Shown here piece after piece: positions 1-59,641 of a stretch of DNA of 59,641 nt. A program made the translations under genes and the position numbers. This DNA comes from Victivallis lenta (GTDB taxonomy: Bacteria; Verrucomicrobiota; Lentisphaeria; Victivallales; Victivallaceae). The notes beneath the pieces are model-generated. The model was not told the DNA's origin. It did not search any database and saw nothing but the letters and a program-made list of their open reading frames with translations. The DNA lies in contig NZ_VUNS01000030.1 of NCBI RefSeq assembly GCF_009695545.1, positions 1-59,641 of the forward strand. Reading direction: 5' to 3'. Each line of letters begins with the position of its first letter. Positions within the stretch are counted from its first letter, which is position 1.

Positions 1-78
1 TTCGCTTTTTAGGACAGCTGATTTACAACAAAGGGGGGCTACTTTTGAGAATTGGTGTGAAATAGATGAAAATGAGGG

Positions 79-104
79 GGCGTAATCAGAAAATTACGCC
101 ATTT
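79..104 (+). terminator. Hairpin followed by T residues
   Basis: GGCGTAAT at 79-86 pairs with ATTACGCC at 93-100 and is followed by ATTTT. It would end a transcript entering from the left edge. The T-run is short, so it may be a weak terminator. Confidence 0.4.
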
Positions 105-134
105 TGAAAATTGTTAGGACAGGTGTGGTGAAAA

Positions 135-497
135 GTGAAAATCGTATCCCTTGTGTCCATGACGTTTGCAGCCGTGCTTCTCCTGACCGGATGCGGTCAC
201 AACGCCATTCAGTATGGGGACGGCATCGGCTTTGACGTCGGAATCAATCCCAACAACTACATGCTGTCCTTGAACCTGCGGTATGGCAAAATCCTTTCCG
301 CCGTTGTCCGTGACAATGTCGAATTGGAGCTTTCCGGCAAAGCCGATGCCAATGGGATGAGTGGAGACCCAAACACCGCCGGGGCAAGTTCCGATGGCAA
401 TCTCAAGATCCAAATCGGCCGTCAGATCAACGGTGCAACTGTCGATCTGGTGAAGGCCGGAGCCGATTCCGAAAAAATCATAGAAAACCTGAAATAG
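135..497 (+). CDS. Small putative lipoprotein
   Basis: A 120-residue protein starting with GTG. Residues 1-19 form a signal peptide with a lipobox ending LTGC at 17-20, so Cys20 should be lipidated and the protein anchored in a membrane facing the periplasm. The mature part is Gly/Asn/Asp-rich with alternating hydrophobic residues (GIGFDVGINPNNYMLSLNLR), which suggests beta strands. I do not recognise a family. It lies 29 bp before a second small lipoprotein gene and is probably co-transcribed with it; the shared terminator is at 861-896. An overlapping minus-strand frame of similar length has no lipobox or start signal and was rejected. Confidence 0.6.
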   Translation: MKIVSLVSMTFAAVLLLTGCGHNAIQYGDGIGFDVGINPNNYMLSLNLRYGKILSAVVRDNVELELSGKADANGMSGDPNTAGASSDGNLKIQIGRQINGATVDLVKAGADSEKIIENLK

Positions 498-526
498 CTT
501 CAAACACTCTGAAAGGAAACCTCATC

Positions 527-853
527 ATGACGAAAAAACAGAAAATCACTGCTGTCCTCGCTCTTGCATTCGCCTTCAGTCTCAGCATGGCGGTCATGTG
601 CGGATGCTCCTGTTTCACTCAGGAGCAGGTCGCCGAAATCCACAAAACGGTCGGGACCATTCTGGATATCGCCTACACCTCCGGCGGCGCTGTTCTTGTC
701 GAACAGAAGATCGACCAGCTCGTCGCCGACGGCAAGATCACACCTCAACAGGGAGAAATGCTCAAGGAAGCCTCCCGGCGTTCTTACGAGGCTCTGCAGG
801 CAAAACTTGCGGAGCTTTCAGTCAAAGACGTGGCCGTCGAAGTTTCCGAGTAA
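527..853 (+). CDS. Small putative lipoprotein
   Basis: A 108-residue protein with a good ribosome site (GAAAGGAAAC) before the ATG. A long hydrophobic signal segment at residues 7-24 ends in the Cys-rich stretch MCGCSCF; Cys27 (after CG) or Cys25 is the likely lipidation site. The rest is predicted helical and polar, with the stretch DGKITPQQGEMLKEAS, resembling small phage- or plasmid-type exported proteins. No family recognised. It follows the lipoprotein gene at 135 in the same direction and is closed by a strong terminator. Confidence 0.6.
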   Translation: MTKKQKITAVLALAFAFSLSMAVMCGCSCFTQEQVAEIHKTVGTILDIAYTSGGAVLVEQKIDQLVADGKITPQQGEMLKEASRRSYEALQAKLAELSVKDVAVEVSE

Positions 854-860
854 AAATGAA

Positions 861-896
861 GCCCGGCTGGGAGCTAGCTTTCCGGCCGGGCTTTTC
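861..896 (+). terminator. Rho-independent terminator
   Basis: GCCCGGC at 861-867 pairs with GCCGGGC at 885-891 and is followed by TTTTCGTTT, directly after the lipoprotein gene stop. Confidence 0.75.
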
Positions 897-1064
897 GTTT
901 CAGCAGAAATGGACAATACCCCACGCCGTTATTCGCGCACAAAAGCCTCTGTGGCGGCGAACAGTTTTTCTGACGATCAGGGGCATGCGACCCGGTCCCG
1001 CATTTGCGCAACATGCCCCGTAACTTTGCGAACAAAGGCGAATTTATGAGCGGGTCGATGCGAA

Positions 1065-1340
1065 CAATGCCCCAATATTTTTTTTGCATAATTTCCCCGG
1101 ATATCGCTCTGCCATACTTGCATAACTCTTTTTCCATGCTGTCAGGTGAAACTGTCATCACCCCCCGGCAGCATCACTTGTTTTTATTGCAAATGCAAAT
1201 GCTTCAAAATCAACGAGATAACCCCATATTTATTATCGCTGTTTCTTTCACAAACTACTGGCTATCAACGAATACCATGGCATTGTATACACTGTGGGCG
1301 GGGCGGTAAGGACACCGCACCGACAGAAGACAACCGAAAG
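1065..1340 (+). repeat. Leader repeat, copy 1
   Basis: Intergenic sequence that recurs upstream of genes at 2291 and 3317. Shared blocks include the GCAAATGCAAATGC direct repeat, CCCATATTTATTATCG, GGCTATCAAC (1260) and CATGGCATTGTAT (1276). The last two blocks start exactly 16 bp apart in all copies. The rest of the 897-1349 gap holds no supported gene. Confidence 0.75.
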
Positions 1341-1349
1341 GGAACAGAA

Positions 1350-1589
1350 ATGAACAACAGACTCGAAACCGCAGTCAAGGCCAATGCCGCCGAGGCGCGC
1401 CTGACGAAACAGAAGGTTCTGAAAGAACTGAAGCAACAGATGGAGGGACTGATTCAGCAGATCGAAAATGACAACCTGTGGATCAGCGACCTGAAAGAGC
1501 TCCACAATCAGGTCGCCGAGGCAGTCGCCCAGGTCACCGCCGCCGATGAAAAAATCAAAACGGAAGAACTTTTCAAGGCGTTCCAATAA
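1350..1589 (+). CDS. Small coiled-coil-like protein of unknown function
   Basis: A 79-residue, Glu/Lys/Gln-rich protein, almost certainly helical, with a heptad-like pattern through LKELKQQMEGLIQQIENDN. ATG at 1350 follows GGGAACAGAA. A longer reading frame runs back through the leader repeat, but it is not kept in repeat copy 2, so I start at 1350. No family recognised. It is the first gene after leader copy 1 and is followed 49 bp later by another small unknown gene. Confidence 0.55.
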   Translation: MNNRLETAVKANAAEARLTKQKVLKELKQQMEGLIQQIENDNLWISDLKELHNQVAEAVAQVTAADEKIKTEELFKAFQ

Positions 1590-1638
1590 TCAACGTGAGG
1601 CGGTCGAAAGGCCGCCCCAAAAAACAAGGTGATGCAAA

Positions 1639-1845
1639 ATGACTCCCGAAGAAAAACAGTCCGGAATTCCCTGTGTTCTGATTGGAACCGATGGAAACAT
1701 CTATACGCTCTTAGGGCGCGCCCGGCAAGCTCTGAGAAGAGGCGGTCGACCGGATCTGGTCGAACCAATGACCAAAGAGGTTCTTGCAAGCAAATCCTAC
1801 GAGGAGGCCATTGGACATATTTGCGAATATGTCGAGGCTGAATAA
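1639..1845 (+). CDS. Small protein of unknown function
   Basis: A 68-residue protein. The opening MTPEEKQSGIPCVLIGTDGN reads like the start of small plasmid or phage accessory proteins that handle a 'value/identifier', but no function can be assigned. AAAACAAGGTGATGCAAA lies before the ATG. It is followed by a terminator at 1860-1888, so it closes a two-gene unit with the gene at 1350. Confidence 0.5.
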   Translation: MTPEEKQSGIPCVLIGTDGNIYTLLGRARQALRRGGRPDLVEPMTKEVLASKSYEEAIGHICEYVEAE

Positions 1846-1859
1846 AGGAATTCTGCGAA

Positions 1860-1888
1860 AGCCGCCCGCACACGGAGCGGCTTTTTTC
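1860..1888 (+). terminator. Rho-independent terminator
   Basis: AGCCGC at 1860-1865 pairs with GCGGCT at 1877-1882, followed by TTTTT. Almost the same hairpin recurs at 2860-2890 as part of the repeated unit. Confidence 0.75.
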
Positions 1889-1889
1889 G

Positions 1890-2290
1890 CATAGTTTGCC
1901 CCTTGTCGCGCCGATCAGGTTAAGTATGCCTCCAGCGGGGTTCGGGGCCGACCGCATAATCGCAACACGAGCCGTTTCCGGCCAAACAACGGCGTTTTAC
2001 ATATCCGAATCCGGAGAGCTCTGCCCCTATATTTTTTCCTCAGATTTCCGGATTATTATCTCGATTTTCACTTGCTTTGCCCCTTATCCATGCTGCCGGG
2101 CAAGAGCAGCATCCTTTGTTTTTATAGCAAATGCAAATGCCTCAAAATCAGCGAAATAAACCCATATTTATTATCGATATTTCAGCGCAACTCATTGGCT
2201 ATCAACAAAATCCATGGCATTGTATGCATTGTGAACGGGAGCGACGACGACACCGCCAGAAAAACAAAAAAGCCAACAACGGAGGCCAAA
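1890..2290 (+). repeat. Leader repeat, copy 2
   Basis: This stretch is highly similar to 2890-3316, including the 20-mer starting TGCCTCCAGCGGGG at 1927 (again at 2927), the block GGAGAGCTCTGCCC, the GCAAATGCAAATGC direct repeat, GGCTATCAAC at 2197 and CATGGCATTGTAT at 2213. There is no conserved reading frame. It probably acts as a promoter/leader for the gene at 2291. Confidence 0.8.
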
Positions 2291-2494
2291 ATGATTCTCA
2301 CCATGAAAGCAGAACGGGAAGGATACGCCCCGGACCAAATCGCCAGAACCATGACCGTAGGAGAGCTGATTGAGTTCCTCAACAATTTCGACGAGGATGA
2401 AAAGATCTACCTCAGCCATGACAACGGCTACACCTACGGCGGAATTACCGCCTACCGGTTCGAAGAAATCGATGAGGAAGCTGAAAAAGAATAA
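2291..2494 (+). CDS. Small acidic protein of unknown function
   Basis: A 67-residue protein starting at ATG 2291 after GGAGGCCAAA, the same start context as the amidoligase gene. It contains MTVGELIEFLNNFDEDEKIY followed by SHDNGYTYGGI, a pattern I know from small phage/plasmid proteins of unknown role in which a short helix is followed by an 'L-S-x-D-x-G-x-x-Y' strand. The C-terminus is very acidic. It sits between leader copy 2 and a Cys-rich protein gene, in the same direction. Confidence 0.6.
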   Translation: MILTMKAEREGYAPDQIARTMTVGELIEFLNNFDEDEKIYLSHDNGYTYGGITAYRFEEIDEEAEKE

Positions 2495-2547
2495 CCAACA
2501 ACCCACCCGAGCGGTCGAAAGGCCGCTCGGAACCAACGGAGAAAAAA

Positions 2548-2844
2548 ATGAAAATCTGCGAAATTTGCAAAAAAACAATTTCCGAAGACGAGGTGTTCGG
2601 GGTCGACAAACACGAAAGCGTCTGCTTCGAATGCGCCGAGGCAGAGGCTTTGAAAGCGAAAGAGGAAAAGCGCGAAATTCAAATCACGCATGGAGAATTC
2701 GCGGAAGCCTGGAGCCTCTGCCAATGGTGCGACAGCCTTTTCCCGGAAAGCGAACTTCAGGAGGAGCGCGACCTCGGATACCTCTGCGGACACTGCATTT
2801 CCGCCATCAGTTCCCGGGGCGAGGAAGTATGGCTGAAAAATTAA
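2548..2844 (+). CDS. Small Cys-rich (zinc-ribbon-like) protein
   Basis: A 98-residue protein with two Cys clusters: CEICKK with CFEC near the N-terminus, and CQWCDS with CGHC near residues 58-85. This is two possible zinc-binding knuckle pairs with a helical Glu/Lys-rich linker. Such proteins usually bind nucleic acid or protein, but no family was recognised. It is closed by the terminator at 2860-2890. Confidence 0.6.
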   Translation: MKICEICKKTISEDEVFGVDKHESVCFECAEAEALKAKEEKREIQITHGEFAEAWSLCQWCDSLFPESELQEERDLGYLCGHCISAISSRGEEVWLKN

Positions 2845-2859
2845 CCGGGATCTTCCGAA

Positions 2860-2890
2860 AGCCGCCCGCGCACAGGGCGGCTTTCTTCGC
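2860..2890 (+). terminator. Rho-independent terminator
   Basis: AGCCGCCC at 2860-2867 pairs with GGGCGGCT at 2875-2882, followed by TTCTTCG. It is a near copy of the terminator at 1860 and begins the repeated unit. Confidence 0.65.
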
Positions 2891-3316
2891 ATAGTTTGCC
2901 CCTTGTCGCGCCGGTCAGGTTAAGTATGCCTCCAGCGGGGTTCGGGGCCGACCGCATAATCGCAACATGAGCCGTTTCCGGCCAAACAACGGCGTTTTTC
3001 ATGTCCGAGTCCGGAGAGCTCTGCCCTTATATTTTTTACGCAGATTTCCGGATTGTTATCTCGATTTTCACTTGCATTGAACCTTATCCATGCTGCCGAG
3101 GAAAAAAGCCCTTATCCCCGGCAGCATTCATTGTTTTTTATGCAAATGCAAATGCTTCAAAATCAATGAAATAAACCCATATTTATTATCGCTGTTTCTT
3201 TCGCAAATTACTGGCTATCAACGTATTTCATGGCATTGTATGCACTGTAGACGGGGGCGATGGGAACACCGCCCGAAACCCGGAACCGGTCAACAGGCAA
3301 AACAACGGAGGCCAAA
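2890..3316 (+). repeat. Leader repeat, copy 3
   Basis: Close copy of 1890-2290. GGCTATCAAC lies at 3213 and CATGGCATTGTAT at 3229, again 16 bp apart. It lies directly before the amidoligase gene and ends in the same CGGAGGCCAAA ribosome-site context as copy 2. Confidence 0.8.
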
Positions 3317-4213
3317 ATGACCAACACGATTCAGACGGCGAAGGAACTTACCTTCGGGACGGAACTCGAGTACACGAACATCAGCCGCGAACGGGCGGTG
3401 AAAGCGATCCACAGCGTGGTCGGCGGAACGATCCGCTACACCGGAGGCGGATACGACGAATGGACGGTGGTCGCACCGGACGGACGCCACTGGAAAGCGG
3501 TCAGCGACGGAAGCCTCGGAAGCCGTTCCACAAGCGCCGAGGTGGTGACCCCGATCCTCAAATGGGACGACATGGACACCCTTCAGGCGGTGGTTCGCGA
3601 GCTCCGCAAAGCCGGAGCGAAAACTCCGGAATGCACCAGCCAGCACGTCCACATCGGAGTCCGCGATTTCAACGCCCGGCAGATCGCGAACTTCGCGCGG
3701 ATTTTCTACAAGCAGGAAGAGCTTCTCCTCAAGGCGGCCGGAACGCTTCAGCGGCGAATCGACAGCTACACACGGCGCACCGACCGCGAATTCATCGCCC
3801 GGCTGGAAAAAGCCAAGCCCACCACGCGGGAGGAGCTCAACAAGGCATGGTTCGGATATTCAAATCCGAATCCCGCTCACTACGATTCCATGCGCTACCA
3901 TGCGATCAACCTGAACAACGTATGGCGGACCGGGACGGTCGAGGTACGCGCGTTTAATGGGACTACCCATGCCGGAGAGGTCAAAAGTCACATTGTCCTC
4001 TGCCTCGCCATCGCCGCCCTCGCCAAAAACGCAAAGTGCGCGAGCACGAAAAACCAGCGTCCCTTCTGCGCCGAAAGCGCGAAGTACGACATGCGGGTTT
4101 TCCTCCTCCGCCTCGGACTGATCGGCGAGGAATTCAAAAACGTCCGTATGCACCTCCTCAAGCACCTGCCGGGGAACACGGCATGGAAGCACGGCAGACC
4201 GGAAGGACGGTAA
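3317..4213 (+). CDS. Amidoligase family enzyme (COOH-NH2 ligase)
   Basis: A 298-residue protein with the pattern of the putative amidoligase family (PF12224), ATP-dependent ligases related to glutamine synthetase and glutamate-cysteine ligase. The visible motifs, in order, are GTELEYT (metal-binding Glu), SDGSLGSRS, SQHVHIGV (His pair) and TVEVRAFNGT near the C-terminal third. The start at 3317 follows GGAGGCCAAA. Predicted role: joining an amino acid or amine to a carboxyl group on a peptide or protein. The substrate is unknown. Two genes of the gamma-glutamylcyclotransferase fold lie downstream (5670, 6098); families with this fold cleave gamma-glutamyl amides and have been noted near amidoligases, so the pair may add and remove the same type of bond. 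Confidence 0.75.
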   Translation: MTNTIQTAKELTFGTELEYTNISRERAVKAIHSVVGGTIRYTGGGYDEWTVVAPDGRHWKAVSDGSLGSRSTSAEVVTPILKWDDMDTLQAVVRELRKAGAKTPECTSQHVHIGVRDFNARQIANFARIFYKQEELLLKAAGTLQRRIDSYTRRTDREFIARLEKAKPTTREELNKAWFGYSNPNPAHYDSMRYHAINLNNVWRTGTVEVRAFNGTTHAGEVKSHIVLCLAIAALAKNAKCASTKNQRPFCAESAKYDMRVFLLRLGLIGEEFKNVRMHLLKHLPGNTAWKHGRPEGR

Positions 4214-4329
4214 AGCAAAACACGGACCGGGGAAACCCGGTCCGATAAAAAGGTAGCATAGCTTGCAGAAGATGCAAGCGGTTCTTTGAAAATAAAAACG
4301 GAATAATTTCCGAGATTTCCGCACAGCTT

Positions 4330-4351
4330 GACTTGACTCGTTATGCAAGTC
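4330..4351 (+). repeat. 22-nt hairpin repeat, copy 1
   Basis: GACTTG, a 10-nt loop ending GTTATG, then CAAGTC. It is repeated at 4401-4422 with a single change in the loop. Confidence 0.7.
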
Positions 4352-4400
4352 GGAAATCGGAAAGAAAGCAGAATTATAACTGCGGTTTTGACCGGAGCAT

Positions 4401-4422
4401 GACTTGACTTGTTATGCAAGTC
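4401..4422 (+). repeat. 22-nt hairpin repeat, copy 2
   Basis: GACTTG-N10-CAAGTC, the second copy, starting 71 bp after the first. The two hairpins could be protein-binding sites or parts of a small RNA. Confidence 0.7.
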
Positions 4423-4632
4423 TCCGTTGAGGTCAAATCCGGCAAAATCGCAATTATTTTTTGACCCCTCGGCACCCGGAGTCCATAAAAAAATATGCCA
4501 CGTGTCGCAAAGTTTGGGGGCAACGTTCGATTTTAAGAGTCGACCCGAACCCCGCTGGAGGCAATAAAAACTGACTCGCGCCACAAAGCCGCAACTTCGC
4601 GAATGTCGGCGCACAAAAAAGGAGGGCAAACT

Positions 4633-4977
4633 ATGAAAATCCGCATTTACGAAACAGACTTCGAAGGCAATCCCGTCGAATGCACCGGTGACTTTTTTTC
4701 CGGAGCAACGGCTCTGGATATTGTCAATGCGATGAAAATGAACCCGTTTCAGGCAAGCCGGACTCCGCTGGAGTTCATGCGATGGATGCTTGCAAGTATC
4801 GGGCAGGAAAAGTTCGCCCTTCCTGACGATGAGGGAAAAGCTGCGCTTCTGTTTCTCCAGCGTCTTACAACCCTGGGATACGCCACATTTGTAATTGACG
4901 CGGATGAGGTTGATCTTGAGCATCCCATTCCGCCGATGCAGGGAAATCCGAAAAAGCAAGTATTACCAGCAAGATAA
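4633..4977 (+). CDS. Small protein of unknown function
   Basis: A 114-residue protein with a strong ribosome site (AAAGGAGGGCAAACT) before the ATG. It opens MKIRIYETDFEGNPVECTG and has a helix with ATALDIVNAMKMNPFQ, a layout I associate with small plasmid- or phage-borne proteins. No domain is assigned. The start context is the inverted copy of the leader-repeat edge. A minus-strand frame overlaps it but lacks a ribosome site. Confidence 0.6.
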   Translation: MKIRIYETDFEGNPVECTGDFFSGATALDIVNAMKMNPFQASRTPLEFMRWMLASIGQEKFALPDDEGKAALLFLQRLTTLGYATFVIDADEVDLEHPIPPMQGNPKKQVLPAR

Positions 4978-5011
4978 TCCGTTAATATATATCTGATTAT
5001 TAAGCTGTTGC

Positions 5012-5060
5012 GACTGGCTATAACGGCAATCCATGGCATTGTATGCCACACGAACGGAGC
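5012..5060 (+). repeat. Leader repeat, partial copy 4
   Basis: GGCTATAAC at 5016 and CATGGCATTGTAT at 5032 keep the 16-bp spacing of the full copies at 1260, 2197 and 3213. Only this short core is kept here, upstream of the DUF3846-like gene, so it is the best candidate for the functional core. Confidence 0.65.
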
Positions 5061-5093
5061 ATGGGGCTTCGGTCGGAAATCGGAGAGTTTTTT

Positions 5094-5522
5094 ATGAGAG
5101 CAATTTTCATCAACGCCGTCGACCAAAAGGTCGAAGAAATCCAAATCGAAAACGAGCTTCACGCATTTTATGAGCGCATCGGATGCGACATGATCCAGTG
5201 CATCGATGTCGGGGAGAGTCACCTGCTGGTCTGTGACGAGGAAGGCCGCCTCCGGAACTGGAAGGTCGGATTCCGGTGGCCCGGATCCGAAGGAATCGCC
5301 GGGAATGCTCTGCTGGTCTGTGTGGACAAGAACGACGACTTCACCGATGCAAAAGCTCCAAGAATTCTGATCGAACGGAACATCAAATTCCTCGACCTGG
5401 AAAAGACGCCGCTCCCGCCGCCCGCCTTCGGATGCGCTTTTATCCCGGATTTAACTCCGGAAAGCATTGAGGCGGCAAGGGCGGAAGCCATGCACGATCT
5501 CTTACGCAAACGCGGGTGCTGA
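5094..5522 (+). CDS. DUF3846-like protein
   Basis: A 142-residue protein. The start MRAIFINAVDQKVEEIQIEN followed by YERIGCDMIQCIDVGESHLLVCDEEGRL matches the pattern of the DUF3846 family, small proteins common on plasmids, phages and conjugative elements with no known function. ATG at 5094 follows GGAGAGTTTTTT. The C-terminal third (LPPPAFGCAFIPDLTPES) is an extension I cannot place. It lies after leader core copy 4 and before a hairpin terminator. Confidence 0.65.
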   Translation: MRAIFINAVDQKVEEIQIENELHAFYERIGCDMIQCIDVGESHLLVCDEEGRLRNWKVGFRWPGSEGIAGNALLVCVDKNDDFTDAKAPRILIERNIKFLDLEKTPLPPPAFGCAFIPDLTPESIEAARAEAMHDLLRKRGC

Positions 5523-5532
5523 GCATCGGAAA

Positions 5533-5558
5533 GCCGGGGGCTTCCGCTCCCGGCGGTT
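5533..5558 (+). terminator. Terminator-like hairpin
   Basis: GCCGGG at 5533-5538 pairs with CCCGGC at 5549-5554, followed by GGTTTT. Moderate quality. Confidence 0.5.
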
Positions 5559-5669
5559 TTCACTGGAAAATATCACTTTCTTTCGGGAAAAAATCGTAGA
5601 ATGAACTGGATATTCCGAAAAGCCATGCAAATATACGCTCATGGAAAAAATCGCAGGAAAGGAACTGAA

Positions 5670-6101
5670 ATGAAGGGGTTATACGCATATTTCGCATACG
5701 GAAGCAACCTGCTGCCGGAGAGGTTGTTTCAGCGTTGCCCGACGGCGGTTCCATATGCTCCGGCGATTCTGCCGAACTACCGTCTGACCGAACGGCTTTA
5801 TGCCGATGTCGACTATGCACCGGGAGAACAGGTTCACGGGTTTGTATATCTTCTCCGGGCGCATGACGTGGCGCGTCTTGACCGCTACGAGGGATATCCG
5901 CAGATTTACCTCCGTTACACCGTGGATGTGATCCTCGACGACGGGACGGAACTGCCCGCGCTGATTTACGAAATGACTCCGAAAACCAAGGAAATCCGCA
6001 ACGGATTACCCTATCCGGAAGAGTATCGGAAGATCTGTCGCGAGGGGGCGAATCTTCACAGAATCAAAAATCATTTTATCAGAAAATGGAGGCGCAAATG
6101 A
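5670..6101 (+). CDS. Gamma-glutamylcyclotransferase-fold protein (AIG2-like)
   Basis: A 143-residue protein with the classic fold signature AYFAYGSNLLPERL near the N-terminus (YGSNL substrate loop), then VHGFVYLL and LDRYEGYPQIYLRYTVDV. Members cleave gamma-glutamyl amine bonds by cyclisation, with a catalytic Glu; LDRYEGYP is the region that usually carries it. ATG at 5670 follows AGGAACTGAA. Its stop overlaps the start of a second protein of the same fold (ATGA at 6098), so the two are translationally coupled. Cytoplasmic. The substrate is unknown; the upstream amidoligase suggests a gamma-linked amide. Confidence 0.8.
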   Translation: MKGLYAYFAYGSNLLPERLFQRCPTAVPYAPAILPNYRLTERLYADVDYAPGEQVHGFVYLLRAHDVARLDRYEGYPQIYLRYTVDVILDDGTELPALIYEMTPKTKEIRNGLPYPEEYRKICREGANLHRIKNHFIRKWRRK

Positions 6102-6466
6102 AAAAAGAAACTGTCCTGATCGCCGCATACGGCACTCTCCGTTCCGGCGAACGGAATGAACGTTTCTGCCGGAATGCCATTTCCTGCAGAAGCGCAACGA
6201 TTTCTGGGACGCTCTATGACACGGGCTGGGGATTCCCGGCATTTGTCCCGAAAGGAAAAACAAAGGTCTCTGTCGAGCTGATTGAGATCCCGATCCGGGA
6301 CTGGGAAAATGTTGACCGTCTGGAGGGATATCCCCGCCTCTACGATCGTGTTCTGACGGATTTCCGCCTGCCGGACGGTTCGACTGTTCAGGCATGGATC
6401 TACACCATGAACCATCTTCCGGAGCAGGCAAAAGTCATCCCCTCCGGCGACTGGAAAGCGAGGTGA
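6098..6466 (+). CDS. Gamma-glutamylcyclotransferase-fold protein, second copy
   Basis: A 122-residue protein of the same fold but from a different subfamily (AAYGTLRSGERN at the N-terminus, VDRLEGYPRLYDRVL in the middle, VQAWIYTM near the end). It resembles the YtfP/GGACT type, which acts on gamma-glutamyl-lysine or epsilon-linked amines. It overlaps the previous gene by 4 bp. Two divergent cyclotransferases side by side suggest two related substrates or a heteromeric enzyme. Confidence 0.8.
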   Translation: MKKETVLIAAYGTLRSGERNERFCRNAISCRSATISGTLYDTGWGFPAFVPKGKTKVSVELIEIPIRDWENVDRLEGYPRLYDRVLTDFRLPDGSTVQAWIYTMNHLPEQAKVIPSGDWKAR

Positions 6467-6469
6467 ACC

Positions 6470-6679
6470 ATGGAAAAGACTGTCCTTGTTGAACTGACCT
6501 CAAAGCAGATCAAGCTGGCTGAAGGAATCGTACTGATGTGTTTGTTCGGAAGCCTCGCCGCCGGGCTGGGGCTGATGTATCTCTGGCTAACGCTGGGGAT
6601 CGTGATGTTCATCCTCGCCGGGATCGCGCTCGTCGGCTTCATGGTCGTCCGCGTCTGGCGCTGGTGGATGCACGGGTGA
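6470..6679 (+). CDS. Small membrane protein
   Basis: A 69-residue protein with two predicted membrane helices (roughly residues 18-36 and 39-60) and a basic/aromatic end (VWRWWMHG). It follows the cyclotransferase gene by 3 bp, so it belongs to the same transcript. No family recognised. Confidence 0.55.
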   Translation: MEKTVLVELTSKQIKLAEGIVLMCLFGSLAAGLGLMYLWLTLGIVMFILAGIALVGFMVVRVWRWWMHG

Positions 6680-6684
6680 GCATC

Positions 6685-6858
6685 ATGTGTGAACACTGCA
6701 TAGACTGCTTCTTCCGGGATGAGGACGGCGACCGGGAACAGTGCATTTTCGATCTCGAAAATCCGGTCGAGATCAACTACTCCGATCCGGCCTGTCAGCA
6801 CTTCGAGCTGAGCGAATCGGCGGCCGCAGAACGGCGCAAGGCTCCCGGCGAACTGTAA
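6685..6858 (+). CDS. Small Cys-containing protein
   Basis: A 57-residue protein with CEHCIDC near the N-terminus and a later Cys in QCIF and ACQHF, a possible small metal-binding knuckle. It is acidic. The start at 6685 is chosen because it follows the previous stop closely and begins with the Cys motif. Unknown function. Confidence 0.5.
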   Translation: MCEHCIDCFFRDEDGDREQCIFDLENPVEINYSDPACQHFELSESAAAERRKAPGEL

Positions 6859-6886
6859 GCGAACACTTTATTTGGAGGAGACGCAA

Positions 6887-7249
6887 ATGAAAGAGAAAAC
6901 AATCTGGCATCCCGCCTCGGAATTTCCTGAGAGCGGCGCGTATGTTCTGGTCGTGTACAACGGCCGCCTTCGGGAGCAGACCGTAAATCAGAAAATCATG
7001 GCGGACTTCTTCGAGACCAGCCACGGCGATCACGCAATGGCGGTCGGATATTTCCATCCGACTTGGGGCGCGGCGCTCGACAGGCGGACCCATATACCCG
7101 GCGTGAAATATCCGAAACGGACACCGCAGACAAATGCGGCAATTGTGGATCTGATAGGCAGTCCTGTTGATTTATGGCAGGGCGTGAAATGCTGGGCCTA
7201 CGGGAAAGACATCTATGCCCTGATCCCGAAGCCGGAAGGTTTTCATTGA
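6887..7249 (+). CDS. Protein of unknown function
   Basis: A 120-residue protein with a very good ribosome site (GGAGGAGACGCAA) before the ATG. It begins MKEKTIWHPASEFPESGAYV, a pattern found in small phage proteins of the DUF551-like kind ('W-x-x-x-x-x-x-P-x-x-G-x-Y-V'), which supports a phage or plasmid origin for this region. Last gene of the left accessory region. Confidence 0.6.
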   Translation: MKEKTIWHPASEFPESGAYVLVVYNGRLREQTVNQKIMADFFETSHGDHAMAVGYFHPTWGAALDRRTHIPGVKYPKRTPQTNAAIVDLIGSPVDLWQGVKCWAYGKDIYALIPKPEGFH

Positions 7250-7294
7250 AGCACCATTGTTGAAAATTACGTTGAAAAATACCATCTTCTCAAA

Positions 7295-7323
7295 TTGAAT
7301 TTTACCGTTTGGAGCAGTATATT
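7295..7323 (+). promoter_or_regulatory. Sigma-70-type promoter
   Basis: TTGAAT at 7295-7300, a 17-bp spacer, then TATATT at 7318-7323. It matches the TTG/TATATT form seen before several chromosomal genes in this window and would drive the HipA-like gene and perhaps the genes behind it. Confidence 0.6.
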
Positions 7324-7391
7324 ATCGTGGGTTTGTGTATCGTGTTCCCCTTTGGGGAAGGTGCGTGAACCGGAATAATCTGGTGCAGACA

Positions 7392-7829
7392 ATGAAATTC
7401 GTTCTCAAACAATACAATACGGAGTTGATCTCCTTCGACCTGCGGTCGGAGGGGCTGGACGGCTTTGTCTGTATGATCCTGAAAAAATCGAAGAAAAACC
7501 GCCGTTTGTTTCCGCTGGGGCTCGAAGTCACCGACCGGGGCCTGCTGGAGTGGCTGAAGTCCCGTGTTATTCCTCGCAACCGCGAGTTCGTGGATAAGAT
7601 ACTCTCCGTCTATGGACTGGACCACAACAACATCCTCGGCATCGTCAAACTCTGCATGGGGCTCTCCGTCAACGACAGTTACTGGATCGTTCCGGAGGGG
7701 TTCGAGGGGAAATTTGCGAACTACAACCTCTTTGAGAACGGCTTCGACGAGGCTCTGTCGCTGATCGCCGGGTTCGGCAGTGTGCGTCCGAAGAAAGGCC
7801 TAATGTTTTTTTGCGGAACAAGGAATTAG
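7392..7829 (+). pseudogene. HipA-like protein, truncated after about 145 residues
   Basis: The protein from MKFVLKQYNTELISFDL through GLEVTDRGLLEWLKSRVIPRNREF and LSVNDSYWIVPEGFEGKF to NLFENGFDEALSLIAGFG resembles the N-terminal part of clostridial HipA-related phosphotransferase proteins, which are normally several hundred residues. Here the frame ends soon after SLIAGFG with an unrelated tail, and a cytosine methyltransferase gene begins one base later. I infer that the 3' part, with the kinase domain, was lost when the defence genes arrived. The family call is from memory of the motif and moderately sure. Confidence 0.45.
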
Positions 7830-7830
7830 C

Positions 7831-7926
7831 ATGAAAAAATCTTCAAATTTGAGGACAATGACCCCCCTTCGATCAATCTATGCAATTGATCTTTTTTGCG
7901 GGGCTGGGGGATTGACTCGCGGTCTA
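7831..7926 (+). pseudogene. DNA (cytosine-5) methyltransferase, 5' part
   Basis: The first 32 codons of a C5-cytosine DNA methyltransferase. ATG at 7831 follows AAGGAATTAGC. Residues 20-32 are motif I, DLFCGAGGLTRGL, which binds S-adenosylmethionine. The frame is cut after codon 32 by the element starting at 7929. It continues with no missing codon at 24783 (TTA GAT GCC GGT), where the remaining 332 codons carry motifs IV, VI, VIII and X. Confidence 0.9.
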
Positions 7927-7928
7927 TT

Positions 7929-7949
7929 TGCTAATGTGCGATAAAGAAG
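7929..7949 (+). repeat. Left terminal inverted repeat of the composite element
   Basis: Starts TGCTAATGTGCG and ends TAAAGAAG. Compared with the right repeat read on the other strand, it differs at positions 5, 10 and 13 only. Confidence 0.85.
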
Positions 7950-7977
7950 TAATAGAAGTGTAAAAAATTTTGCCGTT

Positions 7978-8009
7978 CCTATCCGGCACTTAGGGCTGTG
8001 TCGGATAGG
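7978..8009 (-). terminator. Inverted repeat behind the outer recombinase remnant
   Basis: CCTATCCGGCAC at 7978-7989 pairs with GTGTCGGATAGG at 7998-8009 (one G:U). On the minus strand it lies just after the recombinase stop and before an A/T-rich stretch, so it is probably the recombinase terminator. Confidence 0.5.
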
Positions 8010-8016
8010 TCAGGCG

Positions 8017-8093
8017 TTAGGCTTCCGGCAAGTCTATCTTGCCGACAAAGCTGTAATAAATCTCAATGTCCTGCCTGCGGGTGCCGTTCTGCC
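8017..8093 (-). pseudogene. Large serine recombinase, C-terminal remnant (outer element)
   Basis: Minus-strand translation gives TRRQDIEIYYSFVGKIDL followed by PEA and a stop. This closely matches the conserved C-terminal end of TnpX/TndX-type recombinases; the intact recombinase at 11121 has [15 protein letters not shown] in the same place. The matching N-terminal remnant is at 12860-13046 on the same strand. About 80-90% of the gene between them is gone. Confidence 0.75.
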
Positions 8094-8095
8094 CT

Positions 8096-8179
8096 AAATG
8101 TAAATTAACACATATCATTGATGTTGAAAAATTAGAAATCATAATCAAAAACTCTGAAAAACAAAAGGAAGGATATTAA
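8096..8179 (+). pseudogene. C-terminal fragment of an unknown gene
   Basis: An open frame reads CKLTHIIDVEKLEIIIKNSE and ends in TAA whose last base starts the next gene (TAAATG overlap). It has no start of its own. Probably the end of a gene that once stood before the Cfr-like gene in its source and was cut at the junction. It also supplies the ribosome site AAAGGAAGG for the next gene. Confidence 0.45.
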
Positions 8180-9169
8180 ATGAAACACTTACCTAAAAGT
8201 ACACTTACGGAAATATTGAATGACCCATACGGATTTACTTACAAAGAAATGTCGGAAGTAATTGGAGAGGATAAAGCAAGAGCCTTATATGCGGAATTGT
8301 ATAAACAGCCATTTCACAAAAAAAATCTATCAATATCAACAAAAAAAGTCTATAAAAGTAGCGATACTGAAAAGTATGTTTATGAATTGAAAGACAACAG
8401 GTATATCGAAACGGTTTTTATTAAACGGCGAGATGGTGGGACTGTTTGCGTAAGTACGCAAGTTGGTTGTTCTGTTGGCTGTATTTTTTGTGAGTCCGGA
8501 CGCAATGGTTTCGTTCGTAATCTAACACCATCTGAAATTGTGCAACAGGTCATATTGATACGTCAAAAAGTAAATCGTATCGTTTTTATGGGAATGGGAG
8601 AACCTTTATTCAATTACGACAACTTGATTGCAGCAATCCATATTCTTCGAGATAGAAATGGACTTAACTTTCCAACCGACGGCATTACCGTATCAACAGT
8701 TGGTCCAGTTAATCAATTAAAAAAATTGCGCGAAGAACATCTAAAAATTCAGTTGACAATATCTTTACATGCAGCAACACAGGCTGCGAGAAACTGCATC
8801 ATTCCTCATATGCACATGTACGCTATTGAAGATGTTGTTAAGCAAGCATTGTCCTATTCACAAAGGCATAATCGAAAAGTGGTATTTGCGTATTTGCTTT
8901 TACCAGGTATAAATGACCGTTCCTCAGATATAAGGCAACTTGCAAAATGGTTTAAGGGCAAAAATGTTATGATTAACGTGCTGCAATACAACCCGACGAG
9001 TAATTCAAAAATTAGAGCACCACAAAAACAAGAAATGGTTGCGTTCAAACATCAATTAGAGCAAACAGGACTTGAAGTTACCATGAGAGTTTCTCATGGT
9101 AGAGAGATTAAAGCAGCTTGTGGACAGTTAGCTAATACATATAATAAAGCCAAAAAACAACAAAAATAA
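8180..9169 (+). CDS. Cfr/RlmN-family radical SAM 23S rRNA methyltransferase
   Basis: A 329-residue protein of the RlmN/Cfr family, which methylates A2503 of 23S rRNA at C2 (RlmN) or C8 (Cfr, giving resistance to phenicols, lincosamides, oxazolidinones, pleuromutilins and streptogramin A). The radical SAM cluster is C97-x3-C101-x2-C104, followed by FMGMGEPLFNYDN. The second catalytic Cys, which takes part in methyl transfer, is Cys314 in HGREIKAACGQL. The N-terminal domain is short, as in mobile members. The gene is A/T-rich compared with its host, has a strong terminator and sits beside tet(W) in a mobile element, so resistance is plausible. Which carbon it methylates cannot be read from sequence alone, and it is not a close match to the Cfr sequence I remember. 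Confidence 0.8.
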   Translation: MKHLPKSTLTEILNDPYGFTYKEMSEVIGEDKARALYAELYKQPFHKKNLSISTKKVYKSSDTEKYVYELKDNRYIETVFIKRRDGGTVCVSTQVGCSVGCIFCESGRNGFVRNLTPSEIVQQVILIRQKVNRIVFMGMGEPLFNYDNLIAAIHILRDRNGLNFPTDGITVSTVGPVNQLKKLREEHLKIQLTISLHAATQAARNCIIPHMHMYAIEDVVKQALSYSQRHNRKVVFAYLLLPGINDRSSDIRQLAKWFKGKNVMINVLQYNPTSNSKIRAPQKQEMVAFKHQLEQTGLEVTMRVSHGREIKAACGQLANTYNKAKKQQK

Positions 9170-9200
9170 TTTAATTAAAAGAGCCAGACGCACAGACGCA

Positions 9201-9248
9201 GAGCCGATAATATGCAGTTTGAAATACTGCTGTTATCGGCTCTTTTTT
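9201..9248 (+). terminator. Strong rho-independent terminator
   Basis: GAGCCGATAA at 9201-9210 pairs with TTATCGGCTC at 9233-9242, with a further inner stem (GCAGT/ACTGC), followed by TTTTTT. Ends the Cfr-like gene. Confidence 0.85.
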
Positions 9249-9419
9249 GATTTAATTTGTGCCCCCAATAACCATATTGGAGCAAAATCAGAACTGTTGC
9301 TTGTCGTTCTTTGATTTCCGCAGCAGCTTTGAAAAACCAAAGCCGCCGTTTCTTTTTATCTTCTAATGAAATGACGCGGTATCACTGTTAAAAGCGGCGG
9401 CTAAAAGGAGGTAGCCGCC
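9249..9419. other. Degenerate intergenic stretch in the inner element
   Basis: No supported gene. It holds short A/T-rich sequence and, near the end, a GGCGGC stem with GGAGGTAGCCGCC, the ribosome-site region of the frameshifted gene at 9420. Confidence 0.4.
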
Positions 9420-9757
9420 ATGAAGCACATACCATATCGACAAAATCCGACGGTCATTGACACATCAAAAAAAGCCCGACCACCGCCGGGGAAAACTACG
9501 TCTATCAATATGAACTGTCTAATCATCTGAATACCGCTTACAATACCTATACGTCTGTCCGGGCTTTTCGGACAGGCGTATTTTGCTGCTCAAAAAATTT
9601 TTTGAAAAAAATCCGAAAATCTTCGGCGTTTTTTTCAAAAGGCAGTATTGCCCCGCGAAAAGGGGGAAGCACCACCAACTTTCCAACGAGAAAGGGGGTG
9701 AGAATGTGGAACCTAATCGCAGGGAGTTTATAAAACAGTGCGCTTTCCAGAAGTTTT
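9420..9757 (+). pseudogene. Frameshifted small transposon-borne gene
   Basis: ATG at 9420 follows AAAAGGAGGTAGCCGCC and reads MKHIPYRQNPTVIDTSKKAR, then stops early. After a frame change near CCGCCGGGG (about 9488) the downstream frame gives ENYVYQYELSNHLNTAYNTY and then TSVRAFRTGVFC, ending near 9757. The two parts fit one short protein common at this place in Firmicutes elements. It overlaps the start of the sigma-like gene at 9706. Its function is unknown to me. Confidence 0.5.
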
Positions 9758-10137
9758 GTAATACGGTACTGCACAATGAAGCGTGTGACGCTCACAAAGA
9801 GCTGCACAGGCATAAGGCAAGGGAGATTACCTTTTCCGACTTGACCTTAGAAGAAGCGCGGCAGCTTCATACCTTTGATGAATATTTCAAAGGGGAAATC
9901 GCCTTTGAAAGAGCCGGGAAGAAAATCACGCCGAAGCTGCTTCTTGAAGCAATCCGTACTTTGCCGGAAGAAAAGCGCAAAGCCGTACTCCTGTACTATT
10001 TCGAGGGAATGAACGACACCGAGATTGCGGAGCTGTTCGATACGTCGAGAAGCACGATACAGTACAGGCGGACAAGCTCTTTTGAGCTGCTAAAAAAATA
10101 TCTGGAGGAAAATGCTGATGAATGGGACGAATGGTAA
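9706..10137 (+). CDS. Sigma-70 region 4-like regulator
   Basis: A 143-residue protein starting at GTG 9706 after AAAGGGGG. The C-terminal half holds a region 4-type helix-turn-helix: LPEEKRKAVLLYYFEGMNDTEIAELFDTSRSTIQYRR, in which two short pieces (LLYYFEGMND and TEIAELFDTSRSTIQ) carry the helices. Such proteins are found in Tn916-like and TnpX-type elements and control element genes. It overlaps the next gene by 26 bp. It has an equivalent, broken copy in the outer element at 18637-19059. Confidence 0.8.
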   Translation: MEPNRREFIKQCAFQKFCNTVLHNEACDAHKELHRHKAREITFSDLTLEEARQLHTFDEYFKGEIAFERAGKKITPKLLLEAIRTLPEEKRKAVLLYYFEGMNDTEIAELFDTSRSTIQYRRTSSFELLKKYLEENADEWDEW

Positions 10138-10378
10138 CGAACCCGGCTACCCGGAAAAAGCCCTTGTTCCCTATCCTGTCATTTTGGCAGCGACAAAGGG
10201 CGACCCGGACGCTATGAAGATTGTCTTGCAGCATTTCAGCGGCTACATAGCCCGCCTCTCCATGCGGAAGCTGTACGACGAGCGCGGGAACGTCTATTTT
10301 GGCGTAGACCACGACATTCGGGAACGGCTGCAAGCAAAACTGATGATGGCTGTCCTCACCTTTAAGGCAGAGGAATAA
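10112..10378 (+). CDS. Helix-turn-helix domain protein of a mobile element
   Basis: An 88-residue protein (starts at 10112 or 10118). The segment PVILAATKGDPDAMKIVLQH followed by FSGYIARLSMRK and DHDIRERLQAKLMMAVLTFK is the usual layout of the small HTH_16-type proteins that follow the sigma-like gene in Firmicutes elements (like Tn916 Orf8). It probably regulates transfer or excision. The outer element has a counterpart at 18447-18650. Confidence 0.75.
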   Translation: MLMNGTNGNEPGYPEKALVPYPVILAATKGDPDAMKIVLQHFSGYIARLSMRKLYDERGNVYFGVDHDIRERLQAKLMMAVLTFKAEE

Positions 10379-10852
10379 ACCGCAGCGGCGGGACGCTTTC
10401 TCTCTCCCCCTTTTCCGTTCCGCTGCTGACGCGGCAGCAAAGCCATTCTGAACCTTGACAAAGAAAGCGGCGCAAGATAACGGCGGCGCAGCATAGGGCA
10501 AATCGGATACGTTCCTTTTGCGCCGAGCCATACGGTGGGTGCGCCATGACGCTATCCGGGTGAGGTTATCCCCGCCCGGACAGCCGAGCGACCAACACCG
10601 CGCCGGAAAGCAAGTGTAGCGGCTTGCGGGCGACGACACGCAAAATATACAATGATACTTCCTTACAGCCACAGTCCGAGCGTTAAGAGCGTCGCAGGCA
10701 ATGGGTAGGGCTGCATGAGAACCATGCCGGGGTGAAATTCCCATGAGGTTATGCTAATAACCGTCCGATTAAAGCCTTTGTTTTCTTGAATAGTGGACTT
10801 GCTGCTATTCATAGACTGTATTATATGTTTGCGAAAGAAAGGGGGATTTTCT
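10379..10852 (+). ncRNA. Candidate structured RNA / long leader before tnpW
   Basis: About 470 bp without a supported gene between the HTH gene and tnpW. It is GC-rich and full of short complementary segments, for example CCGGG and CCCGG flanking TGAGGTTATCCCCG near 10556-10580, and later CCATGCCGGGGTGAAATTCC with CATGAGGTTATGC around 10720-10752. The length, GC content and stems suggest an RNA structure rather than decayed coding sequence. I cannot name an RNA family. Confidence 0.35.
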
Positions 10853-11020
10853 TTGACGCAAAACCAGACGCCCGTTACCACAACGGAGCATAAAATCGGA
10901 AAAGTTACTTACCTTGTATGTTCGTCCGCAAGTGAACGCGCAACGGACACACTGGATAAAAAGATAAAGAAGCTCATTCGCAAGGACATGGAGCTGAACC
11001 CCGCAAACGCCCGGAAATAG
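10853..11020 (+). CDS. tnpW: TnpW family transposon protein
   Basis: A 55-residue protein starting at TTG 10853 after AAGGGGGATTTTC. It has the family core EHKIGKVTYLVCSSASERAT followed by DTLDKKIKKLI. TnpW-like proteins lie directly before the large serine recombinase in Tn4451-type elements; their exact role is unsettled. The recombinase follows 100 bp later. A related protein is encoded by the outer element at 13158-13346. Confidence 0.8.
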   Translation: MTQNQTPVTTTEHKIGKVTYLVCSSASERATDTLDKKIKKLIRKDMELNPANARK

Positions 11021-11075
11021 GGCGTTTCTTCACATTTTATACATGACACAGGCAGCGGTATGTGGTATAATATAG

Positions 11076-12797
<1,722 letters not shown>

Positions 12798-12810
12798 CAT
12801 ACATCAAAAA

Positions 12811-13076
<266 letters not shown>

Positions 13077-13079
13077 CTA

Positions 13080-13105
13080 TTCCGTGGTTTCATTGTACCA
13101 CGGAA
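13080..13105 (-). promoter_or_regulatory. 9-bp inverted repeat between tnpW-like gene and recombinase remnant
   Basis: TTCCGTGGT at 13080-13088 and ACCACGGAA at 13097-13105, in the 111-bp gap before the remnant. It could be an operator or a terminator for the tnpW-like gene. Confidence 0.45.
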
Positions 13106-13157
13106 CAGGGGCGGCTGTACAGCGGTAAAAGTGATAAATCTGCTTCTTTACAGCTTG

Positions 13158-13346
13158 TCAAATCGCCTTTTTTTGTGTAGCAGCGGCTTCCGCTTCCAGT
13201 ACCCTCGCCATCTTGTCGGCGGCGGTGCTGGTGGTGTCTTTCTTGAAAAAGCCGGACACGACAAGAACGGTATTCCCCATGCGGATTTCCGTCACGCAGT
13301 CGGGGCGGCGGGTGGTACGGTGGTCGTGCTGCTTGATATTCTCCAT
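13158..13346 (-). CDS. TnpW-like transposon protein, outer element
   Basis: A 62-residue protein. ATG at 13346 follows AAAGGAGTATTGCCT. It contains TEIRMGNTVLVVSGFFKKDT and TAADKMARVLEAEA, the 'gene expression-like strand plus TxAxKM' layout of small proteins that precede the recombinase in these elements. It stands between the DnaC gene and the recombinase remnant, on the same strand, as expected for the outer element. Confidence 0.65.
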   Translation of the reverse strand: MENIKQHDHRTTRRPDCVTEIRMGNTVLVVSGFFKKDTTSTAADKMARVLEAEAAATQKKAI

Positions 13347-13360
13347 AGGCAATACTCCTT

Positions 13361-14200
13361 TCATTCAGCCAGCAGTTTCTTCATGGTTTCCATTTTCCGC
13401 TTTGCGGTTTCCTGCCGGAAGTTGACGCCAGTAAAGCGTATCGGGACGCACATGGACAGCAGTCGGTCATAAATCCGGGAATGGGCCGTGTCTGTCGGCT
13501 TTTTCAACTCGTCCAGCGGGCGGTTGGTGGTGGCGATCAGCGGCTTGTTGCTGCGGTATCGGGTATCAATCACATGGAATACCTGTTCCAGTCCATAGTC
13601 GGTGCCACGCTCCATGCCGAAGTCGTCAATGATAAGCAGCGGATAGCGGCAAAGGCGGGAAATATACTCATTCCGGCCTGTAAAGCCGGGAGAGAGGTCG
13701 CCCAGGATAACGGCGAAGTTCGTCATATATACGGGGACTTCTTTCTCCATGAGGGCGTTTGCGATACAGCCCGCAAGGTAGCTTTTCCCGTTGCCGACGT
13801 TCCCCCAGAACAGGCAGCCGATGTTTTCGGCCTGCATTTCTTCCCAATGCTCCGCATACCGCCGGGCAATCCCGGTCTGCGGGTTTCTGCCGTTGTCGTT
13901 CTCGAATGTCCATTGCTGCATGGCTGAGTCGGCAAAAGCCCTCTGTTTCAGATTTTCCACGGCTTCCACATGGCGGCGGTGTTCCTCGGCGGCCTGCCGC
14001 TGCTCACGGGCGGCTCTCTGGCAGTCGCACTCTGCCGGGTGGCGGTCACGGCCAAACAGCTCCTTACCCTCCGGGAAGTAGGCTTCTTTCGGCGTATGGC
14101 ACTTTCCGCAGTAAAGCAGTCCGTCCTCGCCGATATAGTCCTCCATCTCCGGGGCGGCGGTTGTCATGTTCTCCAAAATATCTTTGATTTCACTTGTCAT
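13361..14200 (-). CDS. DnaC-like helicase loader ATPase
   Basis: A 279-residue AAA+ protein of the DnaC/IstB type. An N-terminal Cys cluster (CGKCHTPKEA, CDCQRA) is followed by Walker A GNVGNGKSYLAG, Walker B LLIIDDFGMERG and sensor 1 LIATTNRPL. It probably loads the replicative helicase during element replication or transfer. It overlaps the RepA gene by 4 bp (ATGA), so the two are coupled. Confidence 0.9.
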   Translation of the reverse strand: MTSEIKDILENMTTAAPEMEDYIGEDGLLYCGKCHTPKEAYFPEGKELFGRDRHPAECDCQRAAREQRQAAEEHRRHVEAVENLKQRAFADSAMQQWTFENDNGRNPQTGIARRYAEHWEEMQAENIGCLFWGNVGNGKSYLAGCIANALMEKEVPVYMTNFAVILGDLSPGFTGRNEYISRLCRYPLLIIDDFGMERGTDYGLEQVFHVIDTRYRSNKPLIATTNRPLDELKKPTDTAHSRIYDRLLSMCVPIRFTGVNFRQETAKRKMETMKKLLAE

Positions 14201-14991
14201 AAGCTTTCTCCCTCCATACAGGTATAGTCGGGGATGCCCTGTTTTACGGCTCCCTTTTTGTCATTGGCCGCCCATCTGTGCAAGGCGGCGGCATAATTCT
14301 GGTAGGCTTTCCCGCTGGCGGCAAGGTAATGGCTCATTTCCTCAATCAGCCGTTCCAGCCTGTCCGGGTATTCTGCCTGTAACTCGTCATATTCGTCCTT
14401 TGACAGAAAAATATTCTCATATCGGCCATAAGCTGTGGGCGGCTCCCCACTCGCTCTCATTGTTTGGTTCTCTATTAAGTTGTTTATATTAGTTTTGTTA
14501 GGGGTCGGTTTTCCGACCATCATAGGGTCGGTTTTCCGACCGTCATAAGGTCGCTTTTCCGACTGTATGAGGGTCGCTTTTCCGGCCATCAGTTGGTCGG
14601 AAAACCGTACCACTGGGACAGGCGGCACTTTCACATAAAGCCGATTGGGTGCGGAGAAGCCCCGCCGTTCCCGTTCTAAAAGCCCGGCTGCGTCCAGTTC
14701 TTTCAAGGCTCCCTTGATGGCGGTACAACCCTTGTCCAGCATTTCCGCTATCTCCGCAACGGGGTAGACAATGAATATCCTGCCCTCGCCGTCCTGCCAG
14801 CCGTTCTTCTGTGACAGGGTGGAGCGGTCTAATAAAAGCGCATACAGCAGCTTGGCGGTCTGTGAAATCTCCATTTTCAGCAGGAAACGGGGGTATGGAA
14901 GATAGGCGGGCAGCGTGGTGTCTGCCCTGATATAATCAGCGATAGTATCACCTCCCTCTGTGTTGTGTCGTTTTTGGGCTTTGTCACGCAT
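14197..14991 (-). CDS. Replication initiator, RepA N-terminal family
   Basis: About 264 residues if started at the Met of MRDKAQKRHNTEGGDT; a start 57 bp upstream is also open. The segment PAYLPYPRFLLKMEISQTAK, LLYALLLDRSTLSQKNGW and EMLDKGCTAIKGALKELDAAGL is the winged-helix RepA_N domain of Firmicutes plasmids. A long polar, repeat-containing linker follows, in which DNA encoding variants of 'GRKTDP/GKPTP' recurs around 14505-14590. The C-terminal part resembles the DnaB/DnaD-like tail. Role: initiation of replication of the excised element. Confidence 0.85.
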   Translation of the reverse strand: MRDKAQKRHNTEGGDTIADYIRADTTLPAYLPYPRFLLKMEISQTAKLLYALLLDRSTLSQKNGWQDGEGRIFIVYPVAEIAEMLDKGCTAIKGALKELDAAGLLERERRGFSAPNRLYVKVPPVPVVRFSDQLMAGKATLIQSEKRPYDGRKTDPMMVGKPTPNKTNINNLIENQTMRASGEPPTAYGRYENIFLSKDEYDELQAEYPDRLERLIEEMSHYLAASGKAYQNYAAALHRWAANDKKGAVKQGIPDYTCMEGESL

Positions 14992-15063
14992 TAGGACGGC
15001 ATTTCCGGGGGGAAAGGATAAATGTATCGCATACCCTTTGACACCCACGAAAAAAGCCTTGAT

Positions 15064-15450
15064 TTATGCGGGTTTGAAAGGCTCTAAAGCGTGACATTTC
15101 TGCCTTTGTTTCCGCTTTCTCTCGGCGGCTTTGCGTTTCTTCATGCACCCGGCGCAGCCGGGGCAGTATTTCCCCCGGTTGGATTTGGGGACAAAGGCCG
15201 CCCCGCAGACCGCGCAGCGTTTCCGGCTCCCCCGGTACAAGAGGGCTGCGGCCAGCTCCCCGTCAAGGGGCAGGACAGCCACACGGAACCAGCGGCACAT
15301 GAGGGAATAGGAAATGCTCTGGACGCACACGCAAGGCTCCCCGTCGTCTAACAGCAGGCAGTTCCCCTCGTCGTAGTTACAGCACTCATGCACAAGGCGG
15401 CGGGCTGCCTGGTGCTGGCGGTAGTCCATGCGGGACGGCTTATCGTTCAT
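15064..15450 (-). CDS. Cysteine-rich protein of mobilizable elements
   Basis: A 128-residue protein typical of Tn1549-like elements, usually annotated 'cysteine-rich VLP protein'. It has CCNYDEGNCLLLDDGEPCVC, CAVCGAAFVPKSNRGKYCPGC and a very basic end (KKRKAAERKRKQRQK). The Cys pairs suggest zinc binding, and the basic tail suggests DNA or RNA contact. It overlaps the relaxase gene by 11 bp. Role unknown. Confidence 0.8.
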   Translation of the reverse strand: MNDKPSRMDYRQHQAARRLVHECCNYDEGNCLLLDDGEPCVCVQSISYSLMCRWFRVAVLPLDGELAAALLYRGSRKRCAVCGAAFVPKSNRGKYCPGCAGCMKKRKAAERKRKQRQKCHALEPFKPA

Positions 15451-17116
15451 GGCTCTGCTCCTTTCTGCGGTGCGGCTCTTCCCGGCGCAAAATCTGGTCG
15501 ATGTTCCGCTTGACGGTCTGCAACTCCCTGAACCGCTGCTTCTGTTCGTGATAGGTGTTGTACAGGCCGTCTTTCTCGGAGATAAGCTGCTCGATCTCGG
15601 CCTGCAACGCTTTTCGGCCGGGCAGCTTGGTAAGCCCCTGTGCCTTGAAATACCGGGCGGCGGCTTCGGCTATGATAAAATCGCTCTCGTTTGCCTGGCG
15701 GTATGCGGCGCGGGCTTTCTCGGATTTCTGCGCTTTCAGCCCCTCGCGGATGGGCTTGGTCTTGGCATAGGCAAGTACCTGTTGCCGCAACTCCCTTTTC
15801 CCTTGCAGCTTCGTTTCCAGTGCTTTCAGTTCGCCGCTGGTCTGGCGCATTTCCTGATAGGCGGTAGCAACGGCGGCTTCAAGCTGTTCCGGGGAAGAAA
15901 AGCCGTACTGTTGGTAGATGGTCAGGGTCTTGGCGGCCTGTTTCAGATTGTGTATCTTCGCCCATCGTTCATAGCCTTTGCCCTTGCCCTCGGCCATCTT
16001 CTGCTCAATGTCCACAAGCCGCTGCACACTGTCCTGTCTGGGGTCGATTTTCCCTGTCTTTTCGCCCTGTAAGCGGCCTTTCCCGGCGTGTAGGTATTCG
16101 GGTATGGCTGCGGTCTGTTCGGCGGCTCTGGCGGCTTGGTGCTGCGGGGTGTAGCGAACCGTTACGCCCCTCTGGGCGTTCTGCTCCAAAACGGCAAGGA
16201 CGGCGGTGCGGTCAAAGTCGCCGCCCAGCTTCCGGGCGGTGATAGGCTTCGTCCTGTCTGGCGTGAGGTAGGACAGCCGCCCCCGGCTCTCCTTGACGGT
16301 CACACCCTCCCGCAACAGCAGAGAGGAAAACTCGTCAAAGCTGGCAGCGGTGGCAAGGGCTTTCCGTAGGGTCTGCCGCAGCTTCTCCTTGTTCGTTTCA
16401 AACTTGGTCTGCCGGGGCGTGATACCGCCTGCAATCATGGGGGCGTTCTGCTTGTCCAGTGCGGCCTGTCCCTTTTTCTGCGCCCAATATTCCCGGTCTG
16501 TGACACGGTTCTTGCTGCCGTTCAAGAGGTCGATTTGGTAAAGTCCTTCCCGGTGGCACATCTCCATGACCTCGGACTTGAAGTAGCGTAGGGCTGCGTC
16601 GGTGCAGCGGTGCTTGCACCCGGCTTTCGTGTCCGCTGGCCTGTCCATGTAGGGCAGGAACGGCACTTCCTCTATCCGCAGGCTGTTAATGACGATATGC
16701 ACATGGATGTTGCCGCTGTGGTTATGCCCGTCCGGGTGGGTGCAGACAAGGGCCTGATGGCCGGGGAAATGCTCTTTACAGAATTGCTCCCCCAACGCCT
16801 GCGCCCGGTCTACGGTCAGGCCGTTGTCCGGCCCGTCCCGTGGGTCAAAGCTGATGATATAGTGGTGGCTTTTCACATCCTCCCGCCGCTGATTTTTCTC
16901 ATAGCGGAGATTGGAGCGCATACACGCAACGGCAAAATCCTCGCCGCCGCAGTTCAGCGTGGACAAGCGATAATCCTCACGGGGGATAAGCCTGCCGTTT
17001 TCATCAAGGACGGGCTTCATAGTAAATTCGTCATGCTCAAAGAGCAGGTATTGTTCGGCGGCTCCGTAGTCGGCGTTCTTAGAGCCTAAATGCTTGAGTG
17101 TTGCCAACGGCGTCAC
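15440..17116 (-). CDS. MobA/MobL relaxase
   Basis: A 558-residue protein starting at GTG 17116. The N-terminal relaxase domain contains the catalytic Tyr region (ADYGAAEQYLLFEHDEF), KSHHYIISFDPRD and the metal-binding three-His motif in GHNHSGNIHVHIVINS. The long C-terminal part is rich in Lys/Glu/Gln and coiled. It nicks oriT and leads the DNA strand into a conjugation pore supplied by another element; no transfer apparatus is encoded here, so the element is mobilizable, not self-transmissible. Confidence 0.9.
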   Translation of the reverse strand: MTPLATLKHLGSKNADYGAAEQYLLFEHDEFTMKPVLDENGRLIPREDYRLSTLNCGGEDFAVACMRSNLRYEKNQRREDVKSHHYIISFDPRDGPDNGLTVDRAQALGEQFCKEHFPGHQALVCTHPDGHNHSGNIHVHIVINSLRIEEVPFLPYMDRPADTKAGCKHRCTDAALRYFKSEVMEMCHREGLYQIDLLNGSKNRVTDREYWAQKKGQAALDKQNAPMIAGGITPRQTKFETNKEKLRQTLRKALATAASFDEFSSLLLREGVTVKESRGRLSYLTPDRTKPITARKLGGDFDRTAVLAVLEQNAQRGVTVRYTPQHQAARAAEQTAAIPEYLHAGKGRLQGEKTGKIDPRQDSVQRLVDIEQKMAEGKGKGYERWAKIHNLKQAAKTLTIYQQYGFSSPEQLEAAVATAYQEMRQTSGELKALETKLQGKRELRQQVLAYAKTKPIREGLKAQKSEKARAAYRQANESDFIIAEAAARYFKAQGLTKLPGRKALQAEIEQLISEKDGLYNTYHEQKQRFRELQTVKRNIDQILRREEPHRRKEQSHER

Positions 17117-17477
17117 CTACTTTCTTTAGGACTTCATACTTGAGGGCGGCAAGGTCGGCGGCCGCTTCCCGCAATTCCTTTGCCATAGCCGGGTAGGGGC
17201 TATGCCACTCGTTGAGGGTGCGGGCAATCTGGTTGAGATTGCCGCCAATCCTGCCGTACTCGGCTGTGAGCTTCCCGACAGCGGAGAGCAGCTCGTCATT
17301 GACTGACGACACATGGAGTACGGGGCGTATGGTAGTGCGCCGGATGGCCTGCCGGAGAAATTCGGACTGACTGATACCATAGGGCGCAAGCCGTTCTGTG
17401 AAGTCGGCGTATTCTTCATCGGTCAGCCGGGTTTTCACAACATGGCTGCGGTGGGGGGTGTTGTATCGCTTCGGCAT
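17079..17477 (-). CDS. MobC-like relaxosome accessory protein
   Basis: A 132-residue protein; the ATG of MPKRYNTPHRSHVVKTRLTD is chosen because it follows AAAGGAGG. It has a ribbon-helix-helix-like N-terminus (TDEEYADFTERLAPYGISQS) and the MobC motif GRIGGNLNQIARTLNEW. It helps the relaxase reach oriT. It overlaps the relaxase gene by 38 bp. Confidence 0.85.
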   Translation of the reverse strand: MPKRYNTPHRSHVVKTRLTDEEYADFTERLAPYGISQSEFLRQAIRRTTIRPVLHVSSVNDELLSAVGKLTAEYGRIGGNLNQIARTLNEWHSPYPAMAKELREAAADLAALKYEVLKKVGDAVGNTQAFRL

Positions 17478-17499
17478 GGGCTGTAAACCTCCTTTCACT

Positions 17500-18120
17500 T
17501 ATCACAAAAAATGGGCTGGTCTGTTAGCTATTTTCGGGGCATTTCCTGTCTGCCGGACAGAAATATTTTTGCGGCGTAAGCCGCATAGCAGGGTTTGGGG
17601 AAGGCACTCCCCAACAAGTTTCCCGCGAGGGGCAAAACCGCAGAATTGCGGATTTTGGCACCGTGGTAGAAACTTGCTCTAAGTAAGCCGTAGATTTCCC
17701 CTTGCACTTACTACTCGTATAGCTGCCGCCTGTTTTGGCCGGATTTCTGCAAAAATCTTACGGCGTGGGGCGATTTTTACCCGCAGTTCTTTCTTTCCGC
17801 TAAAGATACATTTCAAAGGCCGCCAGCTACCCGCTTGCCGGGAATTTTCTCAAATTTTCCTTTGCCTTAGAAATACAGAAAATGCAGATTTGGCTACCGC
17901 CGCAGAAAATTTTTTGTTTCCGGCTTCACCTACCTACTACGGATGACTTTGCGATTTTGCCAAACGGATAAAGAAAAAAGCAGCAAATCTTTTTCAGACT
18001 TACTGCTTTCGCTGGCCGCCGATGGGCGGTGGATATTCAGTTTTGAAAGTTCAGGTCAGGTTGGCCCGATGATGGATAGCACAATAAATTCCTGTTTTCC
18101 CTTTAAGGCATTGTGCATTT
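17500..18120 (-). other. Non-coding region with probable oriT
   Basis: There is no gene over 620 bp directly upstream of mobC, the usual place of oriT. TTGGGGAAGGCACTCCCCAA near 17594-17613 is a hairpin. Minus-strand TAAGTGCAAGGGG near 17702-17714 resembles the TAAGTGC core of MOBP-type nic sites. The exact nick site is a guess. The right half (about 17720-18120) has only short A/T-rich stretches. Confidence 0.5.
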
Positions 18121-18123
18121 TTT

Positions 18124-18315
18124 CTATTTCTCTTGATGATTATTTTTTTCATAATCAATCAATGTACCTATAACAATTCCAATCAACATTCCGATACCTG
18201 CACAAATAGAAATAGCAAAAAGATTTTGCAAAAACGCCCATGCCAACACACCTATGCAACCACCGACAATAAATCCTGTTAATAAGCCAATAGTTAAGTA
18301 TTTATTACTTTTCAT
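18124..18315 (-). CDS. Small glycine-rich membrane protein
   Basis: A 63-residue protein with two predicted membrane helices rich in Gly (GLLTGFIVGGCIGVLAWAF; AGIGMLIGIVIGTLI), like glycine-zipper proteins. It is A/T-rich relative to its neighbours, so it may be separate cargo. Unknown function. Confidence 0.55.
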   Translation of the reverse strand: MKSNKYLTIGLLTGFIVGGCIGVLAWAFLQNLFAISICAGIGMLIGIVIGTLIDYEKNNHQEK

Positions 18316-18446
18316 ATTGCTATATCTCCCCTAAAAGTATATTTGTCGTTGGTTCTATTATACTATGACCTGCTTCCTTTAGGAATAGATGAATTGTAAA
18401 CTGGCTGGAGTGAAACCGCTAATGACAGCCAGTGTTTGTTCTTTGT

Positions 18447-18650
18447 TTATCGGTCAAAGCGAAATTTGAACAGGGCGGCAATGAGCTGTTGCTTTATATG
18501 TTCCTCAACTTCGGCGTTGACTTTCCCGTGTACTTTGGAACAGTAGCGGATATATCCGGCATAGTGGGAAAGAATGGTGTCGATTGCGTCCGGGTCGCCC
18601 TCATGGGCTTTGACGATTGTTTCATAGGGGAGAAGTTTACTCATAGTCAT
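18447..18650 (-). CDS. Helix-turn-helix domain protein, outer element
   Basis: A 67-residue protein (MSKLLPYETIVKAHEGDPDA, then IDTILSHYAGYIRYCSK) of the same family as the protein at 10112. Its start overlaps the end of the broken sigma-like gene by 14 bp, the same gene order as in the inner element. Confidence 0.75.
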   Translation of the reverse strand: MTMSKLLPYETIVKAHEGDPDAIDTILSHYAGYIRYCSKVHGKVNAEVEEHIKQQLIAALFKFRFDR

Positions 18651-19059
18651 TTCCCTCCATGAGCCGCCTTAACCGCTGCAAGGCAAGCCGGATATGCCGC
18701 CCCGCTGTGCTGCGTGTCCGGCCAATATGTACGCCGATCACTCGCTGCGGCTGGCGCAGGAAATAGTAACGAAAAATTTCTTCCTGCGTCTGCTCCGGCA
18801 AAAGGGCAAGGGCGGCGGCAAGCTCCGCATGATACAGAACGGCGGTCTGGCCGCAGGCGGTAAAAAGATATTCTTCAAGCTACTCCGGCTCGGCAAGCTG
18901 GACAAACTTTTCACTCATCAGATAATCAAGGGAAACTTCCCGTTCCCACCTCCGGCGCAGCTTCAAGATTTTATCTATGGCTGCGTGACGAATGACTACC
19001 TTGCAAAAGGCATTGAATGTGTACTGGATATGCACCTTGTAGGCTTCATCTTCGGTCAT
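18637..19059 (-). pseudogene. Sigma-70-like regulator broken by an in-frame TAG
   Basis: The minus strand reads MTEDEAYKVHIQYTFNAFCK and continues to SEKFVQLAEPE, then TAG at 18880-18882, then LEEYLFTACGQTAVLYHAEL, ALLPEQTQEEIFRYYF and IGRTRSTAGRHIRLALQRL, to a stop at 18637. The frame stays the same across the TAG, and the second part is the region 4-like half. It is either a true nonsense mutation or a sequencing error. The frame ends in the ATGA-type overlap with the HTH gene, as in intact elements. Confidence 0.75.
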
Positions 19060-19229
19060 GGAAATTCCCCCTCTCTGAATAATAGTGCGGGGCGGCAGTA
19101 CTCCTTGCTGTCGCCCCTTGATTGCCTACCAGCAAAGACGGGCGGGGCTGTCAACGACGGCGCGAAGCGGCGTTCATTTTATCGTTGACTGGCTCGGCTG
19201 GGTTTGCTATTTACCCGACAAACTTGAAT

Positions 19230-19997
19230 TTATTTTAAGCTATCACGTTTTACCTTCTTAAGCCTTACTATCATTACCATAGGAATTTCTTTGTTGGTTT
19301 TGAAACATTCTTCATAAAATCCATCAATGACAAATCCAGCTCTAAAACAAAGGTTAAAAATATCTTGTATGGAACGATGATAATAAATCTGCTCTTTCGG
19401 TTGCCCTTCAATCGCTATATCATAGTAACTGTGCGGTGTCATATATTTTTCAGTCAACGTGACAAAACAAGGGTGTTGCGTTGCAAAGACAAAAATTCCG
19501 CTTTCCTGCAACAGTTCATAAACAGCCATAAGAAGTGGTTCAATGTCCGTAATATCCATAATTGCCATATTAGAAACTGCTTTCGTAAAGGCTCGATTTC
19601 TTTTTAATTCTAATATACTTTTTCTATCGGTCGCATCCGCCACACAAAATTCAATTTGTTTTGCATATTGTGATTGCCGTCTTTTAGCCAATTCTATCAT
19701 TTTTTTGCTGTAATCAAAAGCGACAACCGAAGCACCTCTTTGTGCAAGATACGAAGAATAATTTCCATTGCCACACGCAATATCCAAAATGTAATCCGCA
19801 GGATTAGGAGATAGAAGTTCCGTTACTTTGGGGCGCACTACCTCTCTGTGAAATTCATTAGATTCGTCACCCATTGCATTATCCCAAAATTGTGCGTTCT
19901 CCTCCCAGATTTTTTTACTTTCCTCTGTTCCCATGTTCTCTCCCACTCCCAAAATTTGCTTTTTTGCTTCCATTAAATCTTCCTTACTATATTCCAT
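19230..19997 (-). CDS. Class I SAM-dependent methyltransferase
   Basis: A 255-residue protein with motif I ILDIACGNGNYSSYLAQRG, the acidic end of strand 2 (VVAFDYSKKM), CVADATDR and a motif IV-like segment (AVSNMAIMDITD). It ends with a typical methyltransferase C-terminal strand pair. The substrate is unknown; it looks like small-molecule methylases found as cargo near resistance genes. It is A/T-rich, so it is likely part of the Firmicutes cargo. It is not an Erm-type rRNA methylase (no NIPY/NPPY signature seen). Confidence 0.75.
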   Translation of the reverse strand: MEYSKEDLMEAKKQILGVGENMGTEESKKIWEENAQFWDNAMGDESNEFHREVVRPKVTELLSPNPADYILDIACGNGNYSSYLAQRGASVVAFDYSKKMIELAKRRQSQYAKQIEFCVADATDRKSILELKRNRAFTKAVSNMAIMDITDIEPLLMAVYELLQESGIFVFATQHPCFVTLTEKYMTPHSYYDIAIEGQPKEQIYYHRSIQDIFNLCFRAGFVIDGFYEECFKTNKEIPMVMIVRLKKVKRDSLK

Positions 19998-20148
19998 TGT
20001 TACCCTCCATAACTTCTGATTGTTGTCGTCTTGACTATTATGTATCTTTTCTTTCCAAAATGGTATAGGCTTTTATTTTTGTAATGCTGCAAAACTTTTC
20101 TTCTGTAAGGTATTCAAAGGATATTTCCCTTTGCCGCCGCTTGCATTA

Positions 20149-20188
20149 AGCCGCCGCTATTGGAAAGCCAAAAGCAGCGGCTTTTTTT
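20149..20188 (+). terminator. Rho-independent terminator
   Basis: AGCCGC at 20149-20154 pairs with GCGGCT at 20177-20182 followed by TTTTTT. It points along the plus strand although no plus-strand gene precedes it, so it may be left over from another element. Confidence 0.5.
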
Positions 20189-20228
20189 ACTCGGTATTAC
20201 CGAAAAGTATAGAAAGCAGGATATGTCA

Positions 20229-20684
20229 TCATTTGTCATTTCTTCTCAATGTAATAACTGCATGGCATATCAAGCCAAATACAAGAGAAAAACAGCCACC
20301 GCCAAATAGTGATGCTCCCCACCCTGCACCTGACATTGTCATAAAACCGCCAACAAAGAAAATACCAATGCCAAGAAATATACCAACACCATAAAAAAGT
20401 CCAATTGCCATATCGTACTTATTAAATTGTCGTTTCTCCTTTTTTTCATATGTTTCCATCTTTGTTATTACCTCCTTCGCAAAATCGTCCATGTTGACTC
20501 CAAAAAGAAAGCAAATTTTTTTCAACATATTTAAATCGGGTTCATTAACATCTCTCTCCCAATTCGATAGTGCCTGCCGGGTAACATTCAATTCCCCGGC
20601 TAGTTCTTCCTGTGTCATTCCCAATTGTGTTCGCAGATGACGTATTTGCTTTCCTGTTGTAATATTCGTCTGTTCCTGGTTCAA
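20229..20684 (-). CDS. XRE-family regulator with membrane domain
   Basis: A 151-residue protein with an N-terminal HTH_3 domain (IRHLRTQLGMTQEELAGELN, VTRQALSNWERDVNEPD) and two C-terminal membrane helices (IGLFYGVGIFLGIGIFFVGG; LFGGGCFSLVFGLICHAVI). Such membrane-tethered Cro/CI regulators are common in Firmicutes. It lies 81 bp downstream of tet(W) on the same strand. Target unknown. Confidence 0.8.
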   Translation of the reverse strand: MNQEQTNITTGKQIRHLRTQLGMTQEELAGELNVTRQALSNWERDVNEPDLNMLKKICFLFGVNMDDFAKEVITKMETYEKKEKRQFNKYDMAIGLFYGVGIFLGIGIFFVGGFMTMSGAGWGASLFGGGCFSLVFGLICHAVITLRRNDK

Positions 20685-20765
20685 AATAGTTTCTCCTCTC
20701 TGATACTGATTTTATCAATGATATTTCGCAATAGCCAGCAATGAACGCTTGCATTGCGCAAGACG

Positions 20766-22685
20766 TTACATTATCTTCTGAAACATATAGCGCACCTTGT
20801 CCAGGCGGCTGTTTGGACGGCGGGGCTGGATGACTGGCTTGCCGACAGCGGCCTGATACCCTTTCAGTTCTGTAAGGCATACGCTCTGCCCGTTGGTGTA
20901 AAAGGCCAGATCAGTACGGTATGCCTGTATACAGCGGGCGGGAATCTCGCCAGTAAAGACAACTTCATCCTTTTTTACCTGGACCGTTTCGATGGTGGCA
21001 CAGTATTTCGGTGCATCATGATAAGCCCTGGAAAGATATTCCCGGGGCGCATAGAGGGTGAAGGAGAGATAAGGTTCCAGCAGTTGCGTCCCTGATTCCT
21101 TCAATGCCTGTTCCAATACAATCGGGGCCAATGAGCGGAAGTCCGCCGGCGTGCTGACCGGACTGTAATAAAGCCCGTATTCAAAGCAAATCTTACAGTC
21201 CGTTACGTTCCAGCCGAACAAGCCCTGCTCCAGCCCGTAACGGATACCATCCCTGACAGCGTTTTGAAAACTCTGGTTCAAGTATCCCAGCGAAACCCGG
21301 CTCTCGTATTGTACACCGGAGCCAAGCGGGAGTGGTGTAACAGACAGTCCGATGGATGCCCAAAACGGGTTGGGCGGCACCTCGATATGGATGGTGTGGC
21401 TGGCTGCTTTGAGCGGCCGCTCCATATAAATGACGGTGGGTTCCTTTACCACTGTTTCAAGCTTGTATTTTTCCGACAGCAAAGCGGAAACAACCTCCAA
21501 CTGCACCCGGCCCAAAAAAGAAAGAATGATCTCATGGGTGATGGAATCCACCTCGCAGCGCAAAAGCGGGTCAGTATCCGCAAGTTGCGTAAGAGCGTCC
21601 AGCAGCCGTTCTCTTTGCGCTGCCGTTTTCGGCGCAATCGACGTCCGCAGCATGGGGAGGGGGTCCTCACGCCACCTTTTACGAGGGAGCCGGGTTGGGT
21701 CCCCTAATACATCGTTTAACCTCACGCTGTCGCTGGGAAGGATAACAATTTCACCCGGATAAGCGGTGTCTGTCCGAACAATTTCCCCTTTGGATGGAAT
21801 ACGCATCTCTGTGATTTTCAGCTTTTCTCTCCCGGCCAGGGCCACCGTATCCCGCAGGCGCAGCGTTCCGCTGTATAGCCGTAGATAGACACGCCGCTGG
21901 CCGCAATCTGTATACTCCACCTTGAAAACGCTGCCGCATAGGGCGGCGCTCCCCTGTTCCCCAATCGGTTGGAACAGCCCTGTCACCGCATCCATCAACG
22001 GTTGAATGCCAAGGCCCTTTTTGGCGCTGCCATAATAGACCGGGAACAGGGAGGCGTCTTGAACCCGCCGCTGTTCCTCCCGCACAAGTTTTTCCCGGCT
22101 GATTGGTTCTCCTGCGATATACTTTTCCAATAATTTATCGTTATTTTCGATGACCGCATCCCATGCTTCTATGTCGGTATTTTCCTCCAGGACTATTTCC
22201 GGGGACAGCGACACCGTCTGCTTGATGATAATATCGGCGGAGAGCTTATCCCGAACAGACTGAACCACGCTCTGCAAATCAACGCCAGCCTGGTCGATCT
22301 TGTTGATAAAGATAACGGTGGGAATGTTCATTTTCCGCAGGGCATGGAACAGAATACGGGTCTGGGCCTGCACGCCATCTTTAGCGGAGATCACCAAGAT
22401 GGCCCCATCTAAAACAGCCAAAGAGCGGTACACCTCCGCCAAAAAATCCATGTGGCCGGGCGTATCCACAATGTTGACTTTACATCTGTGCCACTGGAAG
22501 GAAGTGACTGCCGCTTGAATGGTAATCCCACGCTGCCGCTCCAAAAACATGGTGTCCGTCCTCGTTGTCCCTTTTTCGACGCTCCCCGGTTCTGAAATGG
22601 CTCCGCTGGCATATAGCAGGCTCTCCGTCAAGGTCGTCTTTCCAGCGTCTACATGGGCAAGAATTCCAATATTGATTATTTTCAT
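20766..22685 (-). CDS. tet(W): Ribosomal protection protein Tet(W)
   Basis: A 639-residue, EF-G-like GTPase, the same length as Tet(W) and nearly identical to the sequence I know for it. GTP-binding motifs are AHVDAGKT (G1), RGIT (G2), DTPGH (G3) and NKID (G4). It binds the ribosome and removes tetracycline. Control probably uses the leader peptide and hairpins at 22706-22780. The long, intact frame and high match suggest recent arrival. Small differences from the standard sequence, such as [19 protein letters not shown], are allele variants. Confidence 0.97.
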
Positions 22686-22705
22686 GTGATTGTCCTCCCT
22701 TTACT

Positions 22706-22780
22706 GCCCCGAAGGGCATAAAAATCCCCAGCAGTAAAATACTTTTACCACTGGGGATGATAATTTGCGGACATACACAT
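22706..22780 (-). promoter_or_regulatory. tet(W) leader peptide and attenuator hairpins
   Basis: The minus strand encodes an 11-residue leader, MCMSANYHPQW, at 22745-22780. Its last codons form one arm of a hairpin (CCCCAG/CTGGGG, 22726-22756) followed by T-rich sequence; a second short stem is GCCC/GGGC at about 22707-22718. This is the attenuation layout known for ribosomal protection genes: slowed leader translation changes folding and lets transcription continue into tet(W). Confidence 0.65.
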
Positions 22781-22930
22781 ATACAGCATACACCTGTTTG
22801 TGAGTGCTGTTTTTGGGGATATGTCAAAATTGATAAGGCAAAAGTATTCTTAAATTGGGTACAAAAAACTAAGCCCCTACAAAAGGGACTATCATAATCC
22901 TTTGTTCCCACTATTTGATTATAGTTTTAT

Positions 22931-22966
22931 TTACACTGCCGTCCCATACATCTTTGAAATTGTCAT
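22931..22966 (-). pseudogene. Eleven-codon remnant with a strong ribosome site
   Basis: After AGGAGGACAAAA, the minus strand reads MTISKMYGTAV and stops. The good ribosome site with so short a product suggests the start of a gene cut by a junction between tet(W) and its former neighbours; it might instead be a leader peptide. The rest of 22781-23045 holds no gene. Confidence 0.35.
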
Positions 22967-23045
22967 TTTTGTCCTCCTGTTTGAGCTTGCGTTGATTGTT
23001 TTTTTAAATTACCCATTTCCGGTTTTTCCTTTTCGTTGAGTTGGA

Positions 23046-24275
23046 TTATAGTTGTGCGAATCCTGGTAAATATGCCTGTTCCGGAGCGCCTCGCATACGG
23101 ACAGAGTCAGATGCTGTCCCACAACATCTGAGGACACTTCCCATATCCAGGCAGCGCCAGATGACTCCGCGCAAGGCAGTGAACAATCTTGTAAAAGTAT
23201 GCTTCCATTCATTCTGCCATGCAATAAATCGGAGTAAAATATATGTGAGAAGAACCGTCCATATTTGCCAGCGCACCGCGTTCTCGTTGTAGCCAATGAA
23301 GTCTGAGAGTTGAAGAGTCTGCTTGATCTCCTTGAAGAAAACTTCAATGGCCCAGCGAGCCTTGTAGAGATCGCAAATAGAGCTTGCCGCCCAAATGAAG
23401 TTGTCGGTGATGAAGGTCATCCGTTTGGGCTTTCCGTCGACTTCTACGATTGCTTCGATCAGACGGAGAGTTTCAGGATACCAGACGGAAGTTCGTTGTC
23501 CGGTCAGTTTGATGACAACATCTCGAAGAATATTGAGCTTGGGTGCGCTGTGCTGTCCCACAACATCATACTTCATATTGTCCTTGGCGCGGGTGATCCA
23601 GAAAACGCCGCGTTGGGAAAGCCGCCAGAGGTGTTTGAAGTCGACATACGCCTTGTCAAAGATGACAATTTCACCTTCGTTGATTCCCACGCAAAGCGCC
23701 GGTGCTTCCGCCGAATCGTGAGTCCCGGCTGTTTTTACAAGAATGAAATTCGGCAGAAAGGAACGCAAATCCAGACGCAAATGCATTTTCGCCGCCGCTT
23801 TCCGCCTGCGGTGTTTTGCCCAATCCAGACAGTTGGCGATCAGCTGAATCGTTGTCGAATCAACCACATGGATCATCCGCTTGAAGCGTCTCGGTAACGC
23901 ACAGTAGCGTCTGCCTTGAATCCGAAAGTTCGGACTGATCTCATTCAGATGAGCAAGAACTTCCCAGAACAGTTTTTCCGCCATGCCTGCGTCACGGTTC
24001 CGGTTCGCGTGGGACAGACCATTACGGCTCGGGGGAACGCAATCCCGAATTTTGCTTACCAGACCGCAATGATTTCGAAGCGTATCGCAGATGTCGTTCA
24101 GCCCCAGGGCATGCGTCAGCTGTCCGAAGACCAGAGCCAGAACATGACTCGTCGGGCTGAACACCCGAGACTGCCTGTCTATTCCGAACTCATTGGCAAG
24201 TTTCGGAATCAAATTTCGCGGAATCAACTTGAAAATTTGCGATAATACGGTCATTTTATGCTTTGATGGTTTCAT
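23046..24275 (-). CDS. IS4-family transposase
   Basis: A 409-residue DDE transposase starting at the Met of MKPSKHKMTVLSQIFKLIPR (24275); an upstream start at 24332 is possible. Acidic residues: D in VVDSTTIQLI, D in IVIFDKAYVDFKHL, and E in YKARWAIEVFFKEIKQ, which is the Y-x2-R-x3-E-x6-K signature of IS4. It has an N-terminal DUF4372-like part and appears intact. It lies inside the tet(W) element, upstream of the resistance gene. I could not find clear terminal inverted repeats, so the IS edges are not given. Confidence 0.9.
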   Translation of the reverse strand: MKPSKHKMTVLSQIFKLIPRNLIPKLANEFGIDRQSRVFSPTSHVLALVFGQLTHALGLNDICDTLRNHCGLVSKIRDCVPPSRNGLSHANRNRDAGMAEKLFWEVLAHLNEISPNFRIQGRRYCALPRRFKRMIHVVDSTTIQLIANCLDWAKHRRRKAAAKMHLRLDLRSFLPNFILVKTAGTHDSAEAPALCVGINEGEIVIFDKAYVDFKHLWRLSQRGVFWITRAKDNMKYDVVGQHSAPKLNILRDVVIKLTGQRTSVWYPETLRLIEAIVEVDGKPKRMTFITDNFIWAASSICDLYKARWAIEVFFKEIKQTLQLSDFIGYNENAVRWQIWTVLLTYILLRFIAWQNEWKHTFTRLFTALRGVIWRCLDMGSVLRCCGTASDSVRMRGAPEQAYLPGFAQL

Positions 24276-24483
24276 GGATGCTCCTTGTTTTTTGCTGAAA
24301 TATAAGTTGCATCCAGAACCATCATCTTTCAACTTTTTCTTTTCCTATGGGATGGCTGTGTTTTATTTAAGAATACCTTGCCGCATATTTTTTACTCCTT
24401 TTCTGGAATTGAATTATTATATCACATCAGTTTTAGGAAAACAAGTATCTAAAAGAAATTTTTCTTCCCCTTATATGTAACAA

Positions 24484-24680
24484 TCATACCGGCTTCCTAA
24501 CGTTCAGAATGGTTTCTACTGTCTGCTGCGGTGTTTGGTTGGAATTGTCCAGCCAAAAGCCGATCCGTGGTGTTGTCTGCATTTTACTAAATACAAATTC
24601 AATGTATACAGAAAGAAATATATAAGGAGTGGGAGGGATTCCGCCGTAGTCGGCATTGTAGGAAAATCCAAAAGTTTAGA
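24484..24680 (-). pseudogene. C-terminal fragment of a small kinase-like protein
   Basis: The minus strand reads YNADYGGIPPTPYIFLSVY, then SKMQTTPRIGFWLDNSNQTP and QQTVETILNVRKPV to the stop. This resembles the C-terminus of AAA-type small kinases of the chloramphenicol phosphotransferase-like group in Firmicutes. The N-terminal part with the P-loop is missing. It is a cargo remnant at the right end of the element. The family call is tentative. Confidence 0.4.
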
Positions 24681-24761
24681 TTTTCTCAAAATGCTTATCT
24701 TTTGGTCTTTGGTTCGGAATAGTGTAGTGCTGGCGGTCTATCTATTGTTTTCGGTTGCTTG

Positions 24762-24782
24762 CTTCTTTACCGTACATGAGCA
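24762..24782 (-). repeat. Right terminal inverted repeat of the composite element
   Basis: Read on the minus strand it starts TGCTCATGTACG and ends TAAAGAAG, matching the left end at 7929-7949 in 18 of 21 positions. Confidence 0.85.
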
Positions 24783-25781
24783 TTAGATGCCGGTATCAAA
24801 GTGAAGGCGGGAGTTGATTTGGATCCGGTCTGTCAATATCCATATGAGCATAACAACGGCAGCAAATTTCTTGAAGAATCTGTGACTGACTTGCAGCCAA
24901 AGGAAATATGTGGATTCTATCGAAAAGGATGCTTACGACTCTTGGCAGGTTGCGCCCCATGTCAAACATTTTCAACGTACAATATGAAAGCCAGGAGCAA
25001 GGAGGACAAAGATAAAAAATGGTTCCTCCTGCTTGAATTTGCACGTCTGGTTCGAGAAATCCAACCGGAATTCGTGACAATGGAAAATGTCCCAGGACTT
25101 GAAGAACAAGATGTTTTCCAGACATTTCTCAAAACATTGCGGGATGCCGGATATCACGTGTCTCATCAAGTGGTGGCTTGTGCTGAATATGGCATTCCTC
25201 AACACCGACACCGCTTAGTGCTGTTGGCATCGAAACTGGGAGAAATTCATCTGCTGACGCCCAAGGAAATCGGGGCTAAAAGGAAGACAGTTCGACAGGC
25301 GTTTCGCGGACTTCCCCATTTGCGTCACGGGGAACAGTCAAAACAAGATCCGCTCCACCAAAGTTCCAAGTTGTCGGACATGAATCTACGTAGAATTCGC
25401 GCCTCAAAACCAGGTGGGACATGGCGGGATTGGCCAAGAGAATTGGTCGCAGATTGCCATAAAAAAGAGTCTGGTAACACATATGGCAGTGTTTACGGAC
25501 GCATGGAATGGGACCAGCCAGCACCGACAATGACGACCCAGTTCTTCGGGTTCGGCAATGGGCGATTTGGTCATCCGGAAGAGGACAGAGCAATCTCGCT
25601 TCGAGAGGGCGCTATCATTCAGAGCTTCCCACGAAGCTACCAATTTTCCAAGCCAGATGAGCCGATTTGTCAGAAAAATATCGGTCGGCTGATCGGAAAT
25701 GCTGTTCCAGTTAAATTAGGTGAAGTCATAGGTCGAAGTCTTGTCGCCCACGTCAATAAATTTTATACAAAGAAAAGGTAA
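24783..25781 (+). pseudogene. DNA (cytosine-5) methyltransferase, 3' part
   Basis: Continues the frame of 7831-7926 exactly at codon 33. It carries motif IV with the catalytic Cys (LAGCAPCQTFS), motif VI (FVTMENVPGL), motif VIII (GIPQHRHRLVLLAS) and motif X (GNAVPVKLGEVIGRSL), with a target-recognition region between VIII and IX. The full protein would be 364 residues. The 3' part has a GTG at 24801 that could start a protein without motif I, which would be inactive. The gene ends 9 bp before the helicase gene, so they form one operon. C5-methylases protect self DNA in class 2 DISARM and in restriction systems. Confidence 0.9.
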
Positions 25782-25790
25782 CTTTCTGTT

Positions 25791-28700
25791 ATGCAGCCAG
25801 ATAGCCAAAAGAATATAGCAATAGAAAATCTGCTTCCTGAGCCGGGACAACTGGTCGAGGTTCGTCGCAGACAATGGGTCGTTACGCAAATTGACAGCAA
25901 CGGGCTGGCTCGCAATTTACGGGAACTTCAGCATCTGGTCACGCTGGAATCCATTGATGAAGATGCTCTTGATGAAGAATTGCAGGTTATTTGGGAAATT
26001 GAACCTGGCGCGAAGATTTTGGAAAAAGCCGGTCTGCCCGTCATTGGCGGTTACGATCCGAATTACAAGTTAGAGGCATTTTTGGATGCAGTTCAGTGGG
26101 GCGCTGCATCCAATGCTGATCGCCAATCCTTGCAGGCTCCATTCAGAAGCGGAATCACGATTGAGGATTACCAACTGGATCCCCTGGTTCGTGCCATCAG
26201 CATGGCAAGGGTGAATCTCCTGATTGCAGACGATGTCGGTTTAGGTAAAACCATTGAAGCCGGTCTTGTCATTCAAGAAATGATGATCCGTCACCGGGCA
26301 AGAACGGTACTTGTCGTCTGTCCCGCCAGTTTGCAGGTAAAGTGGCAGACGGAAATGCAGGAAAAATTCGGTTTGGAATTCCGTATTGTCGACACTGAAT
26401 ACATCAGAATACTTCGCCGGGAACGCGGTCTGCAGGCCAATCCCTGGACATCATACCCTCGGCTCATCACTTCCATGGATTGGATCAAGGGAGGAGAAGG
26501 ACTGCGTCTTTTGAAAGATATTCTTCCTCCGCAGATCAGTTATCCAAGGATGTTTGATATCTTGGTAATTGATGAAGCCCACAATGTCGCTCCTGCGGCT
26601 GCCGCGGCATATTCTATCCCCAGCCAGCGCACTCAGGTAATTCAACGGCTCTCGCCCCATTTCTCTCATCACTTGTTTCTCACGGCCACGCCGCACAATG
26701 GCTATAAGGAGTCTTTTACCTCGCTTCTGGAACTTTTGGATAATCAGCGTTTTGCAAAAACTGTTGAACCGGACGAACAGCAACTTCAGCAAGTTATGGT
26801 TCGCCGACTGAAAAGCAACATTGTGGATGCCGCGGGAAAGCCTGTCTTTCCTACGCGAGAACTCCTGCCGCTTGAGGTGGACTATACAGAAGACGAGCGA
26901 AAAGTTCATGATCTTCTCCGCCAATTCTGCGAATCCCGGATGAAATCTGTCGGCGACTCACGCTATGCCTATGGGACCAAATTCGTTCATATCCTCCTGA
27001 AAAAACGCTTATTTTCCTCTCCTGCCGCATTTGCAAAAACGCTGGCGAAACACCGTGAAACGCTGGAACATGGAAAACACAAGGAGAAAAGCAACAATTT
27101 CGATGACCGCATTCTGCATCGTGCCATCATGAAAGCGGAAGAGGAGTTTTCCAACGAAGCGTTGGCAGATGAGGCTGCTGCAGAAGTCCTCGAACTCAAC
27201 GCCGAACTTTCGGCCCCGCTTACTGAAAGTCAGCGTCAGCTGCTGGATGAACTTTCAGAATGGGCAGAAAACGCAAAAGATCGGCAGGATTCAAAATCAA
27301 AGGCTATTTTGCACTGGCTTAACATCCATTTGAAAACCGATGGAAAATGGAACAATAAACGGGTTATTCTCTTCACCGAATATCGCGATACCCATGCCTG
27401 GCTGCAAACGATTCTGGCTCACAACGGATTCGGTGGAGAACATCTGATGGTCATGCATGGAAGCTTGCTGCCGGAGGAGAGAGAAGCAGTTAAAGCCGCC
27501 TTTCAAACTTCTCCGGAAAATTCTCCTGTCCGGATTCTGCTGGCAACAGATGCCGCCTCGGAAGGAATTGACTTGCAGAACTACTGCAATTTCATGATCC
27601 ATGTGGAAATTCCGTGGAATCCTAACGTTATGGAACAGCGTAACGGCCGCATTGACCGACATGGACAGAAGGAAAGTTCTGTGTTCATCTGGCACCCGGT
27701 GGGAAAAGGCTTTGAATCCACCGATACCAGTTGCAAGCCCGGCGATATTGCAGGAGACTGTGAGTATCTGATGCGTGCTGCCATAAAGGTCAATAATATC
27801 CGGGAAGATCTTGGCAGTGTTGGCTCCGTAATCGCACGTCAAATTGAAGACGCAATGTTGGGAAAAAGTTCTACCTTTGATGTTTCAGCTGCGGAAGAAA
27901 AACGCAAACGGGCGGGCAAGTATCTCGCCGCAGAAAAACGCCTGCAGGAACGAATCAAAAGGCTGCATGAACATTTGCTGGAAGCGGAAAATGATTTTCA
28001 CTTGACCCCTCAGCACATTGCCAATGCGGTTCAAGTGGCTTTGGACATTGCGGGAAAACCTGCTTTAAAGCCTGTGGGACGTCCGGGTCTGCCTTCAGGA
28101 AGTGCCTTCGATGTCCCTGCGCTAAGCGGCTCATGGAGTCAGGCGTTGAACGGGCTGAACCATCCTCACACCGGAGAAAAGCGGGCGATCACCTTCGACC
28201 ATGCTTTGATGAAGGGGCGTGAAGATCTGGTTCTGGCGCATTTGAATCATAAGCTGGTCCAGATGTCGTTGCGCCTTTTGAGGGAGGAAATTTGGAGCCT
28301 GGAAGATGTAAAACATCTCCACCGGGTGGCAATTAAAAGCGTTCCCGGAATTGAAAATCCGCAGGCGATAGTCTGGTCCCGTTTGGTTATTACCGGAGGA
28401 GACCATCACCGTTTGCATGAGGAATTGACTGTTTCCGGCGGAGAACTCCGGCATGATTCTTTCAGGCGTATTGCTACGCAGAAAGACTTGAATGCACTTT
28501 TGAACTCCGGTTCTGCGCTGGATAAGGTTCCTGATACCGCTTTTGCTGTTCTCAAAGAGCGTTTTCAACAGAATGAAACTTCTATTATGGCGGCTGTAGA
28601 TGCCCGTTCACGTGACCGACTGGACACTTTGCGGAATACCATTGAGCTGCGCAAACAGGGGGAAATAAAAGATATCATCCACATTCTGGATGATTTGGAT

Positions 28701-28949
28701 GCCAATATCCGCAGGGAACTGGACGAACCGGAAGAACTTCAGCTGACATTCGCTTTTTACAACGAAATGGAGCAGAATCAGCTGAAAAAGGACCGCAATG
28801 CTCTGCGTGCCCGGCTGGAACGGATTCCTGATGAAAAGAAACAGGAAACGGCAATGATCGAAAAGCACTATGCCGATCCCGAGGCGAGAACCTTCCCTGT
28901 GGCGGTCATCTTCCTCGTTCCGCAAACGAAAGCATGGGGGGCAAAATAA
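25791..28949 (+). CDS. drmD: SNF2-type helicase resembling DISARM DrmD
   Basis: A 1052-residue SF2 helicase. Motifs: Q-type lead EDYQLDPLVRAI, Walker A ADDVGLGKTIEAG (residues 146-158), DEAH box LVIDEAHNVAPA, motif III FLTATPHNGYKESF, helicase-C LATDAASEGIDLQNYC and motif VI RNGRIDRHGQKESS. The N-terminus GQLVEVRRRQWVV and the block DYQLDPL/NPWTSYPRLITS are what I know from DrmD of class 1 DISARM, a phage-defence system. Its stop overlaps the start of the methylase gene (TAATG). It looks full length. It is a DNA-dependent ATPase in the cytoplasm; without drmA-C its defence function is doubtful. Confidence 0.8.
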   Translation: MQPDSQKNIAIENLLPEPGQLVEVRRRQWVVTQIDSNGLARNLRELQHLVTLESIDEDALDEELQVIWEIEPGAKILEKAGLPVIGGYDPNYKLEAFLDAVQWGAASNADRQSLQAPFRSGITIEDYQLDPLVRAISMARVNLLIADDVGLGKTIEAGLVIQEMMIRHRARTVLVVCPASLQVKWQTEMQEKFGLEFRIVDTEYIRILRRERGLQANPWTSYPRLITSMDWIKGGEGLRLLKDILPPQISYPRMFDILVIDEAHNVAPAAAAAYSIPSQRTQVIQRLSPHFSHHLFLTATPHNGYKESFTSLLELLDNQRFAKTVEPDEQQLQQVMVRRLKSNIVDAAGKPVFPTRELLPLEVDYTEDERKVHDLLRQFCESRMKSVGDSRYAYGTKFVHILLKKRLFSSPAAFAKTLAKHRETLEHGKHKEKSNNFDDRILHRAIMKAEEEFSNEALADEAAAEVLELNAELSAPLTESQRQLLDELSEWAENAKDRQDSKSKAILHWLNIHLKTDGKWNNKRVILFTEYRDTHAWLQTILAHNGFGGEHLMVMHGSLLPEEREAVKAAFQTSPENSPVRILLATDAASEGIDLQNYCNFMIHVEIPWNPNVMEQRNGRIDRHGQKESSVFIWHPVGKGFESTDTSCKPGDIAGDCEYLMRAAIKVNNIREDLGSVGSVIARQIEDAMLGKSSTFDVSAAEEKRKRAGKYLAAEKRLQERIKRLHEHLLEAENDFHLTPQHIANAVQVALDIAGKPALKPVGRPGLPSGSAFDVPALSGSWSQALNGLNHPHTGEKRAITFDHALMKGREDLVLAHLNHKLVQMSLRLLREEIWSLEDVKHLHRVAIKSVPGIENPQAIVWSRLVITGGDHHRLHEELTVSGGELRHDSFRRIATQKDLNALLNSGSALDKVPDTAFAVLKERFQQNETSIMAAVDARSRDRLDTLRNTIELRKQGEIKDIIHILDDLDANIRRELDEPEELQLTFAFYNEMEQNQLKKDRNALRARLERIPDEKKQETAMIEKHYADPEARTFPVAVIFLVPQTKAWGAK

Positions 28950-31429
28950 TGGCAAGAAATCTTTCCAAACATGCCGAATGGCTTTCGCTGGTCGAAGTTT
29001 CCGGACCATTCCTGGCAGTCGCTGTATTGGACCGTGTGTTTCCGCAGGGATTGGAGGCAATCTATCCCGAAGCCAAGCGGCACATTCGTTCTGCGTATGA
29101 AGAATGGTGCGATGCTGTTTCCGAGGATGACAAGGATTTACAGGCGCTTCATAAGGAATGGGTGCATTTGGTAATTTCCGACTTTCTGGAGATACCGGAC
29201 AAAGTTTTGCTGCCGGGAAATTCCGTTCAAGTTCCGTCAGATAACGGCGTCGGTGGCTATTCCCCGGAATTCGTGTTGCAGGATGAAGATGCCAAACCGA
29301 AACTTTTCGTTGGGGTCTATCCTCCGGGGACAAATCTTACCGCTATAGACAGACGCAGTGACTGGACAGCCTCTCCCCTGGACAAAATGACCAAACTCTG
29401 CCGGGTGAAGGACGTTCGCCTGGGACTGCTTACTAACGGCGAAGAGTGGATGCTTGTCAACGCCCCGAACGGCAAAACTTCCGGCAGTGTGACTTGGTAT
29501 GCCCGTCTATGGTTCCAGGAACCGCGGACCTTGCAGGCGTTTTCTTCGCTTCTGGGGGTTCGTCGTTTCTTCGGTCCGGAAAACGAAACTCTTCCGGCGC
29601 TTATGGATGAATCGCTTGATTGTCTGGAAGAAGTTACCGACACACTTGGCGATCAGGTGCGCACAGCCGTGGAAGTTCTGATTCAAGGTCTGGATAAAGC
29701 GGATCAGGACCGCAACCGGGAACTCCTGCGCGATATAAGACCGGCGGAACTCTACGAAGCCGGACTTACCGTCATGATGCGGCTCGTTTTCCTTCTTTGT
29801 GCGGAGGAACGGGGGCTCCTGTTGCTGGGGACGGAGCTTTACGATCAGAATTACGCCGTTTCCACTTTGCGCAGTCAGTTGGCGAGCGAAGCGGATAAAC
29901 ACGGAGCAGAAATCCTAGAACGGCGGCACGATGCCTGGGCGCGTCTGCTGGCGATCTTTCGGGCCGTTTATGGTGGCTTGGAGCATGCCGAGGTGCGCTT
30001 GCCTGCTTTGGGCGGCTCCATCTTTGATCCGGATAAGTATCCGTTCCTTGAAGGACGAGCCAAGGGAACCTGCTGGAAGGAGTGCAATCCAACCCCGCTG
30101 CCCATTGACAACCGGACGGTTCTCCTGCTGTTGAACTCTTTGCAGGTGCTGGAACAGACCGGCGGCGCGATCCTGCTCTCTTATCGGGCACTGGACGTGG
30201 AACAAATCGGGCACATTTATGAAGGTCTGCTGGAACATACCGCTGCCCGTACACCGGAAATTACGCTGGGTTTGCGAGGCTCCGCCAAGGCGAAAAATCC
30301 GAACATCACCCTTCCGGAACTGGAATCGCTGGCGCTGGAACCGACCCAGCAGAGAAAGTGGAACGATACGGCGGCATATGCGATCACCCGGTACTTCCGG
30401 GTGGCCAAGATCTCCATGACGGCGCGGACGCTGAGTAATTTTCTGGAAAAGACGATGTTTGTGGCGATCATCTGGTTTGGAGCGAAGGCGGTGTTCGACG
30501 GGACGCTGTCGGTGGGAGCGCTGATTGCGTTCCAGATGCTCTCGGGACGGGTGACGGCGCCGCTGGTGCGGATTGTGGGACTGGTGCATGAGTATCAGCA
30601 GACTGCGCTGTCGGTCAAGATGCTCGGCGTTGTGATGAACTGTCCCGGGGAGCAGGTGGGCGGCTCGCTGCACCATCAGCTTCGGGGAGAGATCTCCATA
30701 GAGAATGTCTCCTTCCAGTACACGCCGGATGGACCGCGGGTGATCAAGGACTGCAATCTGCATATTGCGCCGGGGACGACGGTCGGACTGGTCGGGCGGT
30801 CGGGTTCCGGCAAGACCACGCTGACCAAACTCATTCAGGGACTCTATCCCCTTCAGGCCGGCATCATCAAGTTCGACGGGATCGACATCCGGGAAATCGA
30901 CCGCTCGAGTCTGCGCTCCAACATCGGAATCGTGCTTCAGGACAACTATTTCTTCTACGGCACGGTGCGGGAGAATCTGACACTGACCAAGAAAGAGGCG
31001 TCGATGGAAGAGGTCATCTACGCGGCGCGGATGGCGGGGGCGGACGAGTTTATCCAGAAGATGCCGAAAGGCTACGATTCGATTCTGGAAGAGAATGCCT
31101 CCAATCTGTCGGGCGGTCAGCGGCAGCGTCTAGCGATCGCGCGGGCGCTGCTTCCGAATCCGCGGATTCTGATTTTCGACGAGGCGACCAGCGCGCTTGA
31201 CCCGGAAAGTGAAACGCTTGTCCGGCGGAATCTGAAGATGATCGCCCGCAACCGGACCGTGTTCATCATCTCCCACCGGCTCTCGATTCTCTGCCGGGCC
31301 AACAAGATCGTGGTGATGGACAAAGGCGAACTGGTGGAAAGCGGAACACACCGGGAATTAATCGGCCGGAACGGCATTTATGCGGAATTCTGGCGTCAGC
31401 AGATGGGGACCGAAGATGATGAAATTTAA
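28949..31429 (+). CDS. Chimera: DrmMI-like methylase N-terminus fused to HlyB-type ABC exporter C-terminus
   Basis: An 826-residue open frame joining two unrelated genes. Residues 1 to about 460 (AEWLSLVEVSGPFLAVAVL, VPSDNGVGGYSPEFVLQ, RTLQAFSSLLGVRRFFGPEN, LDVEQIGHIYEGLLEH) match the N-terminal part of the large adenine methylase that follows drmD. The catalytic NPPY-type domain is missing. From about residue 462 (LEPTQQRKWNDTAAYAITRY) it is the C-terminal part of a type I secretion ABC exporter: last membrane helices, then Walker A VGRSGSGKTT, signature LSGGQRQRLAIARALL, Walker B ILIFDEATSALD and switch His ISHRLS. The join is at about 30325-30345. Neither half should work in its old role. 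hlyD follows with a 14-bp overlap, the arrangement of the former exporter operon. Confidence 0.85.
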   Translation: MARNLSKHAEWLSLVEVSGPFLAVAVLDRVFPQGLEAIYPEAKRHIRSAYEEWCDAVSEDDKDLQALHKEWVHLVISDFLEIPDKVLLPGNSVQVPSDNGVGGYSPEFVLQDEDAKPKLFVGVYPPGTNLTAIDRRSDWTASPLDKMTKLCRVKDVRLGLLTNGEEWMLVNAPNGKTSGSVTWYARLWFQEPRTLQAFSSLLGVRRFFGPENETLPALMDESLDCLEEVTDTLGDQVRTAVEVLIQGLDKADQDRNRELLRDIRPAELYEAGLTVMMRLVFLLCAEERGLLLLGTELYDQNYAVSTLRSQLASEADKHGAEILERRHDAWARLLAIFRAVYGGLEHAEVRLPALGGSIFDPDKYPFLEGRAKGTCWKECNPTPLPIDNRTVLLLLNSLQVLEQTGGAILLSYRALDVEQIGHIYEGLLEHTAARTPEITLGLRGSAKAKNPNITLPELESLALEPTQQRKWNDTAAYAITRYFRVAKISMTARTLSNFLEKTMFVAIIWFGAKAVFDGTLSVGALIAFQMLSGRVTAPLVRIVGLVHEYQQTALSVKMLGVVMNCPGEQVGGSLHHQLRGEISIENVSFQYTPDGPRVIKDCNLHIAPGTTVGLVGRSGSGKTTLTKLIQGLYPLQAGIIKFDGIDIREIDRSSLRSNIGIVLQDNYFFYGTVRENLTLTKKEASMEEVIYAARMAGADEFIQKMPKGYDSILEENASNLSGGQRQRLAIARALLPNPRILIFDEATSALDPESETLVRRNLKMIARNRTVFIISHRLSILCRANKIVVMDKGELVESGTHRELIGRNGIYAEFWRQQMGTEDDEI

Positions 31430-32804
31430 TACAAAACCAAAAACGTTGAGGGAAGCGGAGGAGTTTCAGCCGGATGCGATCATGCTGGAGGCGCAGCGGC
31501 CGCCGTTTCCGATGCACGTGGTCTGGTTTCTGGTGGTGGCGCTGCTGTTTCTGATGATCGTGTGGGCAAGTCTGGCCAAGGTGGACAAGATTGTCGCGGC
31601 GGACGGACAGCTTACCACGGTGCGGCCGACCATCACGATGAAACCCTATGAACGCACCGTCATCAAGACTGTGAACATCCGGCCGGGACAGCGGGTGAAG
31701 AAAGGACAGGTACTCTTCACCTTTGATCCGACGCTGACGGAATCGGACTATGCCAAACTGCTGGAACAGCGTCAGAGCCTCAATGCGCACAAGCTGCGTC
31801 TGGAAGCGGAGCTGGTCGGCTACGACAAGCCGTTTGTTCTGCCGGAGAACCCGGATCAGGACATGAAAAACCAGCTCGGCATCTTTGAAGCAAGAAAGCT
31901 CTATTACCGGGAGAAAATCCGGTCCTACGACGAAAATCTGATCCGGTATGAAAAAACGCTGAAGGCGCTGCAGGAGAGTCTGACCCGCTACGAGGGACGG
32001 AAAAACGCCATCGGGAAAATCGAGAAGATGATGAGCGATCTGCAGAAGAAAAACATCGTTTCGCTGAAAGACCTTCTGCAGACGCAGGTCTCCTTTCTGG
32101 AGATGGCGATCCAGATCGACCAGCAGAACGTGCAGATCGTGGAAAACCGTCAGCAGATCCAGACCATTCTGGCGGAAAAGAATGCGTTCATCAAGGACTG
32201 GTACCGGCAGATCATGGAGGAGCATGTCAGCGTGAAGCGGGAGCTGATTTCGGTCAACAAGGATATCCCGAAAGCGGCGATGCTGGACCGGCAGAGCGAG
32301 CTGCGCTCGCCGTGCGACGCGGTGGTTCATGAACTGGCGCCGTTCCAGGAGGGATCGGCGGTGCAGGAGGCGGAAGCGCTTGTCACACTGATTCCGCTCA
32401 ATGTCCCGCTGGAGGCCGAGGTGGACATCCCGGCAAAGGACATCGGCTGGGTCAAACTCGGCGACAAGGCGAGAATCAAACTGGATGCGTTTCCGTTCCA
32501 GCAGTGCGGAACTCTGGATGGAGAGGTGATCTACATCTCCCAGGACGCCTTCCACAAGGGGGTCCAGAGCACCGAACAGATGGAGGAGACCGACGCCGGA
32601 GGAAAACCGAGCAAAGCCTCCATGGGAGCGACCTACCAGGCGCGCCTGAAGATCTCGGGCGAACTCAAGGGACGCGGCAAGGACGCGCCGCTTCTTGCGG
32701 GTATGCGTCTGAAAGCGGAGATCAAGGTCGGGAAACGGACCGTCATCAACTACCTTCTCAATCCGTTTGTCAAAGCGCTCAGCGAGGGGATCCGGGAACC
32801 CTGA
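31416..32804 (+). CDS. HlyD-type membrane fusion protein
   Basis: A 462-residue periplasmic adaptor for type I secretion (start 31416 or 31419). It has a cytoplasmic N-terminus, one membrane helix (HVVWFLVVALLFLMIVWASL), the lipoyl half IVAADGQLTTVRPTITMKPY, long coiled-coil hairpins at about residues 125-260, the second lipoyl half LRSPCDAVVHELAP and a C-terminal beta-barrel domain (VGKRTVINYLLNPF). Normally it links the HlyB exporter to an outer membrane channel. Its partner has lost the first half of its protein in this window, so this gene may be orphaned. Confidence 0.9.
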   Translation: MMKFNTKPKTLREAEEFQPDAIMLEAQRPPFPMHVVWFLVVALLFLMIVWASLAKVDKIVAADGQLTTVRPTITMKPYERTVIKTVNIRPGQRVKKGQVLFTFDPTLTESDYAKLLEQRQSLNAHKLRLEAELVGYDKPFVLPENPDQDMKNQLGIFEARKLYYREKIRSYDENLIRYEKTLKALQESLTRYEGRKNAIGKIEKMMSDLQKKNIVSLKDLLQTQVSFLEMAIQIDQQNVQIVENRQQIQTILAEKNAFIKDWYRQIMEEHVSVKRELISVNKDIPKAAMLDRQSELRSPCDAVVHELAPFQEGSAVQEAEALVTLIPLNVPLEAEVDIPAKDIGWVKLGDKARIKLDAFPFQQCGTLDGEVIYISQDAFHKGVQSTEQMEETDAGGKPSKASMGATYQARLKISGELKGRGKDAPLLAGMRLKAEIKVGKRTVINYLLNPFVKALSEGIREP

Positions 32805-32832
32805 TCGCCCGGAGGGGGTAAGGAACGGGAAG

Positions 32833-33435
32833 ATGACGCGGATTCGAACAAGCTGTATTGTTCTGCGTCAGACTCCGTTCCGGGAATCGAGTCTGATCGT
32901 CTCGGCGCTTGCGCCGGAGGGACGGATCGACTTTCTGCAGAGAGGCGCACGCGGATGCGGAAAACGGAAATTTCCGGAAGTCGGACTTTTCCGGGAACTC
33001 GCAATTGAATACCGTCCGCCGGATGCGAAATCGACCTTTTTCTCGGTTCGCGATCCGGAGGTCCGGACGGTTTTTGATTCGATTGCCCTGCACACGGAAC
33101 CATATCTGGCTGCCTGTGAACTGGCCGGATTTCTCCATGCCAATACGCATCCGATGGTGGAATCGGCGCAGACATACCGAGCGTTCCGGACGCTGCTTTC
33201 CCATTATACGCAGTCGGAGGAGGTGGAACCGTGGAAGATGCTGGTCAAACTGGCGTTTCTCAATGAAAACGGACTGATTCCCGAACCGGAACGGGAGGAG
33301 GAGGTTCTGCTGCTGAAATACCTTCTGGCTGCATCGCAGGGGGAGGAGGAAGCGCCTCCGCTCCGGGAGGAGTACCGGGAACGCCTAGGGCAATGGATCG
33401 ACCGTCTGCTGCATCATCATGGATTCCGGACATGA
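32833..33435 (+). CDS. recO: DNA repair protein RecO
   Basis: A 200-residue protein. The N-terminal OB-fold is visible as TSCIVLRQTPFRESSLIVSA, and the helical part as YLAACELAGFLHANTHPMVE and FRTLLSHYTQ. It is shorter than the usual 230-250 residues and lacks the zinc-ribbon Cys residues some RecO proteins have. RecO helps RecA displace SSB at single-strand gaps. It is 28 bp behind hlyD, so it may be read through from there. Confidence 0.75.
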   Translation: MTRIRTSCIVLRQTPFRESSLIVSALAPEGRIDFLQRGARGCGKRKFPEVGLFRELAIEYRPPDAKSTFFSVRDPEVRTVFDSIALHTEPYLAACELAGFLHANTHPMVESAQTYRAFRTLLSHYTQSEEVEPWKMLVKLAFLNENGLIPEPEREEEVLLLKYLLAASQGEEEAPPLREEYRERLGQWIDRLLHHHGFRT

Positions 33436-33463
33436 GAGGAAAACCGGAAGAGTTTTTTTCCTC

Positions 33464-33492
33464 TTGTATTTCCGCAAAAGGGATGGTATATT
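33464..33492 (+). promoter_or_regulatory. Sigma-70-type promoter
   Basis: TTGTAT at 33464-33469, 17-bp spacer, TATATT at 33487-33492. Drives the ScdA-like fragment. Confidence 0.6.
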
Positions 33493-33547
33493 GGGAAAAG
33501 AACCGGCAAAAACGCCGGATTCAACGATGAATCAGAAGGGGGGAATC

Positions 33548-33697
33548 ATGAAAGATTATGTCTCGGACTGCCTTGTGCGCGATCTTGCCAATCGGGATCC
33601 TCGAATTCGACAGGTTCTGGAACAGCTCGGTATCGGTATGCCACCAGTGAAGCCCATCTGTAAATGTAAGTGCCCAGCCAGCCCCATCTGGATTTGA
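33548..33697 (+). pseudogene. ScdA/RIC-like N-terminal fragment
   Basis: ATG at 33548 after AAGGGGGGAATC reads MKDYVSDCLVRDLANRDPR and IRQVLEQLGIG. This is the start of the ScdA_N (DUF542) domain of iron-sulfur cluster repair proteins, which normally continues GIDYCCGG. Here the Cys pair is lost and an unrelated tail follows. The break at about 33635 is probably the edge of the IS that carries the integrase at 33736. Confidence 0.55.
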
Positions 33698-33735
33698 GGC
33701 AGACAGCGTGGTATGTTCTGCCACAAACCGGAATA

Positions 33736-34698
33736 ATGGGAGGACGGCATGGGACGGGAAGGACGAGATTATTGGGAGGCGCAACTGTCAGCAAAGAGTT
33801 GAATGATTTTCTGCTTGCCGCCATAGAACCGACATGGGCTCCCGGGACAATCCGAAAATGGTATTCCGATCTGGTTGAAGCAAAATACAACAGCGTCAAT
33901 GAGGGACAGAAAAAACGGGGCAGAAAGCCCATCTCTCCGGAAATAGTTGAAAAAGTCCTGCAGCTGGCGAAAAGCAATCCCGATTGGGGATATGAACACA
34001 TTGCCGGAACAATGCGGTATCTGGGATACAATGTCAGCACGACAACGATTCGGCATATTCTGGAAGCGAACGGTATCGTTCCTGATCCCGAACGTCGATT
34101 GCGCGGAGATTGGTCTCAATTCATCGAAACGCAGCAGTATGTAACCGCATCAACAGATTTCGCCCAGGTGGAACGTTTGACTCCATTCGGACTGGTTCGT
34201 GAGAGCCTGCTGTTTTTTATGGACATCGGCAGCCGGGAAGTATGCCTGGGAGGTATTGTTCATAATCCTGACAGCAACTGGACTACACAGATTGCCAGAA
34301 ACATGTGCGATATGTGGGACGGTTTCATGCTGGGGAAAAAATACCTGATCCATGATCGCGATCCGCTTTTCAACAAGAGATTCGATTCTGTTTTTGAATC
34401 TATTGGGGTTCAAATCAAGAGGCTGCCGCCGTTCACACCGCAGATGAATGCCCGCATGGAGAATTTCATTCGGGCGATCAAGACAGAGTGTCTGAACAAG
34501 ATTATTTTTACTTCAGAACGGCAACTTCGGCTGGCGGTCAAGGAATATCTTGAATACTGGAACCATTATCGTCCCCATGCCGGGCTTGGCGGCAAAATGG
34601 TCAAACCGTATCCGCAGGATATGAATGCCCCGGTCAGAGAGGTTTCATTTCTTGGTGGCTTGCTTCACGGTTATCGACGGGAACCGATGGCGGCGTGA
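33736..34698 (+). CDS. Integrase-core (rve) transposase, probably 5'-truncated
   Basis: About 320 residues. An HTH_28/29-type segment (GRKPISPEIVEKVLQLAKSN, DWGYEHIAGTMRYLGYNVST) precedes an rve domain with D in ASTDFAQVE, D in LIHDRDPLFNKRF and E in NARMENFIRAIKTEC. Full members of this family have a longer N-terminus before the point where homology begins (about GRTRLLGGATVS), so the start is uncertain and the gene is probably incomplete. It breaks the ScdA-like gene. Confidence 0.75.
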   Translation: MGGRHGTGRTRLLGGATVSKELNDFLLAAIEPTWAPGTIRKWYSDLVEAKYNSVNEGQKKRGRKPISPEIVEKVLQLAKSNPDWGYEHIAGTMRYLGYNVSTTTIRHILEANGIVPDPERRLRGDWSQFIETQQYVTASTDFAQVERLTPFGLVRESLLFFMDIGSREVCLGGIVHNPDSNWTTQIARNMCDMWDGFMLGKKYLIHDRDPLFNKRFDSVFESIGVQIKRLPPFTPQMNARMENFIRAIKTECLNKIIFTSERQLRLAVKEYLEYWNHYRPHAGLGGKMVKPYPQDMNAPVREVSFLGGLLHGYRREPMAA

Positions 34699-35077
34699 AC
34701 GTGAGGAATTTATGCACCCCCGTTACGCGCGCGTGAGGATTTTCGCTCTTGTCAGAAAAAATAGGGATTTTATGATAGTCTGCCAGTCTGATTTTTTCGT
34801 ATGACAGGTCATGAGTAGAGGTCGGAAGTTCGAATCTCTTTTCTACCATTTTCGCGATGTTCAAACTCTTTTTTGAGGTAGAATGAAGTTCCAGTTTCTC
34901 CCGGAGAATTTTTCGAGAAGTGAAAATGCTCATCCTTTTGAGACTCGAAAAATTCGCCATTTTGAGGTGGAGAGAATTTTTCTGGAAAATAAAAAAATGC
35001 TCGACCATATTGAATTTGTAAGCTGTCGGCTTTTTTGAAAGACCGGCAGTTTTTTTTTGACGATATTCCCGGAAGGG
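34699..35077. other. Non-coding gap with IR and tRNA-like tail
   Basis: No gene is supported here. It contains a tRNA-3'-end-like stretch (34805-34848) and a 12-bp perfect inverted repeat, GAATTTTTCGAG at 34906-34917 with CTCGAAAAATTC at 34944-34955. It probably holds the right edge of the IS. Confidence 0.5.
34805..34848 (+). other. tRNA 3'-end-like fragment
   Basis: GGTCGGAAGTTCGAATCTC followed by TTTTCTACCA looks like a variable loop, T-arm with TTCGAAT loop and CCA end. The T-stem does not pair well (GGAAG with CTCTT) and no 5' half is seen. It may be a remnant of an attachment site or chance. Confidence 0.25.
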
Positions 35078-35797
35078 TCAGGAGGTTAGGTGCCAGATGG
35101 AACTCAATCCCCATGAGGCCAGGCCGTCGATGTAGATTCCCAGCGCCAGAGCCTGGGCATAGCGCGACCACCATTTTTCATAGCGGAACAGGAATACCAG
35201 GAACAGGCTCCAGACCGAATGGTGGATGTGCAGATAATAACGAGGTGCCAGCAGCAGGCTGACCAGCGCAATTCCGCCGACGGCCGACAGCAGCGCGCCG
35301 GCGTAGCCGTACAGCTGCTTTCTCCGGGCGGCTTCGATCAGGTGCAGGGCCAGGAGGACGGAAACCAGAGCTGAAGCGGTCAGCAGCGTCAGCAGGACGC
35401 CTGCCGCGGGTGCTTTCAGGTGCGCCCATTTCAGACTGAAGTTGATGGCCTGAATATAGCGTGCATAGCCGAAAAAAGAGGCGAGGACGGTCAGGGCGGC
35501 GTAGAGCAGTACCGGGAGAGTGTGCCAGCGGTTGAGCGGTTTTGTGTCCGGCAGTGTCCGGGCGCAGGCCAGGGGGGCCAGCATGACTGCGGCGATTTCC
35601 AATATCAGAATGGAGCGGAAACTTCCATCGAAGCTGTGCAGCGGGTTGGACCGATGCGAAGCAAGCCCCGCGGCGATCAGGTGGCCGATCAGGACCAGCA
35701 ATGAGAGCATAAGAGTTCGTCCCCGATATTTCGGAAGAAAGCGCCAGCTCGCTCCGAACAGACCGAGCCAGAGCGCCGGCAACACCCATTCTGCCAT
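35078..35797 (-). CDS. Multi-pass membrane protein of unknown function
   Basis: A 239-residue protein with about seven predicted membrane helices (for example LMLSLLVLIGHLIAAGLAS; LYGYAGALLSAVGGIALVSLL). Near the end LHIHHSVWSLFLVFLFRYEK carries a conserved-looking HHS motif, and the last helix ends ...YIDGLASWGLSSIW. I do not recognise a family. Its C-terminal 'HHSVW' and 'IDG' pattern may bind a metal or lipid. It stands alone between the IS region and a glycoside hydrolase gene. Confidence 0.65.
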   Translation of the reverse strand: MAEWVLPALWLGLFGASWRFLPKYRGRTLMLSLLVLIGHLIAAGLASHRSNPLHSFDGSFRSILILEIAAVMLAPLACARTLPDTKPLNRWHTLPVLLYAALTVLASFFGYARYIQAINFSLKWAHLKAPAAGVLLTLLTASALVSVLLALHLIEAARRKQLYGYAGALLSAVGGIALVSLLLAPRYYLHIHHSVWSLFLVFLFRYEKWWSRYAQALALGIYIDGLASWGLSSIWHLTS

Positions 35798-35940
35798 CTG
35801 AAGTGATTCCCGTGTGTGAATGACAGCCTGTCCGTTTCAATATAGCATCAATTGCCGGTTTTTCCATTTCGGAATCCGTCATCGGGGCATTGCCGGGCGA
35901 AAAATCATTTTGCGGATAGTCGCCGATGAATTTGCGGCGC

Positions 35941-38175
35941 TCAGAGGTAAAGCTTCGCCGCCGGGCTGACGCCGATCCGGGTTTCGTCCGGCGTGAAGCC
36001 GGCGATGCGTTCGGCATAGCTGTTGGTCTGCCCCGTTCTCTTCATTTCCGGATAGCGGGCGCGCCACTCGTTGCCGAGCGGGTTCGATACCACAAGTTTC
36101 AGCCGGTTTCGGCCGGGGCGCAGCGGCGGCAGTCTGAAAATCCACGGCGCAAAGGCGCGGAGCCCGGCGGAACGGCCGTTGACGAAGAGCTCCGCCGAAG
36201 CGGCGACCCAGTCGAATTCAAGATAGCGCGGCATCGGTTCCGCGGCGTTGAATTCAGTTTCCAGCTCGATCACTCCCGAAAAATCCGGTTCGCCCTCCGT
36301 GAAGTCGCCGGAGGCCGGGAGCGGAACCGGCGAATGCGGCTCCCGGCGGCAGGTGATGTGCTCCCCGATCCGGCTGCGGAGGACGGAGCGGACGATCCAG
36401 TTCAGATGCGTCGGCTTCGCCTCCGCGCTTCCTGCCGGGGACGGCGGAACGGCTTTGCCGGTCGTCAGGATGCGCAGCTCGCCCGGCACGAGCGGGAGTT
36501 CGCACTTTGTTTCCGAAGTGCGGAACGGTTCGAGTTCGGCGTGAACCGGGTCGGGCGGAGCGAGTTCCCGCCAGCACTCCCCGGCACGCGGCCGGAAGGT
36601 GAGGAGCTTCCGCTCCGTGCTCTCATTGAAAATCATCAGCGACTCCCCTTCAGGGCGGCGGCAGGGCAGCACGCGGATTCCGCGCTCCGTTCCGGCGCAG
36701 ATACAGGCATATTGCGCCAGGTCCGGCAGCGGTTCGGCCGGATGGCGGACGACCGGATTCCCGGCGGCGGCGAATCCGGCGATCGCCCGGCGTTGTTCCG
36801 GCAGCATCGGCTCTCCCGGGACGATCAGGAGTTTTTTCGAGGTGGCGGCGGCGAGGTCGTCTACTCCGGCGAAGCGCCAGAACACGAACGCGTCGTTCAG
36901 CTTCTCCTGCAGCGCTTCAAGCATGGCGTCGAAGGCGGAAGCCGCCGCTTTGTCGGAAAACGGTTCCGGGCGGTAGAAAATCCAGACCTCCGGTTCGATC
37001 GCGCCGGTGTCGTAATTTCCGGCCCACGCCCAATGGGCGGTCAGCGCGGGGAGGGCGTTCCAGACCGGGTTCCGCGGGGAGAGCTCGGTGGCGCAGCCGA
37101 CCTTCGCCTCCCGCCGGTCGCTGTACGGGAACGGCATCGGCAGCAGGCGGTTGATGCCGCGCACAAGCTGGGCGTTTCCGGCCCAGTACATGGTTTGTCC
37201 GGTCACACCGTTGCCGTAGACGTTGAAGCTTTCGGAGAGCGCCTCCTTCCGGTGGTTGCGGATGGCCGACGATGATGCGAGTTTCGCATAATTGCCGTTT
37301 CCGCTCTCCGGATGGATCTGCCGCCAGATCGCATCGACGCCCGGCACGTCGAAGCGGTCGGCGCAGCGCAGAAAATCTCCGAGCGAGGCGGCGTGGAGGC
37401 TGTGAAGATCCTCGTTGTTCATGTGCCCTTCGAACGGGAGCCCGTGGCGGCGGCACCAGCCGGAGATGACGCCGTAGTAACTTTCGGCCGTCAGGGTCGC
37501 GTAGGCTTCGAGGTAGCGCCGCCGGGCAGCTTCTGCTTCGGCGGTAACCTCGGGCAGCCGGAACAGCAGCGGATAAATCTCCTCCACGTCGGAACCGTAA
37601 CGGCTCCGGTAGTGTTCCGGCAGGCAGGGCGACCACGGGACTGCATCGCTGCCGAGTTCTCCGAAAAAGCGTGGTTCGTCGGTGAAAATGCCGCCGATGG
37701 TCCGGCCGAACTCATCGCCGAGCTCCCGGCGGTAGCGTTCGTGGACCAGCGTGAGGAACAGCTTTGTCGCCCGGGCATTCATGAGGTCGGGGTAGCCGCA
37801 ATCGATCCCTGCGTTGCGCGGTGCGATGCTGCCGTCGGCGCGGCGCTCCAGAACGTGAATGCCGAATTCCGGGCGCCGCTTCACGAGTTCGCCGTTCGCC
37901 GTGCCGGAGGGCCAGCCGCCTTCGTCGTAGATCATGAAGCGGAGCCCGAGGCGGCGGCACTCGTCGACGGCCGTTCGGGCCAGGCGAAAGAACTTCCGGC
38001 CGAGATAGCGCATTTTCATGCCGCTTTTGAAGTCGCTTTTACGGAAATTGTCCGGCATCGGGTGCAGGTAGACCGAGCGGAAGCCGGCCGCCCGGATCTG
38101 CGTCAGCTGTCGTCGGATGCCGTTCGGGGTCGGGTCGGCGTTCCAGTACCAGAAAATTCCGGGCATGGCGTTCAT
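35941..38175 (-). CDS. GH106-like glycoside hydrolase (putative alpha-L-rhamnosidase)
   Basis: A 744-residue protein. The N-terminus PGIFWYWNADPTPNGIRRQL, followed by MPDNFRKSDFKSG... and RLGLRFMIYDEGGWPSGTAN, is the signature of the GH106 barrel. IGGIFTDEPRFFGE is a typical acidic segment of the barrel. The C-terminal part has a galactose-binding-like beta-sandwich (FDWVAASAELFVNGRSAGLR). No signal peptide is seen, so it may act in the cytoplasm on imported oligosaccharides. GH106 enzymes remove terminal rhamnose from plant glycans. The family is fairly certain, the substrate less so. Confidence 0.7.
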   Translation of the reverse strand: MNAMPGIFWYWNADPTPNGIRRQLTQIRAAGFRSVYLHPMPDNFRKSDFKSGMKMRYLGRKFFRLARTAVDECRRLGLRFMIYDEGGWPSGTANGELVKRRPEFGIHVLERRADGSIAPRNAGIDCGYPDLMNARATKLFLTLVHERYRRELGDEFGRTIGGIFTDEPRFFGELGSDAVPWSPCLPEHYRSRYGSDVEEIYPLLFRLPEVTAEAEAARRRYLEAYATLTAESYYGVISGWCRRHGLPFEGHMNNEDLHSLHAASLGDFLRCADRFDVPGVDAIWRQIHPESGNGNYAKLASSSAIRNHRKEALSESFNVYGNGVTGQTMYWAGNAQLVRGINRLLPMPFPYSDRREAKVGCATELSPRNPVWNALPALTAHWAWAGNYDTGAIEPEVWIFYRPEPFSDKAAASAFDAMLEALQEKLNDAFVFWRFAGVDDLAAATSKKLLIVPGEPMLPEQRRAIAGFAAAGNPVVRHPAEPLPDLAQYACICAGTERGIRVLPCRRPEGESLMIFNESTERKLLTFRPRAGECWRELAPPDPVHAELEPFRTSETKCELPLVPGELRILTTGKAVPPSPAGSAEAKPTHLNWIVRSVLRSRIGEHITCRREPHSPVPLPASGDFTEGEPDFSGVIELETEFNAAEPMPRYLEFDWVAASAELFVNGRSAGLRAFAPWIFRLPPLRPGRNRLKLVVSNPLGNEWRARYPEMKRTGQTNSYAERIAGFTPDETRIGVSPAAKLYL

Positions 38176-38290
38176 GGGATGATCCTCCTGCGTTTTCCGG
38201 ATAAGATAGCCGGTGCCGCCGGAAAAATCCAGCGGCGCTTTCCCGTAAAACAGGAAAAATGCGCCGCGGGAAATCGGAGAGGGCGGCCGG

Positions 38291-39307
38291 TCAGAAATCG
38301 AACGGGGATTTCCGGCGGGCTTCGACGGCTTTGCGGATCGTCTCCTTGAAGCTGCCGAGTTCGCCGTCCGCCGCGCAGACCGGAATGATTTCGAAAAGCT
38401 CGTGCGAAAGCTCGGAACGCAGGAGCTCGAGATTCTCCTCCGCGCCCGGCAGGTCCATCTTGTTCGCCACGATGATGGTCGCGCGCTTCGACAGCCCCTT
38501 CATATAGAGCTCGAGTTCCTCGCGCAGGTGCGCAAGGTCGTCCCACGGGGTGCGCCCGTCGACGCCGCCCATGTCGAGCACGTAGGCCAGCACGGTGGTG
38601 CGTTCGATGTGCTTCAGAAACGCATGGCCGAGCCCGACGTTGTCATGCGCTCCCTCGATGAGCCCCGGAATATCGGCCATGGTGATCCGGGAGTAATCCG
38701 GGTATTCGATAACGCCGACGACCGGATGCAGCGTTGTGAACGGATATGGCGCGACCTTCGGCCGCGCAGCCGAAACCGCCCGGAGCAGCGTCGATTTGCC
38801 GGCGTTCGGATAGCCGACCAGACCGACATCCGCGATGGTCTTGAGCTCGAGGCCGATTTCGCGCTCCTCCCCGGGTTCACCGGGCTCCCACTCGCGCGGC
38901 GCGCGGTTGGTCTGCGTGGCGAAACGCGGATTGCCGCGTCCGCCGCGTCCGCCGCGGGCGACGACGATCTGTCTGCCCGCTTCGTCCATATCGGCGATCA
39001 CCTCGCCGGTGGAGCGGTCGGTCACGACGGTGCCGACCGGCACCTTCAGCGTGATGTCCGGAGCCTTGCGCCCGTGCAGGTTCGAGCCTTTCCCGCCGGG
39101 GCCGTTCTGCGCCTGGTAGTGACGGTTGTAGACCAGCGCCTGCAAGCTCTGCTCGCTGTTCGTCGCCTCGAGGATCACGTTGCCGCCGGCGCCGCCGTCG
39201 CCGCCGTCCGGGCCGCCGCGCGGAACGAATTTTTCGCGGTGGAAGCTGCAGCAGCCGTTGCCGCCGTCCCCCGCCTTCACGGTAATGGTAGCCTTATCCA
39301 CAAACAT
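38291..39307 (-). CDS. obg: GTPase Obg
   Basis: A 338-residue Obg/CgtA GTPase. ATG 39307 (MFVDKATITVKAGDGGNGCC) gives the conserved start. The Obg fold is rich in Gly (FVPRGGPDGGDGGAGGNV; ARGGRGGRGNPRF). G-domain: G1 GYPNAGKST, G3 DIPGLIEGA, G4 NKMD. It acts in late 50S assembly and stress control. It is the usual partner of rpmA, which lies directly upstream. A hairpin terminator sits between the two. Confidence 0.95.
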   Translation of the reverse strand: MFVDKATITVKAGDGGNGCCSFHREKFVPRGGPDGGDGGAGGNVILEATNSEQSLQALVYNRHYQAQNGPGGKGSNLHGRKAPDITLKVPVGTVVTDRSTGEVIADMDEAGRQIVVARGGRGGRGNPRFATQTNRAPREWEPGEPGEEREIGLELKTIADVGLVGYPNAGKSTLLRAVSAARPKVAPYPFTTLHPVVGVIEYPDYSRITMADIPGLIEGAHDNVGLGHAFLKHIERTTVLAYVLDMGGVDGRTPWDDLAHLREELELYMKGLSKRATIIVANKMDLPGAEENLELLRSELSHELFEIIPVCAADGELGSFKETIRKAVEARRKSPFDF

Positions 39308-39327
39308 GGTTCGATTTCCCTCTCCTG

Positions 39328-39363
39328 ACAAAAAAGCCCCGAAGACAACTGTTCTCCGGGGCT
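39328..39363 (-). terminator. Terminator between rpmA and obg
   Basis: On the minus strand, AGCCCCGGAGA pairs with TCTTCGGGGCT (39335-39363), followed by TTTTTT. This could reduce obg expression relative to rpmA. Confidence 0.75.
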
Positions 39364-39396
39364 CTCTGATTTATTGCAGCAAATCCGGCTGCCGAA

Positions 39397-39651
39397 TTAC
39401 TCGGCGGAAACCGGAACGATGCTGACCTTGCGCTGCGTCTTGCGGAACTCGACGGTGCCGTCGCAGAGCGCGAAAAGCGTGAAATCGCGGCCGACGCCGA
39501 CGTTCTCGCCGGCATGGAACTTCGTGCCGCGCTGACGGACGATAATCGAACCGGCGGAGACGCTTTCGCCGCCAAACGCCTTGATCCCCAGAAACTTCGG
39601 ATTGCTGTCGCGGCCGTTGCGGCTGCTGGACTGACCTTTTTTATGTGCCAT
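39397..39651 (-). CDS. rpmA: 50S ribosomal protein L27
   Basis: An 84-residue protein: [56 protein letters not shown]. It is the standard length and has the flexible basic N-terminus that reaches the peptidyl transferase centre. rplU (L21), the usual partner upstream, is not present here; an ABC transporter gene starts divergently instead. Confidence 0.97.
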
Positions 39652-39797
39652 CTTGTCAATTCCTGTTTTATGTTATGTCGAATAAACAATCAATCATCGA
39701 ACAACTAAAATACACCGGAATTCGGAAAATGCAAACCCCCGCGGCAAAAAAAATCGAAATGACGGCGATTTCCGGCAGGAAACCGCGGTGGCCGGGC

Positions 39798-39826
39798 TTG
39801 CGCTTTCGGCCGGGCGGCGGTATATT
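39798..39826 (+). promoter_or_regulatory. Sigma-70-type promoter
   Basis: TTGCGC at 39798-39803, 17-bp spacer, TATATT at 39821-39826, 27 bp before the ABC transporter gene. Confidence 0.6.
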
Positions 39827-39853
39827 ATGGAATAACCGCGCAACGAGGATTTT

Positions 39854-41605
39854 ATGACGATGACATTCATGCAGGCATTCCGGAAGTTCATCCGCTACTA
39901 TCGCCCGTACCGCGGGCTGTTTTACTTCGACATGATCTGCGCGCTGGCGGTCTGCGCGATCGACCTCGCGTTTCCGCAGATCCTGAATCTGCTGACCAAG
40001 AATCTGTTCCTGCAGCCGGCGGAGACGATTCTCTCCGCGCTCTGGTATATCGGAGCCGGGCTGCTGGCCATGTATATCGTCCGATACGGCTGTCAGTACT
40101 TCATCACGAGCTGGGGGCATATCATGGGCGCGCGCATGGAGAGCGATATGCGGCAGGACCTCTTCAATCACTACCAGCGGCTCTCGTTCACCTATTACGA
40201 CCGCAACAACACCGGTGAAATGATGTCGAAGCTCGTCAGCGACCTGTTCGACATCTCCGAGCTCGCGCACCACGGGCCCGAGAACATCGTGATTTCCACG
40301 CTGAAAATCATCGGAGCCTTCACGATCCTCATGTTCATGAACGTCCCGATGACGCTGCTGCTGCTGGCGGTCACGCTGATCATGGTCGTTTTCAGCCTCG
40401 GCAAGAATCGGCGTATGCACCGGATTTTCATGGACAACCGCCGCAAGATCGCGGCGGTCAACGCCCGCGTACAGGATTCGCTTTCCGGCATCCGTGTCGT
40501 GAAGTCGTTCGCAAACGAGGAGGTCGAATGCGAGAAGTTCGACGACTGCAACCGCAGTTTTCTCGATTCCAAGACCGACAGTTATAAGATCATGGGCAGC
40601 TTTCACGCCGGGAACAGCTTCTTCCAGGGGCTGCTTTACACGCTCGTGCTGGTGTCGGGCGGCTATTTCATCGCCGTGGGCAGACTCGAGCCGATGGCGC
40701 TTGCGATCTACGCGCTCTACATCGGCATTTTCCTGAATCCGATCGAAGTGCTGATCAACTTCACGGAGCAGTTCCAGCGCGGTTATTCCGGCTTCAAGCG
40801 GTTCATGGAGGTGATTCAGACCCGGCCCGAAATCACCGATTCGCCGGATGCGAAGCCGCTTGCCCATGTCGAAGGGCATATCGTTTACGACCACGTCTCC
40901 TTCCGCTACGGCAACGAGGCCGAAGTGCTTTCGGACATCAACATCGACATCACGCCGGGGAAAACCGTCGCTCTCGTCGGTCCGTCGGGCGGCGGCAAGA
41001 CCACGCTCTGTTCTCTGCTTCCGCGTTTCTACGACGTGACCGGCGGCGCCGTGCTGATCGACGGACAGGACGTCCGCAGCGTGACGCAGCAGTCGCTCCG
41101 GAGCGCGATCGGCATCGTTCAGCAGGAGGTTTATCTGTTTTCCGGCAATATCCGCGAAAACATCGGCTACGGCAAGCCGGGCGCAACGGATGAGGAGATC
41201 GTCGCGGCGGCGAAACGGGCGAACATCCACGACTTCATCCAAACGCTGCCGGAGGGGTACGACACCTTCACCGGCGAGCGCGGAGTCCGTCTCTCCGGCG
41301 GCCAGAAGCAGCGCATCGCCATTGCGCGCGTATTCCTCAAAGACCCGAAGATCCTGATTCTCGACGAGGCGACGAGTGCGCTCGACAACGAGAGCGAGCG
41401 GTTCATCCAGTCCTCGCTCGAGGAGCTGGCCCGCGGCCGGACCACGATCGTCATCGCCCACCGGCTGTCGACGATCCGCAACGCCGACGAGATCATCGTC
41501 ATCACGCCGGACGGCATCCGCGAGCGCGGCAGCCACGCCGAGCTGCTGAAGCGGGACGGGCTTTATGCGAAATATTACAACATGCAGTTCGAAGGGCTGA
41601 ACTGA
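39854..41605 (+). CDS. ABC transporter, fused membrane and ATPase domains (MsbA-like)
   Basis: A 583-residue half-transporter that works as a dimer in the inner membrane. Six membrane helices lie in residues 15-310 (FYFDMICALAVCAIDLAFPQ is the first), including the ABC-type coupling stretch YDRNNTGEMMSKLVSDL. ATPase: Walker A GPSGGGKTTLCSL, Q-loop VQQEVYLFSGNI, signature LSGGQKQRIAIARVFL, Walker B ILILDEATSALD, switch His IAHRLSTI. It may export lipid or a peptide; MsbA, multidrug and similar functions cannot be told apart. HPr follows in the same direction. Confidence 0.85.
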   Translation: MTMTFMQAFRKFIRYYRPYRGLFYFDMICALAVCAIDLAFPQILNLLTKNLFLQPAETILSALWYIGAGLLAMYIVRYGCQYFITSWGHIMGARMESDMRQDLFNHYQRLSFTYYDRNNTGEMMSKLVSDLFDISELAHHGPENIVISTLKIIGAFTILMFMNVPMTLLLLAVTLIMVVFSLGKNRRMHRIFMDNRRKIAAVNARVQDSLSGIRVVKSFANEEVECEKFDDCNRSFLDSKTDSYKIMGSFHAGNSFFQGLLYTLVLVSGGYFIAVGRLEPMALAIYALYIGIFLNPIEVLINFTEQFQRGYSGFKRFMEVIQTRPEITDSPDAKPLAHVEGHIVYDHVSFRYGNEAEVLSDINIDITPGKTVALVGPSGGGKTTLCSLLPRFYDVTGGAVLIDGQDVRSVTQQSLRSAIGIVQQEVYLFSGNIRENIGYGKPGATDEEIVAAAKRANIHDFIQTLPEGYDTFTGERGVRLSGGQKQRIAIARVFLKDPKILILDEATSALDNESERFIQSSLEELARGRTTIVIAHRLSTIRNADEIIVITPDGIRERGSHAELLKRDGLYAKYYNMQFEGLN

Positions 41606-41631
41606 GAGGCGTGAATTTTTTCGGTTTTGAT

Positions 41632-41660
41632 TTGCATTCCGCCGGGAGACGGGTTATTTT
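41632..41660 (+). promoter_or_regulatory. Sigma-70-type promoter
   Basis: TTGCAT at 41632-41637, 17-bp spacer, TATTTT at 41655-41660, ahead of the HPr gene. Confidence 0.55.
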
Positions 41661-41712
41661 TTGTGTAGAAAAGAATGAAAACGATCCCATAAACGATTCA
41701 GAAAGGGCGGCG

Positions 41713-43930
<2,218 letters not shown>

Positions 43931-43933
<3 letters not shown>

Positions 43934-44045
43934 CAAAAATGTAACTTTCGTGGATTTTCCCCGTGTTTTGTCTTCGCTGTCGCACGGGTCCGGAAAATAA
44001 ATGACAAAAATGTAATTTTATTGCAATTTGATGACAATATTGTTA
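43931..44045 (+). promoter_or_regulatory. Three TGACA-N4-TGTNA sites upstream of gdhA
   Basis: TGACAAAAATGTAA occurs at 43931-43944 and 44002-44015, and TGACAATATTGTTA at 44032-44045. All three are near-palindromes of one form. They lie 70-180 bp upstream of a sigma-54 promoter, where enhancer-binding proteins usually bind. Confidence 0.6.
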
Positions 44046-44111
44046 TTTTTCAATATTTTCCAGCGGGAAATAATTTGCATCCGTCGTTATCCGCCAGGTA
44101 ATTACATATTC

Positions 44112-44127
44112 TGGCATGTTTTTTGCT
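44112..44127 (+). promoter_or_regulatory. Sigma-54 (RpoN) promoter of gdhA
   Basis: TGGCATGTTTTTTGCT matches the consensus TGGCACRNNNNTTGCW at all defined positions but one, with the exact GG/GC spacing. It lies 60 bp before the gdhA start. Confidence 0.75.
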
Positions 44128-44186
44128 ATTAAAAAATAATGCATTTATCACAATGCCGAACCAAACGAATGAAAGGTTTTACAAAA

Positions 44187-45530
44187 ATGAGCAATTATGT
44201 CGATCGCGTGCTGTCCGGGCTGCAGCAGACCAACGGCCATGAAAAGGAGTTTCTGCAGAGCGTAACCGAAGTGCTCGGCTCCCTCTCGAAGATGCTCGAG
44301 GCCCAGCCGAAATACGAGAAGCACAAGATTCTCGAGCGCATGGTCGTTCCGGAACGCGCCATCATCTTTCAGGTTCCGTGGGTGGATGACAAGGGCGGGA
44401 TTCAGGTCAACACCGGTTACCGCATCCAGTTCAACAGCGCGATCGGTCCCTACAAGGGCGGGCTGCGCTTCCATCCGTCGGTCAATCTGTCGATTCTGAA
44501 GTTCCTCGGCTTCGAGCAGGTCTTCAAGAACAGCCTGACCACGCTGCCGATGGGCGGCGGCAAGGGCGGCGCGGACTTCGATCCGAAAGGCAAATCCGAC
44601 CGCGAAGTCATGGCGTTCTGTCAGAGCTTCATGCGCGAGCTCTTCCGCCACATCGGGCCATCCACCGACGTCCCGGCCGGCGATATCGGCGTCGGCGCCC
44701 GCGAAATCGGCTATCTCTTCGGCCAGTACAAGCGCATCGTCAACAGCGTCGACAGCGTTCTGACCGGCAAGGGGCTGAATTGGGGCGGCAGCCTGGTCCG
44801 TCCGGAGGCGACCGGCTACGGCGCGGTCTACTTCGCGGCTGAAATGCTCAAGACCCGCGACCGCGGTTTCGACGGCGCCCGCGTGCTGATCTCCGGCTCC
44901 GGCAATGTCGCGCAGTATGCGGCCCAGAAGGCGACCCAGCTCGGCGGCAAGGTGCTGTCGCTCTCCGACTCGAACGGCACGATCATCGACGAGGACGGCA
45001 TCGACGCCGAAAAGCTCGCATTCGTCCAGGAGCTCAAGAATGTCAGGCGCGGCCGTATCGCCGAATACGTGAAGCAGTATCCGACCGCGAAGTATTATGA
45101 AGGCAAGCGCCCGTGGACGCTTGCGAAGTGCGACATCGCCATGCCGTGCGCGACGCAGAACGAACTGAATCTCGACGAGGCCAAAGCGCTTGTCGCCAAC
45201 GGCTGCATCTGTGTCTGCGAAGGCGCGAACATGCCGACCACGCTCGACGCGACCCAGTACTTCCTGCAGAACAACGTGCTCTTCTCGCCCGGCAAGGCTT
45301 CGAACGCCGGCGGCGTCGCCACCAGCGGCCTCGAGATGAGCCAGAATGCGATGCGTCTCTCCTGGTCCCGCGAAGAGGTCGATCAGAAGCTGCACGGCAT
45401 TATGATCAACATCCACAACGCCGCCCGCAACGCCGCCGCCGAATTCGGCGAGCCGGACAACTACGTCATGGGCGCGAACATCGCCGGCTTCCGCAAGGTC
45501 GCCGACTCGATGATCGATCTCGGCATCTGA
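44187..45530 (+). CDS. gdhA: Glutamate dehydrogenase (NADP-type)
   Basis: A 447-residue protein; the start MSNYVDRVLSGLQQTNGHEK is chosen by homology and the AAAGG before it. It has the hexameric GDH motifs: GYRIQFNSAIGPYKGGLRFH, LPMGGGKGGADFDPKG (catalytic Lys), DVPAGDIGVGAREIGYLFG and a Rossmann GSGNVAQYAA. The SNG/SDS context after strand 2 suggests NADP(H) use. It makes glutamate from 2-oxoglutarate and ammonia in the cytoplasm. The sigma-54 promoter fits nitrogen control. A perfect terminator follows. Confidence 0.97.
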   Translation: MSNYVDRVLSGLQQTNGHEKEFLQSVTEVLGSLSKMLEAQPKYEKHKILERMVVPERAIIFQVPWVDDKGGIQVNTGYRIQFNSAIGPYKGGLRFHPSVNLSILKFLGFEQVFKNSLTTLPMGGGKGGADFDPKGKSDREVMAFCQSFMRELFRHIGPSTDVPAGDIGVGAREIGYLFGQYKRIVNSVDSVLTGKGLNWGGSLVRPEATGYGAVYFAAEMLKTRDRGFDGARVLISGSGNVAQYAAQKATQLGGKVLSLSDSNGTIIDEDGIDAEKLAFVQELKNVRRGRIAEYVKQYPTAKYYEGKRPWTLAKCDIAMPCATQNELNLDEAKALVANGCICVCEGANMPTTLDATQYFLQNNVLFSPGKASNAGGVATSGLEMSQNAMRLSWSREEVDQKLHGIMINIHNAARNAAAEFGEPDNYVMGANIAGFRKVADSMIDLGI

Positions 45531-45574
45531 CCGGACCGCGTCCCGGTTTCGGACCGGGCGCCGGATTGATCTGA

Positions 45575-45627
45575 CGGATTCCGGAAAGGGCACCGATGCT
45601 GCTCTTTCCGGAATCCGTTGTCTTTTT
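45575..45627 (+). terminator. Strong rho-independent terminator of gdhA
   Basis: CGGATTCCGGAAAG at 45575-45588 and CTTTCCGGAATCCG at 45604-45617 form a perfect 14-bp stem followed by TTGTCTTTTT. Confidence 0.9.
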
Positions 45628-45630
45628 CGG

Positions 45631-45658
45631 TTGCATTTTACGGCCTGGCGGGTACATT
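45631..45658 (+). promoter_or_regulatory. Sigma-70-type promoter
   Basis: TTGCAT at 45631-45636, 16-bp spacer, TACATT at 45653-45658, ahead of the membrane protein gene at 45711. Confidence 0.55.
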
Positions 45659-45710
45659 ATATGCTGAGCAACACGCTTTCGGCCATGAAGAAGATACGGA
45701 AAAGGAAACG

Positions 45711-47303
45711 ATGAACCTGTTGCGGAACGAAACCCTCAGACGCTGGACCCGGCAACCGTTTTTTTATTTTCTGGCCGCCCTGGCGCTGGCATTGCCGCTT
45801 GCCGCCTGCACCGCGATTCCTTCGCTTGATGTGGCCGGCAGGTATGCTCCGATGGCCGATGCGCTGGCAGCCGGGGAGTGGCGTTATGCGTTCCATCCGC
45901 GCGTATCCCCGCTGCTGCCGGTTCTGGGCGGCGTCTTTTCCTTCCTGTCCGGCTGGAGCGGTTTTGCCGGAGTGAAGCTCGCGGCTTCTCTGCTGTTCGC
46001 GCTTGCGGTGTTTCCGTTGTTCGCACTCTTCAAGCGGGTGTTCTCCGAGCAGGTCGCCTGCTGGGGCGTGCTTTTTTTCCTGTTCTGCTCGCATGTGCTC
46101 CGTTATGCGGGCGAGGGGCTGCGCGATGCCGGAAAAACCCTGCCGCTGGCTATCGCCGCCTGGGCTTTGATCGGACTTCGCTCCGCTCCGCGGCAATGGA
46201 GGTATTACCTCTGGCTCGGCGCCGCGTTTGCGCTCGGAACCGCCATCCGTCCCGAGCTGATGGCGGTCATCGGCCTCATTCTTGTCGCGGCGTTCCTCTG
46301 CGACTGTGCCGGAAACCGGCTGCCGTACCGTTCCGTCGCCGCCGGCGGGTTCGGGCTGCTTCTGCTTGCCCCGATGTTCTGGAGCAACTATACGGCGACC
46401 GGATATCCGGTGCCGGATATCCGGTTCATTCCGCTGATCCGGAAATTCGCGGCGAATAACCCGCCCGCCGTTTCCGTTCCGGTCCGTCCGAAGGTCGTCC
46501 TGCCGCCGCCGTCCGAGCTTCTGCCGCCTCCCGTCAAGCTGCCGGACGCGGTCCTGAAGGCACGGCAGACCGGCAACCGCTGGTATGAGGCGGCAGGTTA
46601 TCTGGAGGGGCTTTTCGAGGGCAGCTATCCGTACTTCCTGATCCCGGTCCTGCTCGGCATCGGCTGGCGGATCAGGCGCCGGGAGTGGAATGCCGGGGAG
46701 AGCATCATTCTCGCCATCCTGATCGGCCATGCGCTTCTGCTGACCTTGCAGAACGTCATTGCGGACGGTTACCTCGGGTTCTCCAAACGCTATCTGATTC
46801 CGGCTGCGCCGCTCGCCTTCGGCTGGTGCGGCTGGAGCGCGATCATGCTCTGGGGAGTCCTGAAGCGGCGCTTCCCCGCCTGCTGCAATTTCAGGACGGC
46901 TTGTGCCGTCACGGCGCTGTTGATGACCGCGCTGTATGCGGACGCCTTCGGCCCGGTGATCCGGGAGCATACCTCGCGCAAGCAGTCCGCCAAGCGGCTG
47001 GCGATCGAAAAAGCGGCGGCGGTGATCCGCGCCGACTATCGCGGGGAACGCAGAACCGAACGGGAGTTCACGCCGTACCTTTATCGCTCGAACCGCCGGC
47101 CGCTGGTCTTGGCATTTGACGATATCAAGCCGGCCGTCTATCTCTCCGGCGGTTCCTGCACCGCCGATCCGTCGCGGGCCGACTACATCATCACCGGCCG
47201 CGGCGGCTCCGCCCCCGGCGGAAGCTGGACGCCGCTGGCCCGGATTCCCGGACGCAAGGACGAAGCTGTCGTCTGGCGCCGGAATCAGGAGCGCGGGTTT
47301 TAG
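45711..47303 (+). CDS. Multi-pass membrane protein, GT-C glycosyltransferase-like
   Basis: A 530-residue protein; ATG 45711 follows AAAGGAAACG. About ten membrane helices, with PLAACTAIPSLDVAGRYAPM after helix 1 placing an acidic residue where GT-C enzymes (PMT_2, DUF2723-like) have their catalytic Asp, and GTAIRPELMAVIG in a later helix. The C-terminal 110 residues are soluble, probably periplasmic. It resembles the membrane part of the protein at 41969. It would move a sugar from a lipid carrier to a target; this is an inference. Confidence 0.6.
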   Translation: MNLLRNETLRRWTRQPFFYFLAALALALPLAACTAIPSLDVAGRYAPMADALAAGEWRYAFHPRVSPLLPVLGGVFSFLSGWSGFAGVKLAASLLFALAVFPLFALFKRVFSEQVACWGVLFFLFCSHVLRYAGEGLRDAGKTLPLAIAAWALIGLRSAPRQWRYYLWLGAAFALGTAIRPELMAVIGLILVAAFLCDCAGNRLPYRSVAAGGFGLLLLAPMFWSNYTATGYPVPDIRFIPLIRKFAANNPPAVSVPVRPKVVLPPPSELLPPPVKLPDAVLKARQTGNRWYEAAGYLEGLFEGSYPYFLIPVLLGIGWRIRRREWNAGESIILAILIGHALLLTLQNVIADGYLGFSKRYLIPAAPLAFGWCGWSAIMLWGVLKRRFPACCNFRTACAVTALLMTALYADAFGPVIREHTSRKQSAKRLAIEKAAAVIRADYRGERRTEREFTPYLYRSNRRPLVLAFDDIKPAVYLSGGSCTADPSRADYIITGRGGSAPGGSWTPLARIPGRKDEAVVWRRNQERGF

Positions 47304-47359
47304 AACTTATCAGTTGATTTGCTCTTGATCCCCGGCAAGCCGCCTGCCTTCGGCCGTGG

Positions 47360-49414
47360 TTAAAAGCGTTCGACCGCTTTCACCGCGTAGCGTCTCTTCG
47401 CGCTTTCGCTCATGGAGCCATCCGCCCGGACCTCTCCCCAGGCAGGCGCTTCGTTTTCATAACCGAAGCTGAAGCCGTCGTCGGCGAAAAGGCGGGCCGG
47501 TTCCGGGGCGCTGCCGTAAACGCGCAGAGTCAGCCGATGCTGCATGCCGTCTTCGATATATTCGACCGGGTCGGCCAGCGGAATCACGCTGTTCTCTTTG
47601 ACCAGGATCGGCAGTTCTCCGATCGCCGGAGCAAGCCGCACCTCTGCTTCATGCCGTTCGCCGGTGTGAAAATCGCGCCAGACTCCGGGCGGCAGCGGCA
47701 GAACGAGCTCCGTCATCCCGGCGCGGAACGGTGCAACCAGCAGGCGTTCGCCGGCCAGCCATGCGAAATCGACGTCGCGCAGCCGTTCGTCCTCCGGATA
47801 GTCCATCGCGAGCGCCCGGAACGGCGGCGTCCCCTCGAACCGGTAGGCCGCGAACGCCGCGTAAAGGTACGGCAGGAACCGCATCCGCAGCTGCAGCGTC
47901 TCGCGGGTCAGGACCTCGAGATGGGCCTGCTCTTCGGGCGGATAAAACTCGTTTCTCACGTTGCGTTCGCGCACCAGCTGCCGCCACGGCGGATTCGGCA
48001 TCATCCAGATATTCAGCAGCATGAGCGGCGAAAGCACCATGGTCTGCAGCCGCCGGATATAATCCTCCGGCGAAGCGGCGTGCCGGAATTCCGGCGTCCA
48101 GAGCAGCCCCGAAAAGCCGCTGGTTGTCACGCCGCGGATGAATTCGGCATGGTCGTAGAGGTCGCTGTAAAGCACGAACGGCTGCGGCGGAGCGAACGCA
48201 TGGGCATTGCGGACCAGCCCGTAAGTGCGCACGCCCGCGTCGCGGCAGGCGCCGTCGACCACATTCATATAGTGTGTGCCGAACATCGAATGCATGGTCT
48301 CCCCGTCGTGGCCGGACGGAAAGCGCGAACACTCCGGGAACGACCACGGACTTGAGATGAAATCCGAATTATCGCATTCGTCGAGTTTGAAAGCGTCGAT
48401 GCCGCGCCGGGTCAGCCGTTCGGCGTGATGCCGCCGGAATGTTTCGCGCGCCGGAGCCAGCGTGAAGTCCGGCACCAGGCCGTTCCAGACCTTGAAGTCG
48501 CCGGAGTACGGCCGCAGCTCCTCATAAAACGGCGCGTCGGGATGCGTGAACGCATGCTCCCAGAGATTGATGCGGAAATGCTGCTCCCGGAGCCGGTTGA
48601 CGAGCGCTTCCGGTTCCGGGAAACGTTCGGGACTCCAGGAAAACGTACAGGAGTAGGCGTGGCTCTGCCAGCCCGGTTCGAGGCCGAAAACGTCGCACGG
48701 GATATGCTTTTCGCGCAGTTCGGCGGCCAGCGACAGCGCTTCGCCGGCCTCGAAAGCGCCGCAGGCGCGGTATTGGCAGCCGAGGCCCCATTCGGGCGGA
48801 AACGCCCCGCCGCCGCAGAACAGGACATAGCGCCTCACCGCATCAAGCAGCGCCGGGCCCGAAAACAGATAGATTTCGACCCCCTGCGCGGCCGGAATAT
48901 CGACGACCATCGGGGCGGAGACTCCTTCTTTTCCGGCGTAAAGCTCGGCTTCGGTCAGGCGGATGCCGCCTGCTTCGTCCGTCTGCTTCCGGGCGTTCAG
49001 CAGTTCGTTGCCGCCGCAGTAGAAGGTAGCGTAGCGGGCCGTATCGACCAGCACGCCGTATCCGGCGGTCGAGAAATAGAGCGGGCAGGGCGCATGGCTG
49101 TCGCCGGTGTCCACGGCCGGATCGCTGTTGACGCGGAGCGTCCGTTTCCTGCCGGTGTGACGGAGCCGTTTCAGGTTGAGCCCGAAACCGTAGATATCCT
49201 CGCCGGGCGAGAGCGGCAGTTCGAGGCGGCAGCCGCGCGTCGAAACCGAAAAACGGATCTGGCCGGCATCGAACGGCGCGGCCGCGGCGGGCAGGGCGGC
49301 GAGCGCCTCTCCGCGCGGCGCCCTGACATAAACCTGTTTCGACGGAGTGTCGGATTCCGGCGTGCCGAACGCCAGTCGTGCGACGCCGGGAAAAAGCTGC
49401 TCCATATTCTTCAT
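47360..49414 (-). CDS. GH31 family glycoside hydrolase
   Basis: A 684-residue protein without signal peptide. The N-terminal domain ([20 protein letters not shown] followed by GYGVLVDT) is the GH31 beta-sandwich. Barrel motifs are [32 protein letters not shown] and [17 protein letters not shown], in which Asp of KLDE is the likely nucleophile. The later region [19 protein letters not shown] is the usual G-FSG segment. Family members include alpha-xylosidases, alpha-glucosidases and sulfoquinovosidases. The exact substrate cannot be told. Likely cytoplasmic. Confidence 0.85.
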
Positions 49415-49492
49415 CCTTCCTTGACGATTCCGGTTGCATACATGTTTTCAATAAGATAGCGTCCGAAAATGTGATTGCAACCCGGCGGCACC

Positions 49493-49521
49493 TTGACAGC
49501 GTCGAAAAAATGCGCTACATT
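49493..49521 (+). promoter_or_regulatory. Sigma-70-type promoter
   Basis: TTGACA at 49493-49498, 17-bp spacer, TACATT at 49516-49521, ahead of yjbQ. Confidence 0.7.
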
Positions 49522-49560
49522 GTCCGGTCTCTGAAGCAATGTCCGATACAGGAGGAATCT

Positions 49561-49977
49561 ATGAAATCGTACCGCAGGGAGCTTACGCTCACGCTGCCGC
49601 AGCGCCGGCAGTTCGTCAACATCACGCCGCAGGTCGAAGCTGCGCTCGAGGAGTCCGGCATCCGCGAAGGGCTGCTGCTCTGCAACGCGATGCACATCAC
49701 GGCTTCCGTGTTCATCAACGACGACGAGCCGGGGCTGCACGCGGATTTCGAAACCTGGCTCGAAAAGCTCGCGCCGGAGAAACCGCACAGCCAATATGCC
49801 CACAACGGCTATGAGGACAATGCCGATGCGCATATGAAACGGCAGGTCATGGGCCGCGAAGTCGTTGTCGCCGTGACCCGCGGGCGCCTCGATTTCGGAC
49901 CGTGGGAACAGATCTTCTACGGCGAATTCGACGGGAAACGCCCGAAGCGGCTCCTGATCAAAATCATCGGCGAATAG
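49561..49977 (+). CDS. yjbQ: YjbQ/UPF0047 family protein
   Basis: A 138-residue protein; ATG 49561 follows AGGAGGAATCT. It has [20 protein letters not shown] with its conserved His, [18 protein letters not shown], and [19 protein letters not shown]. The family has been shown to have a weak secondary thiamine-phosphate synthase activity; its true role is unclear. Cytoplasmic. Confidence 0.9.
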
Positions 49978-50075
49978 AGCCTTCCGATTTGAAAAAAGCC
50001 GGTTGCCGCGCTATTGTAACATATTGCGATCCGTCGCAGGAAGTGCAAGCGTTCATTTAGGAGAGCCTTTTTATT

Positions 50076-51788
50076 ATGCCGCTGGATATTCAATGGTTCA
50101 TTTATGCGCTGATCAGCAACGGCGCCATCACCCAGGCGGATGCCGATCGTTTTTATCAGTCGCTCGGCGCGAATCCCGACCTCGAAGCGTATGCGCAGCT
50201 CGTGCTCGATCAGCTGGTCAGCGGACTTTCCGAGGAGGATCAGCAGTCGGTCCTCGAACAGATCCAGTCGGTGATCGATTATGCGGTCGCCCAGGCCGAG
50301 ACCGGCATTGCGCCGAACCTGCCGCAGAACAAGCCCGCCCGGCCCGGTTTTCCGGGCGGCGCGGCGGCGGCCCGGCCCGGTTTCCCTCCGGCGCAGCGGG
50401 CTGGGGCTTTCCCTCCGGCTCAGCGGGCGGCGGCGTTTCCTCCGGCGCAGCGGGCGGGGGCCTTTCCGCCGGCCCGGCGCGGCTACATTCCGCCGTCCCC
50501 CGGTTCCCGCGATATGGGCGAACCGCCGGAGGAGCGGCGCGGCGGTGACGGCGGCCGCGCGCGTACCGCCATCGTGCAGGATTCGGCCACGCGCTTCGAC
50601 AGCGTCGACATCGACCTGTCGCAGATTCAGTCTTATGCGGATCTGCCGAGTCTCCGAAACGTCTCCGAAATGAGTGATCCGGAGCTTCAGCAGCTCGTCA
50701 TCACGCTGTTGACCTGTCTGCGCGCACTCGGCGCGTCGGACCTGCATATTTCGGCGGGTTCTCCTCCATTCGTCCGCCGGATGCTCCAGATCGAACGCAT
50801 CGACGACTGGGTCATCCCGGAAGAGGATGCGTTCCGGCTCAACACCGTCCTGCTCTCAGCCGAGCGCAAGAAGCGCTTCGAGGAGGATATGGACATCAAC
50901 TTCGCGCTTGAGATCGGCGCGGACCGGTTCCGCGTCTGCCTCATGATGCACAAAGACGGCTCCGCAGCCAGCTACCGCCTGGTACCGGATCATATCTGTT
51001 CGCTCGAGGAACTCGGTTTTCTCGACCATGACGTGACCCACATCAAGCGCCTGCTCGACTATCACAACGGTCTTGTGCTGGTCACCGGCCCGATCGGCTC
51101 GGGTAAAACCACGACCCTTGCGGCGATGGTCGACATCATCAACGAAAAACGCACCGACCACATCATCACGGTCGAAGACCCGATCGAGATCCTGCAGAAT
51201 TCCAAGAACTGCCAGGTTACCCAGCGCGAGATCGGCAAACATACGATCAGTTACCGCACTGCGCTCAAAGCCGCGCTGCGCGAGGACCCGGACGTCATCG
51301 TCATCGGCGAACTGCACGACCTCGAAACCATCGAGAACGCGATCACGGCTTCGGAAACCGGGCACCTCGTCATCGGCACGCTGCACACCAGCGATGCGGC
51401 CAATACGCTGAACCGCCTGCTCGATGTGTTTCCGCCCTCGCAGCAGCCGCAGATCCGCGCCATGACGGCGGGCAGCCTGCGCGGCATCATCTGCCAGCGC
51501 CTGATTCCGGCGGCGGACGGCGGCCTGACGACCGCCTACGAAATTCTGATCAACAATATGGCGGTGGGCAACATCATCAGCGAAGGCAAGGCGTTCAAGC
51601 TCAAATCGACCATGCAGATCGGCAACAAGCAGGGCATGTGCACGCTCGACCAGTGCCTGCTCGAGAAATACAAGGCCGGCCTTATCACCTACGAGGTTGC
51701 GAAATACTACATGCACGACCAGGCCGAAACCGCGCAGCTCGAACGCGAATACGCGATCCGGCAGGCGCAGCAGCTCCAGGCGAATTAA
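50076..51788 (+). CDS. PilT-like type IV pilus ATPase with N-terminal extension
   Basis: A 570-residue protein. Residues 1-90 are an unplaced helical domain (NGAITQADADRFYQSLGANP). Residues 90-160 are Pro/Arg-rich with four imperfect copies of FPPAQRAGA. From about 200 on it is a PilT ATPase: SDLHISAGSPPF, Walker A VTGPIGSGKTTTL, Asp box ITVEDPIEIL, Walker B DPDVIVIGELHDLETI and His box LVIGTLHTSDA. Hexameric ATPases of this kind retract type IV pili. The next gene, 27 bp downstream, is a shorter paralogue, so this may be the PilU-like partner. Start ATG 50076 follows TTAGGAGAGCC. Confidence 0.85.
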   Translation: MPLDIQWFIYALISNGAITQADADRFYQSLGANPDLEAYAQLVLDQLVSGLSEEDQQSVLEQIQSVIDYAVAQAETGIAPNLPQNKPARPGFPGGAAAARPGFPPAQRAGAFPPAQRAAAFPPAQRAGAFPPARRGYIPPSPGSRDMGEPPEERRGGDGGRARTAIVQDSATRFDSVDIDLSQIQSYADLPSLRNVSEMSDPELQQLVITLLTCLRALGASDLHISAGSPPFVRRMLQIERIDDWVIPEEDAFRLNTVLLSAERKKRFEEDMDINFALEIGADRFRVCLMMHKDGSAASYRLVPDHICSLEELGFLDHDVTHIKRLLDYHNGLVLVTGPIGSGKTTTLAAMVDIINEKRTDHIITVEDPIEILQNSKNCQVTQREIGKHTISYRTALKAALREDPDVIVIGELHDLETIENAITASETGHLVIGTLHTSDAANTLNRLLDVFPPSQQPQIRAMTAGSLRGIICQRLIPAADGGLTTAYEILINNMAVGNIISEGKAFKLKSTMQIGNKQGMCTLDQCLLEKYKAGLITYEVAKYYMHDQAETAQLEREYAIRQAQQLQAN

Positions 51789-51815
51789 TTGGGTGGAAAG
51801 AGAGAGCGAAACAAT

Positions 51816-52934
51816 ATGGAAACTGAACCGATCATCAATCAATACCTGCGTCAGATGCTCGAACTCGGCGGGTCCGACCTTCACCTTTCGATCAATTTCC
51901 CGCCCAAGGCGCGTGTTCACGGCAATATCATCGAGCTGAACGATGAGCCGATCACGCCGGAATACATGGAGCAGATGCTCAAAGAGATCTGCATGCCGAA
52001 GCGGTGGGAGAAGTTTCTGGAGACCCACGACCTCGATTTCGCGCATGAAATTCCGGGGCTGGCCCGTTTCCGTACGAACTACATGTACAACTATCACGGC
52101 ATGGGCTGCGTCATGCGCCAGATTCCGAGTCGGATTCTGACGCTTGAGGAGCTGCACATGCCGGAGGTGCTCAAAGAGATCTGCTCGCTCAAGTCCGGCC
52201 TCGTGCTGGTGACCGGCCCGACCGGTTCCGGCAAGTCGACCACGCTGGCCGCCATGATCGACTACATCAACGAAAATTTCAGCAAGCACATCATCACGAT
52301 CGAGGACCCGATCGAATTCGTGCACCAGAACAAGAACTGCACGATCGTCCACCGCGAGGTCGGCCTGCAGGCGGAATCGTTCCCGACCGCGCTGCGCGGG
52401 GCGATGCGCTCGGACCCCGATATCGTGCTGATCGGCGAGATGCGCGAAAACGACACGATGCGGCTCGGGCTCACCTGCGCCGCGATGGGCATGCTGGTTT
52501 TTGCAACCATGCACACGAACAACGCGCCGAAGACCATCGACCGTATGATCGACGCATTCCCGTCCAACGAACAGGCGCAGATCCGCACCATGCTGGCTGA
52601 ATGTCTGCAGGCGATCGTTTCGCAGCTGCTCTGCCGCAAGAAATCGGGCGGCCGCGTCGCCGTGCACGAGGTGCTGCTCTGGACCGACGGCCTGCCGAAT
52701 ACGATCCGCGAGGGGCAGATTTCGAACATCCGCACAATCATCGATGCCGGCGGCGGCCGCGGAATGAAGGCGATGGACAATTCGATTCAGGCCGAATTTG
52801 ATGCCGGAAATATTTCGGCGGAAGAAGCTTACATGAAAGCAAGCGACAAGGGGCGCTTCCTGCCGTTCCTCGAAGCGGAGGAGGCGGCCGAGAAAGCCGC
52901 CCGCGCCGCGGCGGCCGAAGAAGAGGAAGCATAA
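51816..52934 (+). CDS. pilT: Twitching motility ATPase PilT
   Basis: A 372-residue protein. ATG 51816 is used; an upstream TTG is open but has no homology. GGSDLHLSINFPPKARVHGN, Walker A VTGPTGSGKSTTL, Asp box ITIEDPIEFVHQNK, Walker B SDPDIVLIGEMRENDTM and His box FATMHTNNAPKTIDRMID match PilT. The C-terminus (EAEEAAEKAARAAAAEEEEA) is a low-complexity Ala/Glu tail. It drives pilus retraction and surface motility. A signal peptidase I gene follows. Confidence 0.92.
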   Translation: METEPIINQYLRQMLELGGSDLHLSINFPPKARVHGNIIELNDEPITPEYMEQMLKEICMPKRWEKFLETHDLDFAHEIPGLARFRTNYMYNYHGMGCVMRQIPSRILTLEELHMPEVLKEICSLKSGLVLVTGPTGSGKSTTLAAMIDYINENFSKHIITIEDPIEFVHQNKNCTIVHREVGLQAESFPTALRGAMRSDPDIVLIGEMRENDTMRLGLTCAAMGMLVFATMHTNNAPKTIDRMIDAFPSNEQAQIRTMLAECLQAIVSQLLCRKKSGGRVAVHEVLLWTDGLPNTIREGQISNIRTIIDAGGGRGMKAMDNSIQAEFDAGNISAEEAYMKASDKGRFLPFLEAEEAAEKAARAAAAEEEEA

Positions 52935-52952
52935 AAAGGAGTCTCCGCCGGA

Positions 52953-53510
52953 ATGTTCGGGAAACTTTACGCCGCATGGCTGAAAATTGCCGGACTCCAC
53001 CGCTCCGACGACGAAACGGAGCGGGGAACTTGGGTCAACTTCTTTTTTCCGCGTCTGCGGCCCGGCTTCTTCATCCGCATGACGGTTGTGGCGGTGCTGG
53101 CGGTATTGCTTTTCACGCTGGTTCTGATGCCGTGCCGGATCAACGGCGGCAGCATGATGCCGACCTTCCCCGAGCACGGTTTCACCTTCTGCTACAAGCT
53201 GCGTTATCTGTTCAGCAAACCGAAGCGGGGCGACATCGTCATCATCCGGTACAAGGACAAGACTTATTTCCTGAAACGGGTGATCGGGCTGCCGGGTGAC
53301 ACGGTCGAATTCCGTAACGGCGATCTTTATTTGAACGGCAGAAAGCAGAACGAGGCGTATGTCCGGTACGCATCGGATTGGAATCTGTCGCCGCGCAAGG
53401 TTGAGCCGGGTCACTATTACGTGGTCGGCGACAACCGTTCGCAGGGGATCAACGAACACATCTTCGGCAGCGTGCGCGCGGACCGCATCGTCGGTTCCCC
53501 CATCTGGTGA
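52953..53510 (+). CDS. lepB: Signal peptidase I
   Basis: A 185-residue protein with one membrane helix (FIRMTVVAVLAVLLFTLVLM). Catalytic Ser lies in INGGSMMPTFPEH, Lys in YFLKRVIGLPGDTVEF and box E in VVGDNRSQGIN. It cleaves signal peptides at the outer face of the inner membrane. It is shorter than E. coli LepB and has only one membrane helix, like the Gram-positive type. It begins 18 bp behind pilT, so it is in the same operon. Confidence 0.93.
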   Translation: MFGKLYAAWLKIAGLHRSDDETERGTWVNFFFPRLRPGFFIRMTVVAVLAVLLFTLVLMPCRINGGSMMPTFPEHGFTFCYKLRYLFSKPKRGDIVIIRYKDKTYFLKRVIGLPGDTVEFRNGDLYLNGRKQNEAYVRYASDWNLSPRKVEPGHYYVVGDNRSQGINEHIFGSVRADRIVGSPIW

Positions 53511-53525
53511 CCCGGATACCGGCTT

Positions 53526-54125
53526 TCAGAGAATACCGGTGTGTTCGAGCAGGATCTTGAGTCCGATGAGGACGATGGCGGTTCCGCCGGCTGCCATCAT
53601 GATTCTTTCGCCGGCCAGCGTTCCGAGCTTGCGCCCGAGCAGAACGCCGGACGCCGAAGCCAGCGCGGTCACAATCCCCATGGCCGCCGCCGGCAGCCAG
53701 ATGCCGGTTCCGGCGAAGGCGAGGCTCGCGCCGACCGCCAGCGCGTCGAGACTGGTCGCCACGGCGGGGATGAAAAGCGCTTTGGGAGCGAAGAAATCCG
53801 GCGGGCAGCTGCATTCGCCGCCTTCCTTCCGCCGCTCCTCTTCGGATTCCGGCCGGATTCCCTCATAGATCATTTGGCCGCCGACGACTCCGAGCAGCAG
53901 AAACGCGAGCCAGTGATCAACCGCCGCAACCACTCCGGCCAGCAGCGTTGCCGCGAAGTAGCCGATGAGCGGCATGACGATCTGGAACGTCCCGAAGAAA
54001 GCCGCCGCATTCACGGCGTTCCGCCGGCAACGGCCGGTGCGGTCGCAGAGCGCGCCGCCCACCGAAACCGCGAAAGCGTCGATCGACACGCTTACGGCGA
54101 GAATCAGTACTGCTGCAGAAGACAT
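53526..54125 (-). CDS. mntP: Manganese efflux pump MntP
   Basis: A 199-residue protein starting at the Met of MSSAAVLILAVSVSIDAFAV. It has two inverted halves of three helices each, with the paired D-motifs SIDAFAVSVGGAL and SLDALAVGASLAF that bind Mn2+ in this family. The loop between them is Cys-containing (ECSCPPDF). Exports Mn2+ across the inner membrane. It has its own direction, convergent with lepB. Confidence 0.92.
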   Translation of the reverse strand: MSSAAVLILAVSVSIDAFAVSVGGALCDRTGRCRRNAVNAAAFFGTFQIVMPLIGYFAATLLAGVVAAVDHWLAFLLLGVVGGQMIYEGIRPESEEERRKEGGECSCPPDFFAPKALFIPAVATSLDALAVGASLAFAGTGIWLPAAAMGIVTALASASGVLLGRKLGTLAGERIMMAAGGTAIVLIGLKILLEHTGIL

Positions 54126-54174
54126 CGTTTCTCCGGGAAAGAAAAAAGCGGCATTCCGCCGCTTTCGCAATGAT

Positions 54175-55077
54175 TTATTTCATCAGCATCGCCATGACGG
54201 CTTTTTGAACGTGGAGACGGTTTTCCGCCTCGTCGAAGACGATCGACCGCTTCGGATCATCCATTACGCCGGCCGAAACCTCCTCGCCGCGATGGGCGGG
54301 CAGGCAGTGCAGGAACTTCGCATCCGGCTTCGCAACGGAGAACAGCTTCTCGTTGACCTGGTACGGGGCGAAGAGCTTCATGCGCCGCTCGCGCTCCTCC
54401 TCGAAGCCCATGCTGACCCAGACGTCGGTGTAGAAATAGTCGACACCGGCGGCGGCCTTCATCGGGTCCGCCTCCCAGCTCACGTTGGAGCATCCGGCGT
54501 AGAGCGCCCGGTCGGGCTGCTCCTCCGCCGGGGAGCAGAGCACAAGCTCCATGCCGGTCAGCCGCGCGGCGAGGATCAGCGAATTCGCGATGTTGCTGCG
54601 CGCGTCGCCGTAGAACGCCATTCTGATCGACCCGTCGGTCCGCCCGGAATACTCCCGGATGGTGAGCAAGTCGGCCAGAATCTGGCACGGATGGTATTCG
54701 TCGGTCAGCGCATTGATGACCGGAATGTCCGCTTCGCGCGCCAGCTCTTCGACTTCGGCGTGTGAGAAGGTCCGGATCACGATGCCGTGCAGGTAACGGC
54801 TCAGCACTTTGGCCGTATCCGCCACCGTCTCGCCGCGGCCGATCTGCATCTTGCTCTGATCGAGATAGAGCGGGCGGCCGCCGAGCTCGCCGACGCCGAC
54901 TTCGAACGAGACCCGGGTCCGGGTCGAGGATTTCGCGAAAATCAGCCCGACGCTCTTGCCGGCCAGCGGCGTGAACGCGGTTTTGCCGCGTTCGGCCTTG
55001 AGCTTCGACGCGAGTTCGAAAATATGTTCCAGATCGTCCCGGGTGATGTCCCGGAGCGTCAAAAGGTCCTTCTTCAT
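54175..55077 (-). CDS. argF: Ornithine carbamoyltransferase
   Basis: A 300-residue protein with the carbamoyl phosphate motif SSTRTR (50-55), HPCQ (129-132), the ornithine-side loop DVWVSMG (SMG loop) and FLHCLPAHRGEEV. The trimer makes citrulline in arginine synthesis. It starts 3 bp after the argD gene ends; both are on the minus strand and form an operon. The GTG/TTG question does not arise: ATG follows AACCGATG in coupled position. Confidence 0.96.
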   Translation of the reverse strand: MKKDLLTLRDITRDDLEHIFELASKLKAERGKTAFTPLAGKSVGLIFAKSSTRTRVSFEVGVGELGGRPLYLDQSKMQIGRGETVADTAKVLSRYLHGIVIRTFSHAEVEELAREADIPVINALTDEYHPCQILADLLTIREYSGRTDGSIRMAFYGDARSNIANSLILAARLTGMELVLCSPAEEQPDRALYAGCSNVSWEADPMKAAAGVDYFYTDVWVSMGFEEERERRMKLFAPYQVNEKLFSVAKPDAKFLHCLPAHRGEEVSAGVMDDPKRSIVFDEAENRLHVQKAVMAMLMK

Positions 55078-55080
55078 CGG

Positions 55081-56286
55081 TTATCCCTCCTGTATGGCGG
55101 CATTCAGCTCTTCGAGAGCGGCCGCGATTTTGCCGATTCCTTCATCGGCTTCGGCGCGGGTCAGGTTCAGCGGCGGCAGCAGCCGCAGCACGGTTTCTCC
55201 GGCGGTCAGAACGACCAGATTCCGCTTGAGGCAGAGTCCGGCCAGCGTCGCCGCCTCGCGGTCGAGGACGACGCCGATCATGAGGCCCATGCCGCGGACG
55301 CCCTTGACGAACGGATATTTCTTCCCGAGCTCCCCGAGCTGCCGCCGCAGGTATTCGCCCTGTTCCCGGCAGTTTTCAAGCACGCCTTCATTGTCGAACG
55401 CCTCCTGCACCGCGAGCGCGGCGGCGGAGACGAGCGCCGTTCCGCCGAAGGTGCTCGCATGGGTTCCCGGCGTCAGCGTATCGGCGTATTTGCGTTTCGT
55501 GATGAAGCCTCCCATCGGCAGGCCGTTCGCAATCGCCTTGGCCATCGAGAACGCATCGGGTTCGACGCCGAAGCTCTGCCAGGCGAAACGAGTGCCGATC
55601 CGGCCCATGCCGCACTGCACTTCGTCGAAGAGCAGCAGGATGCCCTTTTCGTCGCAGAGTGCGCGGACCTGCTTCAGATATTCCAGATCGGCCGGCAGGA
55701 TGCCGCCTTCGCCCTGCACCGGCTCGAGAACGACGGCGCAGGTTTTATCATTAACCGCATTTTTCAGCGCTTCGATATCGTTGAACGGCACCTGCCGGAA
55801 ACCCGGCATATCCGGTTCGAAGCCCTTGCGGTATTTCGCGCGTCCGGTGGCGGCCAGTGTGGCAAGGGTCCGCCCGTGGAACGAATTGTCCATCGAGATG
55901 ATCTCGTTGCGCCCGGAGGCGTTGCCGATTTTGCGGGCGAGCTTGAACATCCCCTCGTTGGCTTCGGCGCCGGAGTTGGCGAAGAACACCACGCCGTCGA
56001 AGCAGTTTTCGATCAGCTTTTCGGCGAGGCGCGGCATGACTTCGTTCATATAGAGATTCGAAACATGCACGAGCGTCGCGGCCTGTTTCCGGACCGCGGC
56101 GGTCACGCCCGGGTGGCAGTGCCCGAGGTTGCAGACGGAGATTCCGGTGGCGAAGTCGAGATATTCGCGGCCGTCGGCGTCCCAAAGGCGCGCGCCTTCA
56201 CCTCGCACGAAGAGAATCTTCGGCGCATAGGTGGGCATCACGTACTTCCGGTACCGTTCGACGGTGGCCTCATAAAGGTTTTCCAT
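55081..56286 (-). CDS. argD: Acetylornithine aminotransferase
   Basis: A 401-residue class III PLP aminotransferase. ATG 56286 follows TAAGGAGTCGATAATC. FANSGAEANEGMFKLARKIG is the phosphate-binding region, LLLFDEVQCGMGRIG holds the PLP ring Asp, and SMAKAIANGLPMGGF the PLP Lys. It converts N-acetylglutamate semialdehyde to N-acetylornithine. First gene of the argDF operon. Confidence 0.95.
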   Translation of the reverse strand: MENLYEATVERYRKYVMPTYAPKILFVRGEGARLWDADGREYLDFATGISVCNLGHCHPGVTAAVRKQAATLVHVSNLYMNEVMPRLAEKLIENCFDGVVFFANSGAEANEGMFKLARKIGNASGRNEIISMDNSFHGRTLATLAATGRAKYRKGFEPDMPGFRQVPFNDIEALKNAVNDKTCAVVLEPVQGEGGILPADLEYLKQVRALCDEKGILLLFDEVQCGMGRIGTRFAWQSFGVEPDAFSMAKAIANGLPMGGFITKRKYADTLTPGTHASTFGGTALVSAAALAVQEAFDNEGVLENCREQGEYLRRQLGELGKKYPFVKGVRGMGLMIGVVLDREAATLAGLCLKRNLVVLTAGETVLRLLPPLNLTRAEADEGIGKIAAALEELNAAIQEG

Positions 56287-56313
56287 GATTATCGACTCCT
56301 TAGTTTTGGAAAA

Positions 56314-56337
56314 CACTCACCTGAGTTTATGTGAGTG
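56314..56337 (-). promoter_or_regulatory. Operator-like dyad upstream of argD
   Basis: CACTCAC at 56314-56320 and GTGAGTG at 56331-56337. A promoter-like TTGCAT-N16-TATAGT on the minus strand (about 56344-56373) lies just upstream, so the dyad would be in the transcribed leader, a suitable place for a repressor. Confidence 0.5.
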
Positions 56338-56454
56338 AAAATCGTTACTATAACACGATTTCATGAAAATGCAAGTCGATTCCGGAAATAAAAACGACGG
56401 AGAGAGAATGTCGTCGCCGGGAGGCGGAAATTCCGGAAAAAACGGTCCGGACGA

Positions 56455-56482
56455 TTGCAGTTTGCGGTTTTATCGTTATACT
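56455..56482 (+). promoter_or_regulatory. Sigma-70-type promoter
   Basis: TTGCAG at 56455-56460, 16-bp spacer, TATACT at 56477-56482, ahead of the GH5-like gene. Confidence 0.6.
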
Positions 56483-56530
56483 TACTGAGGAACGCATGCG
56501 GAAGCGCAGAATCGAAAGGAAGGAACAGCC

Positions 56531-57913
56531 ATGGACAGTCGGATGAATCAGTTCGTCAGGATCAGCCGGAAGAACAGCCGCTATTTCGAGTATGAGGACG
56601 GCACGCCGTTCGTCCCGGTCGGCATGAATCTCTGCTTCGAGCGGTTCAGCGGCGATGATGCGGAGATTCTCGCAATCTACCGCCGCTGGTTCCGGCGCTT
56701 TTCGGAGAACGGCGGGAATTTCGCGCGGATCTGGCTCGGCGTTCCGTTCCTGAACCTCGAACCGGAGAAACCCGGCGTGTTTTCGGAGCGGAAGCTCGAA
56801 AATCTGCGGGCGCTGGTCGCGCTCGGGCGGGAGTACGGCATCCGGCTCAAATTCACGCTCGACCATTTCCGCGACCTGCGGCCGGTCCGCCAGGCCGAGA
56901 TGTTCCCCGGGGCGGCCTGCTTCCAGAACCGGGTCTACCGGCGGGAAAACGGCGGTTTCGCCGACACGGTGGAGGAGTTCTTCAACGGGGAGGCGGCGCG
57001 GGCCAATTTCGTCCGCAAACTCGAGCTCCTGAGCCGGAACTTCGCGGATGAGCCCGCCGTCATGGCCTGGGAGCTCTGGAATGAAGTGAACTGCGTCGGC
57101 CCGGTGTCGCTCTGGAAGCCGTGGACCGAAATCATGCTCGGTGAACTGCACCGGCTGTTTCCGAAACAGTTTGCGCTGCAGAGTCTCGGCAGCTTCAGCG
57201 ATTTTTATGCATATGATCTGTACGACGAGCTTGCGTCGCTCGAGGGCAACGATTTCCTGCAGGCGCACCGCTATCTCGACCCCGGCGCCGAGATCGACGT
57301 CTGCCGGGGGCCGATGGATCTGCTCTGCCGCTCGGCCGTCGCGGAACTTTGCCGCCGCTGTCCGGAGCGGCCCGCGATTCTGGCCGAAACCGGGGCGGTC
57401 GAGTGGTGCCACTGCCGGGCTTCGCATCTGTATGAGCTGGACCGGGAGGGGACGCTGCTGCACGACGCGCTGTTTGCCCCTTTCTTCGCCGGAAGCGCCG
57501 GCTGCGGCCAGTTCTGGCACTGGGACCATATCTATGTCGACCGGCACGATCTCTGGCATCACTTCGGATGGTTCGCGCGCGCAATCGCCGGAATCGATCC
57601 CGCGGCGGAAGATTACCGGCCCGAGCTGCGGGAGAACCGGCGGCTCCGGTTCCATATCCTGCGGGGAAACAGTCACGATCTGGTCTGGCTCCGCGACAAG
57701 GCGGACTGGGCGGACGAACTCGACCGCGGCATCGCGCCGGAACGGTTCGCGGAGCTCCGGGTACCGGTCGAACAGTTGACTGCGGCACCGGTTTCGCGGG
57801 TCGAATTTAATTCGCCGTGGGAGGACGGTGCGGAACAGGCGGCCGTCCCGGAAAACGGCGTGATCACCTTCCCCCCCTTCCGGCGCTCCCTCGTCGCCAG
57901 GCTCTGTTTCTGA
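56531..57913 (+). CDS. GH5-like glycoside hydrolase (cellulase/mannanase fold)
   Basis: A 460-residue TIM-barrel protein. FVPVGMNLCFERFSGDDAEI is the usual barrel start, NFARIWLGVPFLNLEP strand 2, VMAWELWNEVNCVGP carries the acid/base Glu of NE, and RPAILAETGAVEWCH the nucleophile Glu. No signal peptide, so it is likely cytoplasmic. The C-terminal 100 residues are a beta domain. It may cut beta-mannosides or similar glycans. ATG 56531 follows GAAAGGAAGGAACAGCC. Confidence 0.75.
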   Translation: MDSRMNQFVRISRKNSRYFEYEDGTPFVPVGMNLCFERFSGDDAEILAIYRRWFRRFSENGGNFARIWLGVPFLNLEPEKPGVFSERKLENLRALVALGREYGIRLKFTLDHFRDLRPVRQAEMFPGAACFQNRVYRRENGGFADTVEEFFNGEAARANFVRKLELLSRNFADEPAVMAWELWNEVNCVGPVSLWKPWTEIMLGELHRLFPKQFALQSLGSFSDFYAYDLYDELASLEGNDFLQAHRYLDPGAEIDVCRGPMDLLCRSAVAELCRRCPERPAILAETGAVEWCHCRASHLYELDREGTLLHDALFAPFFAGSAGCGQFWHWDHIYVDRHDLWHHFGWFARAIAGIDPAAEDYRPELRENRRLRFHILRGNSHDLVWLRDKADWADELDRGIAPERFAELRVPVEQLTAAPVSRVEFNSPWEDGAEQAAVPENGVITFPPFRRSLVARLCF

Positions 57914-58215
57914 ATCGGTAAAGTCATATGCGGCGCGCGGTCAGGCCGATGCATCGGATTGGCCGGGCGCCGCGTTTATTTGCCTGGGATGGCGTATTTT
58001 ATATATTTATATCATAATATAAAATAGATTTTGCTGCGTTTTTTACAGCGTGTGATCATATTTCCTTTGCTTTTTTATCGAAACGGTATTGACATTTGGG
58101 GGAAAATGCGTCATAATCATATTAAAGAATACAAAATGTGCGCCGCCGGCCGGACTCTCTCTCTCTCTGAGCAGGAGTTGCGGCGGCGGAGGAATACGGC
58201 GGAAACGGGAAGAGG
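57914..58215 (+). promoter_or_regulatory. A/T-rich promoter region of the GntR/LacI-type gene
   Basis: 302 bp without a gene. Strong promoter: TTGACA at 58089-58094, 17-bp spacer, CATAAT at 58112-58117. The stretch 57995-58030 is a run of A/T (ATTTATATCATAATATAAAAT). A CT repeat (CTCTCTCTCTCT) lies at 58156-58167. Confidence 0.7.
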
Positions 58216-59352
58216 ATGAATCACAAGCTTGCCTTCAAACGTGCGGGGAATGCGGATTCGCCGCTGTACATGCAGGTAGCCGATACGCTGCGTTCGCTGA
58301 TCGACAACCGCATGCTGCGCCCCGGCGAGAAAATTCCGCCGACGCGGGAGCTGCGCGACACGTTCGAGGTCAGCACGATCACCGTCGAAGCCGGAATCCG
58401 GAAGCTGGTCGAGGAGAATTACCTGATCCGCCGCCCGCGGCGCGGAACCTTCATCAACCCCGCGCTCGGCCGGAGCGGGCCGCGGACCGGCGAAAAGCTG
58501 ACCATCCGCATCATTTTCGGCGAGATCGACCTGAATGATCTCTACTGGTACATTGTCCTGAACGCGATCGAGAGCTCTCCGCTGCTCGAACGGGCCGACA
58601 AACTGTTCACCACGCTGCGGGCCGCCTCCCTGACCCCGGAACGCATTGCGGAGCTGACCGACGGATGCGCCGGACTGATCCTCTGCGGCTACTCTTCGGT
58701 CCGCTTCACGGAAGAGCTGATCCGGCGGGGAATCCCGTTTTCGATGATCGGCGGCTTCAGCAGCGCCGAGGAGCCCGACGGACCGGAGATCGATGCGGTC
58801 GTGCACGACGATGTGCATCGCGCCTATCTGTCGACCCGCCATCTGCTCGATCTCGGCCACCGCGACATCTGCTGCGTCGCCGGGCCGCGCGGCAGCCGCC
58901 TGTGCCGCGATATCGAAGCCGGATTCCGCTCCGCCATGCGCGAATTCGACCTGCCGGAGCGCGAGTTCGACTTTGCGACCGTCGACGGCCATACGATCGG
59001 CGAGGGGCGCGAGACCGGCCTGCGGTTGCTGACCCGCATGGCCCGGCCGAGCGCGGTCTACGCCTGCGACGACCGGCTGGCGGTCGGTATTGCCAAGGCG
59101 GCGTTCCACCTCGGCTTCAGGATTCCGGACGACCTGTCGATCATCGGCGGCGGCAATCAGGAGATCGGCCGGGTCGTGACGCCGGAAATCACTTCGACTC
59201 CGAGCTATCCCGAGCGTTCGGCCGCCATCGCCATCGGGAAGCTGCTCGGACAGATCCGCGATCCGGAGCACCGCAAGTCCTGCACGGTGCTTCAGATCGA
59301 CGAGCTTGTCATCGGCGGATCGACCCGAATCCGCCGCCCGCGCGGAGAGTGA
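58216..59352 (+). CDS. GntR-HTH / LacI-sensor hybrid transcription regulator
   Basis: A 378-residue protein. The N-terminal GntR winged helix is visible as SPLYMQVADTLRSLIDNRML and GEKIPPTRELRDTFEVSTIT. The rest is a LacI-type periplasmic-binding-fold sensor (GLILCGYSSVRFTEEL; STRHLLDLGHRDICCVAGPR; SAVYACDDRLAVGIAKAAFH). This AraR-like arrangement is very common in Victivallis-type genomes and binds a sugar. It may control the GH5-like gene upstream. ATG 58216 follows GGAAGAGG. Confidence 0.85.
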   Translation: MNHKLAFKRAGNADSPLYMQVADTLRSLIDNRMLRPGEKIPPTRELRDTFEVSTITVEAGIRKLVEENYLIRRPRRGTFINPALGRSGPRTGEKLTIRIIFGEIDLNDLYWYIVLNAIESSPLLERADKLFTTLRAASLTPERIAELTDGCAGLILCGYSSVRFTEELIRRGIPFSMIGGFSSAEEPDGPEIDAVVHDDVHRAYLSTRHLLDLGHRDICCVAGPRGSRLCRDIEAGFRSAMREFDLPEREFDFATVDGHTIGEGRETGLRLLTRMARPSAVYACDDRLAVGIAKAAFHLGFRIPDDLSIIGGGNQEIGRVVTPEITSTPSYPERSAAIAIGKLLGQIRDPEHRKSCTVLQIDELVIGGSTRIRRPRGE

Positions 59353-59413
59353 TGTCTGTTCCGCCTGTCGAATTGGGAATATCGGAAAATCGCAAATCAA
59401 GGAGTGAAGCACC

Positions 59414-59488
59414 ATGAGAAAAGAGAGCCGTTTTACCCTGATCGAGCTTCTGGTGAATATGTCACAATATAACCGTAATTCCGCATAA
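59414..59488 (+). pseudogene. Type IV prepilin-like protein, truncated after 24 codons
   Basis: ATG 59414 follows AAGGAGTGAAGCACC. MRKESRFTLIELLV is the class III signal with the prepilin cleavage region, but the next residues (NMSQYNRNSA) do not continue the hydrophobic helix (normally VIAIIAILA...). The sequence after FTLIELLV is replaced, so the gene was broken by an insertion at about 59455. Confidence 0.7.
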
Positions 59489-59641
59489 TAACGGGTATGT
59501 GAAGCTTCCGTGTACGGTCTGTCATGATGTAACTCCTTTTGGTTAAATGAATTTATTCGGCCTCTGGCGGCAAAATTGTTCTGTTTGCTCTTCCTGGTCT
59601 CGTCCGTCTTCATTGTCGTGGGATTCGCGGGGGAAATACAT
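59489..59641 (+). other. Window tail, possible start of a membrane protein
   Basis: From about 59547 to the edge one frame reads FIRPLAAKLFCLLFLVSS and VFIVVGFAG, a clear membrane helix, with no ATG in frame inside the window. It may be the beginning of a membrane protein gene or of an IS reading frame that cut the prepilin gene. Confidence 0.3.

Follow-up and report, generated by a model that had tools for sequence, protein, structure and literature searches.

What is the sequence that recurs before several small genes near the start of this Victivallis lenta contig, and does it co-ordinate the genes behind it? In the window (the whole 59,641-nucleotide stretch analysed), we confirmed the four predicted cores at 1260, 2197, 3213 and 5016 with 0 mismatches. 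The pattern GGCTAT-N10-CATGGCATTGTAT matches exactly at all four and has 0 matches in 100 dinucleotide shuffles of the window; its 16-bp offset is constant in the window and is 16 or 17 among relatives. We read the leader as a portable, regulated promoter cassette for accessory (moron) genes that follow the tail module in a lineage of temperate tailed Victivallales phages, with a probability of about 0.72.

Copies 2 and 3 indeed have an upstream block and a terminator in common, over 257 nt at 91% identity (1847-2103 and 2847-3103, offset by exactly 1000 bp), including a terminator-like hairpin. Further down, copies 1-3 have 78 nt in common at 88-90%, and copy 4 shares only the core with the others (77% over 43 nt). 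As foreseen, the likeness is one of DNA, and the proteins encoded downstream are not related to one another. The leader does not include the "inverted part" (4544-4563) before the gene at 4633; that part falls within a second repeated element, approximately 190 bp long. This element lies forward upstream of leaders 1-3 and inverted before gene 4633, and no consensus RNA fold was obtained for it on either strand. The same gene is preceded by a palindromic form of the leader box, and a palindrome stands at the same place in sister phages (Table 1).

Table 1. Features of the accessory region, in window coordinates.
Feature	Position	Strand	Evidence
Phage lipoprotein gene, ends tail-side operon	135..497	+	61% identity to lipoprotein gene after tail fibres, viral contig G137
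108-aa lipoprotein-like gene, last before leader-driven cassettes	527..853	+	open frame
Terminator-like hairpin and T run, closes operon of the 527..853 gene	861..895	+	fold -29.3 kcal/mol, z -4.1
Hairpin then T-rich stretch, upstream of leader 1	1136..1174	+	fold z -2.6; sequence
Leader 1 variant distal box GCAAATGC, -70 from TGG	1189..1196	+	position
Leader 1 core	1258..1286	+	CTGGCT box/-35-like 1258-1263, 17-bp spacer, -10-like CATTGT 1281-1286; promoter role putative
Leader 1 5' RNA hairpin GCGGT-AAGGAC-ACCGC	1303..1318	+	fold z -2.8; covariation in relatives
79-aa accessory gene behind leader 1	1350..1589	+	open frame with SD
68-aa accessory gene, second in cassette 1	1639..1845	+	phrog_1933, E 3.5e-13
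Terminator-like hairpin preceding leader 2	1861..1888	+	fold z -3.5
Second repeated element, forward copy	1889..2040	+	sequence comparison
Hairpin ATGCTGC/GCAGCAT and T run, upstream of leader 2	2090..2112	+	sequence; place as 1136-1174, 3090-3127
Leader 2 variant distal box, -69	2127..2134	+	position
Leader 2 core: TTGGCT, 17 bp, CATTGT	2195..2223	+	exact core match
Leader 2 degenerate 5' hairpin	2237..2257	+	folding not above shuffles, z +0.5
67-aa accessory gene behind leader 2	2291..2494	+	phrog_3939, E 1.4e-17
98-aa CxxC zinc-finger-like accessory gene, cassette 2	2548..2844	+	zinc-finger matches, weak only
Terminator-like hairpin preceding leader 3	2861..2888	+	fold z -3.6
Second repeated element, forward copy	2889..3040	+	sequence comparison
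Hairpin and T run, upstream of leader 3	3090..3127	+	fold z -4.6
Leader 3 variant distal box, -70	3142..3149	+	position
Leader 3 core: CTGGCT, 17 bp, CATTGT	3211..3239	+	exact core match
Leader 3 5' RNA hairpin GGGCG...CGCCC, one mismatch	3255..3274	+	sequence; covariation in relatives
Amidoligase gene behind leader 3	3317..4213	+	PF12224, E 5e-53
Two TTGACTTGACTNGTTATGCAAGTC copies, 71 bp apart, before gene 4633	4325..4422	+	leader box in palindromic form
Second repeated element, inverted copy (the "inverted part")	4471..4605	-	E 9.9e-10
114-aa accessory gene without leader of this kind	4633..4977	+	homologues in 15 loci
Leader 4 distal inverted box AAAGCAAGTAT, -59	4953..4963	+	inverted-box position analysis
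Leader 4 core: CTGGCT, 17 bp, CATTGT	5014..5042	+	exact core match
Leader 4 5' RNA hairpin CGGAGC-ATGGG-GCTTCG	5055..5071	+	fold analysis
DUF3846 gene behind leader 4	5094..5522	+	PF12957, E 9.3e-13
Accessory region end: two gamma-glutamylcyclotransferase-like genes and small genes	5670..7249	+	order as in viral contig G137

From 1 to approximately 7.25 kb, the window holds the accessory end of a prophage, a context that the original prediction did not recognise. Where the context is readable, sister phages have the order tail fibre, 153-aa protein, lipoprotein and leader-driven small genes, and this order is kept in the window, with the cassettes lying in a phage and outside its core operons, as morons do. 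In loci L023 and L024, homologues of the 108-aa gene separate the lipoprotein from the first leader, a homologue of the 79-aa gene stands behind the same leader in L030, a Cys-rich gene resembling the 98-aa gene is behind a leader in L031, and the amidoligase gene follows a leader in seven phages. At least 10 mutually unrelated gene families occur behind the leader. The copies do not lie at random places, the case that the original prediction had set against itself: a start codon with SD is found 75-115 nt downstream of 34 of 35 instances (6.8% of random sites), at almost exactly 100 nt in 13 of the 34, although these counts are not independent because the instances are related by descent.

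The proposed genome-wide search for the core was performed on a 5.5-Mb Victivallales genome with up to 3 mismatches and returned a paralogue on contig C11 as the sole further copy; several related contigs terminate at these repeats, and the true number of copies may be higher. We rejected the leader as a host chromosomal element because matches are confined to prophage segments. With a core model, leaders were found in 18 of the 137 genomes of the order and in 4/5 viral contigs, the strong matches falling in one phage lineage; a pattern match in Pseudohongiella (L008), apparently inside a coding region, was taken as chance. In scans of viral contigs, neither the 108-aa and DUF3846 proteins nor the exact core gave a match; the amidoligase matched five contigs. 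The leader DNA occurs in none of the annotated phage records, and none of the eight papers returned by a full-text literature search for Victivallales and phage has a title on phages of this order. The phages that carry the leader form a family, as yet little studied, of temperate phages from gut Victivallales bacteria.

Within the leader, the box ACTKGMTAT overlies a -35-like hexamer, and a -10-like hexamer lies 17-18 bp further on. Invariant columns among 22 aligned cores include G-G-n-A-n-n-n-T in the -10-like part and T-n-G-n-T in the box. An inverted copy of the box is present at exactly -59/-60 or -69/-70 in 24/34 leaders (shuffles: mean 0.1, largest 2). The two positions differ by about one helical turn, and the length difference is located at different places in different leaders. 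In relatives the distal box has the consensus form GCAAGT; leaders 1-3 of the window have GCAAATGC there instead, and leader 2 also has a degenerate hairpin. Structural analysis bore out one element, a covarying hairpin after the core (6.17 of 8 pairs are Watson-Crick, compared to 4.88, sd 0.20, with arms swapped; consensus energy -9.1 versus 0 in shuffles), and consensus folding of 23 leaders yielded no structure beyond it. The leaders end in an A-rich stretch with ACGGAGGC or similar before the ATG, and terminator-like hairpins with T runs lie upstream; the promoter of the cassettes is putative. A strict sigma-70 scan found no promoter at the cores, where -35 matches reach at most 4/6 and -10 matches only 3/6. 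In the L085/G053 lineage, ACTGGCTAT and a hairpin are kept and the -10-like part is replaced by CGCTTAATTAATAAGCG.

The leader is a ready-made control region, most likely one that combines a promoter and a ribosome site with a small RNA hairpin and a pair of boxes for protein binding. The terminator-like hairpin at its 5' end would insulate the unit from the preceding gene. The distal box ATAGCMAGT, an AT-rich stretch and the inverted box ACTKGMTAT over a poor -35 hexamer follow, then, after 17-18 bp, a -10-like hexamer (CATTGT, CATATT or TAATGT), with transcription probably starting a few bases on. The G+C-rich hairpin would lie close to the start of the transcript, ahead of a strong ribosome site and a start codon approximately 100 nt after the box. 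A single DNA-binding protein bound to both boxes on the same DNA face, most likely an activator overlapping the -35 region, would control all cassettes together, and the 5' hairpin may stabilise or otherwise mark the short mRNAs. The original prediction had one regulator or RNA co-ordinating the small genes: the inverted box, whose two positions differ by one helical turn, argues for the regulator, while the RNA option applies only to the hairpin after the core. Co-ordination of several small genes through a common leader agrees with every line of evidence, and the original interpretation as a whole is partly supported, co-regulation itself being presumed. More tentative is an accessory-gene regulon in which a putative DNA-binding protein recognises pairs of inverted boxes spaced 60 or 70 bp apart, and a new cargo gene becomes a member once it lands downstream of a copied promoter-hairpin unit; a search for the regulator singled out no candidate.

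The boxes could instead be operators for a prophage repressor that binds both, possibly through a DNA loop, and keeps accessory genes with a constitutive promoter off or low in the lysogen. A -35-overlapping box with a distal inverted partner and one-turn phasing would suit a looping repressor equally well, but the poor hexamers are more typical of an activator-dependent promoter, and box matches in G137 concentrate in the accessory region, not across the replication genes; we consider a repressor possible but doubtful. Both elements are strictly conserved and their spacing varies by 1 bp only, as might also be expected if a phage-encoded or alternative host sigma factor recognised ACTGGMTAT as -35 and GGCATTGTATG as -10. 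This is unlikely: the distal inverted box and the phasing are left unexplained, the -10-like part keeps TAnnnT at two key positions, as for the housekeeping factor, and no sigma factor is present among the ten larger G137 proteins scanned (a minority of its genes). A sigma-54 reading of TGGCATTGTATGCA was rejected because the GG-GC spacing is 8, not 10. It is also rather unlikely that the repeats persist chiefly because they offer homology for gene-cassette shuffling, with little shared regulation, a reading compatible with a promoter. The 91% block of copies 2 and 3 surrounds unrelated genes, and similar leaders precede unrelated genes in different phages; however, leaders that have diverged retain particular columns and the spacing and show compensatory changes in the hairpin, features for which recombination by itself would not select.

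The covarying hairpin might mean that the whole leader, core included, is a transcribed regulatory RNA (riboswitch-like or an sRNA target). That hairpin is, however, the sole consensus structure, and the shift of the distal box by one helical turn is not an RNA requirement. Pairing of the distal box with the core as RNA was rejected on account of mismatches in most copies, and a riboswitch or other known RNA on account of the single hairpin and the lack of an Rfam match near the leaders (the only one is a pemK RNA at 10649), making this quite improbable. The hairpin loop has GGA in 30/44 instances, and an NNGGA loop plus the SD could constitute CsrA sites for translation control. Whereas CsrA (PF02599) is present in six more distant genomes of the order, it is absent from the leader's own genome and all other family genomes searched; CsrA control was rejected on that ground, and we regard it as very improbable indeed.

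By analogy, and without homology, the leader, which we continue to read as a regulated promoter cassette, resembles the extended start-associated sequences (ESAS) of cluster K mycobacteriophages and the PeSLs of T4. ESAS are repeated intergenic units whose inverted repeat is a proposed DNA-binding site (PMC3203893, PMC11373665). Both ESAS and the leader are short and precede several accessory genes in temperate phages, always in the same orientation. ESAS have -35/-10-like hexamers 17-18 bp apart; in the leader the spacing is 17 or 18 bp and the hexamers are weak matches. In ESAS the imperfect inverted repeats are 17 bp long and separated by 4-14 bp, and a 13-bp SAS, GGGATAGGAGCCC, lies at the start codon or ribosome site; the leader has 9-10-bp boxes with centres 60 or 70 bp apart, no SAS, a conserved 5' hairpin, a different host phylum and no visible sequence relation. 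PeSLs (promoter early - stem-loop) of T4-like phages are, according to the account citing Arbiol 2010 and Comeau 2014 (PMC4503421), composite terminator-plus-promoter units between small genes of hypervariable regions and are linked to cassette shuffling; the leader similarly has hairpins with T runs upstream and a putative promoter. They occur in lytic myoviruses, whereas the leader, in a temperate lineage, has paired boxes and a promoter that is presumably weak. T4 PeSLs use strong early promoters. T4 middle promoters consist of a MotA box plus a -10, the box standing in place of a good -35 approximately 13 bp before the -10; in the leader, too, a conserved box substitutes for a good -35, but it has another sequence and is joined by a helically phased distal inverted box. 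Like classical morons, these cassettes lie between or after phage operons, with terminator-like hairpins around them and, probably, promoters of their own; classical morons carry individual, unrelated promoters, whereas one regulated promoter type would be common to many leader cassettes.

The leader provides a sequence handle with which accessory genes can be found and annotated across Victivallales phages, among them amidoligase, gamma-glutamylcyclotransferase, DUF3846 and many orphan genes. If the boxes do bind one regulator, a single factor would switch all the cargo of these phages, and, if the regulon reading is true, a dedicated accessory-gene regulon would exist in a phage lineage from a phylum that has hardly been studied.

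All four core positions in the original prediction (1260/1276, 2197/2213, 3213/3229 and 5016/5032) were borne out, each being an exact GGCTAT-N10-CATGGCATTGTAT, and 100 shuffles gave no core match at up to 3 mismatches. Copies 2 and 3 are 91% identical across 257 nt and spaced exactly 1000 bp, copies 1 to 3 have 78 nt in common at 88-90% identity, and copy 4 shares the core alone with them. At the same threshold, a search of the whole 5.5 Mb genome, of which the window is contig C30, added one copy, at position 526 of contig C11. This paralogue of copy 4 is followed by the same DUF3846 and GGCT genes; copies may be under-counted, as the motif lies near contig ends in C11 and in the related L007, L009 and L010.

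The related contigs point to a lineage of tailed phages. In the 68 kb viral contig G137, genes for integrase, terminase, primase, helicase, portal and head are followed by tape measure, tail, fibre, a 153-aa protein, a lipoprotein and then small genes, the order from tape measure to small genes being assigned from position and homology. Fibre, 153-aa protein and lipoprotein precede leaders, wholly or partly, in L023, L024, L032, L034, L084, L094/L085 and L100. Since the window begins within this order, its first gene being the lipoprotein (61% identity), and tracks the G137 gene order as far as 7249, the genes previously described as accessory are, by order and homology, prophage morons. Adjoining the prophage is a Firmicutes-like mobile resistance element with pemK RNA, a serine recombinase, a TetM/W/O-family gene and an RlmN/Cfr-family methyltransferase that scores under Cfr cut-offs.

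A core model built from 22 cores matched 18 of 137 genomes of the order and 4 of 5 viral contigs; leader DNA had no match in annotated phages. G137 has four strong sites (54.7, 56.1, 58.1 and 59.9 kb), all within its accessory region, and a weak fifth at 5.5 kb, before a gene whose counterpart stands behind a similar core in G123. An SD-preceded ATG lies 75-115 nt downstream in 34 of the 35 instances with enough flank (random positions, 6.8%), at exactly 100 nt in about one third; the instances share descent, and the relatives compared include MAG contigs. Counted by eye, at least 10 unrelated gene families stand behind leaders, including amidoligase, DUF3846, GGCT, several Cys-rich small proteins and orphans.

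Alignments of 23 leaders and 22 cores give, from the 5' end, a distal box (ATAGCMAGT), an AT-rich stretch, ACTGGMTAT, 13 or 14 nt, GGCATTGTATG(T)CACTGT, a hairpin, an A-rich linker, ACGGAGGC or like, and ATG. Taken as a promoter, each of the four window copies has a -35-like hexamer (CTGGCT or TTGGCT), a 17-bp spacer and the -10-like hexamer CATTGT. Relatives have CATATT, TAATGT or CAATGT in the last place, and throughout the aligned set its second base is A and its sixth is T. A strict sigma-70 scan did not call the core as a promoter, so that any promoter here would be weak or activator-dependent. The L085 lineage retains box and hairpin and lacks the -10-like part. Contig L085 (G053:C12) itself carries a row of leaders with the palindrome CGCTTAATTAATAAGCG as second part, replacing GGCATTGTATG; these appear to be a related version, differently tuned.

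Directly 3' of the core lies a hairpin (stems GGGGCGGT/GCCGCCCC, GGGGTGGT/GCCATCCC, GGCGAGGT/GCCTCGCC and GGGACCGGT/GCCGGTTCC, for example), usually with GGA in its loop. In 18 distinct strong hairpins, 6.17 of 8 pairs are Watson-Crick, a value favoured by pre-selection for pairing, against 4.88 (sd 0.20, maximum 5.61 in 2000 trials) with 3' arms swapped among leaders; one position is C-G, A-T or T-A. The leader has no other consensus structure. Within the window, leaders 1 and 4 have an intact hairpin, leader 3 carries a single mismatch in it and leader 2 has lost it. CsrA control, suggested by the loop, was rejected, CsrA being missing from this genome and from the searched genomes of its family.

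The distal box repeats the core box in reverse complement (ACTTGCTAT versus ACTGGCTAT). In 24 of 34 distinct leaders its start falls at -59/-60 or -69/-70 relative to TGG; after shuffling of the upstream sequences, the count at those positions averaged 0.1 and never exceeded 2. The two classes are one helical turn apart, and the spacer length difference is placed differently among leaders (e.g., L081 versus L031_11693). Such phasing is what a protein holding both boxes on one DNA face would demand. The poor match of the hexamers leads us to prefer an activator; the main rival is a repressor acting at the boxes instead. A search for the regulator found none. A palindromic form of the box, ACTTG-N5-CAAGT, occurs twice, 71 bp apart, before the leaderless gene 4633, and sister phages retain it ahead of the gene homologous to 4633.

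Positions of the leader-associated and neighbouring features
Feature	Position	Form or basis
Leader 4 distal box	4953-4963	consensus form
Leaders 1-3 distal box	-69/-70	GCAAATGC
Palindromic box	4325-4351, 4396-4422	
Terminator-like hairpins	861-895, 1861-1888, 2861-2888	fold
Second hairpin with T run	1136-1174, 2090-2112, 3090-3127	fold and sequence
Second repeated element	927-1085, 1889-2040, 2889-3040 (+); 4605-4471 (-)	
Resistance element	8180-22685	
Leader fragments cut by the GATAACGTCCGGAAAATTGCGCACATTTTGAGAG repeat	L006 from ~4981; L007 from ~124; L010 1130-1400	

The second repeated element, some 190 bp long and also present in L031, L034, L023, L024, L032 and L088, occupies more than 30 places across the phage lineage, in either orientation, at cassette borders. 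It is conserved as DNA, folding of both strands gave no consensus RNA structure, and it is possibly a recombination or protein-binding element. In two related MAGs, leader fragments are interrupted by one common repeat, probably a transposable element or repeat. In MAG contig L009, at about 569, a chromosomal gene gives way at once to phage sequence starting CTGGAGGCA, either a recombination junction or a chimaera.

The logic of the leader is like that of ESAS of cluster K mycobacteriophages, intergenic repeats of 46-47 bp with SigA-like hexamers spaced 17-18 bp and an inverted repeat proposed as a putative protein-binding site (PMC3203893, PMC11373665), but its repeat length, spacing and start-site motif differ from those of ESAS. 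T4 PeSLs (cited in PMC4503421) are alike as terminator-promoter shuffling units, the leader's promoter being putative. Judged from sequence, each leader unit is most likely an insulated, regulated promoter whose mRNA would carry a 5' hairpin, and it would put whatever gene follows under common control.
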